From positions 62,001 to 126,000 of the forward strand of contig NZ_JAMBNZ010000008.1 of assembly GCF_023715365.1 (NCBI RefSeq): a stretch of DNA of 64,000 nt. The letters are read 5' to 3'. The DNA comes from Georgenia satyanarayanai. GTDB taxonomy: Bacteria > Actinomycetota > Actinomycetes > Actinomycetales > Actinomycetaceae. The notes below the pieces were generated by a model that did not search any database, was not told the DNA's origin, and worked only from the letters and a program-made list of their open reading frames with translations. Positions within the stretch are counted from its first letter, which is position 1. The number at the start of each line of letters is the position of its first letter. Both the position numbers and the translations under genes were made by a program. This document shows positions 1-64,000 of the stretch, piece after piece.

Positions 1-1
1 G

Positions 2-1576
<1,575 letters not shown>

Positions 1577-1579
<3 letters not shown>

Positions 1580-1588
1580 GCCGGCTCA
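1577..1588. other. Palindromic stop-codon junction between convergent genes
   Basis: TGAGCCGGCTCA is a perfect 12-base palindrome. Its first three bases are the stop of the SNF2 gene and its last three are the stop, on the other strand, of the HIT gene. It could form a very small bidirectional hairpin, but no U-tract follows, so terminator function is only a guess. Confidence 0.3.
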
Positions 1589-2032
1589 GAGCCGGGCGGA
1601 GCTCAGCACATGCGGCACATGGGCGCTGTGGCCGGCCTCGCGCAGCGCCGCACGCAGGCGCTCCGCCGCGGCGTCGAGCTCCTCGGGCGGGACGTCGTCG
1701 CGGGCCCGGTCCAGGCGCAGGGCGGCCTCGTCCCAGGCCGGCAGGACGTGGACGTGCAGGTGCGGGACCTCGAAGCCGGCCACCATGACGGCGGCGCGTG
1801 GCGCGTCCCACGCCGCGCGCTGCGCGCGCCCGATCGTGGCCGCCACGACGGCCAGGTGGGCGACGAGATCGTCGGGCGCATCGGTCAGCTGGTCGACCTC
1901 GACCCGCGGAACGACAAGGACATGGCCGTCCGTGACGGGGGCGATGGTGGCGAAGGCGACGCACTCGTCGTCGGCCCAGACGAAACGTCCCGGGATCTCC
2001 CCGGCGATGATCCTGCTGAAGACGGTGCTCAT
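1586..2032 (-). CDS. HIT family protein (histidine-triad nucleotide hydrolase)
   Basis: A 148-residue single-domain histidine-triad protein. The family signature H-x-H-x-H is seen as HLHVHVLP near residue 91, preceded by the typical N-terminal FSRIIAGEIPGRFVWADDE and DGHVLVVPR. HIT proteins hydrolyse nucleoside phosphoramidates or dinucleotides in the cytoplasm; the substrate of this one cannot be told. ATG start at 2032. It is convergent with the helicase and its 5' end faces the MarR gene 47 bases away, so the two probably have divergent promoters in that short gap. Length is normal for the family. Confidence 0.93.
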   Translation of the reverse strand: MSTVFSRIIAGEIPGRFVWADDECVAFATIAPVTDGHVLVVPRVEVDQLTDAPDDLVAHLAVVAATIGRAQRAAWDAPRAAVMVAGFEVPHLHVHVLPAWDEAALRLDRARDDVPPEELDAAAERLRAALREAGHSAHVPHVLSSARL

Positions 2033-2079
2033 GGCGCCAGGGTATCGACGACTACGATCGGTGGGACGAAAGGGACGAG

Positions 2080-2544
2080 GTGCCAGGACAGGACGAGCGT
2101 GCAGTGTCCACCCGGACGGCCGCCGAGGCGTGGGAGGAGCTCTTCCGGGCCCAGGTGACCCTCATGCGACGCTTCGAGGCCGGTGACGACTTCGCCCCGC
2201 TCACCTCGCGCGAGTACGACGTCCTGTTCCAGCTGAGCCTCGGGGAGGGCCGGGCGATGCGCATGCGGGACCTCACCGCGCTCATCCTCCTGTCCCAGCC
2301 GAGCCTCAGCCGCATGGTCGACCGCCTCAGCGCCCGCGGGCTCCTCGAGCGGCGCGCCGCCCCGGGCGACGCACGCGGCGTCGTCGTCGCCCTCACCGAG
2401 GAGGGGCTGCGCCTGCAGCGCGAGATCGGCCGCCACCACGTGCGATCGATCCGCCGCTACGTCGGCGGCGCGCTCGACGAGGACGAGCTGCGCACCCTGC
2501 AGCACCTGGCGCACAAGCTGCGTACCGCCCAGCGCCACCTGTGA
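2080..2544 (+). CDS. MarR-family transcriptional regulator
   Basis: A 154-residue winged-helix regulator of the MarR type. The recognition-helix region LLSQPSLSRMVDRLSARGLLERR and the wing GDARGVVVALTEEG are clear, flanked by the helical dimerisation segments. The GTG at 2080 is preceded by AAAGGG five bases upstream; a second in-frame GTG at 2104 would remove eight residues and is also possible. The gene is divergent from the HIT gene and four bases short of the convergent DtxR gene. The ligand and targets are not evident. MarR proteins usually repress a neighbouring gene in response to phenolic or oxidant ligands. Confidence 0.9.
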   Translation: MPGQDERAVSTRTAAEAWEELFRAQVTLMRRFEAGDDFAPLTSREYDVLFQLSLGEGRAMRMRDLTALILLSQPSLSRMVDRLSARGLLERRAAPGDARGVVVALTEEGLRLQREIGRHHVRSIRRYVGGALDEDELRTLQHLAHKLRTAQRHL

Positions 2545-2548
2545 GGGG

Positions 2549-3232
2549 TCAGGCGGTGACCCACACCGCCGCGACGGCGGGGTCCCCGAGCTCGACGGGC
2601 TCCCCGGCGGACTCCCCAGGAGGGGTGACGGTGAAGAGGGTCGTGCCGACGTAGGGCCGGGCCTCGAGGACGGCCACGTGTGTGTCCAGCCGCACCCCGA
2701 CGTCGGCGAGGTGGCGCAGCACCTGCGGCTCGGCGTCGGAGATCCGTACGACCCGGCCGCCTTCCCCCGCGGGCGTCTGTGCCAGCGGGCGGGTGGGCGG
2801 CACGGTGACCTCCCCGCCGGCCGTGGGAATGGGGTCCCCGTGCGGGTCGCGGACGGGGTGGCCGAGGAGCCGGTCGATGCGCTCGACGAGGAGGTCGGAG
2901 ACGGCGTGCTCGAGGACCTCCGCCTCGTCGTGGACCTCGTCCCACTCGTAGCCCAGGTGCTCGACGAGAAGCGTCTCGATGAGCCGGTGGCGGCGCACCA
3001 TCGCCAGCGCCGCCTGCCGACCGCGGCCGGTGAGGGAGATGCCCCCGTAACGCTCGTGGTGGACCAGGCCCTCGTCCGCCAGGCGTCGGACGGTCTCCGA
3101 GGCGGTCGACGCCGAGACCCCCATCCGGGCCGCCAGCGCGCTGACGCTCGTGGCGGGCCCGCCCCACTCCACCGCGGCGTAGATCGCCTTGAGGTAGTCC
3201 TGGGTGACGTTCGAGGTGGGCAGCTGGCTCAC
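2549..3232 (-). CDS. DtxR/MntR-family metal-dependent repressor
   Basis: A 227-residue protein with the DtxR layout: N-terminal helix-turn-helix (YLKAIYAAVEWGG, then ARMGVSASTASETVRRLADEGLV), the metal-binding dimerisation domain with the H/E-rich segment EWDEVHDEAEVLEHAVSD, and a C-terminal FeoA/SH3-like domain (about residues 150-227). Such proteins bind Fe(II) or Mn(II) and then repress metal-uptake genes. The GTG start at 3230-3232 overlaps the VKOR stop by four bases (GTGA), so it is the last gene of an operon of metallophosphoesterase, VKOR and DtxR. A metalloregulator behind two membrane enzymes is an unusual arrangement; no metal transporter lies next to it. Confidence 0.93.
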   Translation of the reverse strand: MSQLPTSNVTQDYLKAIYAAVEWGGPATSVSALAARMGVSASTASETVRRLADEGLVHHERYGGISLTGRGRQAALAMVRRHRLIETLLVEHLGYEWDEVHDEAEVLEHAVSDLLVERIDRLLGHPVRDPHGDPIPTAGGEVTVPPTRPLAQTPAGEGGRVVRISDAEPQVLRHLADVGVRLDTHVAVLEARPYVGTTLFTVTPPGESAGEPVELGDPAVAAVWVTA

Positions 3233-3936
3233 AGGATCAGCATCCACTGGTCCCAGAAGACGACGGCGATGAGGAGGAGGACGACGGCGTACCAGACCGT
3301 GATGACCAGGGCGCGGTCCTGGACGAGGAAGCGCCGCAGCCCCTCGGGGGCCGGCAGGTGGCGGCCCTGGAAGCCGCGGGCGAGGACGTTGACGACGATC
3401 GGGATCGTCACCGCCCACACGACGAGGCAGTAGGGGCACAGGCCGCGGAGGCTGGTGAAGGCCTGGTACTGGAACCACGAGATCCACACGGCCGCGAGCA
3501 CCGAGCCGGCCATGAGCAGGACCCAGTACACGCGCGGGAGCCGTCCCCCGCCGAGGAGCGCGACGCCGGTGGCGGTGACGATCGCGAAGCCGATCGTGCC
3601 GAGGACGGCGTTGGGCGGGCCGAGCACCGAGGCCTGCCACGACAGGACGAACTTGCCGCAGCCGATGAGCGGGTTGATGTCGCAGCCGAGGGCGGCGTTC
3701 GGGTCACGAAGCAGCTTCTGCGTCGACAGGATGAGCATGACCGAGGCCCAGGTGCCGAGCGCGCCACCGATGGTGAGGAGCCAGCCCAGGCCGCGGGTAC
3801 CGCCGCCGGCGAGCTGGTGCTCGGTGGGGCGGGCGGGGTCGAGGGCCGCGAGGGCCTCCTCCTCGGCGAGCAGCTCCTCGTCGGTCAGGGCGTCCTCGTC
3901 CGCGGTGACGTCCCCGGCCCGCTGCTGCTGGCTCAT
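3229..3936 (-). CDS. Vitamin K epoxide reductase family protein
   Basis: A 235-residue integral membrane protein with a charged N-terminal tail of about 45 residues and several hydrophobic segments. It carries the VKOR cysteines: a loop pair C85 and C93 (ALGCDINPLIGCGKF) and the CXXC active site C167-P-Y-C170 in the last part of the helix bundle. Actinobacterial VKORs reoxidise DsbA-like proteins using menaquinone, and so drive extracytoplasmic disulphide formation. No thioredoxin-like partner is fused or adjacent. The start overlaps the end of the metallophosphoesterase by four bases (ATGA) and its stop overlaps the DtxR start, so all three are co-transcribed. Confidence 0.94.
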   Translation of the reverse strand: MSQQQRAGDVTADEDALTDEELLAEEEALAALDPARPTEHQLAGGGTRGLGWLLTIGGALGTWASVMLILSTQKLLRDPNAALGCDINPLIGCGKFVLSWQASVLGPPNAVLGTIGFAIVTATGVALLGGGRLPRVYWVLLMAGSVLAAVWISWFQYQAFTSLRGLCPYCLVVWAVTIPIVVNVLARGFQGRHLPAPEGLRRFLVQDRALVITVWYAVVLLLIAVVFWDQWMLIL

Positions 3937-5780
3937 CTGCGCTCCGTTCCCGCGGACGACTCCGCGTCGGTCGGGTCCCCGCTGGGCCCGCCGCTCTCAG
4001 TATCACCGCTCGTCGGCGCCGAGTCAGCAGGGTCCGGGAACCGGTACCAGCGCCCCAGCTGGACGGTCGTGTCGGTGCCGACCGTCACCACCCGGTAGTC
4101 GAGCGGGCGGCCGCTGGCGGAGTCGACGCGCAGCACGGTCATCTCCGCGGGCCCGTTGAGCGGGCCGACCGTCGCACCGCCCGACGCGCCGGCGGTGCTC
4201 GAGCTGACGTACCGAGTGCCGGCGCCGTGGACCTCCGGCCCCTCGCGCCGGTGCCAGTGACCCGACAGCGCGAGCGGCACACACCCCTGCTCGAGTGCCG
4301 GGAGCGCGGCGCGCGGGTTGTGGACGAGCACGACGTCGGCCCGGTCGGTGGAGCACGCCTCCTCGGCAAGGCGCTCCCCCATCTCCGGCACGGTCTCGTC
4401 GCGCTCCGGCCGGGTGCCCTCGCCGACGGCGGTGAGCGTCGGGTCGGTGTCGCCGATGATCCGCACGCCGTCGACCTCGACGACGCTCCCGCCGAGGACG
4501 ACGTACCCGGCGTCGCGCATCTGCTCCGCGGTGGTGACGGAGTCGTGGTTGCCGGTGGACACGATCAGCGGGAGGTCGTCGGCGATCTCCCCGGCGAAGG
4601 CGTTGACGCAGTAGGACTCCACGGCCGTCCCGCTCATCACGGTGTCGCCCGCGTCGAGGACGGCACTCGCCCCGCTCAGGCGGGCTGCGCCGGCGATGAC
4701 GGACGCCATCCCCACGTTGCAGTGGAGGTCGCTGACGAGGAGGAAGGTCACCGGCTCCACCCGCGCGGGCGCCTCGGTGGCCGCCTCCGACGCGGCCGCG
4801 ACACCGTCGTCCGGTGAGCCGGTGGCCTCGGGCGAGGCGGCGCCGTCGTCGGCCGGGGCTGTGGCGTCGTCGACAGGCGCCGTGGCGTCGTCGGCCGGCG
4901 GGGCGACGCCGTCAGTGGCGGTGTCTGTGGGCGCGGGGCTGACGACGGGGATGCCGGGCGGGCGGGACGGGGCACGATCCTGCGCGTAGGCCGCCTCCAG
5001 GTTCTCGTTGACCGAGGCATAGAAGGCCTCGTTCTCCTCGTAGGCCTCCACGAGGTAGCCCCCGTAGGTGTCGATGAGCTGGGCCATCCGGCCGGTCATC
5101 CGCAGGTCCTCCATCGGCGTGCCCGCCAGCGCGCTGATGGTCCGGCCGGGCGCGGGACGATCACGCACGGTCAGGGCCGTGGGCACCGCCACGAGCGTGA
5201 CGACGACGACGGCGGCGAGCGGCACCACGCCGGGGCGCCGCGCCGCGTGAGCCACCTCGCGGCGCAGCAGCCCGCGGGAGGCGAGCCGCGCGCCGGCGAC
5301 GACGAGGAGGACGGACCCGGCGACCATCGCCGCGCGGCCCAGGGCGTCGCGGACCAGCGCGCTGACGGCGTCGGCGACGACGGCGTCGGGGTGGGCCACG
5401 ACCTGCGCGTACGCGGCGACGTCACCGGCCAGGCCGGTGACCGGGCTGGCCTGCACGGCCGTCAGCTCGGCCGGGATCTCCTGGACGACGACCTCCACGC
5501 CCAGCGGCCAGGGCATCGGGGAGTCGAGGAGGACCGTGCCGAGCGGACCGAGGTCGACGACGATCTCGTGCTGCGCGGTCACCTCGTAGTGCGCGACGTG
5601 CGGGCCCAGGGAGGAGTCGGTCGAGGCGGTGAGCACACCGACGACGCCGGAGACCAGCAGCGTGACGAGGAGTAGGAGGCCGGTGCGGATGAGGCGCCGC
5701 GTCGTCGTCGTCTGCCGGTGCCACCACGGCCAGCGCCGTCGCGGCGCGTCGTCCTGCTCGTCGTCCACCATCGCCACCAT
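3933..5780 (-). CDS. Membrane-anchored metallophosphoesterase
   Basis: A 615-residue protein with an N-terminal transmembrane helix (about residues 28-50), two further hydrophobic segments around residues 140-200, an acidic Ala/Thr/Pro-rich linker with repeated (A/V)DDATAP units near 290-320, and a C-terminal calcineurin-like phosphoesterase domain. The metal ligands are visible in order: SDLHCN (near 350), DAGD, GNHD (near 410) and GHWH (near 508). The topology places the catalytic domain outside the cytoplasm, by inference. First gene of the operon with VKOR and DtxR. ATG at 5780; an ATG nine bases later is an alternative start. The substrate cannot be predicted. Confidence 0.9.
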   Translation of the reverse strand: MVAMVDDEQDDAPRRRWPWWHRQTTTTRRLIRTGLLLLVTLLVSGVVGVLTASTDSSLGPHVAHYEVTAQHEIVVDLGPLGTVLLDSPMPWPLGVEVVVQEIPAELTAVQASPVTGLAGDVAAYAQVVAHPDAVVADAVSALVRDALGRAAMVAGSVLLVVAGARLASRGLLRREVAHAARRPGVVPLAAVVVVTLVAVPTALTVRDRPAPGRTISALAGTPMEDLRMTGRMAQLIDTYGGYLVEAYEENEAFYASVNENLEAAYAQDRAPSRPPGIPVVSPAPTDTATDGVAPPADDATAPVDDATAPADDGAASPEATGSPDDGVAAASEAATEAPARVEPVTFLLVSDLHCNVGMASVIAGAARLSGASAVLDAGDTVMSGTAVESYCVNAFAGEIADDLPLIVSTGNHDSVTTAEQMRDAGYVVLGGSVVEVDGVRIIGDTDPTLTAVGEGTRPERDETVPEMGERLAEEACSTDRADVVLVHNPRAALPALEQGCVPLALSGHWHRREGPEVHGAGTRYVSSSTAGASGGATVGPLNGPAEMTVLRVDSASGRPLDYRVVTVGTDTTVQLGRWYRFPDPADSAPTSGDTESGGPSGDPTDAESSAGTERR

Positions 5781-5857
5781 TGTCGCCCACCCGGGCGCGC
5801 GTGCCGAGCGGTGCGTGATGTGGTTCGCTCACCAGCGAGTCGAGAGAAGGAGCAGGC

Positions 5858-7336
5858 GTGGGTGAGGACATCTCCGGGACGACGTTCACGCGCGCGGACC
5901 ACGCGAAGTACCGCGCGAAGATCCGCCGGTGCCTGGACACGCTGGAGGCGATGCTCGACGCGGGCGTCTTCGTCGAGGACGAGTGGCGCACGGGCCTGGA
6001 GATCGAGCTCGGGCTCGCCGGCGCGGACATGCGTCCGTTCCACCGCAACGCCGAGGTGCTCGAGCGCATCGCCGACCCGCTGTACCAAACCGAGCTGGGC
6101 AAGTTCACCATCGAGCTCAACGTCGAGCCGCGGCGCATCGACGGCCAGTCCCTCGAGCAGCTCGAGGCGGCGCTGCGCCACAACCTCAACCGAGCGCGGG
6201 ACCGCGCAGGGGACGCCGGCGCCGAGCTCGTCATGGTGGGAATCCTGCCGACCCTGCCGGCGCCCCCGGCCGGGCGCAGCTGGTTCACCGAGAGCGACCG
6301 CTACGTCGCGCTGGACGAGGCCATCATGAACTCGCGGCGCGAGGACATCACGCTGCGCATCAACGGTCCCGAGCCGCTCTCGCTGACGATGGACTCGATC
6401 ATCGCCGAGGCCGCGTGCACCTCCACCCAGCTCCACCTCCAGGTCACGCCCCGGCGCTACGCCGACTACTGGAACGCCTCGCAGCTGCTCGCCGGGCCCC
6501 AGCTCGTCATGGGCGCCAACTCCCCCTACCTCTTCGGCCACCACCTGCAGGCCGAGACGCGCGTGGAGACCTTCCTCCAGGCGACCGACACCCGGTCGGT
6601 CGAGCTGCGCAACCAGGGCGTGCGGCCGCGGGTGTTCTTCGGGGACCGGTGGATCACCTCGATCTTCGACCTCTTCGAGGAGAACGTCCGCTACTTCCCC
6701 GCGCTGCTGCCGGTGAGCAGCGACGAGGACCCGGCCGCGGTGCTCGCTGCCGGCGACACGCCGTCGCTGGCCGAGCTGCGGCTGCACAACGGCACCGTCT
6801 ACCGCTGGAACCGGCCGATCTACGACGTCCAGGACGGTCGCCCGCACCTGCGGGTGGAGAACCGGGTGCTGCCCGCCGGGCCGAGCGTCCTCGACACCCT
6901 CGCCAACGCGGCCTTCTTCTACGGGATGGTCGTCGAGCTCGTCACCGACGAGCGGCCGCTGTGGTCCCGGATGTCCTTCGACGGGGCACGCGAGAACTTC
7001 CACGCCGCCGCGCGGTACGGGATCGACGCCCGGCTGTACTGGCCCGGCCTCGGTGAGGTGTCGGGCACCGAGCTCGTCCTCGACACGCTGCTGCCGATGG
7101 CGGCGCGCGGCCTCGAGCGGCTGGGCGTGGACGCCCCGGTCGCGGGGAAGTACCTCGACATCATCGAGGCCCGTGCCCGGCTGCGCCGCAACGGCGCCAC
7201 GTGGCAGGTGGCCGCCGTCGAGGCCTACGAGGGGCGCGGCAAGGACCGCCGCGACGCCCTCCACCTCATGCTCGCCGACTACGTGAGAAACATGAACGGC
7301 GGAGACCCTGTCCACACCTGGAACGTCCCCACCTGA
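5858..7336 (+). CDS. Glutamate-cysteine ligase family 2 (GCS2) protein
   Basis: A 492-residue member of the GCS2 family, ATP-dependent enzymes joining glutamate to an amino compound through the gamma-carboxyl. The glutamate/metal-binding start GLEIELGLAGADMRP, the TELGKFTIELNVEPRR segment and LRINGPEPLSLTMDSI are conserved-looking. GTG start at 5858 with a strong ribosome site AGAAGGAG nine bases upstream. In actinomycetes GCS2 homologues include EgtA of ergothioneine synthesis, but no egtB-E genes are nearby. Glutathione is rare in this phylum, so the true product is open. It is divergent from the metallophosphoesterase and ends at a long inverted repeat. Confidence 0.88.
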   Translation: MGEDISGTTFTRADHAKYRAKIRRCLDTLEAMLDAGVFVEDEWRTGLEIELGLAGADMRPFHRNAEVLERIADPLYQTELGKFTIELNVEPRRIDGQSLEQLEAALRHNLNRARDRAGDAGAELVMVGILPTLPAPPAGRSWFTESDRYVALDEAIMNSRREDITLRINGPEPLSLTMDSIIAEAACTSTQLHLQVTPRRYADYWNASQLLAGPQLVMGANSPYLFGHHLQAETRVETFLQATDTRSVELRNQGVRPRVFFGDRWITSIFDLFEENVRYFPALLPVSSDEDPAAVLAAGDTPSLAELRLHNGTVYRWNRPIYDVQDGRPHLRVENRVLPAGPSVLDTLANAAFFYGMVVELVTDERPLWSRMSFDGARENFHAAARYGIDARLYWPGLGEVSGTELVLDTLLPMAARGLERLGVDAPVAGKYLDIIEARARLRRNGATWQVAAVEAYEGRGKDRRDALHLMLADYVRNMNGGDPVHTWNVPT

Positions 7337-7417
7337 CCCCAACACCCGCATATGCGGGAAATCTGCGGCTCCCCATGCGGATCGGCTGCAGGTTTCCCGC
7401 ATATGCGGGTGTGGGGG
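7337..7417. terminator. Long inverted repeat between convergent genes, probable bidirectional terminator
   Basis: Arms 7337-7366 and 7388-7417 are reverse complements over about 28 bases with one mismatch and one unpaired base; the loop is 21 bases. Each arm also contains the self-palindrome CCCGCATATGCGGG (7344-7357 and 7397-7410), so each can fold on its own or both can pair. It lies exactly between the stops of the GCS2 gene and gluconokinase. This suits a two-way terminator, though a mobile repeat or protein site is also possible. Confidence 0.7.
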
Positions 7418-7423
7418 CGGGGC

Positions 7424-8944
7424 TTACAGGCGGGGCTGGGTCTCTAGCGTCTCCAGGTAGCTCTGGAGCTCGTCGTAGGCGCCCAGGAGGTGGGCGGCCC
7501 GGGCTCGCAGGCCGGAGTACGTGAGGCGGTCGGCCTCGGAGACGCCGATCGGGTCGGCAACCTCGCCGGCGGGGCTGAGCAGCTCGAGGCCGGCGGCCAG
7601 CGAGTCGACCTGCCCGGTGGCGTACAGCGCGAGAATCGCCGAGCCGAGCGCGGAGCCCTCGGCGTCGTCGGTCGGGACGAGGGGGCGGCCGATCGTCGCC
7701 GCCATGACCTGGCGCCACAGGTCCGCGCGGAAGACCCCGCCGGTGCAGCGCACCTCGGTGACGGGAGTGACCGTGTCGAGGACGTCGACGAGGCTGGACA
7801 TCTGCAGCGCCACCCCCTCGATCGCCGCGCGGATGAAGTGCCCGCGGCCGTGGGCGTGCCGCACGCCGAGGTAGGACCCGGTGAGCTCGGGATCCCACAG
7901 CGGCGCCCGCTCACCGAGGAGGTAGGGCAGCATGATGAGCCCGTCGCTGCCGGCGGGCACGGCGCCGGCCATCGCCATCACCTGGAGGTCGCGCAGCGGC
8001 CCGGCGGGAACGTCCGGCGCGTAGACCTCACCGGCCCAGCGGGCCACGACTCCGCCGTTGCTGATCGCCGCGCCGACCACCCAGGCGTCGTCGGCGAGGG
8101 CGTAGCAGAACAGGCGCCCGTCGGCGTCGAGCTTGGGCGCGTCGACGACCGTCCGCACCGCGCCGCTCGTGCCCATCGACAGCCCCGCGATCCCGGGCTC
8201 GATCGCCCCGGTGCCGAGGTTGCCGAGCGGCCCGTCGGTCGCACCCGCGTTGACGGGGATGCCCCCGGGCAGTCCCACGCGCAGGCCCGCCTCACGGGAG
8301 AGGTCGAGCAGCGCCGTCGTCGCAAGCACCTCGGGCAGCTGCTCGCGGCGCACCCCGGCCAGCGCCAGGGAGGAGTCGGCCCAGGTGCGGGTGGACAGGT
8401 CGAGCAGCCCCGAGGCCGAGGCCGTGGACAGCTCGGTGACGAGGCGCCCGGTGAGGTGGAGCAGGACGAGGTCCTTGAGCCCGATCCAGCGGTGCGCACG
8501 GGCTGCCGTGACGGTGTCGTGGCGGGCGAACCACATGAGCTTGACGAGCGGGCTCATCGGGTGGACCGGAGTGCCGGACAGGTGGAGGAGCTCGCGTGCC
8601 CGCCCGGCGGCCCGCAGCTCGGCGGCCTCGGCGTGCGCACGCGTGTCCGCCCACGTGATGATGTCGGTGACCGGGTGCAGGTCCTCGTCGAGACCGACGA
8701 GCCCGTGCATCGCGGAGCCAACCCCGATGACGTCGATCGCGCGGCCGGCGCAGGCCGCGACGACCTCCGCCAGGGCGCCGTCGACGGCGTCGAGCACCAT
8801 CCGCGGGCTCTGCACCTGCCAGCGGGGTTGCGGCTCCGCGAGCCGGTACTCACGGAAGGCGGCCATCCGCCAGCCGGAGGTCGCGTCGACGGCGATGACC
8901 TTGGTGGTCGTCGTGCCGACGTCGATACCGAGGACGACGCCCAT
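7424..8944 (-). CDS. gntK: FGGY-family gluconokinase
   Basis: A 506-residue FGGY carbohydrate kinase. The N-terminal phosphate-binding loop GIDVGTTTTK, the SAMHGLVGLDEDLHPVTDIITWADTRA segment and GTPVHPMSPLVKLMWF match the gluconokinase branch rather than xylulokinase. The C-terminal FGGY signature region (RHAHGRGHFIRAAIEGVALQMSSL) is present. It would phosphorylate D-gluconate to 6-phosphogluconate, which the nearby gnd product consumes. It starts two bases after the uxuB-like gene, so it is the third gene of an operon uxaC-uxuB-gntK. Substrate is inferred from family and context; a related kinase of another polyol or sugar acid is less likely. Confidence 0.88.
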   Translation of the reverse strand: MGVVLGIDVGTTTTKVIAVDATSGWRMAAFREYRLAEPQPRWQVQSPRMVLDAVDGALAEVVAACAGRAIDVIGVGSAMHGLVGLDEDLHPVTDIITWADTRAHAEAAELRAAGRARELLHLSGTPVHPMSPLVKLMWFARHDTVTAARAHRWIGLKDLVLLHLTGRLVTELSTASASGLLDLSTRTWADSSLALAGVRREQLPEVLATTALLDLSREAGLRVGLPGGIPVNAGATDGPLGNLGTGAIEPGIAGLSMGTSGAVRTVVDAPKLDADGRLFCYALADDAWVVGAAISNGGVVARWAGEVYAPDVPAGPLRDLQVMAMAGAVPAGSDGLIMLPYLLGERAPLWDPELTGSYLGVRHAHGRGHFIRAAIEGVALQMSSLVDVLDTVTPVTEVRCTGGVFRADLWRQVMAATIGRPLVPTDDAEGSALGSAILALYATGQVDSLAAGLELLSPAGEVADPIGVSEADRLTYSGLRARAAHLLGAYDELQSYLETLETQPRL

Positions 8945-8946
8945 GC

Positions 8947-10326
8947 TCAGCGCCCCGTGCCCGACTCGAAGGACCGGAGCTGGTCGACGACGGCGGAGCG
9001 CAGCTCGGCGTCGTCGGCGAGGTCGGGGGCGAGCTCGCCGAGCACGGTGCGCACGGCCTGTTCCTCGTCCCCGGCCGCCAGCTGCTGCCAGCGCTCGGCC
9101 GCGACGTCCTTGACCGGCACGCCCGCCCCGCGCAGGTGGGCGACCCAGGCGGCGACGGCGACGACGGCGCCGTGGGGCAGCCGCCCGGCACCGCGCTCGG
9201 TGCGCAGCACCGGGACGTGGCGCACGGGCAGCTTCTGCGAGCCGTCGGCGGCGATGCGGCCGAGGATGTCACGCATGCGGGGGTTGGCGAAGCGCTCACG
9301 CAGCGCCTCGCGGTAGGCGGCGACGTCCTCCGCGGGGACGTCGAGGCTCGCCTCGGCGTCGTCCCACAGGCGCTCGACCCACGCGCGGAGCTGCTCGTCG
9401 GCAAAGGCCTCGTCCACGGTCTCGTGGCCGAGGATCGGCCCGGCGTAGGCCATGAGGGAGTGCGCGCCGTTGAGGAGGAGGAGCTTGCGGCGCTCGTAGG
9501 GCTCGACGTCCTCGACCAGCGTGACGCCGGCGGCCTCCCACTGCGGCCGGCCGGCCGGGAAGCGCCCGGCGATGACCCACTCGGTGAAGGGCTCGGTCGC
9601 GACGGGCGCGGCGTCGACGACGCCGAGCTCGCGCTCGACGAGCTCGGCGGTCTCCGGGCCGACGGCCGGGGTGATCCGGTCGACCATCGAGCTGGCGAAG
9701 TCGACGTTCTCCTCGATCCACGGCAGCAGGTCCGGGTCGATGAGCCCGCCGAGGTCGCGCACGACGCGGCCCACGACCTCACCGTTGCCGGGCAGGTTGT
9801 CGCACGGCAGCACCGTGATGGCACCACCGTCGGCCGCCTGGCGGGCGATGAGCCCGGCGACGAGCTTGCCGGGCACCGTGGTGACGGGCGCGACCGGGTC
9901 GCGGCGCAGGGTCTCGACGTCGGCGAGGACGTCGGGGTTGTCCCGGTCCAGCCCGCCGTCGGAGCCGCGCAGGTAGCCCGCCTCGGTGACGGTCGCCGTG
10001 ACGACGGCGACGGCGGGGTCGCGCAGGTACCCGAGCCAGGCCGCGTGGTCGGCGGCGGCGTGGACGGCGCTCACCGAGGTGACGACCTCGAGCTCGTCGC
10101 CCTCCGCGCCGCGCACGACGAGCGTGTACAGCCCGTCCTGCGGGGCGAGGGCGCGGGCGGCGTCCGGGCGGCGGCCGGTGAAGGCCGCGATGCCCCACTG
10201 AGCGCCGTCGGCGGCGTGCATCGTGTACCAGGCCTGGTGGGCGCGGAAGAAGTTGCCCAGGCCGAGGTGCGCGATGCGGACGGGCGGCGCCACCTGGTCG
10301 GGGCCGCGGCTGAGTCGCTCGCTCAC
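8947..10326 (-). CDS. uxuB: Mannitol dehydrogenase-family oxidoreductase, probable fructuronate reductase
   Basis: A 459-residue long-chain mannitol dehydrogenase family enzyme. It has the N-terminal Rossmann region with HLGLGNFFRAHQAWY, the central VLPCDNLPGNG motif and the catalytic-domain stretch YERRKLLLLNGAHSLMAYAG with the essential lysine. Members next to uxaC reduce D-fructuronate to D-mannonate with NADH. The GTG start overlaps the uxaC stop by four bases (10323-10326). No uxuA-type mannonate dehydratase follows in this window, so the mannonate formed must be used another way; see the LarA-family gene. Tagaturonate or mannitol as substrate is possible but fits the neighbours less well. 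Confidence 0.88.
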   Translation of the reverse strand: MSERLSRGPDQVAPPVRIAHLGLGNFFRAHQAWYTMHAADGAQWGIAAFTGRRPDAARALAPQDGLYTLVVRGAEGDELEVVTSVSAVHAAADHAAWLGYLRDPAVAVVTATVTEAGYLRGSDGGLDRDNPDVLADVETLRRDPVAPVTTVPGKLVAGLIARQAADGGAITVLPCDNLPGNGEVVGRVVRDLGGLIDPDLLPWIEENVDFASSMVDRITPAVGPETAELVERELGVVDAAPVATEPFTEWVIAGRFPAGRPQWEAAGVTLVEDVEPYERRKLLLLNGAHSLMAYAGPILGHETVDEAFADEQLRAWVERLWDDAEASLDVPAEDVAAYREALRERFANPRMRDILGRIAADGSQKLPVRHVPVLRTERGAGRLPHGAVVAVAAWVAHLRGAGVPVKDVAAERWQQLAAGDEEQAVRTVLGELAPDLADDAELRSAVVDQLRSFESGTGR

Positions 10327-11756
10327 AGCTTGAACACCTTCTTCGGGATCGTCGTGACGAGGTCGAGGGCGGTGGCCAGGGCCTCGTCCTCGGTGAGGCG
10401 GTGCTGCGCGACCAACTCTGCCAGGTACGCGGCGTCCAGTCGCCGGGACATGTCGTGTCGCGTGGGGATGGACAGGAACGCCCGGGTGTCGTCGATGAAA
10501 CCCGAGGTCCGGTAGAAGCCGGCGGTCTCCGTCACCGCGCCGCGGAAGCGGCGGATCGCCTCCGGGGCGTCGATGAACCACCACGGCACGCCCACGTGCA
10601 TCGATCGGTAGAACCCCGCCATGGGGGCCAGCTCACGGGAGTAGACGGTCTCGTCGATGGTGAAGACGACGAGGGTGAGGTTCGGGTGGTTGCCGTAGCG
10701 GGCGAGCAGCGGCTGCAGCGCCTTGGTGAACTCGACGCTCACGGGGATGTCCGAGCCGGCGTCGGCGCCGTAGCGCTCGAGGTTGTCGGTGTCGTGGTTG
10801 CGGTAGACGGCCGGGTGCAGCGTCATGACCAGACCGTCCTCGGTGGCCATGCGCGCGGTCTCGCTCATCATGTGGCGGTGGAAGGCGCGTCCCTCCTCGA
10901 CAGTGGCCTCCCCGCGCAGCGCGGCGGCGTAGATCCGCTCGGCCTCCGCGAGCTCGAGCGGCTCGGTCCCGGCGTCGGCGTGCGAGTGGTCGGAGGAGAC
11001 GGCGCCGTGCTCCTTGAAGTAGCGGCGGCGGCTCTCGAGGGCCGCGATGTAGCCGGCGTAGTCACCGGTGTCGACGCCGGAGACCTCGCCGAGCTGACGG
11101 GCGAGGTCGGCCCAGCCCGGGCGGGCGAGCTCGAGGAAGCGGTCGGGGCGGAAGGTCGGGATGACGCGCCCGGTGAAGGTGGGGTCCTCGGCCAGCGCCC
11201 GGTGCGGGGCGAGGTCGTCCAGGGGGTCGTCGGTGGTGGCGAGCACCGAGATCCCGAAGCGCTCGAAGAGCGCGCGTGGGAGGAACTCGGGCCGGGTGAG
11301 CGCCTCGGCGATCTGGTCGTAGATCGCGTCGGCCGTCTCGGCGCTGGGGACCTGGGTGATGCCGAAGACCTCGACGAAGGTCGTGTCGAACCAGTACTTC
11401 ACGGGCGTGCCGCGGAAGAGGTGGTAGTTCTCGCACAGGATCCGCCAGGCCTTGCGGGCGGCGGCCTCGTCCAGCTCGACCGGGCCGTCCGGCCCGCGCC
11501 CGAGGTCGCTGAGCTCGGCGCCGCCCGCGTGGAGCATGCGCAGCACGTAGTGGTCGGGCGACAGGAGCAGCGACACCGGGTCCGCGAAGGGCTTGTTGTC
11601 CACGAGCCACTGCGGGGGCACGTGGCTGTGCGGGGAGATGATCGGAAGGTCCTTGGTCGCGGCGTAGAGCCGGCGAGCCACGTCCCGCACCTCCGGCTGC
11701 GTCGGGAGGAGGCGGTCGGGATGGACGTCGAGGGACGCCTGCGTGTCAGCGCTCAT
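10323..11756 (-). CDS. uxaC: Glucuronate isomerase
   Basis: A 477-residue uronate isomerase of the amidohydrolase superfamily, of usual length. Recognisable blocks are the metal-binding IISPHSHVPP near residue 40, LCENYHLFRGTPVKYWFD, ISVLATTDDPLDDL and the C-terminal GFIDDTRAFLSIPTRHDMSRR. It converts D-glucuronate to D-fructuronate (or galacturonate to tagaturonate) in the cytoplasm. The ATG at 11756 was chosen because the protein then begins where the family does; longer in-frame readings run into the operator region. It is the first gene of the operon uxaC-uxuB-gntK and is divergent from the LarA-family gene, sharing an intergenic region full of TTGCC repeats. Confidence 0.95.
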   Translation of the reverse strand: MSADTQASLDVHPDRLLPTQPEVRDVARRLYAATKDLPIISPHSHVPPQWLVDNKPFADPVSLLLSPDHYVLRMLHAGGAELSDLGRGPDGPVELDEAAARKAWRILCENYHLFRGTPVKYWFDTTFVEVFGITQVPSAETADAIYDQIAEALTRPEFLPRALFERFGISVLATTDDPLDDLAPHRALAEDPTFTGRVIPTFRPDRFLELARPGWADLARQLGEVSGVDTGDYAGYIAALESRRRYFKEHGAVSSDHSHADAGTEPLELAEAERIYAAALRGEATVEEGRAFHRHMMSETARMATEDGLVMTLHPAVYRNHDTDNLERYGADAGSDIPVSVEFTKALQPLLARYGNHPNLTLVVFTIDETVYSRELAPMAGFYRSMHVGVPWWFIDAPEAIRRFRGAVTETAGFYRTSGFIDDTRAFLSIPTRHDMSRRLDAAYLAELVAQHRLTEDEALATALDLVTTIPKKVFKL

Positions 11757-11786
11757 GGCGCCATCGTCCCGATACCCTCCGCCGTC

Positions 11787-11832
11787 GGCAATGAAGTTGC
11801 CAGCCCTTGCCACTCGGTTGCCAGCGGTTGCC
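11787..11832. promoter_or_regulatory. Multiple TTGCC operator repeats, uxaC / larA-like divergent promoter
   Basis: TTGCC occurs at 11797, 11807, 11818 and 11828, spaced 10, 11 and 10 bases, thus on one face of the helix. The outer copy pairs with GGCAA at 11787. On the minus strand the pattern contains GGCAAC-N4-GGCAAC, the same arrangement found before lacI/larE, the second TRAP operon and GH3. It is a probable binding region for the LacI-type repressor at 17975-19006. Confidence 0.65.
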
Positions 11833-11896
11833 GCCGCACCCCGGTTTCTGCGCCTCCCCACCTGACTGCACGCCACCGCAGGGCTACGGTCGAGCC

Positions 11897-13213
11897 ATGA
11901 CGTGGTTCAAGGAGGAGGCCCGGTTCATCTCGCGGCCCCAGATCGAGGCGATGTGCGACCGGCTGCTGGACGAGGCGAAGGAGCGGCTCGGCATCGCCGA
12001 GTACCGGCGGGTGCTGCTCCTGCCCCCGGACCTCACCCGGGCGCACTCGGGCACCGGCTGGATGACCGAGTACCTCTACCACCGCCTCGACGCGGCCGGT
12101 ACCGAGGTGCACGTCATCCCCACGCTCGGGCAGCACGTCCCGCACACCCGTGAGGACAACGAGTGGATGTTCGGCTCGATCCCCGAGGAGCGCATCCACG
12201 CCCACGACTGGAAGAACGGCGTGACGAACGTCGGCACAATCCCCGCGGAGTTCGTCCGCGAGCAGACCGGTGGTGCGGTCGACTGGGAGATGCCGGTCGA
12301 CCTCAACACGATGCTCGTCACCGAGCAGTGGGACCTCATCATCAACGTCGGGCACGTCGTGCCCCACGAGGTGCTGGGCTTCGCCAACCACAACAAGAAC
12401 TACTTCATCGGGCTCGGCGGCAAGCGCCTGCTCGGCGCCTCGCACATGGCCTCGGCCGTGTACGGCATCGAGAACAACCTCGGCAACCTCCTCACCCCCG
12501 TGCGGGCCTGCTTCAACTACGCCGAGGAGCACTTCCTCGGCCACCTCCCCGACGTCTACCTCCAGGTCGTCATGGACTACGACGACGACGGGAAGCTCGC
12601 CCACACCGGCGTCTACGTGGGGGACGACCTCGAGACGTACTACGACGCCGCGCGCGCCTCCCGGGAGCAGAACTTCACGCTCTTCGACGAGCCGGCCGAC
12701 AAGGTCGTCGCCGTCATGCAGGCCGACGAGTTCCGCGCGACGTGGGTGGCCAACAAGGCGGTCTACCGCACGCGCATGGCGATCGCCGACGGCGGTGAGC
12801 TGCTCGTCATCGCCCCCGGCGTCGAGCGCTTCGGCGAGCAGCCGGAGGTCGACGAGCTCATCCGCAGGTACGGCTACCTGTCCCAGGCCGAGGTCATCGA
12901 CCTCTACCGGACGCAGGCCGACATGCAGGACATCCCGCACGGCACCGCGCACCTCGTCCACGGCTCCAGCGAGGGCCGCTTCACGATCACCTACGCGCCC
13001 GGGCACCTGGGCAAGGAGGAGATCGAGTCGGTCGGCTACCAGTACATGGACGTCGAGGAGGCCCAGCGCCGCTACGACCCGGCCGTCATGAAGGACGGCT
13101 GGAACACCATGCCCGACGGCGAGCGGGTCTTCTACATCTCCACGCCGTCCGCGGGCCTGTGGTCCACGCGGGAGAAGCTCGAGAACCGCGACACCGAGCT
13201 CCACACCGCCTGA
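11897..13213 (+). CDS. LarA-family nickel-pincer enzyme, probable D-mannonate/D-gluconate 2-epimerase
   Basis: A 438-residue member of the lactate racemase (LarA) superfamily. Residues equivalent to those of Lactobacillus LarA are present with matching spacing: R48 in DLTR, H80 in GQH, H157 in VPHEVLGF, K167 (covalent attachment of the pincer nucleotide) in NHNKNYF and H183 (nickel ligand). H157-K167-H183 spacings of 10 and 16 equal those of LarA H174-K184-H200. Family knowledge: some LarA homologues epimerise C2 of gluconate/mannonate. Between uxuB, which makes mannonate, and gntK, which uses gluconate, with larE and larB in the same regulon, this is the best reading. ATG at 11897 puts the start beyond the operator repeats. 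Confidence 0.88.
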   Translation: MTWFKEEARFISRPQIEAMCDRLLDEAKERLGIAEYRRVLLLPPDLTRAHSGTGWMTEYLYHRLDAAGTEVHVIPTLGQHVPHTREDNEWMFGSIPEERIHAHDWKNGVTNVGTIPAEFVREQTGGAVDWEMPVDLNTMLVTEQWDLIINVGHVVPHEVLGFANHNKNYFIGLGGKRLLGASHMASAVYGIENNLGNLLTPVRACFNYAEEHFLGHLPDVYLQVVMDYDDDGKLAHTGVYVGDDLETYYDAARASREQNFTLFDEPADKVVAVMQADEFRATWVANKAVYRTRMAIADGGELLVIAPGVERFGEQPEVDELIRRYGYLSQAEVIDLYRTQADMQDIPHGTAHLVHGSSEGRFTITYAPGHLGKEEIESVGYQYMDVEEAQRRYDPAVMKDGWNTMPDGERVFYISTPSAGLWSTREKLENRDTELHTA

Positions 13214-13270
13214 CCCACCACTTCGCCGACAGCTGACTTATACCGACTAGCGGGATTGTTTACACGCACC

Positions 13271-13312
13271 GGCCCCGCCATGGTCGCCCCTCCGGGTGAC
13301 CATGGCGGGGCC
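13271..13312 (+). terminator. Hairpin terminator of the larA-like gene
   Basis: A perfect 15-base stem (GGCCCCGCCATGGTC, 13271-13285, with its complement at 13298-13312) and a 12-base loop, 58 bases after the stop codon. The stem is followed by AACTTCTACTT, only mildly T-rich. Likely intrinsic terminator. Confidence 0.75.
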
Positions 13313-13396
13313 AACTTCTACTTGGCTGAGCAATCCGGCAGCTGCACGCGTCCATCACTGACCAGGCCGTCCGGATCGTCACGTTGCCGAGAAGAT

Positions 13397-13450
13397 TCCC
13401 GCTCTCGCGGACGATCCCTCTCTCGCGTGTAGTCCCGCTGTCGGTGACGG
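13397..13450. repeat. Three imperfect 18-base repeats
   Basis: Units start with TCCC at 13397, 13415 and 13433 and share the core TCCCGCTSTCGCG. The third, TCCCGCTGTCGGTG, resembles the TCCGGCTGTCGGCG repeat found at 38.4 and 41.2 kb. No function can be assigned. Confidence 0.45.
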
Positions 13451-13458
13451 ATGACGAA

Positions 13459-13486
13459 GGGCCCGCCAGCGGGTGCTGGCGGGCCC
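13459..13486 (-). terminator. Hairpin terminator of the GH3 gene
   Basis: A perfect 12-base stem (GGGCCCGCCAGC, 13459-13470, complement 13475-13486) with a four-base loop, 38 bases downstream of the GH3 stop on the minus strand. Strong GC stem; no clear U-tract. Confidence 0.65.
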
Positions 13487-13523
13487 TCCTGACCTCAGGT
13501 CAGTGGCGGTCGAGCGAGGGTGC

Positions 13524-16169
13524 TCAGGCCCCGTTCGTCGTCGCTCGGCGACGGATGGCCACGAAGGCACCACCGAGCGCGAGCAGTGCCACGACGGCCA
13601 GGACGACCCAGCTGCCGATCTCGGCACCGGTCGAGGGCAGCGAGCCACCCGGAACCGCGGCGTCGTCCGAACCATCGTCGGTCGGGTCCGTGGCGCCGTT
13701 GTCGTCGCCGTCACCGGCGCCGTCCTCGTCACCGGAACCGTCGCCGTCGTCGTCCGGGGTTGTCGGCTCGGGGGCCGGCGTCGTCGGCTCGGGCCCGGGC
13801 GTCGTCGGCTCCTCGACGTCGTCGGCGTAGGTGAGGCCGTAGCCGAAGGGGTACAGGGCCCCGTCGGTGGTCTCGTCGTAGCCGGGGGTGTCGCTCTGCT
13901 GCTCGATGATCGCCTCGCGGGTACCCGCCAGGGCAAAGGGCATCTTGCCCTGCGGCGCGTAGTCCCCGGACAGGACGTCGAGCAGCGCGGTGTCGCTCAT
14001 GCCGAAGCCGGCCAGGATGGCGCCGGCGTCACGCAGGCCGCTCGCCTCGTCCAGCACGTAGGGCTGGCGGAAGTAGACGTGGAGGATGACCTTGCTCGGG
14101 TCGTCGACCTCGGACATGACCTGCTGGATGGTGTCCAGCGAGGGCACGACCTCCCACGACTCTGCCCCCTCCATGCCGGAGAAGTCAAGGATGCTCGACT
14201 CCCACGGGTAGGAGCCGCCGAAGCGCAGGCCGTTGTCGGTGCAGGAGGGGTTCTCCGCGCCGGCAGCGTTGTGGACGCACGCGTCCGCCGCGCCCCACAG
14301 GCTCTCGCCGTCGAGGCCCGGGATCCCGTCGATGGCGCTCGGGTTGACGCCGTGCTCGGGGTTGAGGCCGGACTCCGCACTGTTGCTCACGTAGTCGCCG
14401 GCACTCGTGCGGGCCGTCATCGAGATGAGGACGTAGTCGCTGTCCTCGGCGCTCGGGCGGGTCTCGCCCTCCTCGACGTTGCCGTTGGTGACGCCGTAGC
14501 CGCGGGCGGCGACCGTCTCCTCGTTGAAGTCACCGAGGATGTAGACGTCGGAGCCGTCGGCGAGGGGCAGCACCGGGCCCTCCTCGGTCTCCGCGTTCTC
14601 GAGCAGGACGAGCGACTTGCGCTGCAGGTCCAGGCCCACCTCGCGGTTGGCCTCCGAGCCGATCGTCGCGGTGGCGACGTCCGGGTCGACGTAGGGGTTC
14701 TCGAAGAGGCCCATGAGGAACATCGGCTCGAGCAGACGCTCGGCGGCGAGGTCGATGCGCTCCTCGCTCACCAGGCCGTCGTCGACCAGGTCGATGATCG
14801 TCTGGACGTTGTTGAAGCCCGACAGCGTGTCGGTGCCACCGTTGACGGCCGCGGCGACGCGCTCGGAGACGCTGGCGCCCTCGAGGCCCCAGGCGCGGTC
14901 GTTGATGATGCCGGTGTCGGAGTTCACGTAGCCGCCGAAGCCGAGCTGCTCGCGCAGCAGGCCGTTGACGATGGAGTCGGAGAAGGCGAAGCCGGTGAGC
15001 GGGTAGTCGCCCGCGCCGCCAACCTCCGGGACGTCCACGGGCACGCCGTAGTACGGCATGATCGAGGAGACGCCGGCGTCGATCGCGGCCTGGAAGGGCA
15101 GCATGTGCTCCTCGAAGAAGCCGCCGGGGTAGACCTGGGCCTTGCCGAAGGAGTAGTGCGGGTCCAGACCCAGCTCCTGCGGGCCGCCACCCGGGAAGTG
15201 CTTGAGGGTGAGGGCGACGCGGGTCTCGGGGGTCAGCGCCAGGCCGTTGTCGTTGTTGTCGACGAGCGGGCCCTGGAGCGTCTGGACGAGGGTCTCCATG
15301 ATCGCGGCCGCGTGCTCGGCGTCCTCGGTGAAGGTTTCGTGGGTGCGGTACCAGCGCGGCTCGGTGGAGAGGTCGGCCATGTAGCCGTACATGCCGCGCA
15401 GGCCGATGGAGGCCCACTCCTCGCCCATGACGCCGGCGAAGTCCTCGACGACGGCCATGTCACCCGTCGTGGGGACCTCGCCCGTCGCGAGGGACTCCTC
15501 CCCCAGCGCCGCGGCCGCGATGCCGGCCTCCTTGGGGAAGGCGCTGAAGGCGCCGGCCGACTCGTTGATGCCGGCGCGCGCGTCCGGGTCGATGTGGTTG
15601 CGCGCGTTGGACTTGAACAGCGCCGGGATGCCGAGGCGGGTGGCCTCGCTCATCTCCTGCACCGAGTTGGTGAAGCCGGCAGCCTCGGCGGGCGTCACCG
15701 ACGTGGAGGCCTGGAACCCGCCGGCGGAGGCGCCGCACTGAGCGTCGTCCGGGCCCGTCACCGTGTTGCGGAAGACGAAGCGGTGCATGTGCTGGGTGTT
15801 GACGAAGTTGTCGGCGGAGGGCGGGACCGTGCCCCGGATGCCGTCCTCGCACGCCGCGTTGAGCGTGTCGATGAGCATGAGCCCGGCCTTCTCGTCCAGC
15901 TCCATCTGCGCGACCAGGTCGGCGACGCGCTCGTCGACGGGCAGGCGCCAGTCCTCGTAGGCGTCGAGCTCACCGTCCTTGCTGAGGTCGCGGAACTCGT
16001 AGCCGTCGACCTCGATGATGTCCGTGACCCGGCTCTCGAGCACGGGCTGGTCGAGCTCGGGCGCCGGGACGGTCGCCGCACCGGCGCCGACCGTGAGCGT
16101 CAGTGCCAGTGGCGCCGCCGCGGCGACGGCCACGGCGGTCCGCAGCCCCACACGTGGGCTTCGAGACAT
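13524..16169 (-). CDS. Secreted, LPXTG wall-anchored glycoside hydrolase family 3 enzyme
   Basis: An 881-residue exported enzyme. It has a signal peptide (residues 1-32), a GH3 TIM-barrel with KHFPGGG near 323 and the probable nucleophile D418 in GYVNSDTG, the C-terminal GH3 sandwich domain ending in GALYPFGYGLTY, a Pro/Thr/Asp-rich spacer, and a sortase signal LPSTG at 844-848 followed by a hydrophobic helix and RRR. It should sit on the cell wall and release monosaccharides from glycosides outside the cell. GH3 includes beta-glucosidases, xylosidases and others; lying within a uronate regulon it may supply glucuronate-containing products. Strong ribosome site GAGGAGG lies just before the ATG. 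Confidence 0.92.
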   Translation of the reverse strand: MSRSPRVGLRTAVAVAAAAPLALTLTVGAGAATVPAPELDQPVLESRVTDIIEVDGYEFRDLSKDGELDAYEDWRLPVDERVADLVAQMELDEKAGLMLIDTLNAACEDGIRGTVPPSADNFVNTQHMHRFVFRNTVTGPDDAQCGASAGGFQASTSVTPAEAAGFTNSVQEMSEATRLGIPALFKSNARNHIDPDARAGINESAGAFSAFPKEAGIAAAALGEESLATGEVPTTGDMAVVEDFAGVMGEEWASIGLRGMYGYMADLSTEPRWYRTHETFTEDAEHAAAIMETLVQTLQGPLVDNNDNGLALTPETRVALTLKHFPGGGPQELGLDPHYSFGKAQVYPGGFFEEHMLPFQAAIDAGVSSIMPYYGVPVDVPEVGGAGDYPLTGFAFSDSIVNGLLREQLGFGGYVNSDTGIINDRAWGLEGASVSERVAAAVNGGTDTLSGFNNVQTIIDLVDDGLVSEERIDLAAERLLEPMFLMGLFENPYVDPDVATATIGSEANREVGLDLQRKSLVLLENAETEEGPVLPLADGSDVYILGDFNEETVAARGYGVTNGNVEEGETRPSAEDSDYVLISMTARTSAGDYVSNSAESGLNPEHGVNPSAIDGIPGLDGESLWGAADACVHNAAGAENPSCTDNGLRFGGSYPWESSILDFSGMEGAESWEVVPSLDTIQQVMSEVDDPSKVILHVYFRQPYVLDEASGLRDAGAILAGFGMSDTALLDVLSGDYAPQGKMPFALAGTREAIIEQQSDTPGYDETTDGALYPFGYGLTYADDVEEPTTPGPEPTTPAPEPTTPDDDGDGSGDEDGAGDGDDNGATDPTDDGSDDAAVPGGSLPSTGAEIGSWVVLAVVALLALGGAFVAIRRRATTNGA

Positions 16170-16220
16170 TCTTCCTCCTCATGTTCACGTCGTCGTTGAC
16201 GATGTCGTCAGCGACGGGAC

Positions 16221-16238
16221 GTCGCGCAGCTGCGCGAC
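16221..16238. promoter_or_regulatory. Perfect 18-base palindrome upstream of GH3
   Basis: GTCGCGCAGCTGCGCGAC reads the same on both strands, 52 bases before the GH3 start codon. It could be an operator or a hairpin in the 5' untranslated region. It does not match the GGCAAC operator family. Confidence 0.4.
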
Positions 16239-16315
16239 CCGGCCGACGGCGGCGCGTCCCCGCGCCCCCCGGCCATCGCTCGATCGTCGCTGTGGCCCGC
16301 GCCACCCGACGAGGA

Positions 16316-16331
16316 GTTGCCGGATGTTGCC
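16316..16331. promoter_or_regulatory. LacI-type operator candidate upstream of GH3
   Basis: GTTGCCGGATGTTGCC has two GTTGCC half-sites exactly 10 bases apart, the GGCAAC-N4-GGCAAC arrangement on the other strand. It lies about 150 bases upstream of the GH3 start and would put this enzyme in the same regulon as uxaC, larE and the TRAP operon. Confidence 0.6.
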
Positions 16332-16364
16332 GCCTGTTCAGACCAGCTCAGTGGCGGGATGCCG

Positions 16365-16398
16365 ACGGCCCCGCCGAGCCGGGGCTCGACGGGGCCGT
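16365..16398 (-). terminator. Hairpin terminator of gnd
   Basis: ACGGCCCCG (16365-16373) pairs with CGGGGCCGT (16390-16398), extended inward by a CGAGCC/GGCTCG stem after one mismatch. It lies 26 bases downstream of the gnd stop on the minus strand. Confidence 0.65.
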
Positions 16399-16423
16399 GA
16401 GGAGGGCCAGAGAGAGCGCGGGG

Positions 16424-17875
16424 CTAGGCCTGCGCGGTCTCGCTGCGGTCCCCGGACCACTCGGTGTGGAACGTCCCGGGACGGTCGACGCGGTTGTAGG
16501 TGTGCGCGCCGAAGAAGTCGCGCAGCCCCTGGACGAGGGACGCCGGCAGACGCTCGGCCCGCACGGTGTCGTAGTAGGCCAGGGCGGCGGAGAAGCCGGG
16601 GACCGGAACACCCGCCGCGACGGCGTGGGTGACCGCCGCACGCCATCCCTGCTGGCTCGACTCGAGCCCGGCGGCCACCGACGGGGCCTCGAGCAGGGTG
16701 GTGAGGTTGCCCGCGGCGTACTCGGAGCGGATGCGCTCGAGGAGACGGGCACGGATGATGCAGCCGCCGCGCCAGATCTTGGCGACCTCGGCGATGTCGA
16801 TGTCCCAGCCGAACTCCTCGGAGGCGGTCCGGATCTGGTCCAGGCCCTGGGCGTAGGCGACGACCTTCGAGGCCCACAGGGCCTGGCGGACGTTCTCCAC
16901 GAGCTCGGCGCGGACACCGGTGTCGACGGCGGAGCGGGCGGGGCCCTGCAGGGCGGCGCGGGAGGCCTCGCGCAGCGCGGTGTGGCCGGAGGTGGACCGG
17001 GCGAAGACGGACTCGGCGATCGTGTTGACCGGCACCCCGAGCTGGAGCGCGATCTGCACGGTCCACTGCCCGGTGCCCTTCTGGGCGGCGGCGTCGGCGA
17101 CGACGTCGACGAACGGGCGGCCGGTCTCGGCGTCGACGTGACGGAGCACCTCGGCGGTGATCTCGATGAGGTAGGAGTCCAGGTCACCGGTGTTCCACTC
17201 GGTGAAGACCTCGGCGAGCTGCCCGGCCTCGAGGCCGGCGGACCGCAGGACGTCGTAGGCCTCGGCGATGAACTGCATGTCGGCGTACTCGATGCCGTTG
17301 TGCACCATCTTGACGAAGTGGCCGGCGCCGTCGGGGCCGATGTGGACGCAGCAGGGCTCGCCGTCGACCTTCGCGGAGATGTCCTCGAGGATCGGGCCGA
17401 GGGTGACGTAGGACTCCGCAGGGCCGCCGGGCATGATGCTCGGACCGTTGAGCGCGCCCTCCTCACCACCGGAGATGCCGGCGCCGACGAAGTGCAGGCC
17501 CTTGTCGCGGAGGTAGGACTCGCGGCGGCGGGTGTCCTCGTAGTGGGCGTTGCCGCCGTCCACGATGATGTCCCCCTCCTCGAGGAGCGGGATGAGGGAC
17601 TCGATGACGGCGTCGGTCGGGCCGCCGGCCTTGACCATGATGATCATCTTGCGGGGGCGCTCGAGGCTGGCGACGAAGTCCGCCAGCTGCTCCGACGCGA
17701 CGAAGGTGCCCTCGTCGCCGTAGGCCGAGACGAGCTCCTCGGTCTTGGCGAAGGTGCGGTTGTACAGCGCCACGGTGTAGCCGTGACGTGCCAGGTTGCG
17801 GGCGAGGTTGCTGCCCATGACGGCGAGTCCGATGACTCCGATCTGCGCGGAGGCAGTCGCCTTGTTGTCAGTCAC
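16424..17875 (-). CDS. gnd: 6-phosphogluconate dehydrogenase, decarboxylating
   Basis: A 483-residue, full-length homodimeric-type 6PGDH. N-terminal NADP-binding motif GLAVMGSNLARN with the NRT that follows the second strand, the substrate loop GISGGEEGALNGPSIMPGG, the catalytic GPDGAGHFVKMVHNGIEY and the C-terminal helical domain with QKGTGQWT and RGGCIIRA are all present. It oxidises 6-phosphogluconate to ribulose-5-phosphate, CO2 and NADPH. Lying between gluconokinase and the uronate genes, with a candidate operator 77 bases upstream, it is probably the catabolic, sugar-acid-induced copy, giving gluconate an exit to the pentose phosphate pathway. ATG at 17875. The preceding gene on this strand is lacI. 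Confidence 0.97.
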   Translation of the reverse strand: MTDNKATASAQIGVIGLAVMGSNLARNLARHGYTVALYNRTFAKTEELVSAYGDEGTFVASEQLADFVASLERPRKMIIMVKAGGPTDAVIESLIPLLEEGDIIVDGGNAHYEDTRRRESYLRDKGLHFVGAGISGGEEGALNGPSIMPGGPAESYVTLGPILEDISAKVDGEPCCVHIGPDGAGHFVKMVHNGIEYADMQFIAEAYDVLRSAGLEAGQLAEVFTEWNTGDLDSYLIEITAEVLRHVDAETGRPFVDVVADAAAQKGTGQWTVQIALQLGVPVNTIAESVFARSTSGHTALREASRAALQGPARSAVDTGVRAELVENVRQALWASKVVAYAQGLDQIRTASEEFGWDIDIAEVAKIWRGGCIIRARLLERIRSEYAAGNLTTLLEAPSVAAGLESSQQGWRAAVTHAVAAGVPVPGFSAALAYYDTVRAERLPASLVQGLRDFFGAHTYNRVDRPGTFHTEWSGDRSETAQA

Positions 17876-17951
17876 GTGCTGGTCCTTTCATCGGCGGCTT
17901 TGTGACGCTACGGCCCCCAGTATGGCGGCAGGCCCGCGCCCGGCCGCAGTG

Positions 17952-17969
17952 GTGTCCATGAGTTGCCAC
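17952..17969. promoter_or_regulatory. LacI-type operator candidate upstream of gnd
   Basis: GTGTCCATGAGTTGCCAC: the right half GAGTTGCCAC is identical to that of the perfect site before lacI/larE, while the left half matches only in part (GTG). It lies between the lacI stop and the gnd start. Confidence 0.5.
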
Positions 17970-17974
17970 GGCTC

Positions 17975-19006
17975 TCAGGACCGCATGAGCCGGCCCCTGC
18001 CGGCGCGGGCGGTGGAGTCCCGCGCGACGAGCTTGACCGGCAGCACGACGGGCTGCTCGCTCGAGCGCGCCCCTCCGATGATCGCGATGAGGTTGCGCAC
18101 CGCCGTGGCGCCCTGGAGCGACAGCGGCGATGCGACGGAGGTGAGGGCCGGGACGGTGAGCGCGCCGGTGCGGCTGTTGTCGAAGCCGACGACGCTCACG
18201 TCGCCGGGCACCGACACCCCCAGGGCGCGCAGCCCGCGGACGAAGCCGACGGCCATGATGTCGTTGAAGGCGACGACGGCGGTGCTCGGGTTCTGCGCCC
18301 ACCGCCGGGCTGCCTTGGCCCCGCCCTCGACCGTCGGGGAGTTCGGGCCGATCCGGCGCACCCGCAGCTCCAGCTCCAGTCCCGCCTCCTCCAGGCCGCG
18401 CCACCGCACGCCGTCGGCCCACGAGGCCTCGGGCCCGGCGACGTAGGTGATCTCCCGGTGCCCGAGCTGCCCGAGGTGCTCGGCCGCGCGCCGCACCCCG
18501 CGCGCGCCGTCGGTGAGCACGCTGGGCAGCCCGCTGACAACCCGGTTGAGGACGATGACCGGCCGCTGCTTGGCGATGGCCCGGATGCCGGAGTCGGAGA
18601 GCCGCGGACTGGTGAGGACGAGCCCGTCGACGGCGCCGAGGAACGTCGAGGCGGCCTCCCGCTCACGCAGGTAGGACTCCTGGGCGTCGAAGAGCAGCAT
18701 CGTGTAGCCGGCCGCTTCCGCCGCGGCGGAGGCCCCGCGGATGACGTCGACGAAGAGCGGGTTGCCGATGTCCGCGACGACCATGGCGAGGAGCCGTGTG
18801 TTGACCGCGCTGAGCACGGGAGCCACCGAGGAGCGCCGATAGCCCAGCGTGGCGGCCGCGGCGCGGACCTTCTCGGCCGTCGCCGCGCTCACGCGCCCCG
18901 GCCGGGCCAGGGCTCGCGACACCGTGGACGGCGCGACCCCCGCGGCCTTCGCGACGTCGTAGATCGTCGGGGCCCGGCCAGAGTCGGTCTCTCCCTCGCT
19001 GTCCAT
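17975..19006 (-). CDS. LacI-family transcriptional repressor of the uronate regulon
   Basis: A 343-residue LacI/GalR-type regulator. The N-terminal helix-turn-helix PTIYDVAKAAGVAPSTVSRALARPGRVS and hinge (GYRRSSVAPVLS) precede a periplasmic-binding-protein-like effector domain (VVADIGNPLFVDVIRGA, FNDIMAVGFVRGLRALGVSVPGDVSVVGFDN). It should bind palindromic operators and release them on binding a sugar acid. ATG at 19006; the gene is divergent from larE, with a perfect GTGGCAAC-GA-GTTGCCAC palindrome between them, suggesting autoregulation and control of larE-larB. Similar sites lie before the other operons of the island. The effector is unknown; a uronate or an intermediate is the natural guess. 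Confidence 0.93.
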   Translation of the reverse strand: MDSEGETDSGRAPTIYDVAKAAGVAPSTVSRALARPGRVSAATAEKVRAAAATLGYRRSSVAPVLSAVNTRLLAMVVADIGNPLFVDVIRGASAAAEAAGYTMLLFDAQESYLREREAASTFLGAVDGLVLTSPRLSDSGIRAIAKQRPVIVLNRVVSGLPSVLTDGARGVRRAAEHLGQLGHREITYVAGPEASWADGVRWRGLEEAGLELELRVRRIGPNSPTVEGGAKAARRWAQNPSTAVVAFNDIMAVGFVRGLRALGVSVPGDVSVVGFDNSRTGALTVPALTSVASPLSLQGATAVRNLIAIIGGARSSEQPVVLPVKLVARDSTARAGRGRLMRS

Positions 19007-19029
19007 ACCGGCCAACGGTAAGGTCACAG

Positions 19030-19055
19030 GGCAACCGGTGGCAACGAGTTGCCAC
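19030..19055. promoter_or_regulatory. LacI-type operator, lacI / larE divergent promoter
   Basis: A perfect palindrome GTGGCAACGAGTTGCCAC (8-base arms, 19038-19055) with an additional GGCAAC at 19030, ten bases before the one inside the palindrome. It is the best copy of the motif shared by at least five promoters in the island and lies 24 bases from the lacI start codon and 55 from larE. Confidence 0.75.
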
Positions 19056-19109
19056 GCCGCCTCCCGGCTCGCACACACTGGAAGCTCACGTGCACGAAGG
19101 AGCAGATCC

Positions 19110-19964
19110 ATGACGACGACGACGGCGGTACCCGGCCTGAGCGGACCGGCGGCACAAGCCGCGACGGCGGTCGGGCAGCTGCTCGCCGGCCACGCGCCCC
19201 TGGGCGTGGCGTACTCCGGCGGCGTGGACTCTGCGACGCTCCTCGCCCTGGCGGTGCGCACGCTCGGGCCGACGAACGTCGTCGCCGTGCTCGGCGTCTC
19301 CCCCAGCCTCGCCACCGACGAGCGGGCCAGGGCCCACGAGACCGCCGCCGTCATCGGCGCGCGCGTCGTCGAGATCGAGACCCACGAGGGCGAGTCGGAG
19401 GCCTACCGCGCCAACGGACCCGACCGCTGCTTCCACTGCAAGGACGAGCTCTTCGCGCGCATCGACGACGAGCTCGTCGCCGAGCTCGGACTCGCCGCCG
19501 TCGCCTACGGCGAGAACGCCGACGACGCCGAGCGGCCCGACCGGCCCGGTGCCCAGGCCGCGACGAACCACAGCGTGCTGCGCCCGATGGCCGAGGCGGG
19601 GATGACGAAGGCGATGGTGCGGGAGGTCGCGCGGGCCCTCGCGGTGCCGGTCGCCGACAAGCCCGCCGCACCGTGCCTCGCCTCGCGGATCCCGCACTTC
19701 GAGGAGGTCACCCCGGAGAAGCTGCGGCAGGTGGACCGCGCCGAGGGGGCGCTGCGCCGCCTCGGGTTCACCGACTGCCGCGTGCGTCACCACGGTGACG
19801 TCGCCCGGATCGAGCTGCTGCCCGATGAGCTCCTCACCGCCGTCCAGCGCCGCGAGGAGGTGGACCGCGCCGTGCGCGACGCCGGCTTCCGCTTCGCCGC
19901 GCTCGACCTGCGCGGCATCCAGTCGGGGGCCTTCACCCTGCCCCTGGTGTCCGTCCGTGGCTGA
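19110..19964 (+). CDS. larE: LarE, ATP-dependent sulfur insertase for nickel-pincer cofactor
   Basis: A 284-residue PP-loop ATPase. SGGVDS at 36-41 binds ATP, DRCFHCKDELF (residues 105-115) is typical of LarE, and KPAAPCLASRIP contains C189, the equivalent of the sacrificial cysteine that donates its sulfur. LarE adenylates pyridinium-3,5-biscarboxylic acid mononucleotide and adds sulfur atoms. Only the single catalytic cysteine is seen in that region, so it is of the sacrificial type rather than the iron-sulfur-recycling type. Good ribosome site GAAGGAG before the ATG at 19110. Its stop overlaps the start of larB by eight bases. It is probably repressed by the divergent LacI protein. Confidence 0.93.
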   Translation: MTTTTAVPGLSGPAAQAATAVGQLLAGHAPLGVAYSGGVDSATLLALAVRTLGPTNVVAVLGVSPSLATDERARAHETAAVIGARVVEIETHEGESEAYRANGPDRCFHCKDELFARIDDELVAELGLAAVAYGENADDAERPDRPGAQAATNHSVLRPMAEAGMTKAMVREVARALAVPVADKPAAPCLASRIPHFEEVTPEKLRQVDRAEGALRRLGFTDCRVRHHGDVARIELLPDELLTAVQRREEVDRAVRDAGFRFAALDLRGIQSGAFTLPLVSVRG

Positions 19965-20634
19965 GGGCTGGGAGCCGGGCCCCGAGCTCGCGCGCGTCGC
20001 GCACCTCGACCACGACCGCGCCGCCCGGCGCGGCTACCCCGAGGCCGTGCTGTGCGAGCCGAAGAGCGTCGAGCAGGTCGCGCTCATCGCCGCGGAGGTC
20101 GCCGGGGCGGGCACGCCGACCCTCTTCACCCGCGCGACGCCCGAGCAGGCGGCCGCCGTCCTCGCCGCGCTGCCCGACGCGCACCACGACCCGGTCGCCC
20201 GGGTGGTGGCTTGGCCCGCCGCGGCGCCCGAGCCCACCGGGGGCCTCGTCGTCGTCGTCAGTGCGGGCACCTCCGACCTACCCGTGGCCCGCGAGTCCGA
20301 GCTCACCGCCCGCTACCTCGGCCGGCGGACCGAGCTCGTCGTCGACGTCGGCGTGGCCGGCCTGCACCGGGTGCTGGGGCACCTCGACCTCCTCCGCTCG
20401 GCGCGTGTCGTCGTCGTGGCCGCCGGGATGGACGGCGCCCTGCCGAGCGTCGTCGCCGGGCTGGTGAGCGCACCGGTCGTGGCCGTGCCGACGTCCGTCG
20501 GGTACGGCGCCGCCTTCGGTGGCGTCGCGCCGCTGCTGTCGATGCTCAACGCCTGCGCCCCCGGGGTCGCCGTCGTCAACATCGACAACGGCTACGGCGG
20601 TGGCCACCTGGCCGCTCAGATCGCCTCCTCCTGA
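19957..20634 (+). CDS. larB: LarB, pyridinium-3,5-biscarboxylate mononucleotide synthase
   Basis: A 225-residue PurE-like carboxylase/hydrolase. LarB carboxylates nicotinate adenine dinucleotide and releases AMP, the first step of nickel-pincer nucleotide synthesis. The family blocks are clear: SAGTSDLPVARESELTARYLG, DVGVAGLHRVLGHL, VAAGMDGALPSVVAGL, VPTSVGYGAAFGG and the C-terminal LLSMLNACAPGVAVVNIDNG. The GTG at 19957 lies within the end of larE. The N-terminal part is a little shorter than in lactobacilli. LarC, which inserts nickel, is not found in this window and must be encoded elsewhere if the cofactor is made. The first TRAP binding protein follows after 72 bases. Confidence 0.93.
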   Translation: MAEGWEPGPELARVAHLDHDRAARRGYPEAVLCEPKSVEQVALIAAEVAGAGTPTLFTRATPEQAAAVLAALPDAHHDPVARVVAWPAAAPEPTGGLVVVVSAGTSDLPVARESELTARYLGRRTELVVDVGVAGLHRVLGHLDLLRSARVVVVAAGMDGALPSVVAGLVSAPVVAVPTSVGYGAAFGGVAPLLSMLNACAPGVAVVNIDNGYGGGHLAAQIASS

Positions 20635-20706
20635 AAGGCGCACGAAGCACGCCGATAGGCGAGAATCAACCAACAGATGGGCATGTGTGCCCGGGGGGAG
20701 GCACCC

Positions 20707-21723
20707 ATGTCCCGACGAGCCACCGCCGCCGCCGCAGGCCTGACGCTGGTCGCGCTGGCCGCGTGCAGCGCCTCGCTCGAACCCGGCACCAACGACGGTG
20801 ACGTGCTCCACCTCGCCCTCAACCAGACCGAGTCCCACCCCTCCTACATCGCGCTCAACGCCTGGGGCGAGTACATGGAGGAGCAGACCGAGGGCCGCTG
20901 GACCATCGACGTCTACCCCAACGAGACGCTCGGCGCCCAGGCCGAGGCGATGCAGCTCGTCTCCGACGGCTCGGTCGAGATGGCGATCGTCTCGGGCCCG
21001 CAGCTGGAGAACCTCAACCGCGACTTCATCGCCCTCAACCTCCCGACGACCTTCGACGACATCGACCACCAGATGCGCGTGGTCCACGACCCCACGATCG
21101 TCGGGGACCTGTACGCCTCCCTGGAGGAGACGAACAACTTCACCGTCCTCGGCGGCTTCACCCAGGGCTCACGCAGTGTCTACACGACCTTCGGGCGCGT
21201 CGAGACGCCCGAGGACCTCGCCGGGCAGAAGCTGCGCGTGCAGGAGTCCGAGCTCAACGTGGCGATGGCGCAGGCGCTGGGCGCCTCAGCCACACCGATG
21301 GCCTACGGCGAGCTGTACACGGGCCTGCAGTCCGGCGTCGTGGACGCCGCGGAGAACAACGAGGTCTCCTACGCCTCGCAGCGGCACTTCGAGGTGGCAC
21401 CGTACTGGAGCTACACCAACCACCTCGTGGGCCTGGACTACCTGATCATCAATACCGACATGCTCGCCTCGATGACCGAGGAGGACAGGGCGGTCTTCGA
21501 CGAGGGCTGGGAGCTCGCCCGGGCCGAGCACGTCGAGCTGTGGCTGCAGGCCACGCAGGACGCGGTCGCCACCGCGGAGGCCGGCGGTGCCACCTTCTAC
21601 GAGGTCGACGACCAGGTCTTCTTCGAGGCGCTCGAGCCGCTGGCCGACCGCTTCCTCACGACCGACGACCAGTGGGCGATCTACGACGCGGCCCGGGCCG
21701 CCTCGACGGAGTCCGCAGGCTGA
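20707..21723 (+). CDS. dctP: TRAP transporter solute-binding lipoprotein (DctP family), copy 1
   Basis: A 338-residue DctP-type substrate-binding protein with a lipoprotein signal (LVALAAC, cysteine about residue 19) so that the mature protein is anchored outside the membrane. Family features: NETLGAQAEAMQLVSDGSVEMAIVSG, the arginine-bearing LRVQESELNVAMAQALGASATPMAYGELYTGLQSGVVDAAENN. It is close to copy 2 along its whole length. Start ATG at 20707 with ribosome site GGGGGAGG. It follows larB by 72 bases and is probably in the larE-larB transcript. By context it binds a uronate or other sugar acid; DctP proteins for glucuronate/galacturonate are known. Confidence 0.92.
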   Translation: MSRRATAAAAGLTLVALAACSASLEPGTNDGDVLHLALNQTESHPSYIALNAWGEYMEEQTEGRWTIDVYPNETLGAQAEAMQLVSDGSVEMAIVSGPQLENLNRDFIALNLPTTFDDIDHQMRVVHDPTIVGDLYASLEETNNFTVLGGFTQGSRSVYTTFGRVETPEDLAGQKLRVQESELNVAMAQALGASATPMAYGELYTGLQSGVVDAAENNEVSYASQRHFEVAPYWSYTNHLVGLDYLIINTDMLASMTEEDRAVFDEGWELARAEHVELWLQATQDAVATAEAGGATFYEVDDQVFFEALEPLADRFLTTDDQWAIYDAARAASTESAG

Positions 21724-21756
21724 TGGTGCCGGTCCCGACACGGCGAGGTGACGGAC

Positions 21757-21813
21757 GGCAACTGGTGGCAACCGTTGCGGCCCTGGCCCCCGGACCTGAG
21801 TGAATGAGGCAAC
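21757..21813. promoter_or_regulatory. LacI-type operator region before the second TRAP operon
   Basis: GGCAACTGGTGGCAAC (21757-21772) is the GGCAAC-N4-GGCAAC pattern, running on into CCGTTGC; a further GGCAAC half-site is at 21808. The arrangement closely matches the site before lacI/larE. The remaining 5' leader up to 21962 has small hairpins, such as GCCTCG-TGA-CGAGGC at 21841, but no gene. Confidence 0.65.
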
Positions 21814-21962
21814 CCGAACGGGACCCCCGTCGGACGGCACGCCTCGTGACGAGGCACGGCACCGCCGCCCAGCCGCGAGGCTGGACCCCTCCCCCCACTG
21901 CACGGCGCAGCGCCGCACCACCGGACGACGAGGTCACTCACGACCGAAGGACGGAACACACC

Positions 21963-22982
21963 ATGAGGCACCGGAAGAACACCGTGGTCATCGCTGGAGC
22001 GACCGCTGCGACCCTGCTCCTCGCCGCCTGCGGCGGCGGTGACGAGGGCGGCGCGTCCGCCGGTGGCGGCGAGGGCAAGACCATGCGCGTGGCCCTCAAC
22101 CAGACCGAGGAGCACCCCTCGTACATCGCGCTCGACAACTTCGGTACCTACCTGGAGGAGAACACCGAGGGCTGGGACCTGGACGTCTTCCCGAACGAGA
22201 CGCTCGGCGCCCAGGCCGAGGCCCTCCAGCTCGTCTCCGACGGCTCGGTCGACATGGCCATCGTCTCGGGCACGCAGCTGGAGAACCTCAACCAGGACTT
22301 CGTCGTCTTCAACCTGCCGAAGGTCTTCGACGACGTCGAGCACCAGATGCAGGTCATCAACGATCCCGAGATCACCGGCGACCTCTACTCCTCGCTCGAG
22401 GAGTCGAACAAGATCACCGTTCTGGGCGGCTTCACCCAGGGTGCCCGCTCGGTCTACAGCGACGCCCCGATCGAGACCCCCGCCGACCTCGCCGGCAAGA
22501 AGATCCGCGTCCAGGAGTCCGAGCTGCACATCGCGATGGCCGAGGCCCTCGGCGGCGCCGGCACCCCCATGGCATACGGCGAGCTCTACACCGGGCTGCA
22601 GTCCGGCGTCGTCGACGCGGCCGAGAACAACGAGGTCTCCTACTTCACCCAGCGCCACTACGAGGTCGCTCCCTACTGGAGCTACACGAACCACCTCGTG
22701 GGCCTGGACTACATGATCATCAACACCGACCTCCTCGACAGCATGTCCGAGGAGGACCGCGCGGCCTTCGACGCCGGCTGGACCGCTGCCCACGAGGAGC
22801 ACACCCAGCTCTGGGCGGAGGCCACCCAGGAGGCCATCGACGGCGCCACGGCCGGTGGCGCCACGTTCTCCGAGGTCGACGACGCCGCCTTCGCCGAGCC
22901 CCTCGAGGCCCTGGCCGCGGAGTTCATCACCACGGATTCCCAGCAGGCGCTCTTCGACGCGGCGCGCGCCGCAGCGAACTGA
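21963..22982 (+). CDS. dctP: TRAP transporter solute-binding lipoprotein (DctP family), copy 2
   Basis: A 339-residue paralogue of the preceding binding protein with its own lipoprotein signal (LLLAACGGG) and a short Gly-rich tether. The ligand-binding core is nearly the same as copy 1, including ELYTGLQSGVVDAAENNEVSY and YWSYTNHLVGLDYMIINTD, so it probably binds a similar substrate. It has a separate promoter region with an operator and heads the operon that includes the two membrane subunits. Two binding proteins for one permease suggest either broadened specificity or a recent duplication. ATG at 21963. Confidence 0.93.
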   Translation: MRHRKNTVVIAGATAATLLLAACGGGDEGGASAGGGEGKTMRVALNQTEEHPSYIALDNFGTYLEENTEGWDLDVFPNETLGAQAEALQLVSDGSVDMAIVSGTQLENLNQDFVVFNLPKVFDDVEHQMQVINDPEITGDLYSSLEESNKITVLGGFTQGARSVYSDAPIETPADLAGKKIRVQESELHIAMAEALGGAGTPMAYGELYTGLQSGVVDAAENNEVSYFTQRHYEVAPYWSYTNHLVGLDYMIINTDLLDSMSEEDRAAFDAGWTAAHEEHTQLWAEATQEAIDGATAGGATFSEVDDAAFAEPLEALAAEFITTDSQQALFDAARAAAN

Positions 22983-23018
22983 TGGACCGGCCGAGCCACA
23001 CACAACTGGAGGTGAACC

Positions 23019-23639
23019 GTGGATAGCGCCAAGAAGGTCCTCGACACGGTCCTGTACTGGATCACCGTCGTCCTCTTCGCGCTGCTCGTCGTCATCGTGG
23101 TCTGGCAGATCTTCAGCCGCCAGGTCCTGGGCGACCCGAGCACGTGGACCGAGGAGGGGGCCCGGCTCACCTTCGTGTGGCTCGGCCTGTTCGCCTCTGC
23201 GTTCGTCTTCGGCGAGCGCGGGCACATCGCGGTCGAATTCGTCGCCCGCAAGCTCCCCACCGGCGGGGAGAAGGTGCTGGCGATCCTCGTCCAGCTCGTC
23301 GTCCTCGCCTTCGCCGTCATCGTCCTCGTCTGGGGCGGCTGGCGGGCGGCGGACAACGCGTGGCTCCAGAACCTCTCGGCGCTGCCGTTCACTCTCGGCC
23401 AGATGTATCTCGCGCTGCCGATCTCCGGTGTGCTCATCGCCTTCTACTCGCTGTACTACATCCAGGCGGTCGCCCGCGGCACACAGGCGCCCTACGGGGA
23501 CCACAGCGACGAGGAGGACGGCGCCGCCGCCGGCAGCGAGCCGGAGGCCCTGCGCGCCGCGAACCTCGAGGTGGACAGCATCCTCCTCAAGCCCGACGAC
23601 ACCCCCGGTGACCGCCGGACCGACTCGAAGGAGGCGTGA
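23019..23639 (+). CDS. dctQ: TRAP transporter small membrane subunit (DctQ)
   Basis: A 206-residue protein with four hydrophobic helices (about residues 10-30, 48-62, 85-105 and 130-150) and the DctQ signature TWTEEGARLTFVWLGLFASAFVFGERGHIAVEF. The hydrophilic, acidic C-terminal tail of about 50 residues is longer than usual. DctQ pairs with DctM to form the sodium- or proton-driven permease that takes substrate from the DctP lipoprotein. GTG start at 23019 with ribosome site CTGGAGG. The stop overlaps the dctM start. Confidence 0.93.
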   Translation: MDSAKKVLDTVLYWITVVLFALLVVIVVWQIFSRQVLGDPSTWTEEGARLTFVWLGLFASAFVFGERGHIAVEFVARKLPTGGEKVLAILVQLVVLAFAVIVLVWGGWRAADNAWLQNLSALPFTLGQMYLALPISGVLIAFYSLYYIQAVARGTQAPYGDHSDEEDGAAAGSEPEALRAANLEVDSILLKPDDTPGDRRTDSKEA

Positions 23640-24946
23640 TGGACCCGGCAACGATCGCAGGTCTCATCCTGCTCGGCGGCATCGCCATCGGCATCGTCTG
23701 TTCCCTGCCGATCGCCATCGTGATCGGTACGGCCTCCTTCCTCGCAGCCATCCCGCTGCTCGGCCTCGAGCAGGCCGTGCTCGTCACCGCCCAGCGCATG
23801 TTCACGGGCATCAACTCCTTCCCGCTGCTTGCGATCCCGCTCTTTGTGCTCGCCGGCGTCATCATGAACAACGGCGGCATCGCCGGCCGACTGGTCGACG
23901 CCGCCAAGGTGCTCACCGGCCGTATGCCGGCGTCCCTGGCCCAGACGAACATCGTGGCCAACGCAATGTTCGGCGCCGTCTCAGGCGCCGCGGTCGCGGC
24001 AGCCGCCGCGGTGGGCAACGTCATGAACGAGCGCATGGTCAAGGAGGGCTACGACCGCCGCTTCGCGGCGGCCGTCAACGTCGCCTCCGCGCCCTCGGGC
24101 ATGCTCATCCCGCCGTCGAACACCTTCATCGTGTACTCGCTCGTCTCGAGCACTTCGATCGCGGCACTGTTCATGGCCGGTGCGATCCCGGGCATCATGT
24201 GGGCTCTGGCCTGCATGGTCATCGTCTACGTCTATGCCAGGAAGCAGCCTGGAAAGCTCCGCTCCGCGGACCGGATCACCCCCAGGCAGGGAGTGCTCGT
24301 CATCTGGCGCGCCGTGCCCTCGCTGCTCATGATCATCATCGTCGTCGGCGGCATCCTCGGCGGCTACTTCACGGCCACCGAGTCCGCGTCCATCGCGGTG
24401 GTCTACTGCCTCGTCCTCTCGGCTGCCTACCGGAGCATCAAGGTTCGCGAGCTGCCCGGCATCCTCGTCGACGCGGGTCGCACGACGGCGATCGTCATGC
24501 TGCTCGTCGCGGTCTCCACAGCTCTGTCCTTCGTCATGAGCTTTGCCCGGATCCCGGACCTCATCTCCGACGCGGTGCTGAACTTCACCGACTCCGGCAC
24601 CGTCGTGCTCATCATCATGATGATCATCCTGCTCATCGTCGGGACGTTCATGGACCCGACCCCGGCCATCCTCATCTTCGTGCCGATCTTCTTGCCGATC
24701 GTCACGCAGTTCGGGATCGACCCCGTGCACTTCGGAGCCATGGTCGTGATGAACCTGTCGGTCGGCGTCATCACGCCACCGGTCGGTAACGTCCTGTTCG
24801 TTGGGGCGCGCATCGCCCGGCTCCGCATCGAGCCGGTCATCACGAAGCTGTGGCCCTTCCTCGTGGCCATCATCCTCACGCTGTTCCTCGTGGTCTTCAT
24901 CCCGCAGCTGTCGCTGTGGCTGCCCACCACGATGGGCCTCATGTAG
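23639..24946 (+). CDS. dctM: TRAP transporter large membrane subunit (DctM)
   Basis: A 435-residue polytopic protein with about twelve hydrophobic segments and DctM signatures: FPLLAIPLFVLAGVIMNNGGIAGRLVDAAK, GAVSGAAVAAAAAVGNVM, PSGMLIPPSNTFIVYS and the final VGVITPPVGNVLFV. It forms the transport channel. The ATG at 23639 is preferred over the GTG three bases earlier because AAGGAGG (23628-23634) would otherwise be too close; it shares one base with the dctQ stop. A long hairpin terminator follows at 24974, marking the end of the operon. Confidence 0.94.
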   Translation: MDPATIAGLILLGGIAIGIVCSLPIAIVIGTASFLAAIPLLGLEQAVLVTAQRMFTGINSFPLLAIPLFVLAGVIMNNGGIAGRLVDAAKVLTGRMPASLAQTNIVANAMFGAVSGAAVAAAAAVGNVMNERMVKEGYDRRFAAAVNVASAPSGMLIPPSNTFIVYSLVSSTSIAALFMAGAIPGIMWALACMVIVYVYARKQPGKLRSADRITPRQGVLVIWRAVPSLLMIIIVVGGILGGYFTATESASIAVVYCLVLSAAYRSIKVRELPGILVDAGRTTAIVMLLVAVSTALSFVMSFARIPDLISDAVLNFTDSGTVVLIIMMIILLIVGTFMDPTPAILIFVPIFLPIVTQFGIDPVHFGAMVVMNLSVGVITPPVGNVLFVGARIARLRIEPVITKLWPFLVAIILTLFLVVFIPQLSLWLPTTMGLM

Positions 24947-24973
24947 CACCGACCGGTTCGGCCGGACACCCCG

Positions 24974-25009
24974 CTGTGGCCGGGAGGGCGCCCGCCCTCC
25001 CGGCCACAG
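24974..25009 (+). terminator. Terminator of the TRAP operon
   Basis: A perfect 17-base stem (arms 24974-24990 and 24993-25009, beginning CTGTGGCCGGGAGGGCG) with a minimal loop, 27 bases after the dctM stop. No strong U-tract follows. Confidence 0.75.
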
Positions 25010-25076
25010 CACCGTCCCGGTCCCGCCCGTAGACTTCCCGCCAGCGCCGCGTCCAGCCCGAGAGAGGCTCCTGCCC

Positions 25077-26291
25077 ATGCCCACCCCGTCCACCACCCGC
25101 CGCGGTCCCGTCGGCGCGTACCGCGAGAAGCTGGGCAACGAGACGTTCGCGGGGATGGTGCTGCTCGTCGGCGCGCTCGTCGCGCTCGTGTGGGCCAACT
25201 CCCCGTGGCGCGAGGCCTACGCCTCGCTGTCGGAGACCACGGTCGGCCCGGCGGCGCTGCACCTCGACCTCACCCTGGCCGCATGGGCCTCGGACGGCCT
25301 GCTCGCCATCTTCTTCTTCGCCGTCGGCCTGGAGCTCAAGCAGGAGTTCGTCACCGGCTCGCTGCGCGACGCGCGCACGGCTGCCGTGCCCGTCATCGCC
25401 GCCTTCTTCGGGGTGCTGGGGCCCGTCGCGGTCTACCTCCTCGTCCAGGCGGTCACCGGCTCGGGGGTCTGGGACGGCTGGCCGGTGCCCGTCGCGACGG
25501 ACATCGCCTTCGCCGTCGCCCTCCTGGGCATCTTCGGCCGGGGGTTCCCTCCCGCGCTGCGGCTCTTCCTCCTCACCCTCGCCGTCGTCGACGACCTCAT
25601 CGGCATCGCCCTCATCGCCGTCGTCTTCGCCGACGGTCTCAACTACCTCCTGCTCGCCGCCGCGTTCCTCGCCGTCGCCGTCTTCGCGGTGCTCGTCCGT
25701 CGTCGCATCACCGCCTGGTGGGTGCTCATCCCCGTCGGCGTCGTCGCCTGGGCGCTCATGCACGCCTCCGGGGTCCACGCGACGATCGCGGGCGTGCTCC
25801 TCGGCATGGTGGTCCCCGCCGTCGCCCGTCCCGGTGAGGACGAGGACCTGTCCCACCAGTTCGAGCACAAGGTCAGCTGGGTCTCCTCCGGCGTCGTCCT
25901 GCCGGTCTTCGCCTTCTTCGCCGCCGGCGTCAACGTCGTCGACTCCGGTGGCCTGCTCGGCATCGTCACCGACCCGGTGTCCGTCGGGATCTCCCTCGGC
26001 CTGCCGCTCGGCAAGCTCATCGGCATCTGGGGCGGTACCGCGCTCCTCGTCACGCTCACCCCGCTCGCCCTCGGCAAGGGCCTCAACCTCAAGGACATGG
26101 TGGGGATGAGCCTGCTCGCGGGCGTGGGCTTCACCGTCTCCCTGCTCATCGCCCAGCTGGCCTTCGAGCCCGGCTCCGTCGAGAGCAGCCACGCCCGCGT
26201 GGGCGTCCTCCTCGGCTCACTGCTCTCGGCGGCGCTGGGCGGGATCGCGCTGCGGATCCGCGCACGCACCCGCGACGACATCGAGACCTGA
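25077..26291 (+). CDS. nhaA: Na+/H+ antiporter NhaA
   Basis: A 404-residue NhaA-type antiporter with about eleven to twelve membrane segments. The catalytic aspartate pair is in LLTLAVVDDLIGI, the discontinuous-helix region in VPVATDIAFAVALLGIFG, and LEMKQEF-like LELKQEFVTGSLRD is present. It exchanges sodium for protons across the plasma membrane, for pH and salt homeostasis. ATG at 25077 gives the family's normal N-terminus. It is a single-gene unit after the TRAP terminator; a functional tie to a sodium-driven TRAP transporter is possible but speculative. It ends at a small palindrome shared with the convergent membrane-protein gene. Confidence 0.95.
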   Translation: MPTPSTTRRGPVGAYREKLGNETFAGMVLLVGALVALVWANSPWREAYASLSETTVGPAALHLDLTLAAWASDGLLAIFFFAVGLELKQEFVTGSLRDARTAAVPVIAAFFGVLGPVAVYLLVQAVTGSGVWDGWPVPVATDIAFAVALLGIFGRGFPPALRLFLLTLAVVDDLIGIALIAVVFADGLNYLLLAAAFLAVAVFAVLVRRRITAWWVLIPVGVVAWALMHASGVHATIAGVLLGMVVPAVARPGEDEDLSHQFEHKVSWVSSGVVLPVFAFFAAGVNVVDSGGLLGIVTDPVSVGISLGLPLGKLIGIWGGTALLVTLTPLALGKGLNLKDMVGMSLLAGVGFTVSLLIAQLAFEPGSVESSHARVGVLLGSLLSAALGGIALRIRARTRDDIET

Positions 26292-26305
26292 GCCAGCCGG
26301 CTCAG
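26288..26305. other. Palindromic stop-codon junction between convergent genes
   Basis: CTGAGCCAGCCGGCTCAG has near-complete dyad symmetry and contains the stop of nhaA (26289-26291) and, on the other strand, the stop of the next gene (26302-26304). It resembles the junction at 1577-1588. A weak two-way hairpin is possible. Confidence 0.3.
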
Positions 26306-26682
26306 TACATGAGCCGCCCGATCCAGCCCGCGATCGCGACGATGAAGGCGTAGACCCCGACGGCGAGCGCGGCGACGGCCGGCCAGCGCGGCAGGGCGCG
26401 CTGGGCGAGTGCGACGATGCCGAGGACGAGGGAGCCCACCGCGAGCACGAGGACGAGCATGAGCCCGATGGACTCGTAGGTGTCCCTGTTCGCCACGCTC
26501 TCCACGGTGATCGCGTAGACGATCTGCCAGGCCGTGAGCAGCCCCGCGACGGTGATGGCGATCCACCCCAGCCGGTTGCGGTCCGCCCGCTGCGGCTTGC
26601 GCGCCCCCCTGCCCGAGCTCCCCTGCGAGCCACCGGGTGTGGTGCCCTGTGGCGTCGTGCTTCCCGGCTCACGTGCGGCCAT
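26302..26682 (-). CDS. Small membrane protein of unknown function
   Basis: A 126-residue protein: a basic, Gly/Ser/Thr-rich cytoplasmic N-terminus of about 40 residues, then three hydrophobic helices (about 44-64, 74-98 and 103-122). The ATG at 26682 follows a good ribosome site (GGGAGGAG) and was preferred over an in-frame ATG 39 bases upstream. No enzymatic motif is visible and I do not recognise the family. It is convergent with nhaA and divergent from the amidohydrolase gene. Confidence 0.75.
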   Translation of the reverse strand: MAAREPGSTTPQGTTPGGSQGSSGRGARKPQRADRNRLGWIAITVAGLLTAWQIVYAITVESVANRDTYESIGLMLVLVLAVGSLVLGIVALAQRALPRWPAVAALAVGVYAFIVAIAGWIGRLMY

Positions 26683-26759
26683 GTCGCATCTCCTCCCGAG
26701 ACGGCACCGCGCCGCCTCCACCCAAGCCTGCCACCCCCGGCGGGTGATACCACTGGAGC

Positions 26760-27989
26760 ATGACGACCTCTTCCCAGCCCCGCCGCACCCGCACCGCCTC
26801 CGTCGCCGTCACCGGTGGCTACGTCGTCCCCGTGGACGGTGAGCCCATCGAGAACGGCACCGTCCTCGTCGTCGACGGCGTCATCGCAGCCGTCGGGTCC
26901 GACGTCGAGGTTCCCGACGGCGTGCGCGTCGTCGACGCGACCGGCTCGTGGGTGCTGCCCGGCTTCGTCGAGTCCCACGCCCACATGGGCGTCCACGAGG
27001 AGGGCGAGGGCTGGGCCGGGGCGGACGTCAACGAGATGACCGACCCCATCGGCGCCGGGCTGCGCGCCCTGGACGCGATCAACATCGAGGAGGAGGGCTT
27101 CCGCGACGCCCTTGTCGGCGGGGTGACCTCCGCCGTCGTCAAGCCCGGCTCGGGCAACCCCATCGGCGGCCAGACGGTCGCGATCAAGACGTGGGGCGGG
27201 CGCACCGTGGACGAGCAGCTCCTCCGCGAGCGGGTCTCGGTGAAGTCCGCGCTCGGGGAGAACCCCAAGCGGGTCTACGGGGACAAGAAGGCGCTGCCCT
27301 CCACGCGGCTGGGCGTGGCCAAGGTGATCCGCGACGGCTTCGTCAAGGCGCAGAACTACGCCGCCACGCGCGACCACGCACTGGCCGAGGGCAAGCCGGT
27401 GGAGCGCGACCTCACCCTCGAGACGCTGGTCGCGGTGCTGGACGGCGAGCTCATCTGGGACCAGCACACCCACCGCCACGACGACATCGCCACCGCGATC
27501 CGGCTCGCCGAGGAGTTCGGCTACCGGCTCGTCGTCAACCACGGCACCGACGGTGCGCGCGTGGCCGACGTGCTCGCCGAGAAGGGCGTGCCGGTGATCT
27601 TCGGGCCGCTGTTCACCAGCCGCTCCAAGGTCGAGCTGCGCGACCGCGACATCGCCAGCCTCGCCCGCCTCGCCGAGGCCGGGGTGAAGGTCGCGATCAC
27701 GACGGATCATCCTGTCGTCCCGATCAACTTCCTCGTCCACCAGGCGTCGCTCGCGGTCAAGGAGGGGCTGGACCGGGAGGTCGCGCTGCGGGCGCTGACG
27801 ATCAACCCGGCCGAGATCCTCGGGCTCGACGACCGCGTGGGAGCGCTGCGCCCCGGGCTCGACGGCGACGTCGTCGTCTGGTCCGGCGACCCGCTCGACG
27901 TCTTCTCCCGCGTCCAGCGCGTCCTCATCACCGGCGCCGAGGTGTACTCCGCCGAGCACGGCGTCCACGAGCGCAGCGAGCGCTTCTGA
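26760..27989 (+). CDS. Amidohydrolase, imidazolonepropionase-like
   Basis: A 409-residue metal-dependent amidohydrolase. Its small beta-sandwich is formed by both ends (residues 10-60 and 350-409) around a TIM barrel with the metal ligands: H-x-H in ESHAHMG, histidines in WDQHTHRHDD and VVNHGTDG, and the aspartate of TTDHPVVP. The C-terminal LTINPAEILGLDDRVGALRPGLDGDVVVWSGDP is typical of cyclic imidase/imidazolonepropionase relatives. It hydrolyses a C-N bond in an unidentified cyclic amide or peptide-like substrate. No histidine-degradation genes are nearby, so hutI is not claimed. ATG at 26760. Confidence 0.9.
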   Translation: MTTSSQPRRTRTASVAVTGGYVVPVDGEPIENGTVLVVDGVIAAVGSDVEVPDGVRVVDATGSWVLPGFVESHAHMGVHEEGEGWAGADVNEMTDPIGAGLRALDAINIEEEGFRDALVGGVTSAVVKPGSGNPIGGQTVAIKTWGGRTVDEQLLRERVSVKSALGENPKRVYGDKKALPSTRLGVAKVIRDGFVKAQNYAATRDHALAEGKPVERDLTLETLVAVLDGELIWDQHTHRHDDIATAIRLAEEFGYRLVVNHGTDGARVADVLAEKGVPVIFGPLFTSRSKVELRDRDIASLARLAEAGVKVAITTDHPVVPINFLVHQASLAVKEGLDREVALRALTINPAEILGLDDRVGALRPGLDGDVVVWSGDPLDVFSRVQRVLITGAEVYSAEHGVHERSERF

Positions 27990-28128
27990 GGCAGGGCGGC
28001 CGAGCCCGGGCCAGACTCGCCCGCCGCACCTTCCTTGCGTCGTACTTTTCACTCACCGCAGGGTGACGGAAAGGGCGACGCGTGATCGGGAAGGGCGACG
28101 CAACGAGGTGGGGGTTACGGTCGAGGGC

Positions 28129-29160
28129 ATGGACGACGCGCACTCGACAGCCGGCAGCTACGTGGCCTCCGGGCAGGAGTTCACGCGGGACACGAACTAC
28201 ATCACCACCCGCATCACCCGCGACGCCGCGGACGGCTACCCGGTGGAGCCCGGCCGCTACCGGCTCGTCGCGGCGCGCGCCTGCCCGTGGGCGAACCGGA
28301 CGATCATCGTGCGCCGCCTGCTCGGCCTGGAGGACGCGATCTCCCTCGGCCTGCCCGGCCCGACGCACGACGCCCGATCGTGGACCTTCGACCTCGACCC
28401 CGGCGGCCGCGACCCGGTGCTCGGCATCGAGCGGATCCAGGAGGCGTACCTCGCGCGCTTCCCGGACTACGCCCGCGGCATCACCGTGCCGGCGATCGTC
28501 GACGTCCCCACCGGGCAGGTGGTGACCAACGACTACGCCCAGATCACCCTCGACCTCTCCGCGGAGTGGCGCGAGCACCACCGCGAGGGGGCGCCGGACC
28601 TCTACCCCGAGCACCTGCGCGAGGAGATCGACACCGTCAACCGCCGCGTCTTCACCGAGGTGAACAACGGCGTGTACCGCTGCGGCTTCGCCGGCTCGCA
28701 GGAGGCCTACGAGAAGGCGTACGACCGGCTCTGGACGGCGCTGGACTGGCTGGAGGAGCGGCTCACGCACCAGCGCTACCTCGTGGGCGACACGATCACC
28801 GAGGCAGACGTCCGGCTGTTCACCACGCTCGTGCGCTTCGACCCCGTCTACCACGGACACTTCAAGTGCAACCGCAACAAGCTGAGCGAGATGCCGGCGC
28901 TCTGGGGCTATGCCCGCGACCTCTTCCAGACCCCCGGTTTCGGCGACACGATCGACTTCGAGCAGATCAAGCAGCACTACTACGTCGTCCACACCGACCT
29001 CAACCCCACCCAGATCGTGCCCGTCGGCCCGGACCTGTCCGGCTGGACCACCCCGCACGGCCGCGAGGTGCTCGGCGGGCGGCCCTTCGGCGACGGCACC
29101 CCGCCCGGGCCGGTGCGCGAGGGTGAGCGGGTGGACCCCGCCCACACGCCGCTGCGCTGA
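28129..29160 (+). CDS. Xi-class glutathione S-transferase / glutathionyl-hydroquinone reductase-like
   Basis: A 343-residue protein of the Xi GST family. The catalytic cysteine is C52 in RACPWANR, followed by the thioredoxin-fold VPAIVD and a helical C-terminal domain (NNGVYRCGFAGSQEAYEKAY, YLVGDTITEADVRLFTTLVRFDPVY). Family members reduce glutathionyl-hydroquinones; in actinomycetes, which mostly use mycothiol, the corresponding mycothiol-dependent reaction is likely. ATG at 28129 is chosen; a GTG at 28063 would add 22 poorly conserved residues spanning two direct AAGGGCGACGC repeats (28071 and 28091). It is a single gene with no obvious partner. Confidence 0.9.
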   Translation: MDDAHSTAGSYVASGQEFTRDTNYITTRITRDAADGYPVEPGRYRLVAARACPWANRTIIVRRLLGLEDAISLGLPGPTHDARSWTFDLDPGGRDPVLGIERIQEAYLARFPDYARGITVPAIVDVPTGQVVTNDYAQITLDLSAEWREHHREGAPDLYPEHLREEIDTVNRRVFTEVNNGVYRCGFAGSQEAYEKAYDRLWTALDWLEERLTHQRYLVGDTITEADVRLFTTLVRFDPVYHGHFKCNRNKLSEMPALWGYARDLFQTPGFGDTIDFEQIKQHYYVVHTDLNPTQIVPVGPDLSGWTTPHGREVLGGRPFGDGTPPGPVREGERVDPAHTPLR

Positions 29161-29285
29161 GGTAGCACCCGTCCGCCCGATCCCTCCCGACGGTCTCCCT
29201 CGCCAGGACCCGGCTCGCCTCCCTCCCTACGCGCCGGCATACCACACCTCCCGCCGGGCGACTGATGCACGTGCGTACCCAGACT

Positions 29286-29327
29286 GTCTACCTAGACAAC
29301 CTGACTAGTTAGTGCCACCATCTAGTC
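29286..29327. promoter_or_regulatory. Operator region of the PadR gene
   Basis: GTCTACCTAGAC (29286-29297) is a 12-base dyad (GTCTA-CC-TAGAC), and GACTAG (29303) pairs with CTAGTC (29322) immediately before the ATG. These AT-richer dyads stand out from the GC-rich surroundings and fit PadR autoregulation. No ribosome site is visible before the ATG, so a leaderless transcript is possible. Confidence 0.55.
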
Positions 29328-29675
29328 ATGAGCGCGAGACCCTCACGCAGCGAGTGGCTCCGCGGAGTCCTCGAGCTCTGCGTGCTCCGCACGCTGTCCC
29401 ACGGGCCCACGTACGGGTACGCCATCGCCGCCGACCTCGCCGTGGCAGGCTTCGGCGACATCAAGGGCGGCACCCTCTACCCCCTGCTGGGGCGGCTGGA
29501 GAAGAACGCGCTCGTCACCGTCGAGTGGCGCGCGGGTGAGGGCGGCCCCGGGCGCAAGTACTTCGCCCTCACCGACGCCGGGCGCGAGGCGCTCGAGCAG
29601 GGCACCGCCCAGTGGCACGCCTTCGCGGCAACCGTGGCCGCGCACCTGTCGTGCGCGCCCGTCCCGACCACCTGA
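29328..29675 (+). CDS. PadR-family transcriptional regulator
   Basis: A 115-residue PadR-type winged-helix repressor. Typical blocks are LELCVLRTLSHGPTYGYAIAADL, GGTLYPLLGRLEKNALVTVEW and the wing GPGRKYFALTDAGREALEQ. It has only the short C-terminal helix (subfamily 2). It sits 23 bases before a membrane-protein gene, the common pairing of PadR with a HAAS/DUF1700-like protein, and probably controls this two-gene operon through the dyads just upstream. Confidence 0.92.
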   Translation: MSARPSRSEWLRGVLELCVLRTLSHGPTYGYAIAADLAVAGFGDIKGGTLYPLLGRLEKNALVTVEWRAGEGGPGRKYFALTDAGREALEQGTAQWHAFAATVAAHLSCAPVPTT

Positions 29676-29698
29676 CCCACGACTACACAGGAGACGAC

Positions 29699-30457
29699 AT
29701 GAGCAGCACGCCGAGCAGCGCCGCCGCCGAGGTGTGGCAGCGGCCCTTCGTCCGCGCCCACCAGCACTGGTGCGACGACTTCGTCCTCGAGCTTCGGATG
29801 CGTGACGTCCCGGGCCCGGTCATCGGAGACCGGCTCGCCGAGGTCGAGGCGCACTGCGTCGACAGCGGGGACAGCCCCGAGGAGACCTTTGGCAACCCCA
29901 CCGAGTACGCCCGCCGGCTCGACCAGGACCGCTCACCGGAGCTCGTGGCGGGCGTGTGGCGGGTGGCGATCATCGCCGCGGTGCAGGTCGTCGCCCTCCT
30001 CGTCGGCACCTCCGCCGCGTCCGCGTGGGCGCGGGGCGAGGCGCTGTCCTACAACGCCGTCCAGCTCGGCGCCGTGGTCCTCCTCGGGGCCGTCCTGCTC
30101 GCCCTGCCCGTCCTCCTGCGCCCGCTCGTCGCGCGACCGTGGGCAGTGGGGGTGCCGCTGGCGCTTCTCACGACGACGGCGGGCGTCGGCGCGGCCGTGG
30201 CCGGACGGCTGGACCTGCCGGCGCTCGTCACGCTGCCGCCCGCAGCAGTCGCCGTCGCGCTCTTCGTCGTCGTCGTGGTCCTCGCCGTCCTCGAGCACCG
30301 CGAGCTGACGAGCGACGACGACACAGTCACCTCGCCGCTCCCGCCGGCGGACGCGCCCGCGGCACCGCGCCGCGGCCGCTTCGCCGCCCTAATGCCCCCC
30401 GTGCTCGTCCCGCTCGCCTACGTGGTCTTCGCTGCCCTTCCGTGGGTGCTGCACTGA
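29699..30457 (+). CDS. Membrane protein with N-terminal HAAS-like domain, PadR partner
   Basis: A 252-residue protein. The first 85 residues are soluble and include DFVLELRMRDVPGPVIGDRLAEVEAHCVDSGDSPEETFGNPTEYARRL, which resembles the HAAS signalling domain found beside PadR regulators. Five or so hydrophobic helices follow (about 90-115, 122-142, 148-170, 178-197 and 232-250), with a charged loop before the last. Such proteins are thought to sense a membrane or envelope state in concert with PadR. ATG at 29699 preceded by CAGGAGA. The stop is one base from that of the convergent lipoprotein gene. Confidence 0.8.
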   Translation: MSSTPSSAAAEVWQRPFVRAHQHWCDDFVLELRMRDVPGPVIGDRLAEVEAHCVDSGDSPEETFGNPTEYARRLDQDRSPELVAGVWRVAIIAAVQVVALLVGTSAASAWARGEALSYNAVQLGAVVLLGAVLLALPVLLRPLVARPWAVGVPLALLTTTAGVGAAVAGRLDLPALVTLPPAAVAVALFVVVVVLAVLEHRELTSDDDTVTSPLPPADAPAAPRRGRFAALMPPVLVPLAYVVFAALPWVLH

Positions 30458-30458
30458 G

Positions 30459-32177
30459 CTACTGGTAGGTGATGAAGTGGGGCACGGGGTCGACCTGGGA
30501 GATGGTCTGCTCCGGGGTGAGCATCGGGGAGTCCTCGTCGTAGAAGTTCTTCCAACCCCACCACTGGATGTCCGGGCCGTGCTCGTGGAGCGTGCGCCAC
30601 GTGTCCTGCTTGGCGCCCTGGCCGCCCTGGCCGTCGGCGTGGACGAGGACGGCGAGCTCGCTGCGTGAGAGGTCCACCTCGGGCACGGTCTGGATCATCC
30701 GCACCTGGAACTGGTGGAGGACGAGCATCTTCTGCGGCAGGTCACGCTCGCGGGTGAAGTCGGCCAGCCAGTCGACCACCTCGTTGACCTCCTCGGCTGT
30801 CACCGAGCCGATGCGGACCATGTGCTGCTCGTCGGGCCCGAGGTTCCACTCCGGGTCCAGCGCCAGGCCGACGTGGGGCAGCTCGAGGAGCTCGGCGTAG
30901 AGCTGGGCCTGCTCGAGGAAGGAGGAGCGGCCGGGCTGGAGGTCGAGGACGACGTACTGGCCGGCCTCCCCCGCCGCCTCGACGAGCGGGCGCAGGTCCT
31001 CCGCGGGCCACTCGTTGGAGTAGTTGCCGTCGTCGCCCGCACTGGAGGAGGCGACCGTCGCGATGATCTCCAGGGCCGGGACGACGGTGTCGTCCACGAG
31101 CTCCTCGTAGGGCTGCGCGTGCTCCTGCGCGCGGGCGATCGTCTCCTCGGGGGCCTGCTCGCCCAGCACCCCGAGGGCGGGCGTCACCGGGCTGCCGTAC
31201 AGCGCGACGTAGCGCTTGCCGGGGAAGACGAGCTGCCCGCCGCCGGGCAGCTCGACGCCGGTCACCGCGGTCGCGGCGCGCCAGGCGAGGGTCTCGTCGT
31301 CACCGAAGGCGTCCCCGAGCCCGACGACGTGCTCCGGTGCCGCCTCGCTCAGCGCGGTCACCGACTCGCTCGTGGCCCGCGGGTCCCCGCCGGGCACGAC
31401 GGCGACGTCCGCACCGGCAGCGCGTGCGGTCGCCGTGGCCAGCAGCTCCCCGGGCGCGCCGGTCGTGAGGGCGAGGGTCCCGGTCACGGGCTCGGGCAGC
31501 TCGGTCGCCGGCAGCTCCTCGCCGTCGGCGGCCGGCTCGGACGTCGCCTCGGCGGCGGTCGCCTGTTCGGCGGTCGCGTCGTCCGCCGTCTGCTCGTCGG
31601 CGTCGTCCGTCGCGTCTGCTGCGGGGGCGAGCGGGGTGAGCGTCCCGCGCTCGAGCCCGACGACGGCGGCCACCTCCCCGCCGTCGGCCACCTCCACCGG
31701 CTCTCCCGCCTCAAGGCCGAGATGCTCGGCGAGCGCGGCGTCGTCGGCCGGGGCGGGGACGGCGACGACGTCGCCCAGCTCCTCGGGCAGGGTGGCGTCA
31801 CCGACGGTGAGCACCCAGCCCGCGTCGAGGCGGTCGAGCTCCTCGGCGAGGGCGGCGGCGTCGTCGTCGAGGAGGACGGGGGCGCCGAGGGCGAGGCTCG
31901 CGCTGCCCGCCCGCAGCCGGGAGGCCGGGTCGGCGTCGTCGGCGAGGACGACGACGGGCGCGTGGGCGAAGAAGGTGCGGCTCGCGGCGAGGGCGAGCTC
32001 GCCGTCGGCGCCGGGAAGGACGTCGGTGGGGGCCGGCTGCTGGACCGACCCTCGCTCGGGGGTCGGCTCGGCGGTCGGGGACTCGGCGTCGTCGGAGCCG
32101 TCCTCGCTCGAGCAGGCGGCAAGGACGAGGCACACGCTCACGGCGAGGGCCGCGGCGCGGGTCGGACGTCGGCTCAC
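30459..32177 (-). CDS. Lipoprotein with cell-wall-binding-like repeats and a C-terminal barrel-like domain
   Basis: A 572-residue lipoprotein: signal peptide with lipobox LVLAAC (cysteine about residue 20), an acidic linker, then two segments resembling degenerate cell-wall-binding type 2 repeats (PVVVLADDADPASRLRAGSASLALGAPVLL and a second block near 250-300 with ALTTGAPGELLATATARAAGADVAVVPGG), separated by an Ala/Glu/Thr/Asp-rich spacer around residues 200-230. The last 230 residues (YVVLDLQPG, LALDPEWNLGPDEQH, KMLVLHQFQ) look like an alpha/beta barrel with possible hydrolase-type acidic residues. No function is known to me. GTG start follows GGAGG. Surface-exposed location is inferred. Confidence 0.75.
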   Translation of the reverse strand: MSRRPTRAAALAVSVCLVLAACSSEDGSDDAESPTAEPTPERGSVQQPAPTDVLPGADGELALAASRTFFAHAPVVVLADDADPASRLRAGSASLALGAPVLLDDDAAALAEELDRLDAGWVLTVGDATLPEELGDVVAVPAPADDAALAEHLGLEAGEPVEVADGGEVAAVVGLERGTLTPLAPAADATDDADEQTADDATAEQATAAEATSEPAADGEELPATELPEPVTGTLALTTGAPGELLATATARAAGADVAVVPGGDPRATSESVTALSEAAPEHVVGLGDAFGDDETLAWRAATAVTGVELPGGGQLVFPGKRYVALYGSPVTPALGVLGEQAPEETIARAQEHAQPYEELVDDTVVPALEIIATVASSSAGDDGNYSNEWPAEDLRPLVEAAGEAGQYVVLDLQPGRSSFLEQAQLYAELLELPHVGLALDPEWNLGPDEQHMVRIGSVTAEEVNEVVDWLADFTRERDLPQKMLVLHQFQVRMIQTVPEVDLSRSELAVLVHADGQGGQGAKQDTWRTLHEHGPDIQWWGWKNFYDEDSPMLTPEQTISQVDPVPHFITYQ

Positions 32178-32268
32178 GGGGAGGCCTCCAGGGGTCGGGT
32201 GCCCGACCACCCTACGTGGGGCACCCGGCCGCGGCGCGAGGCCGCTGGAGGCTCCGTAGAATCGGCGG

Positions 32269-32601
32269 GTGACCTCCTCCTCCCTCACCGCGGACGCACT
32301 CGGACTGTCCGGGCCGCTCGGTGAGCGGGCGACCCTGCTCCAGATCTCCTCGGGGTTCTGCGCGCCGTGCCGGGCCGCGCGCGGCCTGCTCGCGCGGGTG
32401 GCGGAGACGACGCCGGGGGTGCGCCACCTGGACATCGACGTCGCCCACGACACCGACCTCGCGGCGCGCCTCGAGATCACCCAGACCCCCACCGTCGTTG
32501 TCCTCGACGCGGGCGGCACCGTCGTCACGCGCTACGAGGGGGTCCCGCGACTGGCCGCTGTGCGCGAGCTGCTCGACCGGCTCGCGCCCGCTGGAGCCTA
32601 G
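32269..32601 (+). CDS. Thioredoxin-family protein
   Basis: A 110-residue thioredoxin fold. The redox motif is C31-A-P-C34 in SSGFCAPCRAARGLL and the cis-proline is in TQTPTVVVLD. There is no signal peptide, so it is cytoplasmic. The active-site dipeptide AP differs from the GP of classical thioredoxin, and the N-terminus is short, suggesting a specialised reductase or a mycoredoxin-independent thiol carrier. GTG start at 32269, 91 bases divergent from the lipoprotein gene. Confidence 0.88.
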   Translation: MTSSSLTADALGLSGPLGERATLLQISSGFCAPCRAARGLLARVAETTPGVRHLDIDVAHDTDLAARLEITQTPTVVVLDAGGTVVTRYEGVPRLAAVRELLDRLAPAGA

Positions 32602-32676
32602 GCACGTCGGACAGCGCCCGCGCCCAGGTCAGCGACATGGCAGCAGAGTAGAACAGGCTGAGTCTGCGCGATGTAT

Positions 32677-32705
32677 TGACACGTAACACACTGTGTTGCC
32701 ACAAT
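32677..32705 (+). promoter_or_regulatory. Promoter with GntR operator
   Basis: TTGACA at 32677-32682 and CACAAT at 32700-32705 are 17 bases apart, a good sigma-70-type pair. The 13-base palindrome AACACACTGTGTT (32686-32698) lies between them, an ideal place for a repressor. It heads the operon of the membrane protein and its GntR regulator, so autoregulation is likely. Confidence 0.7.
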
Positions 32706-32738
32706 CAAGCCAACACCCTCTCCCGATGGAGGCCCGCC

Positions 32739-33668
32739 GTGATCGTCGATGCCCTCGCACTTCTCGCCCTGGGCGCTCTCGCGGTGCTGGCGCCGGCGAG
32801 CCCCCGCTTCCGCTCCCACCTCACCCGCCGCCTCGCCACCCAGACCGGCGGCAGCGTCCCGGCGCAGTACGCCCCGGCGCTCGAGGCACGCATGACCCGC
32901 CGGGCCCGGGCCGTCGGCTCGGGCATCCTGCTCGCCGGGGCGGCCCTCGTCATCCTCGCCCTCCTGTGGCCGGCCGGCGCCGACGCGCCGTCCGGGGGCT
33001 ACGTCGTCGTGTCGCTCGCCTTCGTCTTCGGCGCGGCGGGTCTGGCCGTGGTGGAGATCGCCCGGCCCGGCACCGTCGGGGACGCTCCCCGCACCGCCCG
33101 CGCCACCGCGCCGACGATGAGCGACTACGTCCCACCCGCGGATCGTGCGCTGTGCTGGGCCTTCGCCGGCGTCGGCCTCCTCGTCCTCGTCATCACCCTC
33201 GCGCTCGGTGGTGGCCGCTGGTTCGACGCGGACACGCTGTGGCGCAGCCCGCTGCCGGTGCTGGCCGTCGCGCTGCCCGTCCTCACCGCCCTGTCGGAGC
33301 TGGCCATCCGCCGCGTGCTCGACGCCCCGCAACCCAGCCGGGGCCGGACCGAGCTCTACTGGCAGGACGCCGTGCGCGCCAGCACGCTGTCCTCGCTCAT
33401 GGCGCCGCCGGCTCTCGTCGGCCTCCTCGCGCTCGTCGTCACCGGCGCGGTGCTCGACGACGCCGCCTCCGTCGCCGCCGTGGCCACCGGCGAGGTGGGC
33501 CCGGCATGGAGTCTGTGGCTGCTCGTCGGCGGGTACGTCCTGCCGTTCGTCCTGCTAGCAGTCGCGCTCGTCGTCGCGACGAGACGCGGTGGCTCGGCGC
33601 CGCAGCGCTTCCGCGAGCGACTGTGGGACGGGCAGCAGCTCGGTGGCCCGGCCGCGGCGGGGGCATGA
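32739..33668 (+). CDS. Multi-pass membrane protein of unknown function, GntR partner
   Basis: A 309-residue protein with about seven hydrophobic helices. A soluble stretch near residues 30-55 (SHLTRRLATQTGGSVPAQYAPALEARMTRRAR) separates the first two. No transporter or enzyme motif is seen. It resembles, in arrangement only, the membrane proteins regulated by YtrA-type GntR repressors. The GTG at 32739 follows GATGGAGG; a longer reading from an ATG at 32676 would run into the -35 box and is rejected. The stop overlaps the GntR start (ATGA). Confidence 0.78.
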   Translation: MIVDALALLALGALAVLAPASPRFRSHLTRRLATQTGGSVPAQYAPALEARMTRRARAVGSGILLAGAALVILALLWPAGADAPSGGYVVVSLAFVFGAAGLAVVEIARPGTVGDAPRTARATAPTMSDYVPPADRALCWAFAGVGLLVLVITLALGGGRWFDADTLWRSPLPVLAVALPVLTALSELAIRRVLDAPQPSRGRTELYWQDAVRASTLSSLMAPPALVGLLALVVTGAVLDDAASVAAVATGEVGPAWSLWLLVGGYVLPFVLLAVALVVATRRGGSAPQRFRERLWDGQQLGGPAAAGA

Positions 33669-34033
33669 TGCTCAGCATCGACCCCGCGTCTCCTGCCGCA
33701 CCGTTCGCGCAGATCCGGGCGCAGCTCACGGCGCAGATCACCACCGGGACGCTCAAACCGGGGGACCGCCTGCCGACCGTGCGCCGGCTCGCCGGCGACC
33801 TGGAGATCGCGCCGAACACGGTGGCCCGCGCCTACCGCGAGCTCGAGGCGGACGGGCTCATCGTCGGACGGGGCCGGTCGGGGACGTTCGTCATCGACCC
33901 CGCGGCCGAGCGTGCGGGTGGCGACCACGCCGCCGCGACGCGAGCCGCAGAGGCCTACGCCCAGACCGTCCGCTCGCTCGGCATCGACTCGCGGGAGGCG
34001 CTCACCCTGGTGCGGCAGGCGCTCGGCGTCTGA
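33665..34033 (+). CDS. GntR-family regulator, YtrA subfamily
   Basis: A 122-residue GntR protein with only the winged helix and a short helical tail, as in the YtrA group. IRAQLTAQITTGTLKPGDRLPTVRRLAGDLEIAPNTVARAYRELEADGLIVGRGRSGTFV covers residues 17-76. It overlaps the upstream membrane-protein gene by four bases, so both are made from the TTGACA promoter at 32677 whose spacer holds a palindrome. YtrA regulators usually control an ABC transporter in the same operon; here no ATPase is present. Confidence 0.92.
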   Translation: MMLSIDPASPAAPFAQIRAQLTAQITTGTLKPGDRLPTVRRLAGDLEIAPNTVARAYRELEADGLIVGRGRSGTFVIDPAAERAGGDHAAATRAAEAYAQTVRSLGIDSREALTLVRQALGV

Positions 34034-34034
34034 C

Positions 34035-34442
34035 TCAGTCGACGAGCCGGCGCAGCAGCGAAGCGAGCTGCTCGCGCTCGCTCGCGCCCAGCCGGCTGAA
34101 GAACTCCTCGGCCGCCGCGCCGCGCAGCTCGTCCGCCGCCGCGTGCACCGTGCGGCCCTCGTCCGTGGCGACGACGAGGACGGCCCTGCGGTCGTCGGGG
34201 TCGGGCTGCCGGGCGACGAGACCGCGGGCCTCGAGGGAGTCGACGACCTCGGTGGCCGAGCGCGGGGCGATGCGCAGGTGAGCGGCGACCTCGCTGAGCC
34301 GGGCGCCGTCGTGTCCGCACACCGTCCGCAGCGCCCGCGCCTGGTGCGGGGACAGGTCCCAGTCCTCCAGCGAGGACCACGTGCGGCGGCGCAGCGCGCG
34401 GCTCGCGTGCATGAGTGCTTCGCTGAGCTCGGGGTCGGCCAT
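34035..34442 (-). CDS. MarR-family regulator, divergent from ABC exporter
   Basis: A 135-residue MarR protein: helix-turn-helix in LSEVAAHLRIAPRSATEVVDSLEARGLVARQ and wing DPDDRRAVLVVATDEG. The ATG at 34442 is chosen because an upstream in-frame ATG at 34469 would begin inside the palindrome likely to be the operator. It is divergent from the ABC exporter gene at 34601, and the intergenic region holds a 21-base dyad. Repressing the exporter and itself until a toxic ligand binds is the standard model for such pairs. Confidence 0.9.
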   Translation of the reverse strand: MADPELSEALMHASRALRRRTWSSLEDWDLSPHQARALRTVCGHDGARLSEVAAHLRIAPRSATEVVDSLEARGLVARQPDPDDRRAVLVVATDEGRTVHAAADELRGAAAEEFFSRLGASEREQLASLLRRLVD

Positions 34443-34467
34443 GCCGTCAACAGTAGCGCGCACCCAC

Positions 34468-34488
34468 ATAGTGAGGTAACCTCGCTAT
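34468..34488. promoter_or_regulatory. MarR operator between regulator and exporter
   Basis: ATAGTGAGGT-A-ACCTCGCTAT: two ten-base arms with a single mismatch, 26 bases from the marR start codon and about 110 from the exporter. Size and position suit a MarR dimer site controlling both genes. Confidence 0.7.
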
Positions 34489-34600
34489 TGCGTGCGGCGC
34501 GACGGTCACGTCAGGACATCGCCGGCCAGTCCCGCGCCCCGCCCCTGAACCGGTCCGACGGCACCCAGCCGTCGCCACTCGAGAAAGCGAGGTGGCGCTC

Positions 34601-36424
34601 ATGTCGAGCCCCTCATTCCGCCCCCACGGCCCCACCCGCCGCGACCCGGCCGACGCCGCCCAGCTCGAGTCGCACCCCGTGAGCGTGCGGCGTATCGCCG
34701 CCCTCTTCGGGCCGCACCGCCGTCGGCTGCTCGTCGTCGTCGCGCTCATCGCCGCGAGCTCCGTCATGGGCCTGGCGACCCCGTTCCTCACCCGGCACGT
34801 CATCGACATCGCCCTGCCCGAGCAGGACGTGCGCCTGCTCCTCGTGCTCGTCGGCGCGATGCTCGTCGTCACCGTCGTGACGGCGGCACTCGGCGTCCTG
34901 CAGACGTGGATCTCCACCGACGTCGGCCAGAAGGTCATGCACCGGCTGCGCACCGACGTCTTCGTCCACCTCCAGCGCCAGCCGATGTCCTTCTTCACCC
35001 GCACCCGCGGCGGTGAGGTGCAGTCGCGCCTCACCCACGACATCGGGGCGATGCAGTCCGTCGTCACCGGCACCGCCACGGCGATCACCGCGAACGTCAC
35101 GACGGCGATCGCGACGATCGTCGCGATGATCGCACTCAGCTGGCAGCTCGCGCTGCTCTCCCTCGTCGTCCTGCCGCCCGCCATCTGGCTCACCCGCCGC
35201 GTCGCGCAGATGCGCCGCGAGGTGACGGCGAAGCGCCAGAAGGCGCTGGCCGGCCTCCACGGCCAGGTGGAGGAGTCGCTGTCCGTCAGTGGCGCGCTCC
35301 TCGCCAAGACCCTCGGCGCCGGCCCGGAGCTGAGCCGCCGCTTCGCCGACTCCTCCAGCGAGCTCGCCGACCTCGAGCTGCGCTCGGAGCTCGCCGGCCG
35401 CTGGCGGATGGCGACGACAAGCGTCATCTTCTCCGCTATCCCCGCGCTCATCTACCTCGTCGCGGGCCTGCCGGGCTCCGGCGACATCACGATCGGCACG
35501 CTCGTCGCCTTCATCGCCCTGCAGTCCGGGCTGTTCCGCCCGCTCATGGGCGTGCTCAACACCGGCGTGCAAGTGACCGCGTCACTCGCGCTGTTCAGCC
35601 GGATCTTCGAGTACCTCGACCTGCCCGTGGAGATCGACGACCCCGTGGCGCCGGTGGCACTGCCCTCCGGCGGCGGTCCGGGCGCCGTCACCTTCGAGGG
35701 CGTCACCTTCCGCTACCCCGACGCGGACGCCGACGCCGTCACCGGCCTCGACCTCCACGTCCCCGCCGGCACCCGGCTGGCCCTCGTGGGTGAGTCCGGG
35801 GCGGGCAAGACGACGATCGCCGGCCTCGTGGCGAGGCTCCAGGACCCGACGTCCGGGCGCGTGCTGCTCGACGGCGTCGACCTGCGCGACCTCACCCTGG
35901 CCGACCTCGCCTCCCAGGTGGGTGTCGTCTCCCAGGAGACCTACCTGCTCCACACGACCGTGCGCGAGAACCTGCGCTACGCCCGGCCCGAGGCGACCGA
36001 CGAGGAGATCGAGGCCGCGGCCCGCGCTGCCCAGGTCCACGACGTCATCCTCGCCCTGCCGCATGGCTACGACACCGTGGTCGGCGCGCGCGGGCACCGC
36101 TTCTCCGGCGGCGAGAAGCAGCGCCTGGCGATCGCCCGCACGCTGCTGCGCGACCCCCGGGTGCTTGTCCTCGACGAGGCGACCAGCGCCCTGGACACCC
36201 GCACCGAGCACGCCGTCCAGCAGGCCCTCGACGTGCTGAGCCGGGGCCGCACGACGATCACCATCGCCCACCGTCTCTCGACCGTCCGGAGCTCCGACCT
36301 CATCGCCGTCGTCGACCACGGCCGCATGGTCGAGGTGGGCAACCACGAGGAGCTACTGGCGGAGGACGGCCACTACGCCGCCCTGGTCGCGGCGGCGGAG
36401 CGCCAACCCGCCCTGGTCCCCTGA
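34601..36424 (+). CDS. ABC exporter, fused permease-ATPase (multidrug type)
   Basis: A 607-residue half-transporter: six transmembrane helices in residues 40-330, then the nucleotide-binding domain with Walker A GESGAGKTT (about 397), signature FSGGEKQR (about 500), Walker B VLVLDEATSALD and the H-loop TIAHRLS. The signature starts FSGGE rather than LSGGQ, a variation seen in some exporters. It should act as a homodimer pumping lipophilic compounds outward. ATG at 34601 has GAGG eight bases upstream; a GTG nine bases earlier is possible. Likely under the divergent MarR regulator. Confidence 0.94.
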   Translation: MSSPSFRPHGPTRRDPADAAQLESHPVSVRRIAALFGPHRRRLLVVVALIAASSVMGLATPFLTRHVIDIALPEQDVRLLLVLVGAMLVVTVVTAALGVLQTWISTDVGQKVMHRLRTDVFVHLQRQPMSFFTRTRGGEVQSRLTHDIGAMQSVVTGTATAITANVTTAIATIVAMIALSWQLALLSLVVLPPAIWLTRRVAQMRREVTAKRQKALAGLHGQVEESLSVSGALLAKTLGAGPELSRRFADSSSELADLELRSELAGRWRMATTSVIFSAIPALIYLVAGLPGSGDITIGTLVAFIALQSGLFRPLMGVLNTGVQVTASLALFSRIFEYLDLPVEIDDPVAPVALPSGGGPGAVTFEGVTFRYPDADADAVTGLDLHVPAGTRLALVGESGAGKTTIAGLVARLQDPTSGRVLLDGVDLRDLTLADLASQVGVVSQETYLLHTTVRENLRYARPEATDEEIEAAARAAQVHDVILALPHGYDTVVGARGHRFSGGEKQRLAIARTLLRDPRVLVLDEATSALDTRTEHAVQQALDVLSRGRTTITIAHRLSTVRSSDLIAVVDHGRMVEVGNHEELLAEDGHYAALVAAAERQPALVP

Positions 36425-36616
36425 CCGCGCCAGAATCCCGCCACAAAGCCGCGGTCCGGCGTCATCAGGCAGGCTTGGACAAGCCTTAGGCCTTGATTCA
36501 CTCAGTGACGTGGGGCCTTTGTGACGGGATGCGAAGGAGGCGTCGTGTCACCGACGTCCCACAACCAGGGAGCGCCTGCTCGCGGTGGTCTCCCCGCCGA
36601 CCTCCGGCCGCGCCAC

Positions 36617-37387
36617 TCAGCGGGCCGCCGCCGCGACCTCGGCCACAAGAGTGCGGACCGTCCGGGCGGTCTCCTCCCAGCCCTCCACGGCGATGCACGG
36701 GACACCCATGGCCTTGACCGGGTAGTCGTTGCCGCCCTCGTCGAGGCGGTCGCCGATGAAGAGCATATCGGCGAGGTCGATGCCGGTGTGCTCGGCCAGG
36801 CGCGTCATCCCGTAGGCCTTGTCGACGCCCTGGCGGGTGATGTCGATCGACGTCGAGCCGCCGGAGCGGACCTCGAGCTCGGGCAGCAGCGGGGCGACGG
36901 CGGCGCGCAGCTGCTCCTTCTTCTCCCCCGTCGGGTCCCAGGCGCGCTTCGCGTCCAGCGGGGCCTGCTGCCCGAGGGCGGAGAAGGTGATCTGCGAGCC
37001 GCGGTCCTCGAGGGCCGGCCCCCAGGTCTGCTCCTCCCACAGCCCCAGCCGCCGCGCCTCGCGCTGAAGCACGGCCAGTGCCTCGGCGCGCTCCGCGGCG
37101 GCGAGGTCGTGGGCGTAGATCTCCTGCAGGTCGCCGCCGTCGTCGTAGCGGTAGTAGCGCGTGCCGCAGGTGGGCATGAGGTGCAGACGGGATCGTGCGG
37201 CGTCGTCGAGCTCGAGACGCTCGGTCACCTGGGTAGTGAACTGCTCGAGCTGCCCGCCCGAGATGATGCACACCGGAACGACCGCGAGCAGCGCGGTGAG
37301 CGCGTCCGCCATCTCCGGGTGGATCGGGGACTTCGAGGGCGTGAGGGTGTCGTCGAGGTCGAAGGCGACGAGTCGCGCGGCAGGCAT
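36617..37387 (-). CDS. HAD-superfamily phosphatase, phosphomannomutase-like
   Basis: A 256-residue HAD hydrolase of the IIB cap type. Motif I is AFDLDDTLTPSKSPI, motif II is in CIISGG, and motif IV is IGDRLDEGGNDYPVK. The segment GTRYYRY and RGSQITFSALGQQAPLDAKRAWDP strongly resemble eukaryotic phosphomannomutase, which suggests a sugar-phosphate substrate. The ATG at 37387 gives MPAARLVAFDLD, five residues before motif I; an ATG 15 bases upstream exists. It lies 32 bases downstream of the aldo/keto reductase. The upstream stretch 36425-36616 holds nothing I can assign. Confidence 0.88.
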   Translation of the reverse strand: MPAARLVAFDLDDTLTPSKSPIHPEMADALTALLAVVPVCIISGGQLEQFTTQVTERLELDDAARSRLHLMPTCGTRYYRYDDGGDLQEIYAHDLAAAERAEALAVLQREARRLGLWEEQTWGPALEDRGSQITFSALGQQAPLDAKRAWDPTGEKKEQLRAAVAPLLPELEVRSGGSTSIDITRQGVDKAYGMTRLAEHTGIDLADMLFIGDRLDEGGNDYPVKAMGVPCIAVEGWEETARTVRTLVAEVAAAAR

Positions 37388-37419
37388 CGGCTCAGGATAC
37401 AAGCGCGCCCGGTGACGAC

Positions 37420-38241
37420 TCAGAACTCCTCGTGCGTGTCCGGGTCGTGGCTCTGCCGGCCGCGCTCGAGGCGGCTGATCTGGGCCATCTCCGACTCGCT
37501 CAGCTCGAAGCCGAAGACGTCGAGGTTGAGGCTCTGCCGGTCCGGGCTGGCGGACTTGGGGATCGGAAGGACGCCGAGCTGGATGTGCCAGCGCAGCACC
37601 ACTTGCGCGGTCTCCACGCCGTGCCGGCCGGCGATCTGCTCAAGGGCCGGCTCGGTGAGGAGCGAGGCGCTGCGGGCCAGCGGGCTCCACGACTGGGTGA
37701 GCACCGTGCGCTCGGCGTCGGCGGCGCGCATGTCGGCCTGGGTGAAGTAGGGGTGCAGCTCGATCTGGTTGACGGCCGGCGCGACGTCGGTCTCGGCGAT
37801 GATCCGGTCCAGGTGCGCGGCCGTGAAGTTCGAGACGCCGATCGAGCGGACGACGCCGTCATCACGGAGCTTGACGAGCGCGCGCCAGGAGTCGACGTAC
37901 TTGTCCAGGCGCGGCAGCGGCCAGTGGATGAGGTAGAGGTCGACGTACTCGAGGCCGAGCTTCTTCCGCGAGGCCTCGAGGGCGCGCAGCGCCTCCTCGT
38001 AGCCCTGGTCGCTGCCGCGAAGCTTGGTCGTGACGACGATCTGCTCGCGCGGGACGCCGGACTCCGCGATACCGCGGCCCACGGCCTCCTCGTTCTCGTA
38101 CTTCGCGGCGGTGTCGATGAGCCGGTAGCCCATCTCGAGCGCCGTCCGCACGGCCTCGGGGGCCTCCTCGCCCATCGGCCAGGTGCCGAGGCCGATCGCG
38201 GGGATCCGGTTGCCGTCGTTGAGCGCGAGAGTCGGGATCAT
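37420..38241 (-). CDS. Aldo/keto reductase
   Basis: A 273-residue NADPH-dependent aldo/keto reductase of the 2,5-diketo-D-gluconate reductase group. The catalytic tetrad can be read: D in GYRLIDTAAKYENE, Y in the same block, K in VVTTKLRG and H in LIHWPLP; the cofactor segment is VLPIPKSASPDRQSLNLDVF. The ATG at 38241 was preferred, with GGAGG very close upstream; an ATG nine bases earlier is the alternative. Substrate unknown. It may form a transcription unit with the HAD gene 32 bases downstream. Confidence 0.92.
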   Translation of the reverse strand: MIPTLALNDGNRIPAIGLGTWPMGEEAPEAVRTALEMGYRLIDTAAKYENEEAVGRGIAESGVPREQIVVTTKLRGSDQGYEEALRALEASRKKLGLEYVDLYLIHWPLPRLDKYVDSWRALVKLRDDGVVRSIGVSNFTAAHLDRIIAETDVAPAVNQIELHPYFTQADMRAADAERTVLTQSWSPLARSASLLTEPALEQIAGRHGVETAQVVLRWHIQLGVLPIPKSASPDRQSLNLDVFGFELSESEMAQISRLERGRQSHDPDTHEEF

Positions 38242-38400
38242 GCCCTCCATTGTGGCGGTGCTCGGCCGAGCTACGCACCCGCGATCGCCCACTCTCCCGC
38301 TCCCCGAACACGACCTCCCCGGTTCTCCTCGTGGCGATGTGCTGTGAGAGGGAAGTTCACAGGGCAAGCGGGGAGCCCGTTGGAAAGGGAGCCAGAGCGG

Positions 38401-38447
38401 TCCGGCTGTCGGCGCAGGGGTGGGGCGGAGGAATCCGGCTGTCGGCG
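38401..38447. repeat. Two copies of the CTGTCGGCG repeat
   Basis: TCCGGCTGTCGGCG occurs at 38401 and 38434 (33 bases apart), the second preceded by GGAGGAA. The same 21-base string is found within oleBC at 41194-41214 and a variant TCCAGCTGTCGGCG at 41279. It lies between the aldo/keto reductase promoter and the oleD stop. It looks like a short interspersed repeat. Confidence 0.6.
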
Positions 38448-38460
38448 CGGGGGTGGGGAC

Positions 38461-39504
38461 TCAGGCGCGACGGTAGTGCTCGGCGAGCCTTGCGAGGCCC
38501 TCGTCGATGCTCACGGCGGGCTCCCAGCCGAGCACCTCGCGGGTGCGGCGCTGGTCGAACCAGTGCGCCGTGGAGAGCTGCTCGGCGAGGAAGCGGGTCA
38601 TCGGCGGCTCGTCGCGGCCCGGGCGCACCGCCCACACGGCCTCGACCAGTCCGCCGGCGATCTTCGCGAGCCGCGCCGGCACGCGCCAGGCCGGCGCCGG
38701 GGCCCCGGCGGCGAGCGAGATCCCGGCGATGAGGTCACCGATCGCGCGCGGTTCCCCGTTGGTCACGACGAGCGCCTGCCCGTGCGCCTGCGGCGCCCGC
38801 TCGAGCGCGGCGACGAGCGCGTCGGCTGCGTTGTCGACGTAGACCGAGTCGACGAGCACCGCGCCGTGGTCGAGCAGCGGCAGCCGCCCGCCCCGGGCAC
38901 GCTCGACGATCCGCTCGACGAGCTGCGTGTCCCCCGGCCCCCACACGAGGTGCGGGCGCACGGCGACGACGGCGAGGTCCGGCCCGTCAGCCCCCAGCGC
39001 GAGCAGCTCGGCGGCCGCCTTGGTCCGGGCGTAGTTGCCGCGCGCGTGCTCCGGCTGCGCCGGTCCGGCCTCCTCACCGACGAGGGACCCTCCCGTGTGC
39101 GCGACCGACGGCGAGGACACCTGGACGAAGCGCCGCACCCCCGCGGCTCGTGCGGCCGCGAGCAGCGTGCGCGTCCCCTCGACGTTGACCTGCTCGTACT
39201 CGTGCCGCGGCCCGCTCACCGACACCTTCGCGGCGAGGTGGACGACGGCGTCACGCCCCTCGACGGCGCGCATCACCGCTGCGGGGTCGGTGAGGGACCC
39301 GAGGGAGTCGCTCGCCCCCTCGACGCCGGCGGGGCGCCGCTGGAAGGTCCGCACGTCGTGGCCCGCGGCCACCAGCCGCTCCGCGGTGCGCCTCCCGAGC
39401 ATGCCGCTGGCCCCGGTGACGAGGACGCGCAGAGCCTCAGGCGCCGCGGTCTCGGTCGTGGTGGCGGGGGCGTCGACGCGGCGGCGACGGCGCTGCCGGG
39501 TCAC
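38461..39504 (-). CDS. oleD: OleD-like NAD(P)H-dependent 2-alkyl-3-ketoacyl reductase
   Basis: A 347-residue extended short-chain dehydrogenase of the 3-beta-HSD/epimerase type. A basic N-terminus of about 25 residues precedes the Rossmann motif VTGASGMLGRRTAERL; the catalytic Y-x-x-x-K is YARTK in ARGNYARTKAAAELL, with SSPSV supplying the serine. In olefin synthesis OleD reduces the 2-alkyl-3-keto acid made by OleA to the 2-alkyl-3-hydroxy acid. The GTG start overlaps the oleBC stop by four bases, so oleA, oleBC and oleD form one operon. Confidence 0.88.
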   Translation of the reverse strand: MTRQRRRRRVDAPATTTETAAPEALRVLVTGASGMLGRRTAERLVAAGHDVRTFQRRPAGVEGASDSLGSLTDPAAVMRAVEGRDAVVHLAAKVSVSGPRHEYEQVNVEGTRTLLAAARAAGVRRFVQVSSPSVAHTGGSLVGEEAGPAQPEHARGNYARTKAAAELLALGADGPDLAVVAVRPHLVWGPGDTQLVERIVERARGGRLPLLDHGAVLVDSVYVDNAADALVAALERAPQAHGQALVVTNGEPRAIGDLIAGISLAAGAPAPAWRVPARLAKIAGGLVEAVWAVRPGRDEPPMTRFLAEQLSTAHWFDQRRTREVLGWEPAVSIDEGLARLAEHYRRA

Positions 39505-42200
39505 GGCTCCCCCATCCGCCCGCCGGCCAGGGCGCGCTCGGCCCACCGGCCGATGCGGCCGCGCTCGATCTTCGCGTTGTGCCGCACGTCGGTCGGCAGC
39601 TCCCGCACGCGCAGGACCGCGGCGACCGGGACGTCGCACGCCTCGGCGACGGCGCGGCGCACCGCGCTGGCGAGACCGGGCGTCGCGAGGGAGGCGCCGG
39701 CGCGGGCACGGCGGTCGACGGCCGGATCGGTCTCGAGGACGACGACGAGCTGCTGGGTCCCCGGGGGGCCCACACCCACGGCGGCCGCACGCAGGACACC
39801 GGGCACCCGCTCGGCGGCGTGCTCGACGGCCACGGGCGTGATGACGCCCCCGGGTGCCGTGACGACGTGCGACAGGCGCCCCTCGACCCACAGCCGTCCC
39901 TCGGCGTCGAGGTGCCCGACGTCGCCGGTGCGGTGACGGCCGGGATGGTCGGCGCTGACCTCCTGCGTCGCCCACAAACGGTCGTAGGTGCGCTTGAGGT
40001 GCGGCGCGGCGACGAGGATCTCCCCCGTCACGCCCGGTGCGTCGGTGGGCTCACCCGTGGCGGCGCCGTCGTCGAGCGGGATGATCGCGACCTCGGTACC
40101 GGGCACGGGGCGGCCCACGCAGGTGCCGCCGCCTGCGCCAGGCACGGTGCCGACGTCGGCGAGGGCGCGGTGGATCTCCTCGAGGTCGATGTCGGTGACC
40201 GGCAGGACCTCGGTCATCCCGTAGGGCGTGCGAGCGCTGGCGCGGGGCATGACCTCGGCGACGCGGGCGAGGAGCTCCGGCGGGATCGGCGCGCCCGCGG
40301 ACAGGAAGAGCCCGACGCCGGAGAGCGCCTCACGCTGCTCGGCGGACAGCTCGCCGGCGGTCGTGAGGACATTGCGGAGGGCGGAGGGCGAGGTGAAGAC
40401 GGCGGTCGCACTGCTCGCGCGGACCGCCTCGGCGAGCGCGGCCGCGGTGAGGGTGGCCGGCGAGGTGACGTCCATGTCGGGGACGACGGCGAGGGAACCG
40501 AGCGCGGTCCCGAGCAGGGCGAAGGGCGCGAAGCCGGCGACGAAGGAGGACTCGCGGCCCAGGCCGTAGGTCGCGGCGAGGGTGTCGCGCATCCCGCCCA
40601 GGCCGCGGTGGGTGTAGACGACACCCTTGGCCGGGCCGGTGGAGCCGGACGTGAAGAGGATGGCGGCGTCGTCGTCCGGTCCGGGCAGGGGCGGCAGCTC
40701 GGTGCCGGCGCGCTCGAGCTCGGCGCCGCGGGCGGTGAGCCCGGGAAGGGTGTCGGTGACGCCGAGCGCACGGGCCTGCGCCGGCGGGAGCTCGCTCACC
40801 GCGACGCGACGGCCGGGCCACGACAGGAGCCGCGCGCCGACGAGGCCGCGGTCGATGCCGATGACGACGTCCGGGGATGCCCCGCGGATCGCGCGGCTCA
40901 TCCCGCGCAGTCCAAGGCCCTGGTCGGCGATGACGGCGACGGCGCCGAGGCGCAGGCAGGCGAAGAGCGCGGTCGTGAGGTCGACGCCGGGGGTGACGAG
41001 CAGGCTGACGCGCTGCCCGGGCCGCACGCCGGCGTCGTGCAGGCCGAGGGCGAGGTGGCGCACGCGGGTGGCGAGGTCGCGCCACGTCACGGTGTCGGTG
41101 CCGCCGGGGTGGAGGGCGACGACGGCGGGGGCGTCGTCGTCGCGGCGCTCGTCGAGGACCGCCGCGAGCGGGCGGACCGGAGCCGCGCCGGCCGGAGGAA
41201 TCCGGCTGTCGGCGGGGAGGGGGGTGGCGGCGGGAGCGGGGAGGGGGGTGGGGGCGGGAGCCGCGCCGTCGGGCGAGATCCAGCTGTCGGCGGGGAAGGT
41301 GGACTCGAGCCAGCGGGTGACGGTGCCGGCGACGTCGACGTCCTCGGCGAGGAGGTGGCCGGCGCCCTCGAAGCGGTGCACGTCGGCGTGCGGCAGGCGG
41401 CGCAGGAGGTCCTCGAGGTAGCGACGCTGGAAGATCGGGTCGCGCGGTCCCCACAGGACGAGGGCCGGCACCTCAAGGCTGGCCACGCCGTCGGCGATGG
41501 CGTCGAGGGCGGGGCGGCTCGGGTGGCTCGGGTCGGCGGGGATGTCGGCGACGAAGTCGGCGACGGCGCGGCGGTCTTCGTCGTAGGGCGCGAGGTAGGC
41601 GGCGCGCACCTCCCGGCTCAGCGGCGGGTGGGCCAGGGCGAGGGTGGCGCGCAGGAAGGTGCGGGTCCCGCTCGTCGCCCAGGCGTGCACGCTCGGGTTG
41701 CCCGCCAGCCGCAGCAACGCGGGGAGCTCGCCGTCGTCGTCGTGGTGGACGGCGGTGTTGGTGAGGACGACGCCCGCGAGCAGCTCGGGGTGCGCGACCG
41801 CCCAGCCCAGGGAGACGACGCCGCCCCAGTCGTGCCCCACCGTGACGACGGGGCCGGTGAGGCCGAGGTGGTCGGTGAGCTCCCCCAGCTCGGCGACGCG
41901 GTCGGCGAGGCGGCGGAAGCGCCCGTCACGCTGGGACCAGCCCATACCGAGCTGGTCGACGGCGACGACGCGCCAGCCGGCCGCCGCGGCCGCGGGCAGC
42001 AGGGAGCGCCACAGGTAGGACCACGTGGGGTTGCCGTGGACGGCGAGGAGCGTGCCGCGGGCCTCGCCGGTGAGGTCGGGGGCGTTGTCGAGCAGGTGCC
42101 AGGTGACCGGGGGGTCCTCCCCCGTAGCAGGGACGGTGACGCGGCGGCTCCAGCGAGGGTCGAGGCCGGGCAGCTCGGGCAGGTCGGTGCCCGGGCTCAC
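39501..42200 (-). CDS. oleBC: OleBC fusion: beta-lactone decarboxylase + beta-lactone synthetase
   Basis: An 899-residue two-domain enzyme. Residues 1-303 are an alpha/beta hydrolase of the haloalkane dehalogenase type with nucleophile D124 (VGHDWGG) and catalytic H281 (GAGHLL), matching OleB, which decarboxylates the beta-lactone to an alkene. Residues 340-899 are an AMP-ligase fold with the loop FTSGSTGPAKG (516-526) and TPYGMTE, matching OleC, which closes the beta-lactone using ATP. The linker (about 304-340) is Pro/Ala-rich and contains two PADS(W/R)I(S/P)P units encoded by the CTGTCGGCG repeat. Fused OleBC proteins are known in actinomycetes. GTG start overlaps the oleA stop. Confidence 0.92.
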   Translation of the reverse strand: MSPGTDLPELPGLDPRWSRRVTVPATGEDPPVTWHLLDNAPDLTGEARGTLLAVHGNPTWSYLWRSLLPAAAAAGWRVVAVDQLGMGWSQRDGRFRRLADRVAELGELTDHLGLTGPVVTVGHDWGGVVSLGWAVAHPELLAGVVLTNTAVHHDDDGELPALLRLAGNPSVHAWATSGTRTFLRATLALAHPPLSREVRAAYLAPYDEDRRAVADFVADIPADPSHPSRPALDAIADGVASLEVPALVLWGPRDPIFQRRYLEDLLRRLPHADVHRFEGAGHLLAEDVDVAGTVTRWLESTFPADSWISPDGAAPAPTPLPAPAATPLPADSRIPPAGAAPVRPLAAVLDERRDDDAPAVVALHPGGTDTVTWRDLATRVRHLALGLHDAGVRPGQRVSLLVTPGVDLTTALFACLRLGAVAVIADQGLGLRGMSRAIRGASPDVVIGIDRGLVGARLLSWPGRRVAVSELPPAQARALGVTDTLPGLTARGAELERAGTELPPLPGPDDDAAILFTSGSTGPAKGVVYTHRGLGGMRDTLAATYGLGRESSFVAGFAPFALLGTALGSLAVVPDMDVTSPATLTAAALAEAVRASSATAVFTSPSALRNVLTTAGELSAEQREALSGVGLFLSAGAPIPPELLARVAEVMPRASARTPYGMTEVLPVTDIDLEEIHRALADVGTVPGAGGGTCVGRPVPGTEVAIIPLDDGAATGEPTDAPGVTGEILVAAPHLKRTYDRLWATQEVSADHPGRHRTGDVGHLDAEGRLWVEGRLSHVVTAPGGVITPVAVEHAAERVPGVLRAAAVGVGPPGTQQLVVVLETDPAVDRRARAGASLATPGLASAVRRAVAEACDVPVAAVLRVRELPTDVRHNAKIERGRIGRWAERALAGGRMGEP
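41201..41292. repeat. CTGTCGGCG repeat within the oleBC linker
   Basis: Copies TCCGGCTGTCGGCG (41201-41214) and TCCAGCTGTCGGCG (41279-41292) are 78 bases apart, in frame, each giving a PADS-type motif in the protein linker. The first shares its preceding GGAGGAA with the copy at 38434. Confidence 0.6.
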
Positions 42201-43231
42201 CACTGCAGCTCGAGCATCGCCGTGTTGAGGCCCGACCCCACCCCCAGGCACAGCACCCGGTCCCCCGGCGCGAGGGTGTCGGCCTGGGCGGCGAGGGTCA
42301 TCGGCAGCGACGCCGGGCCCACGTTGCCCCAGTAGCCAAAGGTGATCGGCACGCGGTCCTCGGGGAGGTCGATCGCGTCGATGACGGCCTTCGTGTACGG
42401 CGTGGAGATCTGGTGGGTGACGTAGCGGTCCATGTCGCCCCACTGGAAGCCCGCGCCGTTGTTCGCCTCGGCGAAAGCGGCCGTGACGAGCGGCAGACCG
42501 CCGTCGAGCAGGCCCTTGGTGTCGGTGAACATGCCGTCGAGGCTGCCCACGCACAACTCGTGGTGCTCGGTGCCGGCCCGCGAGACGCCGCCGACGACGC
42601 GGTGGCCACCGGGGTGGAGGTCCGCGCGGCCGATGACGGCAGCCGCCGCGCCGCTGCCCAGGGTGAGGGAGGCGAACTCGCGGCGGTAGTCCTCGCGGGT
42701 GACCTCGGGCCGCGCGAGGCGACGCAGGGTCGTCTCCTGGGTGCCGCGGGCGTCCTCGCTGTTGACGATGACGGCGTAGTCGATCTGCCCGGCATCGATC
42801 ATCGTCGCGGCGAGCATGATGCCGTTGACGAAACCGAGGCAGGCGTTGGCGATGTCGAAGTTCACCGCCGAGGACGGCAGCGACAGCCCGTGGTGGATGC
42901 GCACGGCCACGGAGGGCTCGAGGTGGGTGCGCGTCACGGAGGTGTTGACCAGGAGCCCCACGCGGGCCGGGTCGACGCCGGCCTCGGCCAGCGCCTTGGC
43001 GCCGGCCTCGATGGCTGCGTCGTCGAAGCGGGTACCCGGCTCCCACCAGCGCCGCTCCACGACCCCCGAGACCCGCTCGAGGAGGTTGTCGGGAAGACGC
43101 AGCCGCCGACGCGTCGGCGCCAGCTCCTCCTCGAAACGCGACGACGGCACCCGCACGGGAGCCTCGATGTGCGTGACAGCAAGGAGTGCCGCATTCGAGT
43201 AGCGGAAGGTCGCGTTACCAGCGGGAGTCAC
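42197..43231 (-). CDS. oleA: OleA, acyl-CoA Claisen condensation enzyme
   Basis: A 344-residue thiolase-fold enzyme that joins two fatty acyl-CoAs head to head to form a 2-alkyl-3-keto acid. The catalytic residues correspond to those of Xanthomonas OleA with a constant offset of 12: E105 (THLEPS), C131 (IANACLGF), H273 (VTHQIST) and N303 (YWGNVGP). This makes OleA much more likely than a KAS III of fatty acid synthesis. GTG start at 43231. It is the first gene of the oleA-oleBC-oleD operon, so the products are expected to be long-chain internal alkenes in the membrane. Confidence 0.94.
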   Translation of the reverse strand: MTPAGNATFRYSNAALLAVTHIEAPVRVPSSRFEEELAPTRRRLRLPDNLLERVSGVVERRWWEPGTRFDDAAIEAGAKALAEAGVDPARVGLLVNTSVTRTHLEPSVAVRIHHGLSLPSSAVNFDIANACLGFVNGIMLAATMIDAGQIDYAVIVNSEDARGTQETTLRRLARPEVTREDYRREFASLTLGSGAAAAVIGRADLHPGGHRVVGGVSRAGTEHHELCVGSLDGMFTDTKGLLDGGLPLVTAAFAEANNGAGFQWGDMDRYVTHQISTPYTKAVIDAIDLPEDRVPITFGYWGNVGPASLPMTLAAQADTLAPGDRVLCLGVGSGLNTAMLELQW

Positions 43232-43286
43232 CAGACGACTTTATCCGGAGCACGTCGAGAGGCGCACACCGGGGCGACGGCGGCTG

Positions 43287-43862
43287 TCAGTGGGACCGCT
43301 CACCCTGGCGCTCGCCCGCGCGGTCGAGGAAGTACTCGAGCCAGAAACGGGCAAAGGCGACGAGCACGAAAGCGCCGAGCGGTCCGGTGGCGAGGAAGAA
43401 CAACCCGTAGAGGCTCCACTGACTCCCGCCCACGAAGGGGTTCCTCGCCATCCCGAAGGCACCGATCGCGCCGATGACGGCGACGATGAGGCCGAGCAGC
43501 GCGAGGACGAGGACGGCGACGTAGACGATCCGTGCGAGGCCGGGTGTGATCCGGCGCGTGAAGCCGAGGTCGGCGAGCCCACCGAGGGCGGAGGGTCGCT
43601 GCTGCGGCTGGGAGTAGCCCTGACCGAAGCCCTGTCCCGGTCCGGCCTGCTGCGCCGGGTAACCCGGCGCGAACCCCTGCTGCGGGTGACCGGACTGCTG
43701 CGGGTACCCCGGCTGCTGCGGGTAGCCGGGATAGCCACCGAGCTGCGGCTGGCCCGACGCCGGCTGGGCCGGCTGGCCGCCGGGCGGCTGAGCGCCCCAG
43801 GGGGCCGGCGGCGGCGGAACAGGGCCGTCCTGCGGCGCGTGCTCGCTGTGCTGGTCGGACAT
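43287..43862 (-). CDS. DUF4282-like membrane protein with Pro/Gln/Gly-rich N-terminus
   Basis: A 191-residue protein. Residues 1-90 are low-complexity with GYPGYPQQPGYPQQ-type repeats; the rest, beginning at LGGLADLGFTRRITPGLARIVY, has two hydrophobic helices (about 108-133 and 146-170) and a charged tail, as in DUF4282 proteins. Function is unknown; such tails often mediate protein-protein contacts at the membrane. It lies 55 bases upstream of oleA on the same strand and could be co-transcribed, but there is no known link to olefin synthesis. Confidence 0.8.
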   Translation of the reverse strand: MSDQHSEHAPQDGPVPPPPAPWGAQPPGGQPAQPASGQPQLGGYPGYPQQPGYPQQSGHPQQGFAPGYPAQQAGPGQGFGQGYSQPQQRPSALGGLADLGFTRRITPGLARIVYVAVLVLALLGLIVAVIGAIGAFGMARNPFVGGSQWSLYGLFFLATGPLGAFVLVAFARFWLEYFLDRAGERQGERSH

Positions 43863-43976
43863 CGTGGCCCCTGACGTCGGCGGGTGGAGTCACGGCGAGC
43901 CTAGTGCCCGGTCCCCCGATCCGGGCGAAGTGGCGTGGCAGCATGGGTCCACCCGTCCGTACCCCTGGAGGTCCCT

Positions 43977-44693
43977 GTGCCCACGCCCCACATCGCCGCC
44001 GCCCCCGGCGACTTCGCCCCCGCTGTCCTCATGCCGGGCGACCCCCGGCGGGCACAGCGCATCGCCGAGCAGCTCATGCCCGACGCCCGCCTCGTCAACG
44101 ACGTGCGCGGCATGCTCGGCTACACCGGCACCGTGGACGGCAAGCCGCTGAGCGTCATGGGCTCGGGAATGGGACAGCCCTCGGCGACCATCTACGCCAC
44201 CGAGCTCTTCCGCGAGTACGGCGTCCAGCGCATCATCCGCGTCGGCACGGCCGGGGGCATCTCCCCGAAGGTCAAGGTCGGCGACGTCCTCGTGGGCCTG
44301 GGCGCCCACACCGACTCGGCGATGAACCAGCACCGCATCCCAGGGATCAACTTCTCCGCCGTCGCGTCCTTCGAGCTGGCGGAGGCCGCCGTGCGCGCTG
44401 CCCGGGAGCAGGGCATCGAGCGTTACCACGTCGGCACGATCGTCTCCCGGGACCACTTCTACCTCAAGGTGCCCGGGCAGACCGAGGCACTGGGCGCCTA
44501 CGGGGTGCTCGGCGTCGAGATGGAGGCCGCCGCCCTCTACGGCGTGGCCGCCGAGCTCGGCCGCCAGGCCCTCACCGTCCTCACCGTCTCCGACCACCTG
44601 CTCGACGGCTCCCAGGACATGAGCGCCGAGGAGCGCGAGACGACCTTCCAGGGCGCGCTCTCCCTCGCCGTCGCCGCCGCCCTCAGCGAGTAG
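43977..44693 (+). CDS. deoD: Purine-nucleoside phosphorylase, DeoD type
   Basis: A 238-residue hexameric-type PNP of normal length. It splits purine (deoxy)nucleosides with phosphate to base and (deoxy)ribose-1-phosphate. Recognisable are the phosphate-binding PGDPRRAQRIAE, GSGMGQPSATIYATELF, IRVGTAGGISPKVKVGD, the substrate-binding GVEMEAAALYGVAAELG and the catalytic aspartate in VSDHLLDG. The GTG start at 43977 follows CTGGAGG; a longer in-frame reading from 43935 lacks a ribosome site. Single gene, divergent from the DUF4282-like gene. Confidence 0.95.
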   Translation: MPTPHIAAAPGDFAPAVLMPGDPRRAQRIAEQLMPDARLVNDVRGMLGYTGTVDGKPLSVMGSGMGQPSATIYATELFREYGVQRIIRVGTAGGISPKVKVGDVLVGLGAHTDSAMNQHRIPGINFSAVASFELAEAAVRAAREQGIERYHVGTIVSRDHFYLKVPGQTEALGAYGVLGVEMEAAALYGVAAELGRQALTVLTVSDHLLDGSQDMSAEERETTFQGALSLAVAAALSE

Positions 44694-44852
44694 CCCCGGC
44701 GCCCGCCCGCCCGGTCTCCGGCGAGGCGGCCGGTCGGGTGATCGAGGACGACGACGCCGGACCGTCCCCGACCGCCCAAAATGTGCGGTTGGGGGCGGGG
44801 TGGGCTTCTAGACTGGCTGGCACGACGGGCGTTGACAGGGACGGGGGGTCCT

Positions 44853-47800
44853 ATGTGCCCCACAGGTGGCGAGCCGGACGGCGCCCTGCGCGCCGGGGTT
44901 CCCCGCGCCAGCACCGCCGCCCCGCAGGTCTCCGGGCTGCGCCGCCCCCAGCTGCTGCGGGCCCTGGACGCCGTCGCCCGCGACCGCATGGGCCTCGTCG
45001 TGGCCCCGCCGGGCACCGGCAAGACGACGCTCATGGCGCAGTGGGCCACCGCCAGCGGTCTGCCCGTCGCGTGGTGCCGGCTCGACGCGGGGTCCACCGG
45101 CCGCCTCGTCCCCCTCCTGCACCGGGCGCTGGCCCCCCACCTCCCCACCGACGACGCCTTGGCCACGCCCGAGCAGCTGGCGCTGGCCCTGGAACGGCTG
45201 CCCGGCCCGGTGCTCCTCGTCCTCGACGACCTCCACGTCCTCGCCGGCCAGCCCGCGGAGGCAGAGCTGGAGCAGGTGCTCCTGCTGGCCCCGCCGCAGC
45301 TGCGGGTGCTCATCGGCTCCCGGCGCATGCCCGGCTTCAACCTCGCCCGCAGCGAGCTGGCCGCGCTCGTCGTCCTCACCGGGGAGGACCTGCGCTTCCG
45401 CACGTGGGAGGTCGAGACGCTCTTCCGGCGGGTCCACCGCGCCCCGCTCCCCCCGCACGACACCGCCGCGCTCACCCGGTACACCCAGGGCTGGGCGGCC
45501 GCCCTCCAGCTCTTCCACCTGTCCACCCTCGACAGCCAGCCCGCCGACCGGCACCGTGCCGTGCACGCGCTCGCCGGGCGCGCTCGTTACGCGCAGGACT
45601 ACCTCACCGGTCAGGTGCTCGCCGGGCTGCCGCCGGAGACCACCGCGTTCCTCGTGCGGACCTGCGTCTTCGACGCCCTCACCGCCGACCGGTGCAATGC
45701 CCTCCTCGGCACGACGGACGCGCAGCGGACGCTGCGGGACCTCGTCACGCGCCAGGCCCTGACGACGACGACGGACGGCGGTGACACCTTCAGCTACCAC
45801 GAGGTGCTGCGCCGCCACCTCGAGACCGCGCTGCGCGAGGAGCTCGGTCCCGCCGGTACCGCCGAGTGGTACGTCCGCGCGGCGGCGATCCTCGAGGATG
45901 AGGGGGACCTCGTCGAGGCGCTACGTGCGCGGGCCCGGGCCGAGGACTGGCCAGGCGTGCGTGCCCTGCTCCACGAGTCCGGTGAGCGGGTGTTCGTCGC
46001 CCCGCACCAGGCTCGGTCGCGCGACCAGACATGGGCGGGGCTGCTGCCGGCGTGGCTCACCGCCTCCGACCCGTGGTGCTGCCTGGCCGACGCCCGCCGG
46101 CTGCTCGGGGACGGGCGGCTCGACGACGCCGCGGCGGCCGCCGAGCGCGCGCGGGCCCAGTTCACCGACGCGGGCGGCCAGCGGCTGTGCGACGAGCTAC
46201 GGGCTGACATCACCGCGTGGCGCGGCGGGCCGGTACCGCCACGGCCCCGGTGGCCCGACCTCCTCCTCGCCGCCACCCGCCGTCATCCGCTCGACGTCGC
46301 GCGTCGCGCCGCCGGGGCGGAGGACGCCCTGGTGCGGGACGTCACGGGCTTCGCCCACCTCCTCGGTGGGGATCGCCGGGCGGGCAGCAGGGAGCTGCGC
46401 ACCCTCGCGGATCAGCCCGAGGGCACCGCCCCGGGCCTGGCCCTCACCGCGCGCCTGGTCCTCGCCACGCTCGGGACGATCGTCCCCGGCGGCGCGGGCA
46501 GACGCGCCGAGGTGCGCACCGGCCCCCTCACCTCCCCGCAGTCCTCGCCCTTCGACCAGATCTACCTGGAGGCGGAGCGTCACGGCCTCACCTGGCTGGC
46601 CCGACTCACCTCGGCGATCGCCGTTGCCGGGCACGGGGGTGACCGCCGGCCGATGGCCGCCGTCATCGGGGACCTCGACGCCCGCGGCGACCGGTGGGCG
46701 GCCGCCATCGTCGCCCTCGTGTGGTGCTTCATCCGGCTGCCGTCAGGGACGGTCGACTCCCGCACCCTGGACCAGCTGCGCCGCCGCCTGCGCGACCTCG
46801 ACGCCGGTGTCCTCGAGGCCTGGGTGAGCGCGATCGGCGCGTTGCTGGCCGCGGCGCAGCAGCTGCCCGACGCCGCCGAGCAGGCCCGCCTCGCCGAGGC
46901 GCACTCCCGGTCCGCCGGCGTCCCGGGCGCCTGCGCCCTCGCCTACGCCGCCCTGGCCGCGGCGCGCACCGAGGACCGCGAGGAGCTCCTCACGCTCGCC
47001 CGGACTACCGCCAGCACCACCGGCCTGGACTGCCGCCCGTGGGCGTGGCTGGCGGACATGTCCCCGTGGTCGCACGAGCCGGCCGGCCCGCGGCCGACCG
47101 TCCCGGATCCGGGCGACCCCGCCCTCCCCACCCCGTCGGCGGCCCCCACTGCTGCGGCAAGCCCTTCGACGAGCGTCCCGTCGGCGGCCAGCCCTCCCGA
47201 TCCGGGCTCCGGCCCCGCCCCCGTGCTCACCGTCCGCTGCTTCGGTGAGCTCCAGCTGCTCGTCGACGGCCGGGTGCCCGACCTCAGCGGGATCCGTCCC
47301 CGCGCCCGGACGGTGCTGCGCTTCTTCGCCGTGCACGCCGGCCGCTCGGTCCACCGCGAGCTCATCGCCGACGCCCTGTGGGGTGAGCTCGACCCGGCGG
47401 CGGCCATGCACAACCTCCAGGTGAGCGTCTCGAGTCTGCGCGCGGCGCTCGAGCCCGGCGTGCCCGGGCGGCACAGCCGGATCGTCGTGCGGGACGGTGA
47501 GTCCTACATGCTCGCCCTGGGCCCCGGCTCCACGAGTGATGTCGTCGAGGTCGACGAGGCGCTGTCCGCGGCCGCGAGGGCCGCTCGGCGCGGTGACGTC
47601 ACGGGCCAGCGCGCCGCGCTGAGCACGGCGCTCGCCGTGTACACCGGGGACGTCCTGCCCGAGGAGGGCCCCGCGGACTGGCTCGTGCCCACCCGCGAGC
47701 GCTACCGCACCCGGGTGGCGGAGGCCGCCGCCCTGCTCGCCGAGCTCGCCCTCGCTGCGGGCGACCACGCCGAGGCCGTGCGTGCGGCACAGCGCAGCGT

Positions 47801-48017
47801 CGACGTCGACGAGTACCGCGACGACGCCTGGCGCACCCTCGTGGCCGCGCTCCGGGCCGCTGGGGAGCCGGCCGCCGCCGAGCGCGCCGCCCGCTCCTAC
47901 TCGCAGGTGCTCCGCGAGCTCGGGGTGGCCGAGGACCTTAGCCCCGCCCCCGGAGCTCCACCTCCGCCAGCGCGACCGGCGCCCCCAGCTCCTCCCCGTA
48001 CACCGAGAGGATCGTGA
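44853..48017 (+). CDS. Large MalT/SARP-type transcriptional activator, likely regulator of the injection system
   Basis: A 1054-residue regulator. The N-terminal third is a MalT-like STAND ATPase: Walker A APPGTGKTTL (51-60) and Walker B LLVLDDLHVL (121-130), followed by helical TPR-like repeats (about 350-740). After a Pro/Ser-rich linker, residues 789-1040 form a SARP unit: an OmpR-type DNA-binding domain (LTVRCFGELQLLVDGRVP, RSVHRELIADALWGELDPAAAMHNLQVSVSSLRAAL) and a BTAD domain. Such proteins activate specialised gene clusters when a signal opens the ATPase. It converges on the injection-system operon and its last 80 bases overlap the final gene of that operon on the other strand. Control of that operon is inferred from position. 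Confidence 0.9.
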   Translation: MCPTGGEPDGALRAGVPRASTAAPQVSGLRRPQLLRALDAVARDRMGLVVAPPGTGKTTLMAQWATASGLPVAWCRLDAGSTGRLVPLLHRALAPHLPTDDALATPEQLALALERLPGPVLLVLDDLHVLAGQPAEAELEQVLLLAPPQLRVLIGSRRMPGFNLARSELAALVVLTGEDLRFRTWEVETLFRRVHRAPLPPHDTAALTRYTQGWAAALQLFHLSTLDSQPADRHRAVHALAGRARYAQDYLTGQVLAGLPPETTAFLVRTCVFDALTADRCNALLGTTDAQRTLRDLVTRQALTTTTDGGDTFSYHEVLRRHLETALREELGPAGTAEWYVRAAAILEDEGDLVEALRARARAEDWPGVRALLHESGERVFVAPHQARSRDQTWAGLLPAWLTASDPWCCLADARRLLGDGRLDDAAAAAERARAQFTDAGGQRLCDELRADITAWRGGPVPPRPRWPDLLLAATRRHPLDVARRAAGAEDALVRDVTGFAHLLGGDRRAGSRELRTLADQPEGTAPGLALTARLVLATLGTIVPGGAGRRAEVRTGPLTSPQSSPFDQIYLEAERHGLTWLARLTSAIAVAGHGGDRRPMAAVIGDLDARGDRWAAAIVALVWCFIRLPSGTVDSRTLDQLRRRLRDLDAGVLEAWVSAIGALLAAAQQLPDAAEQARLAEAHSRSAGVPGACALAYAALAAARTEDREELLTLARTTASTTGLDCRPWAWLADMSPWSHEPAGPRPTVPDPGDPALPTPSAAPTAAASPSTSVPSAASPPDPGSGPAPVLTVRCFGELQLLVDGRVPDLSGIRPRARTVLRFFAVHAGRSVHRELIADALWGELDPAAAMHNLQVSVSSLRAALEPGVPGRHSRIVVRDGESYMLALGPGSTSDVVEVDEALSAAARAARRGDVTGQRAALSTALAVYTGDVLPEEGPADWLVPTRERYRTRVAEAAALLAELALAAGDHAEAVRAAQRSVDVDEYRDDAWRTLVAALRAAGEPAAAERAARSYSQVLRELGVAEDLSPAPGAPPPPARPAPPAPPRTPRGS

Positions 48018-49632
48018 GGCGGACCGACTCGACGTCGCTGAGACCCACCGACACCGGCTGCGGCTCCCCGGTGTCGGTGAGCTCGACGTCCTGGACCTCC
48101 TCGCCCTCCGGCGTCGTCATGGTGAGGCGCAGCCCACGAGGCCGTGCCTCCAGGAGCCGCTGCTCCTCCTCCCCGCCGTTGCCGGCGACGACGAGCACGG
48201 TGACGAGGCGCGCCGGTTCGGGAAGGACGAGCTCGACCGACTCCCCGATCCCGTCGCCCTCCGGGGCCCACGAGCGGTCGAGGATCCCGTCGCGCACCTG
48301 GGACGCGGGACGGTCCGCCCGCGCGCTCGAGGCCACCACCTCGGACGGGTTGATGGGCTTGTCGCCCGCCACCCTGTCCACGACGGCGGCGTAGGCACCC
48401 GCGAGGGAGTCGCGGGCGTACCAGGCACCTGTCCCGAGCAGGCCGAGGATGACGATGGTGACGACGAGCCTCGTGGGGAACCGACGACGACGGCGCGCAC
48501 GGGGCCGCGTCCCCGCCGCCGGTCCCTGGCGGGGCTCGGGGCGCAGCAGGCGCCGCCACCACGAGCGCTCCGGCTGGACCGGGGCGTCGGTGAGGTCGGC
48601 GCCGCAGCGGCGGCAGAAGTGCCGGTGCGGTGCGTTGCCCACCCCGCAGGCGCCGCAGACGAGCTCGCCCGGGCGCGGGGGCGGCTCCTCCTCCTCGGCC
48701 CGTGGCACCGGGCGGCGCTGCACGGGCGCGCCGGGCTTGCGCGCCGCGGGCTGGCGAGGGGCCGGCCGGCCCGGTTTGGCGGGGCTGGGCTGCGCGGCGG
48801 CGGGTGCCTCCGCGACGTCGGCCGGCCGCGCCGACGCCCCCTGCTCCCGCGGCTCCGCCGACGGCGGTGCCGCCGCGGCAGCGGCACCCGCCCCCGCGGC
48901 GCCGGAGGGCCCGCCGGCGGCGGCACCGCCTCGTGCCGCCTCGGTGCCCTCGCGCGCGGCGGCAGCCGCCGCCTGGGCGAGCGGACCGCCCCCGGCCGCC
49001 CGGACCGCCTGGTCTGCTGCCGTCCGGCCGGGTGCCCGCGTGGCACCGCGTGCCTCGGACCGGGCGCGGGAGGCGGTGCTGCTCGCCGTCGACAGCGCCC
49101 CGCCCGTGGCCTGGTCGGCGGCCCGGCGCGCCGCCCGCGCCGCCCGTCCGCCGAGCCCACCGAGCGCGCCCGAGCCGGCTGCAGTGACCGTGGGCGGCGC
49201 AGCCGATGCCGCAGCCGGTACGGCGCGCGGTGCGGAGGGGGCGACCGGCTCCTCGCCCGGCGCGGCGTGCGGGGGCCCGGCTGCCGACGCCGGCTCGTCG
49301 GTCGCCGCACGGACGCCGTCGTCGGCTCGCGCGGCCCCGCCCGCGCCGGCGCCGTCCGACCCCGCGGCACCGCCCGCCCTGCCACCGTCGGCTGTCTCTG
49401 CGCGACCTGCCCCGCCGTGGTCGCTCCCCACGGGCGCAGCCCCGCTGCCGCCGTCGCCTCCCGCGGGCGCACCCGCGCCGCCCCCCGCGACCTCAACTGT
49501 GCCGGCAGCGCCGGTCCTTGCGCCGTCGGCGACCGCGACCTGCGTCTCCTCCCACTCGAGGTAGGTGCCGCAGCTGCCGCAGAACAGCTCGCCGTCCTCG
49601 TTGCGGCTTCCGCACTCAGGACATGTCTGCAT
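47938..49632 (-). CDS. Zinc-ribbon, single-span membrane protein with lectin-like C-terminus (CisA-like)
   Basis: A 564-residue protein with four parts: an N-terminal zinc ribbon (CPECG...CGSCG, residues 4-22); about 280 residues of Ala/Gly/Pro-rich disorder; a second zinc ribbon (CGACG...CRRCG near 335-355); and one transmembrane helix (LVVTIVILGLLGTGAWYA, near 405) followed by about 140 residues that look like a galactose-binding, discoidin-type sandwich (residues SSARADRPASQVRDGILDRSWAPEG onward). This layout suggests cytoplasmic docking to the particle and an extracellular sensor. It resembles, from memory, the membrane factor CisA of Streptomyces contractile systems. The start overlaps the gpI-like gene by 17 bases. 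Confidence 0.8.
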   Translation of the reverse strand: MQTCPECGSRNEDGELFCGSCGTYLEWEETQVAVADGARTGAAGTVEVAGGGAGAPAGGDGGSGAAPVGSDHGGAGRAETADGGRAGGAAGSDGAGAGGAARADDGVRAATDEPASAAGPPHAAPGEEPVAPSAPRAVPAAASAAPPTVTAAGSGALGGLGGRAARAARRAADQATGGALSTASSTASRARSEARGATRAPGRTAADQAVRAAGGGPLAQAAAAAAREGTEAARGGAAAGGPSGAAGAGAAAAAAPPSAEPREQGASARPADVAEAPAAAQPSPAKPGRPAPRQPAARKPGAPVQRRPVPRAEEEEPPPRPGELVCGACGVGNAPHRHFCRRCGADLTDAPVQPERSWWRRLLRPEPRQGPAAGTRPRARRRRRFPTRLVVTIVILGLLGTGAWYARDSLAGAYAAVVDRVAGDKPINPSEVVASSARADRPASQVRDGILDRSWAPEGDGIGESVELVLPEPARLVTVLVVAGNGGEEEQRLLEARPRGLRLTMTTPEGEEVQDVELTDTGEPQPVSVGLSDVESVRLTILSVYGEELGAPVALAEVELRGRG

Positions 49633-50173
49633 CGGAGTCCTCCACGACATCGATGGTGTGGGCCACGTGCGCCGGCTTGACGGTGGTGACGACCCGCTCG
49701 AGGCGGGTACGGTCCACGGCCCCCGGTTCGCGCACGTGCACGACCACTCGCAGCAGCGGCTCCGGGGAGCCCGGGAGCGCGGCGCCCGGCTGCGCGGACC
49801 AGCTGCTCGCACCGTTCTCCTCCACCTCGACCCGCCCGCCGACGACGAGCCGCACGGCGTCGACGATGCCCGCGGGGGTCCCACGCACGCGGTGGATGGC
49901 GGCGGCCCCGGCGACGATCTCGCGGCGCCGCTCCACCGACCACGTGTCGTCCACCTCGATCCCCACCCACTCCGCGAGCCAGTCGAGGAAGTCGGGCGGC
50001 GCGAGCTCGGGGTCGACGTAGCAGGCGAGGGTGTCGAGGGTGAGGAAGAGCGGGGCGAACGCCGCGTCAAAGGCCTGGACGAAGCGCTGGAGGAACTCGT
50101 CCTCCTGGTAGACGGCCGGCAGCCGGTGCGCCACGGGCGCGACGCTGGGCAGGCGGGGGACGGTGCCGCGCAC
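49616..50173 (-). CDS. Baseplate protein, phage tail protein I-like
   Basis: A 185-residue protein of the P2 gpI / phage tail protein family: LPAVYQEDEFLQRFVQAFDAAFAPLFLTLDTLACYVDPELAPPDFLDWLAEWVGIEVDDTWS is the family hallmark. RGTPAGIVDAVRLVVGGRVEVEE follows. In contractile systems this subunit completes the baseplate wedge with gpJ and gp25. GTG start one base after the gpJ-like stop. Confidence 0.88.
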   Translation of the reverse strand: MRGTVPRLPSVAPVAHRLPAVYQEDEFLQRFVQAFDAAFAPLFLTLDTLACYVDPELAPPDFLDWLAEWVGIEVDDTWSVERRREIVAGAAAIHRVRGTPAGIVDAVRLVVGGRVEVEENGASSWSAQPGAALPGSPEPLLRVVVHVREPGAVDRTRLERVVTTVKPAHVAHTIDVVEDSDADMS

Positions 50174-50174
50174 G

Positions 50175-52118
50175 TCATCGCCCCCCGACGACGCGCACCT
50201 GGTGCTGGTAGGAGAACACCAGTCCCTGCGGGTCGATGTCGATGCGCTGGACCGGTTCGCCGCGCTTGCCGGTGATCGGGTCCGCGCCGAAGAGCTTGAC
50301 GTCCTCGACGATCTCGGTGCCGCGCAGCGCCTGGAGGACGGCGTAGACCTCCCCGGCGTGGACGGGGCGACCGAAGGGCCAGCCCTCGGCGTCGGGCCCG
50401 CCGGAGACGGGGTCGAAGTAGGTGTTGAGCGCGGTGACGGCCTCGCGCTCGAGCCGCTCGACGTCCGCGCGCGGGCGCGCCGCGAGCCGCGCCACGATGG
50501 TCACGCCCTGGTAGAAGGGCGGCTCGACGAGGAGCCGGGCCCCCACGGGGCGGCGGCGGTCGAGGTGCTCGGTGATCCGGGCGAGGGCCTCCTCGCTGGG
50601 GACGAGGTCCTCGAAGCGCAGCCGGCCGGTGTCGTCGGGCACGGCGGAGGGCACGACGAGCAGCCGGACACCGCCGGACTCCTCCGGCGTCGTCGCCGGC
50701 ACGCAGCGCACCCGCGCCACCGAGGGCTCGGCCCGCAGCGCGAGCTGCTCGTAGTCCTCGGCGGTGATCGCGCGGTCACGGGTGCGCAGGAGCAGCGGGC
50801 CGCGCTGCCTCGCCTCGGCGACCGACTCCCCGGCCACGCCCCCGAGCGCCGGGCGGCGGTTCTCCACGCGGTCGACGAGCGGGATGGGGGTGCGCATGTC
50901 GGTGATCGTCCGCGCGGAGACGTTGCCCCGCGGCCCACCGCCCGTCCGGTAGACCGGCACCCGCAGCGGTGCGCCCTTGGGCGGCACGGCGCCGTAGGAG
51001 CGCAGGGTGCCGTCGGCCTGTCGGACCGCCGGCCCGAAGTGCACCTCGCCGGTGGCCCGGTCGAGGAGGAAGACCTGGTCCTCGGGTCCCGCGGAGGCGA
51101 AGGACTCCACCTCCACCCACTCGTCCCAGCCGCTGCCGGCGGCCACCTGCACGACGACGTCGCCACCGGCGACCACCGGGCTGCGGTCGAGGTGGAACAC
51201 CTGGGCGGGCACCCCCTCGGACAGGCCGAGGATCTCGTCGCGGACCAGCTCGGCGTGGCTTGCGGGGACGGTGCCCCCCATCGTGAAGGCGGAGACCGCG
51301 CCGATCGTCGGTGAGGCGCTGTAGCGCGGGTAGCCCTCGGGCGGGTCGACGACGCGGCAGCGCAGCCAGCCGGCGCGCTTGCCGTCGATGATCGAGGCCC
51401 GGTGGTCGGGCACGTGCAGGACGACGTCACCGGAGCGGTTGAGGCCGCCGGTCCCGTCGGAGTCCACGTCACAGGCCCGCCAGCCGGTCCCGGTCCACGC
51501 CTCCCAGGTGATCGGCGGGAAGCGGGGGTCCACGCCCACGCCGCGGACCTCGCTGTCGAAGCGCAGGACGACGATGCACGACGGCGCCGCGTCGTCCAGG
51601 CCGAGGAGGACGACGTCGTCGTGCGCCGGGGTGTCGGTGAAGACGGCGAAGCGCTCCGCCGCCCGCAGCGCGTCACCGCGGTCGACGACGCCCCCGCCGA
51701 AGCCCTGCGTGAGGACGAGGGACAGCGACCGCGGGGGCACGACGAGGTCGCGGGTGGTGCGGAAGACGACCGGCTCCTCGGTCTCCGTGCGAGGCGTGAC
51801 GGCCTCCGACTGGGCCGGGACGACGACGATCTGGTCCTGGGCGGCGGAGAGCCAGTAGGTGAGCTCCGCGGACGCGGCCGTCGGCGGGTGCAGCGTCATC
51901 CCGAGGAGGTCGAGGAAGGAGACGTAGAGCTTGTCCGGCACCCGGTTGAGCCGGTAGGACAGCTGGTCGACCATGAGCGCGAAGGTCTCCACGAGGGTGA
52001 CGCCGGGGTCGGAGACGTTGTGGTCGCTCCACTCGGGGCAGGTGGCCTGGATGTGGCGCTTGGCGTCGTCGACGAGCTGCTGGAAGCGGCGGTCGTCGAG
52101 GTTCGGGGCGGGGAGCAC
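50175..52118 (-). CDS. Baseplate wedge protein, gpJ/gp6-like
   Basis: A 647-residue baseplate J family protein. The N-terminal block NLDDRRFQQLVDDAKRHIQATCPEWSDHNVSDPGVTLVETFALMVDQLSYRLNRVPDK is typical of the wedge protein of eCIS and T4-like baseplates, and the C-terminal part (AITAEDYEQLALRAEPSVARVRCV, then QRIDIDPQGLVFSYQHQVRVV) also matches. It forms the ring that triggers sheath contraction. GTG start two bases after the gp25 stop, with ribosome site GAGGAGGG. Confidence 0.92.
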   Translation of the reverse strand: MLPAPNLDDRRFQQLVDDAKRHIQATCPEWSDHNVSDPGVTLVETFALMVDQLSYRLNRVPDKLYVSFLDLLGMTLHPPTAASAELTYWLSAAQDQIVVVPAQSEAVTPRTETEEPVVFRTTRDLVVPPRSLSLVLTQGFGGGVVDRGDALRAAERFAVFTDTPAHDDVVLLGLDDAAPSCIVVLRFDSEVRGVGVDPRFPPITWEAWTGTGWRACDVDSDGTGGLNRSGDVVLHVPDHRASIIDGKRAGWLRCRVVDPPEGYPRYSASPTIGAVSAFTMGGTVPASHAELVRDEILGLSEGVPAQVFHLDRSPVVAGGDVVVQVAAGSGWDEWVEVESFASAGPEDQVFLLDRATGEVHFGPAVRQADGTLRSYGAVPPKGAPLRVPVYRTGGGPRGNVSARTITDMRTPIPLVDRVENRRPALGGVAGESVAEARQRGPLLLRTRDRAITAEDYEQLALRAEPSVARVRCVPATTPEESGGVRLLVVPSAVPDDTGRLRFEDLVPSEEALARITEHLDRRRPVGARLLVEPPFYQGVTIVARLAARPRADVERLEREAVTALNTYFDPVSGGPDAEGWPFGRPVHAGEVYAVLQALRGTEIVEDVKLFGADPITGKRGEPVQRIDIDPQGLVFSYQHQVRVVGGR

Positions 52119-52120
52119 GG

Positions 52121-52525
52121 CTAACCCTCCTCGTGCTGGGGGATGACGTAGAACGGGAACACGAGGTTGCGGGGGTCGTTGGTGCCCCGCAGCGTGTAGG
52201 CGATGTCGATGTAGAGCACGCCCTCGTCGATCGCGTCGAAGCGGACGACGACGGCGGCGAGCTCGATCCGCGGTTCCCACCGCTCCAGCGCGACACGGAC
52301 GCTGTAGGCGATGTCGCCCGCGGTGGCGGCGTCGGCCGGCGCGAAGACGTAGTCGTGGACGGAGCAGCCGAACTCGGGGCGCATCGGCCGCTCCCCCGGT
52401 GAGGTCGCGAGGATGAGCCGGATGCTCTCCTCGATCTCGCGCTCGCCGGCGACGAGCGCGATCCGGCCGGTGGCGTCCGTGCGCAGCGGGAAGGCCCACC
52501 CGGTGCCGATGAACTCCTGTCCCAT
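52121..52525 (-). CDS. Baseplate wedge protein, gp25-like
   Basis: A 134-residue gp25/lysozyme-like family protein. GWAFPLRTDATGRIALVAGEREIEESIRLILATSPGERPMRPEFGCSVHDYVFAP carries the conserved EPR-type core (GERPMRPEFG). gp25 nucleates sheath polymerisation on the baseplate in T4, T6SS and eCIS. It is 12 bases downstream of the spike gene and two bases upstream of the gpJ-like gene. Confidence 0.94.
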   Translation of the reverse strand: MGQEFIGTGWAFPLRTDATGRIALVAGEREIEESIRLILATSPGERPMRPEFGCSVHDYVFAPADAATAGDIAYSVRVALERWEPRIELAAVVVRFDAIDEGVLYIDIAYTLRGTNDPRNLVFPFYVIPQHEEG

Positions 52526-52537
52526 GACGAGCCCCCA

Positions 52538-54367
52538 CTAGTTGATCTTCACGAGGGAGCCGCGGACGGTGGTGACGCCGGCGCTGGTGAGCTCGGCGGT
52601 CCCCTTGGCGTCGACCTTGACCGTGGCCCCGGTGAGGGCGGCGCTGGCCTGCGCGTCGGCGCTCAGCTGCGCGGCCATGAGTGCCAGCTTCGCGCTGGCC
52701 TCGATCGTCACGTTCATCGCCTTGAGGGACAGGTCCCCCGTGCTCGTGGTGACGGAGACGTTCTTCTTCCCCGTGACGGTGATGTCCTGCTCGGCGGTGA
52801 CCTCCAGCGGCCCCTGGGAGATGAGGACGACCCCCTTCTGCCCGGTCTGGGTGAGGGTGAGGTGCTGGGCGCCGTTGTTGGTGGAGACCGTGAGGGCGTC
52901 CTGCTGCCCGTCCTCGAGGAACTCCACGACCATGCCGGTCCGGGAGGTGAGGGCGCGCCGCTTGACCGAGCCGTCGCTGTGGACGTGCGCGGCCCAGCCC
53001 GCACCGGCCACGTCCTTGCCGTTGTACAGGCCCCCGAGGACGTAGGGCTCGTCGAAGGAGCCGCCGAAGGCGACGAGGACCTCGTCGTTCACCTCGGGCA
53101 GCCACGACACTCCGCGCTGCGCTCCGGCACCGAGCTGGACGGGCCGCGCCCACCAGCTCTCGTAGCCGTCCGCGAAGGGGAACTTCACCTTGACCCGCCC
53201 GTGGTTGTCCGGGTCCTTGACGTTGGTGACGAGGGCCGTGGTGGCTTTCCACCCGGCGGCCGCGGGCGGCTGGCCGCCGGCGATGACTCCGTAGACGGAG
53301 CGGTCCGAGACGTCCGCGGCGCTGAAGGAGGTCACGTAGCCCTCCCGTTCCGCGAAGTCGTGCCGCACGGTGGTGAGGACGTACTTGCCGCTGAACTCGG
53401 GCCCGACGTCCACGACGTTGACCGCCGTCGCCGCCCGCAGCCGCGGGTTGCCGCGCACGAGCCCCTCGACCTCGGCGAAGCCGCCGGCACGGGCGGCCGC
53501 GCTCACCGTCGCCGCCGTGCGGGCCGCGTCCAGGGTGGCGAGCCCGGACACCGGGAGGAGGTGCTTGGTCCCCTTGAGGTCCCGGGCGAGCGCGACCGGG
53601 GTGGTCTGGAGCACGGCCGCCTGCGTCTCGACCCGTCCCGGGGCGACGACGTCGCGCTTGGCGGTGTAGTCCCAGCCGCGGGCCTCGACCTCGGGCACCT
53701 GGGTGGACGCGGTGACGGTCGCGCGGAAGGAGAGGAGGTTGCGGCCGGCGGAGAGCACCTCCGGCGTCACACGCGGGTCGGTTCCCGACGGCGCGGTGCT
53801 CGCCGTCGTCGGGGTGTCGAAGTGGACCGTCCGTCCCCGGACCCAGACCGCGGCGCCCACCGTCCGGGCGAGCCGGCAGAGGAGCTCCCAGTCCGACTCC
53901 CCGTCCCGGGACAGGTGCTTGTGCTTGGTCGTGAACGGACCGACCTGAGCCTGCAGCCCGGCCTCCCGCAGCACCTTGCCCACGACGTCCGTGACGGACA
54001 TCTCCGTGAAGGCCTCCACCTTGGCGCCGGACTGGAGCCGGCAGCGCACGTCCAGGGCGCGCACGGTGGTGAAGGCGCCGGTCTCGTCGATCTCCTTCTC
54101 CAGCGCGGTGACGTCCCCGTCGAAGAGCGGGACCGGAGCCCCCTGTCCGCTCTGCTGCACCGCGACGGACACGGCGGCGCCGATCTTCGCCCCGATGGTG
54201 CCGAGGATGTCGTGGTGTGCGTCGCTGAAGCGAAGGACGGCCATGCTCGGGACGTGGACGGAGTCGTCGACGTAGGCGGAGGCGAGCATCGCCGTCGCGG
54301 CGGGCGGCAGCGCCGTCCCGTTGACGGACACGACGACCTGGCTGCTGTGCTCCTCACCGAAGGGCAC
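52538..54367 (-). CDS. VgrG-like hub and spike protein
   Basis: A 609-residue protein combining the gp27-like hub (residues 1-370, phage late control D type, SRDGESDWELLCRLARTVGAAVWV), a gp5 OB-fold (NVKDPDNHGRVKVKFPFADGYESWWARPVQLGAGAQRGVSWLPEVNDEVLVAFGGSFDEPYVLGGLYNG is the hallmark region near 380-440) and a C-terminal beta-helix spike made of short repeats (ending near residue 609). It is the central puncturing element and a usual effector attachment point. No lysozyme or effector domain is fused. GTG start overlaps the LysM gene by 14 bases. Confidence 0.94.
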   Translation of the reverse strand: MPFGEEHSSQVVVSVNGTALPPAATAMLASAYVDDSVHVPSMAVLRFSDAHHDILGTIGAKIGAAVSVAVQQSGQGAPVPLFDGDVTALEKEIDETGAFTTVRALDVRCRLQSGAKVEAFTEMSVTDVVGKVLREAGLQAQVGPFTTKHKHLSRDGESDWELLCRLARTVGAAVWVRGRTVHFDTPTTASTAPSGTDPRVTPEVLSAGRNLLSFRATVTASTQVPEVEARGWDYTAKRDVVAPGRVETQAAVLQTTPVALARDLKGTKHLLPVSGLATLDAARTAATVSAAARAGGFAEVEGLVRGNPRLRAATAVNVVDVGPEFSGKYVLTTVRHDFAEREGYVTSFSAADVSDRSVYGVIAGGQPPAAAGWKATTALVTNVKDPDNHGRVKVKFPFADGYESWWARPVQLGAGAQRGVSWLPEVNDEVLVAFGGSFDEPYVLGGLYNGKDVAGAGWAAHVHSDGSVKRRALTSRTGMVVEFLEDGQQDALTVSTNNGAQHLTLTQTGQKGVVLISQGPLEVTAEQDITVTGKKNVSVTTSTGDLSLKAMNVTIEASAKLALMAAQLSADAQASAALTGATVKVDAKGTAELTSAGVTTVRGSLVKIN

Positions 54368-55121
54368 GGGACACCTCCCCGCCCACCGGCGCGAGCTCCT
54401 CGACCGCGGGGAGCATGACGGCGGTGCCCAGGCGGACCCGGAAGGGGTCGTCGATCCCGTTCGCGGCCGCCACTGCCCGCCACAGGTCCGGCCGGCCGTA
54501 CTCGCCGTAGGCGAGTGCGGGCAGCGTGTCCCCCTCGGCCATGACGTGGACGCGGCGCGGGACCAGGCCGCCGGACGTGGGGTTCTGCCCGGACGGGTCC
54601 CCGGACAGCTCCTCGAGCACGACGGAGACGACGGCGCGGATCGGCACCCCGCCGCTGGTGAAGAGGGTGTACTTCGCCGACACGCTGGAGATGTAGGAGA
54701 GGAAGCCGGTGATCCCGCCCCACCGGAAGACCGCCCACGGCGGGGAGTCGCGCTTCTGGTCGTGGGAGCTGGTGGTCGGCACGCAGCAGCCGAGGAGCAG
54801 GTCCACGGCCTTCACCACCGAGTCGTCCTGGGTGTCCGACGCGTCGAGGAACATCTCGAGGTTGAGCTTGGAGGGCTGCGGGCCCTTGTACTGGGGTGGT
54901 CCGCTGCTCCGGTTCCCGGTGCCGGTGGCGCGGGCCCAGGTCGCCGCCTTGGCGATGGTCAGCTCCTTGGGGTTGAACTGGAACTGGACCCGTTGGAGCG
55001 CCGCTCCGGGCTTGGCCAGCGAGCCGTCGCGCGAGGGCTCGTACAGCTGGAGGTAGGCCTTCTCGAACTTGCTGGCGCTGCCGGCCGACGCGGTCGCGGC
55101 TTCCAGCCCGGGGTTGACCAT
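54354..55121 (-). CDS. LysM-containing baseplate hub protein (CIS tube-associated)
   Basis: A 255-residue protein. The N-terminal part (KAYLQLYEPSRDG, RVQFQFNPKELTIAKAATW, KLNLEMFLDA) is the CIS tube-protein/gp53-like family found between tube and spike genes. The C-terminal part (VMAEGDTLPALAYGEYGRPDLWRAVAAANGIDDPFRVRLGTAVMLP, about 195-243) is a LysM domain. In eCIS this links tube to hub and may touch peptidoglycan. ATG at 55121. Confidence 0.92.
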   Translation of the reverse strand: MVNPGLEAATASAGSASKFEKAYLQLYEPSRDGSLAKPGAALQRVQFQFNPKELTIAKAATWARATGTGNRSSGPPQYKGPQPSKLNLEMFLDASDTQDDSVVKAVDLLLGCCVPTTSSHDQKRDSPPWAVFRWGGITGFLSYISSVSAKYTLFTSGGVPIRAVVSVVLEELSGDPSGQNPTSGGLVPRRVHVMAEGDTLPALAYGEYGRPDLWRAVAAANGIDDPFRVRLGTAVMLPAVEELAPVGGEVSRALR

Positions 55122-55131
55122 TGCCGCTGCC

Positions 55132-55578
55132 CTACTTTCCGGAGTCCAGGAATCCGTGGTGGGCGAGCTCGAGCGTCTCGGTGAGGACCTTGCCCTGGTC
55201 CGCGGTGAGCGAGGGGCCGGTCCACCGGACGGGGACGACGCGCTTGAGCTTCCACTCGGCGACGACCGTGCCCGACGCCGTCATCGCCTTGATCGTCCCG
55301 GTCACCTCCTTGTAGCCCCTCGCCACCCCCGCGATCCACGAGGCGATCTTGCTCGTGTCGGCGCCCAGCGGCCGGCTCAGCTTGATGTTCGAGTACTTGA
55401 TCCGGGTGGGCAGCTGCCACACGAAGCGGTTGTTGCCGCCCTCCTCGCGCGTCTCGAGGACGAACTCGCAGCCGAGCCCCTCGCAGCTGCTGAACGCGCC
55501 GAGGTTGGCGTGGTCGATGGTGACGACGTACCGCACCGAGACCGCGGTGTCGGTCTCCGCCAGGACGGTCATGGCCAT
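55132..55578 (-). CDS. Second tail-tube protein (gp19-like, tube initiator)
   Basis: A 148-residue T4 gp19-family tube protein. YVVTIDHANLGAFSSCEGLGCEFVLETREEGGNNRFVWQLPTRIKYSNIKLSRPL is the diagnostic region. It differs from the main tube protein at 60163-60612, and its place beside the LysM hub gene suggests it forms the first tube layer above the baseplate, as Pvc5-like proteins do. ATG at 55578; an ATG six bases later is possible. The start overlaps the preceding gene by ten bases. Confidence 0.9.
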   Translation of the reverse strand: MAMTVLAETDTAVSVRYVVTIDHANLGAFSSCEGLGCEFVLETREEGGNNRFVWQLPTRIKYSNIKLSRPLGADTSKIASWIAGVARGYKEVTGTIKAMTASGTVVAEWKLKRVVPVRWTGPSLTADQGKVLTETLELAHHGFLDSGK

Positions 55579-58500
55579 CTCCGATCTGTCCGCAGCCCCC
55601 GACGTTCGCGGTCGAGGAGGATCTCGTGCCGCATGCGTCGCAGCAGCGGCGGGAACAGCGCGTCGACGAGCCCGGCGAGCTGCGCCGGGTCCGGCACCGC
55701 GGCCGGGCTCGACCCGGCCGGCGCGTCGGCGGGGGCCGCGTCGGTGACGACGACGTCGGTCGTCCCCGTCGGCGCGTCCTCGGACGGCTCCGGCACGACG
55801 GCGGCGGGCGGCGTCTGCACGGCGACGTCGGCCGGCGCCGGGGAACGACGCCGGTGCTCAGCCAGGGGGCGAGGGCGCAGCCCGCGACCGCTCACCTGGC
55901 CGGGGACGAACTCCCCCTGCACGGTCGCGGCGTCCCAGCTGTCCGGGTCGCGGTGGGCCGAGGTGCCGGCGAGGAGCGGCAGGGCGCCGGACGGCACCTT
56001 ACTTCCGGCCCAGACAGACACGGACGAGGTGGCGACGGACCGGGCCACGGCGGGCAGGTCCAGGGACCCGGCCATGGCCGACGTGCCGACAGGCCGTGCC
56101 GCGGCGGGGAGGTCGACGGACCTGGCCACGGGCGAGATGCCGACCGACCGGGCCACGGCGGGCAGGTCCAGCGACCCGGCCATGGCCGACGTGCCGACAG
56201 GCCGTGCCGCGGCGGGGAGGTCGACGGACCTGGCCACGGGCGAGATGCCGACCGACCGGGCCACGGGAGGAAGCTCGGCAGACCCGGCCATGGGCGAGAT
56301 GCCAGCCGACCGCGCCACGGTGGGGAGCTCGACGGACGCGGCGAGCAGGTCACCGGCCCGGACGACGGACGGCATCCCGACGGAGCCCGTCCGTACGTCA
56401 CCGGGCCAGGAGGCGCCCTGCGTCGCCGCGGGACCGACGGGCACGTCGGGGGACCGGTCGTCGGTGGGGGCGCCCGGAGCCCGGGCTGCGCTGGTGGCGG
56501 TCCGACCCGCCGACGGGACGTCGACGGACCGGGCCACGGCCGGCGCACCGGCGGAGACAGCGACCGGCCGCGCACCTCCGGACGTGCTCACGGCGGACGT
56601 CGCCGACCGGGCGACCGAGGCCACGGCACCTGGGCGGGACCGTGCGGACGACGGATCGCCGATGCCGAGCTGGCGGGCGGCGGTCGCAGCCACTCCTCGC
56701 TGCAGGGGACGCAGCCACTCCGCGAGCGTGCCGGTGACGGCGGAGCGCTGTGCCGCGAGCGGGGCCTCCCCCGGCGCCGGGTCGACCGCTCGGGGCGCCA
56801 CGGTGCGCCACGGCAGAGGTGGCGCGGCGGCACCGGCCGCCACGCGGGCGACGACCACCACCGCCCGGCCGATGCCCTCTGCGCCAGGCGCCCCGGCGAG
56901 CGGCAGCTCAGGTCTGACGGCTCCGGCGGGCACGGCCGTGCTCCCCGTCCCACCGGCCGACGCATCGAGCGTCAGGTCCAGCGCCGCAGCAGGTTCTGCC
57001 AGGGTCGGCCCGGATCCCCCGGTGTCCGTTCCGGAGGCGGCACCGACGGACCCGTCGAGTGCGTCGGGAGAGGAACGACCAGCGGCAGGCTCGGCGCTGG
57101 GCTCGGTACCGGCCCGCTGGACCGACCACGCGTCAGGCGAGGCGGAGTCGGCCGCAACTGCGGCGTCCTCGCCGCCCGGGAGCGGGACGCTCGGCCGGGC
57201 GTCGGCGCCATGACCGCCGGGGACCGAGGCAACCGGGAGCTGCGCGTCAGCACGCTGAGCGACCGCCGTCGGGACCGGCGGCCCTGCACGACCCGTCGTC
57301 GTCGATGCCTCGCCGAGCGTTCCCGCCGTTCGGTCCTGCACCCGGGGCAGGCCACCGAGGGCGGGCGAGATCCCGGTGCCTGACGCCTCCGGCGACGACT
57401 CGAGCGCGGGCGTCGGCAGGTCCTCCGCGGAACGCTGGAGGGAGTCGGTCCGGCTCACGCCGCCGCCCGATGCCTGGCCCACGGCGGGCGGACCTGCTGC
57501 CGCCGCACCCGAGACCGGCGGTGGTGCTGCGTCCGGCCCGGCCACGCTCCTGCCGGCGACCGGCATGGCGGCGACGCCGAGTGCGGCGGAGGGCGGGGCG
57601 ATTCTGCTTCCGGGGGGCGGTGCCGCGGGCGGTGTGCTGGCGGAGAGCAACGGCGCGGTGACCGCGGCCTGCGAGCTCGGCACCGAGGGTGGTGCCGCGG
57701 GAGCAGTGTCCCGGCTGACGGAGGACGGCGAGTCGGTCGCGCCCCGAGCCGACGGCGACTGCGAGGCCCCGGTGGCTCGGCTCACGGAGAGCGGCAGTGC
57801 GGCTGCCTGGGCCGGAGCTGATGGTGCCCCGGTGGCTCGGCTGACGGAGAGCGGCGGTGTGGTTGCCTGGCCCGGACCTGATGGCGCGCCCGTGGCAAAG
57901 CTGACGGCCGGTAGTGCAGCGGCCTGGCGCGGGGGCGATGGCGTCCCGGTGCCACGGCTGACGGAGACCGGCAGTGCAGCGGCCCGGCCCGGACCCGAGG
58001 CCGCCCCGGTGGGACGACTGACGGAGACCTGCGGTGCCGCCGCCCGGTCCGGAGCCGATGGCGCCCCGGTGGCGGCGGGGGTCAGCGGTGCGACTGGCTC
58101 GGCCGGAGCCGATGGCGCCCCGGTGGCGGCGGGGGTCAGCGGTGCGACTGGCTCGGCCGGAGCCGATGGCGCCTCGGTGGTGCCGCTGACAGTGGCAGTG
58201 GGTGTGGCTGTCGGACTCGGCAGCGACGGCGGTGTGCCGGGCGCGGTGTCCCCGCTGGGGGTGAGGGGCGCTGCGTCTGCGGGATCGGGCCGGGCGGGCG
58301 CTGTCGTCGCCCCGGCGGGACCGTCGGCACCGGAGCCTCGTGCCGCAGCGGCCACCCGGTTCACGGGGAGCTCTGCGGACCGGCTCACCGTCGGTGACGG
58401 CACCGCTCCCCCGCGTGTCGGCGCCGCAGCGGTGGTCGACGGGAACCGCGGGGAGCTCTCGCCGTTCCCGCCCGCAGGTGCTCGGCCGGCAGCGCTCCCC

Positions 58501-59561
58501 GGAGCACCGATCGTCCCGACGTCGTGGACGGCCGGGCCGTCGTCCGCCCCGGCCTGGGCAGCGGGAGGGTGCGAAGGTCCGGGCAGGGCGACGGCTCCGT
58601 CCGACGGACCTGCCGCCCCGACATCGCTCGAGGCGGCAGTGGGTGGCGCCACGGCACGCTGGACCGGCCGGAGGTGTGGCGCGTCGATGGTGACCCCGGC
58701 ACCGGGCGAGGCGGCACCCGACGCCCCACCGGCCTGCCCGATCGGGGCCGCGGGACCGTCCGGTGAGCCGGCGCGGACGTCGGGCGTGGCTCGGCTCCCC
58801 GGCTCGACCCCACGGGCCGGCTGCCGGACGGGCGATGCGGGGCTGGTGCTGAGCGGGGCGCCCAGACCCAGGCGCCGCGGGACGCTCCGCTGCGCCGTCG
58901 GTCCTGCACCACCCGCGCCGTCACCGGCCACGGTCGGAGCCGTCCCGCCGGTGCTGCGCTGCACCGGCGGCGGGTCGAGAGGCCGACCGGGGCTGAGCGG
59001 GATCTCGACGACCGTGCCGTCGTCGAGCTGCAACGGGTTGGTCCACGCGACCGGCGGCTGCCCGGCCGCGTCGGGTGCCGCGGCCTCCTCCCGCCGCTGG
59101 ACCGGCGTCCTGTCGGCCGCCGGCGGGGGCGGCAGCGGTCCGGGAGACGGTGCGAAGTGCACCACCGGCACACCCGGCGCGGCCGTCGCCCGGGTCAGCG
59201 GGCCACCGGTGGCCCCGCCGGTCGCCACCGTCGACGTCCCGGCAGCCGGAAGCCCTGTGGACGCGGCACGCGCGACGGTCGCCAGCCCACCGCCGTCGCC
59301 GTCGACCACCCCGGACCACGACGCCGCGCTCACCAGGTGCGACATCCGGCCGGTGAAGCCGATGTCGTGGCTTGTCGTGGTCCAGCCCGCCGCGGTGCCC
59401 TGGTGGACGGAGGTCATGGGTGCGATGGTCCGTTGCAGGGGCGCGTGGAACGCCCAGCCGCTCGGGCTCGGGGCCGGCCGCGCAGGGGCGCTTCGCGGCG
59501 TGGCCGCCGGTTCACCGCCGGCGGGCTCCGTCGCCCGCCGCTCCCAGGGCCACCGCATCAC
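55569..59561 (-). CDS. 1330-residue disordered repeat protein of the injection-system operon
   Basis: A very long, Pro/Ala/Ser/Thr/Val-rich protein with almost no predicted order. Two short parts look structured: the N-terminus (MMRWPWERR, then GWAFHAPLQRTIAPMTSVHQGTAAGWTTTSHDIGFTGRMSHLVSAASW at about 35-80) and the last 40 residues (LAGLVDALFPPLLRRMRHEILLDRERRGL), an amphipathic helix. Between them are tandem repeats (18 and 36 residues) and at least ten (V/L/A)QR motifs, also frequent in the DUF4157 protein. It lies between tube genes, overlapping one and abutting the DUF6760-like gene, so it belongs to the apparatus. Scaffold, tether or cargo are all possible; it does not look like a helical tape measure. 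GTG 59561 or ATG 59558. Confidence 0.8.
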   Translation of the reverse strand: MMRWPWERRATEPAGGEPAATPRSAPARPAPSPSGWAFHAPLQRTIAPMTSVHQGTAAGWTTTSHDIGFTGRMSHLVSAASWSGVVDGDGGGLATVARAASTGLPAAGTSTVATGGATGGPLTRATAAPGVPVVHFAPSPGPLPPPPAADRTPVQRREEAAAPDAAGQPPVAWTNPLQLDDGTVVEIPLSPGRPLDPPPVQRSTGGTAPTVAGDGAGGAGPTAQRSVPRRLGLGAPLSTSPASPVRQPARGVEPGSRATPDVRAGSPDGPAAPIGQAGGASGAASPGAGVTIDAPHLRPVQRAVAPPTAASSDVGAAGPSDGAVALPGPSHPPAAQAGADDGPAVHDVGTIGAPGSAAGRAPAGGNGESSPRFPSTTAAAPTRGGAVPSPTVSRSAELPVNRVAAAARGSGADGPAGATTAPARPDPADAAPLTPSGDTAPGTPPSLPSPTATPTATVSGTTEAPSAPAEPVAPLTPAATGAPSAPAEPVAPLTPAATGAPSAPDRAAAPQVSVSRPTGAASGPGRAAALPVSVSRGTGTPSPPRQAAALPAVSFATGAPSGPGQATTPPLSVSRATGAPSAPAQAAALPLSVSRATGASQSPSARGATDSPSSVSRDTAPAAPPSVPSSQAAVTAPLLSASTPPAAPPPGSRIAPPSAALGVAAMPVAGRSVAGPDAAPPPVSGAAAAGPPAVGQASGGGVSRTDSLQRSAEDLPTPALESSPEASGTGISPALGGLPRVQDRTAGTLGEASTTTGRAGPPVPTAVAQRADAQLPVASVPGGHGADARPSVPLPGGEDAAVAADSASPDAWSVQRAGTEPSAEPAAGRSSPDALDGSVGAASGTDTGGSGPTLAEPAAALDLTLDASAGGTGSTAVPAGAVRPELPLAGAPGAEGIGRAVVVVARVAAGAAAPPLPWRTVAPRAVDPAPGEAPLAAQRSAVTGTLAEWLRPLQRGVAATAARQLGIGDPSSARSRPGAVASVARSATSAVSTSGGARPVAVSAGAPAVARSVDVPSAGRTATSAARAPGAPTDDRSPDVPVGPAATQGASWPGDVRTGSVGMPSVVRAGDLLAASVELPTVARSAGISPMAGSAELPPVARSVGISPVARSVDLPAAARPVGTSAMAGSLDLPAVARSVGISPVARSVDLPAAARPVGTSAMAGSLDLPAVARSVATSSVSVWAGSKVPSGALPLLAGTSAHRDPDSWDAATVQGEFVPGQVSGRGLRPRPLAEHRRRSPAPADVAVQTPPAAVVPEPSEDAPTGTTDVVVTDAAPADAPAGSSPAAVPDPAQLAGLVDALFPPLLRRMRHEILLDRERRGLRTDRRWP
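56043..56258 (-). repeat. 108-base tandem repeat, two units
   Basis: Units 56043-56150 and 56151-56258 are nearly identical, with one base change noticed near the start (CAGGGAC versus CAGCGAC), and a partial third follows. Each codes for 36 residues containing LDLPAVARSVGISPVARSVDLPAAARPVG. The near identity shows recent expansion. Confidence 0.85.
58068..58175 (-). repeat. 54-base tandem repeat within the disordered protein
   Basis: Units start at 58068 and 58122 and encode the 18-residue motif ATGAPSAPAEPVAPLTPA. Looser copies of 57-60 bases continue over 57770-58070 (SVSRATGAPSAPAQAAALPL-type), so the whole stretch is a decaying repeat array. Confidence 0.8.
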
Positions 59562-59720
59562 TCACCGCTCCTCGGACAGGCGCGTGTTGATCTGCGCGAT
59601 CTCCCGGACGTACCGGAGCCGCTGGGCGTGCTCGAGGTCGAGGATGTCGTCGAGCGGCCAGTGGAAGTGGTAGGCGACGTACGCGACCTCCTCGTAGATG
59701 CTGTCGGGCGCGTACGTCAC
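59562..59720 (-). CDS. Small DUF6760-like injection-system protein
   Basis: A 52-residue protein, VTYAPDSIYEEVAYVAYHFHW followed by PLDDILDLEHAQRLRYVREIAQIN. This pattern matches the short DUF6760 proteins found in contractile-system clusters between tube and downstream genes. The GTG start overlaps the previous stop by four bases (GTGA) and follows GGGGGAATC. Its exact job is unknown; a tail-assembly chaperone or adaptor role is likely. The next gene begins at the base after its stop. Confidence 0.85.
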   Translation of the reverse strand: MTYAPDSIYEEVAYVAYHFHWPLDDILDLEHAQRLRYVREIAQINTRLSEER

Positions 59721-60163
59721 GATTCCCCCAGGCGGCCACCGGAGAGGTCCAGGGTGAAGCGGTGGGAGCACTCGGGGCAGGTGACCGCGGCGCGGGTGTG
59801 CCCCTCGGCGTTGACGCGGCGGTAGAGGTCCTGGAGGAAGGCGACGTCCGAGGCGAACATGTTCTCCACGACCGTCGCGTCGACCGTGGTGAGCGTGCCG
59901 AGCCGGGTGATGACCCGACCGAGGAGGACGACGGTGGTGTAGGCGGCGTTCTCCTGCACCCGCGCGTCGTACAGGGGCAGCAGCTCGTCGCGTGCCGTGG
60001 CCAGGCGCATGGTGCCGGACCGGTGGAGCGCGCCGTCGGCGTCGAGGTAGCCGCGGGGCAGCTCGAAGTCGAACTCGGTCCGCAGCGTCTCGCGCCCACC
60101 CGGGGCGGCCGTCTCCTCGACGGCCGCCTCGGGCAGGACGAGGCCGGGGGATCCTCGTCGCAT
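59717..60163 (-). CDS. Injection-system assembly protein with C-terminal zinc-knuckle-like motif
   Basis: A 148-residue protein resembling tail-assembly-chaperone-type proteins of eCIS. FELPRGYLDADGALHRSGTMRLATARDELLPLYDARVQENAAYTTVVLLGRVITRLGTLTTVDATVVENMFASDVAFLQDLYRRVN is helical and conserved-looking; CPECSHRF near residue 130 could bind zinc with other residues. It is encoded directly after the tube gene, sharing one base (TGATG). The role is inferred from position. Confidence 0.8.
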   Translation of the reverse strand: MRRGSPGLVLPEAAVEETAAPGGRETLRTEFDFELPRGYLDADGALHRSGTMRLATARDELLPLYDARVQENAAYTTVVLLGRVITRLGTLTTVDATVVENMFASDVAFLQDLYRRVNAEGHTRAAVTCPECSHRFTLDLSGGRLGES

Positions 60164-60612
60164 CAGGCGAACTCCATCTCGTCCCAGCAGATCGTGAACG
60201 TCTCGGTCATGGGCTCGGTGGACCCGGCCTTGAGGGTGCCGCCCACCTCGACGTCCTTGATCCAGCAGTTGCGGTAGTTCAGCGTGCTGACGATCGCGCC
60301 GTCGGAGGACATGATCTTCACCGCTGCCGTCTTGCGGGAGCCGGCCAGGTCGCCCTTCATGATCTGGGCGAGCCAGCTGGTGATGGTCTTGGAGTCGGTG
60401 AGGCCGCGCTTGACCTTGAACTCCCCCGGCTTCTGCCGGCCCATCATCTGGCGGGTGATGAACTTCCCGCTCGAGTCCTGGTGCTGGTAAGCGATCTTGT
60501 CGACCTCCGCCTTCAGGCCGCTGACCTCCATCACGTAGGGCACCTGCACCCCGTCGATCGTCACGCTGAACGAGTACGCCGGGGCGAGGTCCATGGCATC
60601 TGGGAGAGGCAT
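60163..60612 (-). CDS. Main inner tube protein (gp19-like)
   Basis: A 149-residue tail-tube protein. YSFSVTIDGVQVPYVMEVSGLKAEVDKIAYQHQDSSGKFITRQMMGRQKPGEFKVKRGLTDSKTITSWLAQIMKGDLAG is typical of eCIS tube subunits (Pvc1/Afp1, T4 gp19). Hexameric rings of it form the rigid tube driven through the target envelope. The gene starts 34 bases after the sheath stop, the usual sheath-then-tube order. Confidence 0.95.
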   Translation of the reverse strand: MPLPDAMDLAPAYSFSVTIDGVQVPYVMEVSGLKAEVDKIAYQHQDSSGKFITRQMMGRQKPGEFKVKRGLTDSKTITSWLAQIMKGDLAGSRKTAAVKIMSSDGAIVSTLNYRNCWIKDVEVGGTLKAGSTEPMTETFTICWDEMEFA

Positions 60613-60646
60613 GGCGTCTTCACTTCCTTCTCAGTCGGTTTCTGGA

Positions 60647-62194
<1,548 letters not shown>

Positions 62195-62324
62195 GATCGT
62201 TCCTCCGGGTACCGGCGAGCGTGTGGGTAGAACAGTGCGGGTGGTGCGCCGGCCGCCCGTAGTCCGCCGGGCCGCCGTCGCGGGTAGGCCGGGCTGCACG
62301 AAGGGGCATGCCCGGAGGGCCGGG

Positions 62325-63074
62325 TCAGCCCGGGTCGGCGCCCGGCACCTCCTCCTCGACCTCGTCACGCTGGACGAAGGCGCCCTGCAGCTCCTCCTCG
62401 TCCTCCTGCCGCTGGACGAAGGCGCCCTGCAGCTCCTCCTCGTCCTCCTGCCGCTGGACGAAGGCGCCCTGCAGCTCCTCCTCGTCCTCCTGCCGCTGGA
62501 CCGGCGCTGGCGCCGGTCCAGCCATGACGGCCTCGGCCGTGGACGCCGCCTCGCGCTCGAAACGGTCGCCGGGGTCGGAGACCCGCACGCCCGTGCCGGT
62601 GTCGCTCCCGTCGACCGGCCCGCTCCGCTGCTGGACGACGTGGGTGAGCTCGTGGGCGAGCATGGTGCGTCCCGCCGTCGAGGACGGGTCGTAGCGCTGG
62701 AAGACGACGTCGGAACCCACCGTGTAGGCGTGGGCGCCGACGGCGCGGGCCGAGTCGCTCGCGGCGCCGCCGCTGTGGACGCGCACGTCCGTGAAGTCGG
62801 CGCCCAGGCGGGCCTCCATGTCCGTCTGCACGTCGGGCTCCAGCGCCTGCCCGCCGCCGGAGCCCACGACGTCGAGGACCGGGGACCGCTCCTGGAGCAC
62901 CTCCCCGGTGGCCTCGTTCCCCACCAGCCGCTGCAGCCCGAGCAGGCCCTCGGCCCCGAGGACGTCCGGGCGGTGCGCGGCCGCGGCGCGCAGCAGGTGG
63001 GGCTCCGGTGCAGCCGGCCGGGAGGTCCGCGTCGATCGTTCCCCGGCCGGGGCCCGCTGGTCGTGCTCGCGCAT
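62325..63074 (-). CDS. DUF4157 (eCIS core) protein with acidic C-terminal repeats
   Basis: A 249-residue protein. Residues 75-150 form a DUF4157 metalloprotease-like domain with DVRVHSGGAASDSARAVGAHAYTVGSDVVF and the zincin motif HELTH (141-145) in MLAHELTHVVQQR. After a short linker the tail consists of three perfect copies of QRQEDEEELQGAFV and a fourth partial one. DUF4157 proteins are diagnostic companions of eCIS and are often N-terminal to toxins; here no toxin domain is attached. The ATG at 63074 follows GAGGGG; a GTG six bases upstream is possible. Confidence 0.9.
   Translation of the reverse strand: MREHDQRAPAGERSTRTSRPAAPEPHLLRAAAAHRPDVLGAEGLLGLQRLVGNEATGEVLQERSPVLDVVGSGGGQALEPDVQTDMEARLGADFTDVRVHSGGAASDSARAVGAHAYTVGSDVVFQRYDPSSTAGRTMLAHELTHVVQQRSGPVDGSDTGTGVRVSDPGDRFEREAASTAEAVMAGPAPAPVQRQEDEEELQGAFVQRQEDEEELQGAFVQRQEDEEELQGAFVQRDEVEEEVPGADPG
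62369..62494 (-). repeat. 42-base tandem repeat, three perfect copies
   Basis: Units 62369-62410, 62411-62452 and 62453-62494 are identical and each codes for 14 residues (QRQEDEEELQGAFV, permuted). Identity at synonymous positions indicates recent duplication or conversion and a copy number that may vary between strains. Confidence 0.9.
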
Positions 63075-63182
63075 CGTCACCCCTCGGTTCGGCTGCGTCC
63101 AGGGTTTCAGCGGGCGCCGAGCCGGTGAAGGGTCCGCGGTCCGTCCCAAGGGGAAGCGGCACGTGCCCGAACGGGCGCCCAC

Positions 63183-64000
63183 TCACCGCACGAGGGGCCA
63201 GTACCCGCCGAACTCGCTGGGCACGGTGAGCCGGCCGAGCTTGCGGTACTCGCGCTGCACGGCGGTCACGACGTGGGCCATCGTCACCGTGCCGCCGTCG
63301 TCGGCCGCGAAGTACGCCGCGGTGACGGCGGCGGACCGGATCGCGCCCCCGGCCAGCTCGAAGGCGCCGGCGCAGAAGCCCAGGTCCAGCTCCGCCGCCC
63401 GGGGCAGCGTGGTGCCGAGGCAGCGGTCCCACAGCCGCTGCCGCTGGGCGACGTCGGGCACGGGGAAGTCGACGACGACGTCGAGCCGGCGGGTGAAGGC
63501 GTCGTCGATGTTGGCGCGCAGGTTGGTGGCGAGGACGGCGAGGCCGTCGAAGCTCTCGAGGCGCTGGAGGAGGTAGGCGCTCTCGATGTTGGCGTAGCGG
63601 TCGTGCGCGTCCTTGACCTCCGAGCGTTTGCCGAAGACGGCGTCGGCCTCGTCGAAGAGGAGGACGGCGTTGACGCCCTGCGCGGCGGCGAAGATCCGCT
63701 CGAGGTTCTTCTCCGTCTCCCCCACGTACTTGTCGACGACGGTGGCCAGGTCGACGACGTACAGGTCCAGCCCCAGGTCCTGGGCGACGACCTCCGCCGA
63801 CATCGTCTTGCCCGTGCCGGAGTCACCCGCGAAGAGGGCGACGACGCCGCGCCCGCGGGCGCCGCCGGGTCGCATCCGCCACTCGCCGAGGACCTGCTCG
63901 CGGTGCCGCGCGCGCAGCGCGATCTCCTGCAGGCCGGTGAGCGCGGGTTCGGGCAGCACGAGGTCGGCCCAGCCCACCGCGGGCCGCACCCGGCGGGCCA
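63183..64000 (-). CDS. AAA+ ATPase of the injection system (5' end outside window)
   Basis: The reading frame is open to the window edge; about 272 residues are visible. It is a classical AAA+ domain: Walker A FAGDSGTGKTMSAEVVA, Walker B VLLFDEADAVFGKRSEVKDAHDRYAN, sensor 1 LATNLRANIDDAFTRRLD with the arginine fingers, and a C-terminal helical lid. eCIS clusters contain one such ATPase (Pvc15/Afp15-like), thought to help assemble the particle or load cargo. A GTG at 63989 exists, but the protein clearly continues upstream. It is 108 bases before the DUF4157 gene on the same strand. Confidence 0.93.
   Translation of the reverse strand, partial: ARRVRPAVGWADLVLPEPALTGLQEIALRARHREQVLGEWRMRPGGARGRGVVALFAGDSGTGKTMSAEVVAQDLGLDLYVVDLATVVDKYVGETEKNLERIFAAAQGVNAVLLFDEADAVFGKRSEVKDAHDRYANIESAYLLQRLESFDGLAVLATNLRANIDDAFTRRLDVVVDFPVPDVAQRQRLWDRCLGTTLPRAAELDLGFCAGAFELAGGAIRSAAVTAAYFAADDGGTVTMAHVVTAVQREYRKLGRLTVPSEFGGYWPLVR

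What the first reader, a model, noticed from the sequence alone, without database searches (positions are those of the whole stretch)
55569..59561. Giant disordered protein with tandem repeats and recurrent QR motifs within the tail genes
The protein has 1330 residues, mostly Pro/Ala/Ser/Thr/Val, with recent 54- and 108-base repeats, and ends in an amphipathic helix. At least ten (V/L/A)QR tripeptides punctuate it, and the same motif borders every repeat of the DUF4157 protein. Shared motifs hint at a common partner or at processing by the DUF4157 zincin-like domain.
Basis: partly seen in the sequence, partly recalled or inferred. Interest (0 to 1): 0.65.

Follow-up and report, generated by a model that had tools for sequence, protein, structure and literature searches.

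The report
Disordered candidate ruler for injection machine
A very long, floppy bacterial protein sits exactly where phages keep the ruler protein that sets tail length, and it is conserved in phage-tail-like injection machines that were thought to have no ruler.

Summary
A 1330-aa Pro/Ala/Gly/Ser/Val/Thr protein on the minus strand (55569-59561) carries exactly ten (V/L/A)QR tripeptides (0.8 expected), tandem repeats, and a predicted C-terminal helix. It belongs to an extracellular contractile injection system (eCIS) of a Georgenia species.

The new point is its position. It lies after the tube gene, a tail-assembly-chaperone homologue and DUF6760, and before the tube-initiator and spike genes, where phages put the tape-measure gene. 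In 116 of 117 loci with an intact interval, this slot holds an ORF with the same C-terminal helix; 111 uninterrupted ORFs are 537-1395 aa, and VQR is their most enriched tripeptide (47x). A genome whose tube initiator equals that of the solved S. coelicolor particle has one (1378 aa), although that uniform-length particle is described as lacking a tape-measure gene.

QR is kept or lost together in slot protein and DUF4157 partner (62 of 63 versus 0 of 5; few independent events). In seven loci the two are fused.

Best reading: a spike-anchored, lumen-threaded disordered ruler/scaffold linked to DUF4157. It remains untested. QR cleavage is untested too. The particle proteomics and cryo-EM text that I saw does not report the protein.

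The parts
55569..59561 (-). Giant disordered 'slot' protein, 1330 aa (1329 from ATG 59558)
   Evidence: dN/dS 0.63/0.62; no Pfam match at E<=1
55602..55688 (-). Conserved C-terminal helix (family anchor), in ...AGLVDALFPPLLRRMRHEILLDRERRGLRTDRRW
   Evidence: profile of the C-terminus found in 116 of 117 loci; AlphaFold2 helix at residues 42-70 of the last 80
56019..56342 (-). 18-aa / 36-aa tandem repeats (54/108 bp) with VARS motifs
57766..58180 (-). 18-20-aa tandem repeats (54/60 bp) with VSR motifs
56697..59438 (-). Stretch that holds the ten (V/L/A)QR motifs (motif starts at residues 41, 153, 199, 222, 299, 707, 767, 813, 936, 952 counted from ATG 59558)
59562..59720 (-). DUF6760 protein; weak similarity to phage P2 GpE
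   Evidence: Pfam DUF6760 E=1.4e-13, Phage_P2_GpE E=0.084; GpE in 4 of 15 members, best E 0.072
59717..60163 (-). Tail assembly chaperone homologue (g49) with a zinc-ribbon-like tail
   Evidence: phrog_508 'tail assembly chaperone' in 13 of 13 members, E 0.0023 for this one, best 1.9e-6; Phage_TAC_7 in 1 of 13, E 0.11
60163..60594 (-). Inner tube protein (gp19 fold)
   Evidence: Pfam PF06841, E=8.7e-24
60647..62170 (-). Contractile sheath
   Evidence: Pfam Phage_sheath_1, Phage_sheath_1C
62325..63074 (-). Small DUF4157 (eCIS core) protein with HELTH motif and four VQR-headed acidic repeats at its C-terminus (array 62337-62501)
   Evidence: Pfam PF13699, E=1.5e-30
63183..63989 (-). AAA+ ATPase (may continue beyond the window edge)
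   Evidence: Pfam PF00004
55132..55578 (-). Tube initiator (gp19 fold); its start overlaps the end of the slot gene
   Evidence: PF06841; solved S. coelicolor chain 9gtp_a, E=2.2e-42
54354..55121 (-). Hub / LysM-type tube protein (CIS_tube, Cis7-like)
   Evidence: PF19266
52538..54367 (-). VgrG/Pvc8-like spike
   Evidence: Phage_base_V, Phage_GPD
52121..52525 (-). gp25-like sheath initiator (Cis9)
   Evidence: PF04965
50175..52118 (-). Baseplate J protein (Cis11-like)
   Evidence: PF04865
49616..50173 (-). Tail_P2_I protein (Cis12-like)
   Evidence: PF09684
47938..49632 (-). CisA-like protein: two zinc ribbons, one membrane-like segment (by eye, no predictor run), weak F5/8-type C-terminal domain
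   Evidence: Pfam; sequence; the name CisA is by position and architecture

Best explanation
The protein is a structural/scaffold component of the eCIS and the best candidate for its tape measure. Proposed mechanism: (1) it is made in the operon right after the tail-assembly chaperone and DUF6760, which probably keep it soluble and extended; (2) its conserved C-terminal helix docks in the spike / tube-initiator complex, like the Cis6/Alg6 plug; (3) its long disordered arm runs up the tube lumen while tube rings polymerise around it, so that its length, which evolves by in-frame tandem repeats, sets tube length; (4) VQR motifs spaced along it are docking sites for the same partner that binds the VQR repeats of the small DUF4157 protein (or for DUF4157 itself), tying cargo adaptors to the scaffold. 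Shown by sequence: position, conservation, the helix prediction, motif enrichment, joint presence or loss of QR, and fusions. Inferred: docking site, lumen location, ruler function, identity of the motif's partner.
For: Position: the order tube, tail-assembly chaperone (phrog_508 in 13 of 13 members), DUF6760, slot protein, tube initiator, hub, spike is seen in the window and in the actinobacterial loci. Conservation: 116 of 117 loci with both anchors carry a slot ORF with the C-terminal profile; 87 of the 88 loci not used as seeds. Length 537-1395 aa, median 953, over 111 uninterrupted ORFs. Five more loci from other samples of the phylum have it in the same slot (L226-L230, profile E 6e-7 or better). 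Motif: 1190 hydrophobic-QR observed, 80.5 expected; VQR 46.6-fold, the most enriched of the tripeptides with 60 or more occurrences; QR sites conserved 8 of 10 in L043, where 308 of 1068 dipeptides are. Link to DUF4157: 62 of 63 slot proteins with three or more QR have a DUF4157 partner with QR in its tail, 0 of 5 with fewer do; in 4 of those 5 the tail reads VAR. Kribbella (L096), with no hydrophobic QR in its slot protein, has one DUF4157 hit in its genome, which has no QR at all. Slot-type protein and DUF4157 are fused in L142, L149, L156, L222, L228, L234, L236. Gap in knowledge that it fits: the S. coelicolor particle is uniform (60 tube layers; 233-268 nm) yet described as lacking a tape-measure gene, and particles without Sle1/2 in S. 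lividans show no apparent structural defect. A genome with an identical tube initiator has a 1378-aa slot protein. A haloarchaeal CIS reported to lack cis6 and cis14 has heterogeneous sheath lengths, and the annotation of a Haloferax cluster shows no gene of this kind at the slot.
Against: No sequence similarity to any tape-measure or plug family: 0 Pfam families for the whole protein at E<=1; only stray one- or two-member Pfam, PHROGs or NCBIfam hits for the C-terminus; no CIS plug chain among PDB matches. The published S. coelicolor cryo-EM model contains nine cluster proteins, and the text describes no plug or tape measure. One mass-spectrometry study names sco4242, sco4256 and sco4251 as the proteins of unknown function detected, and does not name the gene that by counting would be sco4249. 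About 97% of wild-type particles have a mostly filled lumen, but about 85% of particles without Sco4256-4258 look mostly empty, so visible density is mainly effector. Typical tape measures are helical; this one is predicted disordered. Length has one calibration point only. Four of the five QR-poor pairs come from one bacterial family, so independent events are few, and the threshold was set after seeing the data. VAR is not special to the QR-poor set: it is also enriched at least two-fold in 12 of 105 QR-bearing slot proteins, and the window's own has 10 [VIL]AR against 2.9 expected. Some lineages of the phylum (L231-L233) have a short protein between tube initiator and hub without the recognisable C-terminal motif.
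Confidence: 0.5

Rival explanations
1. Cargo scaffold, not ruler: the disordered arm gathers DUF4157-bearing adaptors and effectors by its QR motifs and anchors them at the spike; length is set otherwise (by the cap or sheath/tube energetics).
For: Joint presence or loss of QR and fusion with DUF4157; lineage lengths vary widely (537-1395 aa); the Sle2 DUF4157 protein showed potential interaction with the tube initiator and bound the N-terminal region of effector Sle1.
Against: Position after tail-assembly chaperone genes is that of a tape measure; particle length is uniform with no other ruler gene found by the authors.
Confidence: 0.3
2. It is itself an injected effector, relative of the Tme tape-measure-related effectors.
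For: Same kind of operon position as S. davawensis Tme, a large, about 70% disordered DUF4157 effector.
Against: No Pfam domain of any kind in the window protein; the conserved end is a short helix rather than a variable toxin domain.
Confidence: 0.08
3. Polyprotein or substrate processed at QR by the DUF4157 zincin-like domain.
For: QR in both proteins, HExxH in DUF4157.
Against: The clade with VAR in place of QR keeps HExxH. The bacterial growth inhibition by one DUF4157 cargo was independent of its metalloprotease motifs, as cited in PMC11297309 (passages). No cleavage data.
Confidence: 0.05
4. Low-complexity filler of little function, drifting under weak constraint.
For: Body evolves fast (dN/dS about 0.6) with indels and recent repeats.
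Against: Present in 116 of 117 loci with a conserved C-terminus, and QR sites conserved above the background.
Confidence: 0.07

Closest known systems
Phage tape measure proteins (and Afp14 of the antifeeding prophage)
   Same: Largest ORF among the tail genes of the operon, directly after tube and tail-assembly-chaperone genes and before the hub/baseplate genes; length changes by in-frame repeats.
   Different: No sequence similarity; Pro/Ala-rich disordered arm instead of helices, coiled coils or membrane segments; ruler activity untested. Afp14 lies elsewhere in its cluster (recalled).
Tme of Streptomyces davawensis (BN159_7576; PMC11126660, passages read)
   Same: Large, mostly disordered protein encoded just upstream of the baseplate genes; co-purified with tube initiator and spike.
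   Different: Tme is 2247 aa with an N-terminal DUF4157 domain, tape-measure homology and a C-terminal nuclease. The window protein has none of these; its DUF4157 is a separate gene.
Cis6 / Alg6 spike plug (PMC8894135, PMC8894136, passages read)
   Same: Short C-terminal helix. In Nostoc, Paenibacillus, Paraburkholderia and two other Actinomycetota loci (L234, L237) a long protein with a resembling C-terminus lies between tube initiator and hub gene, the Cis6 position. In Anabaena the plug has a flexible loop that reaches into the lumen.
   Different: Hundreds of residues of N-terminal extension; no detectable sequence similarity to the solved plugs; in Actinomycetes it lies before, not after, the tube initiator.
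Sle1/Sle2 of S. lividans (PMC13277306, passages and one section read)
   Same: Small DUF4157 protein (Sle2) encoded near the sheath, with a potential interaction with the tube initiator.
   Different: Sle1 is a coiled-coil effector upstream of the sheath; the slot protein is a separate gene.

Membership tests
Phage-type tape measure protein | Gene follows tube and tail-assembly-chaperone genes and precedes hub/baseplate genes | tested here: met
Phage-type tape measure protein | Sequence homology, or helical / coiled-coil / transmembrane architecture | tested here: not met
   0 Pfam families for the whole protein; C-terminus: only stray single-member Pfam or PHROGs hits; composition. Coiled coils and membrane segments were not predicted with a dedicated program
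Phage-type tape measure protein | Protein length proportional to tube length | tested here: inconclusive
   One point only: 1378 aa (L187) and 60 tube layers, 23 aa per layer
Phage-type tape measure protein | Located in the tube lumen; needed for length control | not testable with these tools
   needs mutants and microscopy
Tme-like effector | N-terminal DUF4157 domain and C-terminal effector domain in the slot protein | tested here: not met
   for the window protein; seven relatives carry DUF4157, but in the second half of the protein
Tme-like effector | Large ORF immediately upstream of the baseplate genes | tested here: met
   PMC11126660 passages
Cis6/Alg6 plug | C-terminal helix | tested here: met
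   (prediction)
Cis6/Alg6 plug | Gene between tube initiator and LysM hub | tested here: not met
   Not so in the window or in Actinomycetes; so in L217, L220, L221, L234, L237
Cis6/Alg6 plug | Sequence similarity to solved plug chains | tested here: not met
   no CIS plug chain among PDB matches at E<=10; short, diverged helices may escape detection
eCIS (class with DUF6760) | Sheath, two tubes, hub, spike, gp25, baseplate J, AAA+ ATPase, DUF4157 in one cluster | tested here: met

The most novel reading that the evidence does not exclude
Actinobacterial eCIS, said to lack a tape measure, use a new kind of ruler: an intrinsically disordered, motif-studded chain (probably trimeric) anchored by a plug-like C-terminal helix in the spike. 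It measures the tube and at the same time docks DUF4157 cargo adaptors through a shared V-x-R (mostly VQR) motif. The same scaffold is fused to DUF4157 in other lineages, so that ruler, plug and cargo adaptor would be one modular family across bacterial phyla.
Probability: 0.3. Interest if true: 0.85.

Novelty: new variant of a known kind. Interest (0 to 1): 0.63.

Why it matters
The solved S. coelicolor particle is strikingly uniform in length, but its authors note that no tape-measure gene is present. This family gives a concrete, testable candidate in 116 of the 117 intact intervals examined. It predicts particle length from gene length: about 23 aa per tube layer if the one calibration holds, so that two of the shortest members (539 and 621 aa) would give tubes of about 23-27 layers. 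It also links the widespread but unexplained DUF4157 'eCIS core' to the particle scaffold through a shared short motif and through fusions, which matters for understanding and re-using these injection machines.

Tried and rejected
Similarity searches with the whole protein: Pfam none; PDB only chance hits to Csy3. C-terminus: Pfam, PHROGs, NCBIfam gave stray one- or two-member hits only; PDB with three queries, no CIS plug. Structure of the chaperone homologue (AlphaFold2, mean pLDDT 74.7): Foldseek against the PDB had no match at E<=0.001; rank 7 is YqbN, E 1.5, TM 0.33. I read nothing into it. Periodic QR spacing: broad, no single period. QR number against protein length: r=0.42. A clean VQR-to-VAR switch was my first reading of the covariation; one search weakened it (VAR 31 observed, 9.7 expected in 11 QR-poor slot proteins, but also 197 against 105 in 105 QR-bearing ones). 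Excluded from counts: of 136 loci/regions, 19 lacked one of the two anchor genes or the fetched piece ended before it, 1 (L068) had no hit to the C-terminal profile although one frame of its slot is open and P/A-rich, 5 of the 116 hits were interrupted by an upstream stop (L071, L112, L122, L194, L200), leaving 111; L071 was nevertheless kept in the covariation table. L043 and L077 are the same sequence, counted twice. L056 and L189 are probably partly misread frames (low QR or odd composition) but stayed in the 111. In one search QR sites aligned in only 1 of 10 in the more distant L044. In one search the longest-ORF rule picked wrong frames for L051, L064 and L068 and a run-on end for L056; the profile search replaced it. 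The mention of SCO4249 in PMC13033682 (one passage seen) is written there for PhoP and does not concern this gene. In one search, seven of the eight DUF4157 loci could be parsed; all seven had QR. Alternative considered and dropped: that the repeats are DNA-level artefacts (coding constraint argues against).
Full report
What is there. The finding is a real gene on the minus strand, 55569-59561. It is tightly coupled to its neighbours. The DUF6760 stop is followed directly by its GTG/ATG, with GAGGAG upstream, and its own stop overlaps the start of the next gene. It encodes 1330 residues of low-complexity P/A/G/S/T/V sequence without Cys or Tyr, two tandem-repeat zones and a predicted C-terminal helix. 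The ten (V/L/A)QR are about twelve-fold over chance. Comparison with two Georgenia relatives gives dN/dS of 0.63 and 0.62, so the ORF is under moderate protein-level constraint. The ends are nearly invariant and the middle changes by indels (alignment). QR sites are kept at 9 of 10 (L042) and 8 of 10 (L043), while 60 of 83 and 38 of 71 other Arg, and 308 of 1068 dipeptides (L043), are kept. In the more distant L044 only 1 of 10 aligns.

Where it is. The operon is an eCIS: AAA+ ATPase, DUF4157 protein, sheath, tube, a zinc-ribbon-bearing protein (g49), DUF6760, the giant protein, tube initiator, CIS_tube/LysM hub, spike, gp25, baseplate J, Tail_P2_I, and a CisA-like protein. g49 is a tail assembly chaperone homologue: all 13 aligned members match phrog_508 'tail assembly chaperone', E 0.0023 for the window's own and 1.9e-6 at best, although Pfam gives only weak hits and a fold search of its model was uninformative. 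DUF6760 has a weak resemblance to phage P2 GpE (4 of 15 members, best E 0.072). In phages the tape-measure gene follows the chaperone genes and precedes the hub genes (general knowledge of phage tails), so the giant gene occupies the tape-measure slot.

Conservation. Of these, 117 had both the chaperone and the tube initiator, all with DUF6760. A profile of the last 45 residues, seeded from 29 loci, hit a slot ORF in 116 of 117, i.e. 87 of 88 loci not used as seeds; the miss is L068. The 116 slot proteins include one exact duplicate (L043 and L077), and 110 C-termini are distinct over 45 residues. 111 ORFs ran open from DUF6760. Their length is 537-1395 aa, median 953. They hold 1190 hydrophobic-QR against 80.5 expected; 102 of 111 have at least four, L076 and L096 have none. 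VQR is the most enriched of the tripeptides with 60 or more occurrences, 46.6-fold. Two genomes, G708 and G680, are identical over 137 residues to the solved S. coelicolor chain 9gtp_a, and their slot proteins are 1378 and 1357 aa with 24 and 22 hydrophobic-QR.

Beyond these. In a sample of the whole phylum, DUF6760 was found in 19 of 296 genomes; I fetched 13 further regions. Five of them (L226-L230) have a slot ORF with a significant profile match, E 6e-7 or better, 703-1127 aa by stop-to-stop length. Two (L225, L235) end before the slot. In the other six, DUF6760 and tube initiator are neighbours; three of these (L234, L236, L237) have a long protein after the tube initiator whose C-terminus resembles the family only by eye, and three (L231-L233) show no such C-terminus. 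With the chaperone as query, plasmid records of other phyla were found. In Nostoc, Paenibacillus and Paraburkholderia a long protein with a resembling C-terminus lies between the tube initiator and the hub, the Cis6 position. The profile's E-values for these are not significant (9.5 for Paenibacillus, above 10 for the other two), so they count as leads. The Haloferax annotation shows no gene of this kind at the slot. DUF4157 lies inside the slot-type ORF in seven loci: L142, L149, L156 and L228, which match the profile, and L222 (Deinococcus, profile E 0.11), L234 and L236, which do not match significantly. L149 and L156 are near relatives.

The QR motif and DUF4157. Small DUF4157 proteins carry VQR in their acidic tails. 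Over 68 pairs of slot protein and stand-alone DUF4157 ORF, 62 of 63 with three or more QR in the slot protein have QR in the DUF4157 tail (exception L193), and 0 of 5 with fewer do (Fisher p 6e-7). In L071, L074, L075 and L076 the tail motif reads VAR, and VAR is among the enriched tripeptides of their slot proteins (19 observed, 4.4 expected). The p-value overstates the case: four of the five are from one bacterial family, the fifth is a second DUF4157 ORF beside a fused slot protein (L142), and the cut-off was chosen after seeing the data. VAR is enriched at least two-fold in 12 of 105 QR-bearing slot proteins too, so 'QR replaced by VAR' is suggestive at most. Kribbella (L096) looks like a second event: its slot protein has no hydrophobic QR, and the single DUF4157 hit of its genome, outside the 20-kb locus, has no QR at all. 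As a check, seven of eight DUF4157 loci from five genomes with slot proteins of the QR-bearing kind could be parsed, and all seven had QR. Joint presence or loss plus fusion point to a shared partner or a direct contact. Neither says which.

How it probably works. I favour a spike-anchored scaffold that threads the tube and measures it. The literature makes room for it. The S. coelicolor particle has 60 tube layers and identical lengths, and its authors note that a tape-measure gene is absent (PMC12237407, one section and passages read; also PMC10066040, passages). SLPs without Sle1/2 in S. lividans show no apparent structural defects (PMC13277306, one section and passages), and deleting Sco4256-4258 leaves assembly normal (PMC10066040, passages). 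A haloarchaeal CIS reported to lack plug and tape measure has heterogeneous sheath lengths (PMC11566945, passages). Cis6/Alg6 shows how a small protein with a C-terminal helix plugs the spike as a trimer, with a loop towards the lumen in Anabaena (PMC8894135 and PMC8894136, passages). S. davawensis Tme, encoded just upstream of its baseplate genes, co-purifies with spike and tube initiator (PMC11126660, passages). With 1378 aa and 60 layers the ratio is 23 aa per layer, or about 1.7 A per residue for 233 nm. That is arithmetic on one point and no proof.

What speaks against it. No homology to tape measures or plugs was found. The published S. coelicolor model has nine cluster proteins and the text describes no plug. 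The proteins of unknown function that one mass-spectrometry study detected do not include the gene that by counting would be sco4249 (PMC10020575, section 6 and passages). Counting uses sco4245 as gp25 and sco4253 as sheath and is an inference. The figure marks and supplementary tables of this and the other proteomics papers were not seen. The visible luminal density depends on the Sco4256-4258 effectors. A few disordered chains in a particle of 783 chains could escape both methods, but that is an excuse until tested.

Is it in print? Ten full-text searches of the open library listed no paper that, in what I saw, describes this slot protein or the shared VQR motif. Subscription papers, preprints and supplementary files were not searched.

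Verdict. The novel part is a conserved disordered protein in the tape-measure slot of eCIS thought to have none. I call it a new variant of a known kind.

Noticed in passing
window 48710-48730 (-): The CisA-like protein has its own VQR followed by an acidic stretch (APVQRRPVPRAEEEEPPP), reminiscent of the DUF4157 tail repeats.
   Followed up: no
window 44853-48017 (+): Convergent BTAD-type transcriptional regulator with an AAA-like domain whose 3' end overlaps the end of the CisA-like gene by 80 bp.
   Followed up: no
L222:14545-20541: Deinococcus aquaticus plasmid: 1999-aa open frame with DUF4157 near its end, but only the last 591 aa are annotated; about 4.2 kb of coding sequence looks missed.
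   Followed up: partly
L074, L075, L076, L071: In the clade with VAR tails the LQRxxGN element upstream of the DUF4157 core is degraded too (e.g. SMVGN, VRVGN).
   Followed up: partly
L068: Only locus of 117 without a hit to the C-terminal profile; its slot is 1.5 kb and one frame is open and P/A-rich with a single AVQR.
   Followed up: partly
L189: Slot ORF stays open but has odd composition and few hydrophobic QR compared with near relatives, which suggests a frameshift (assembly or real).
   Followed up: no
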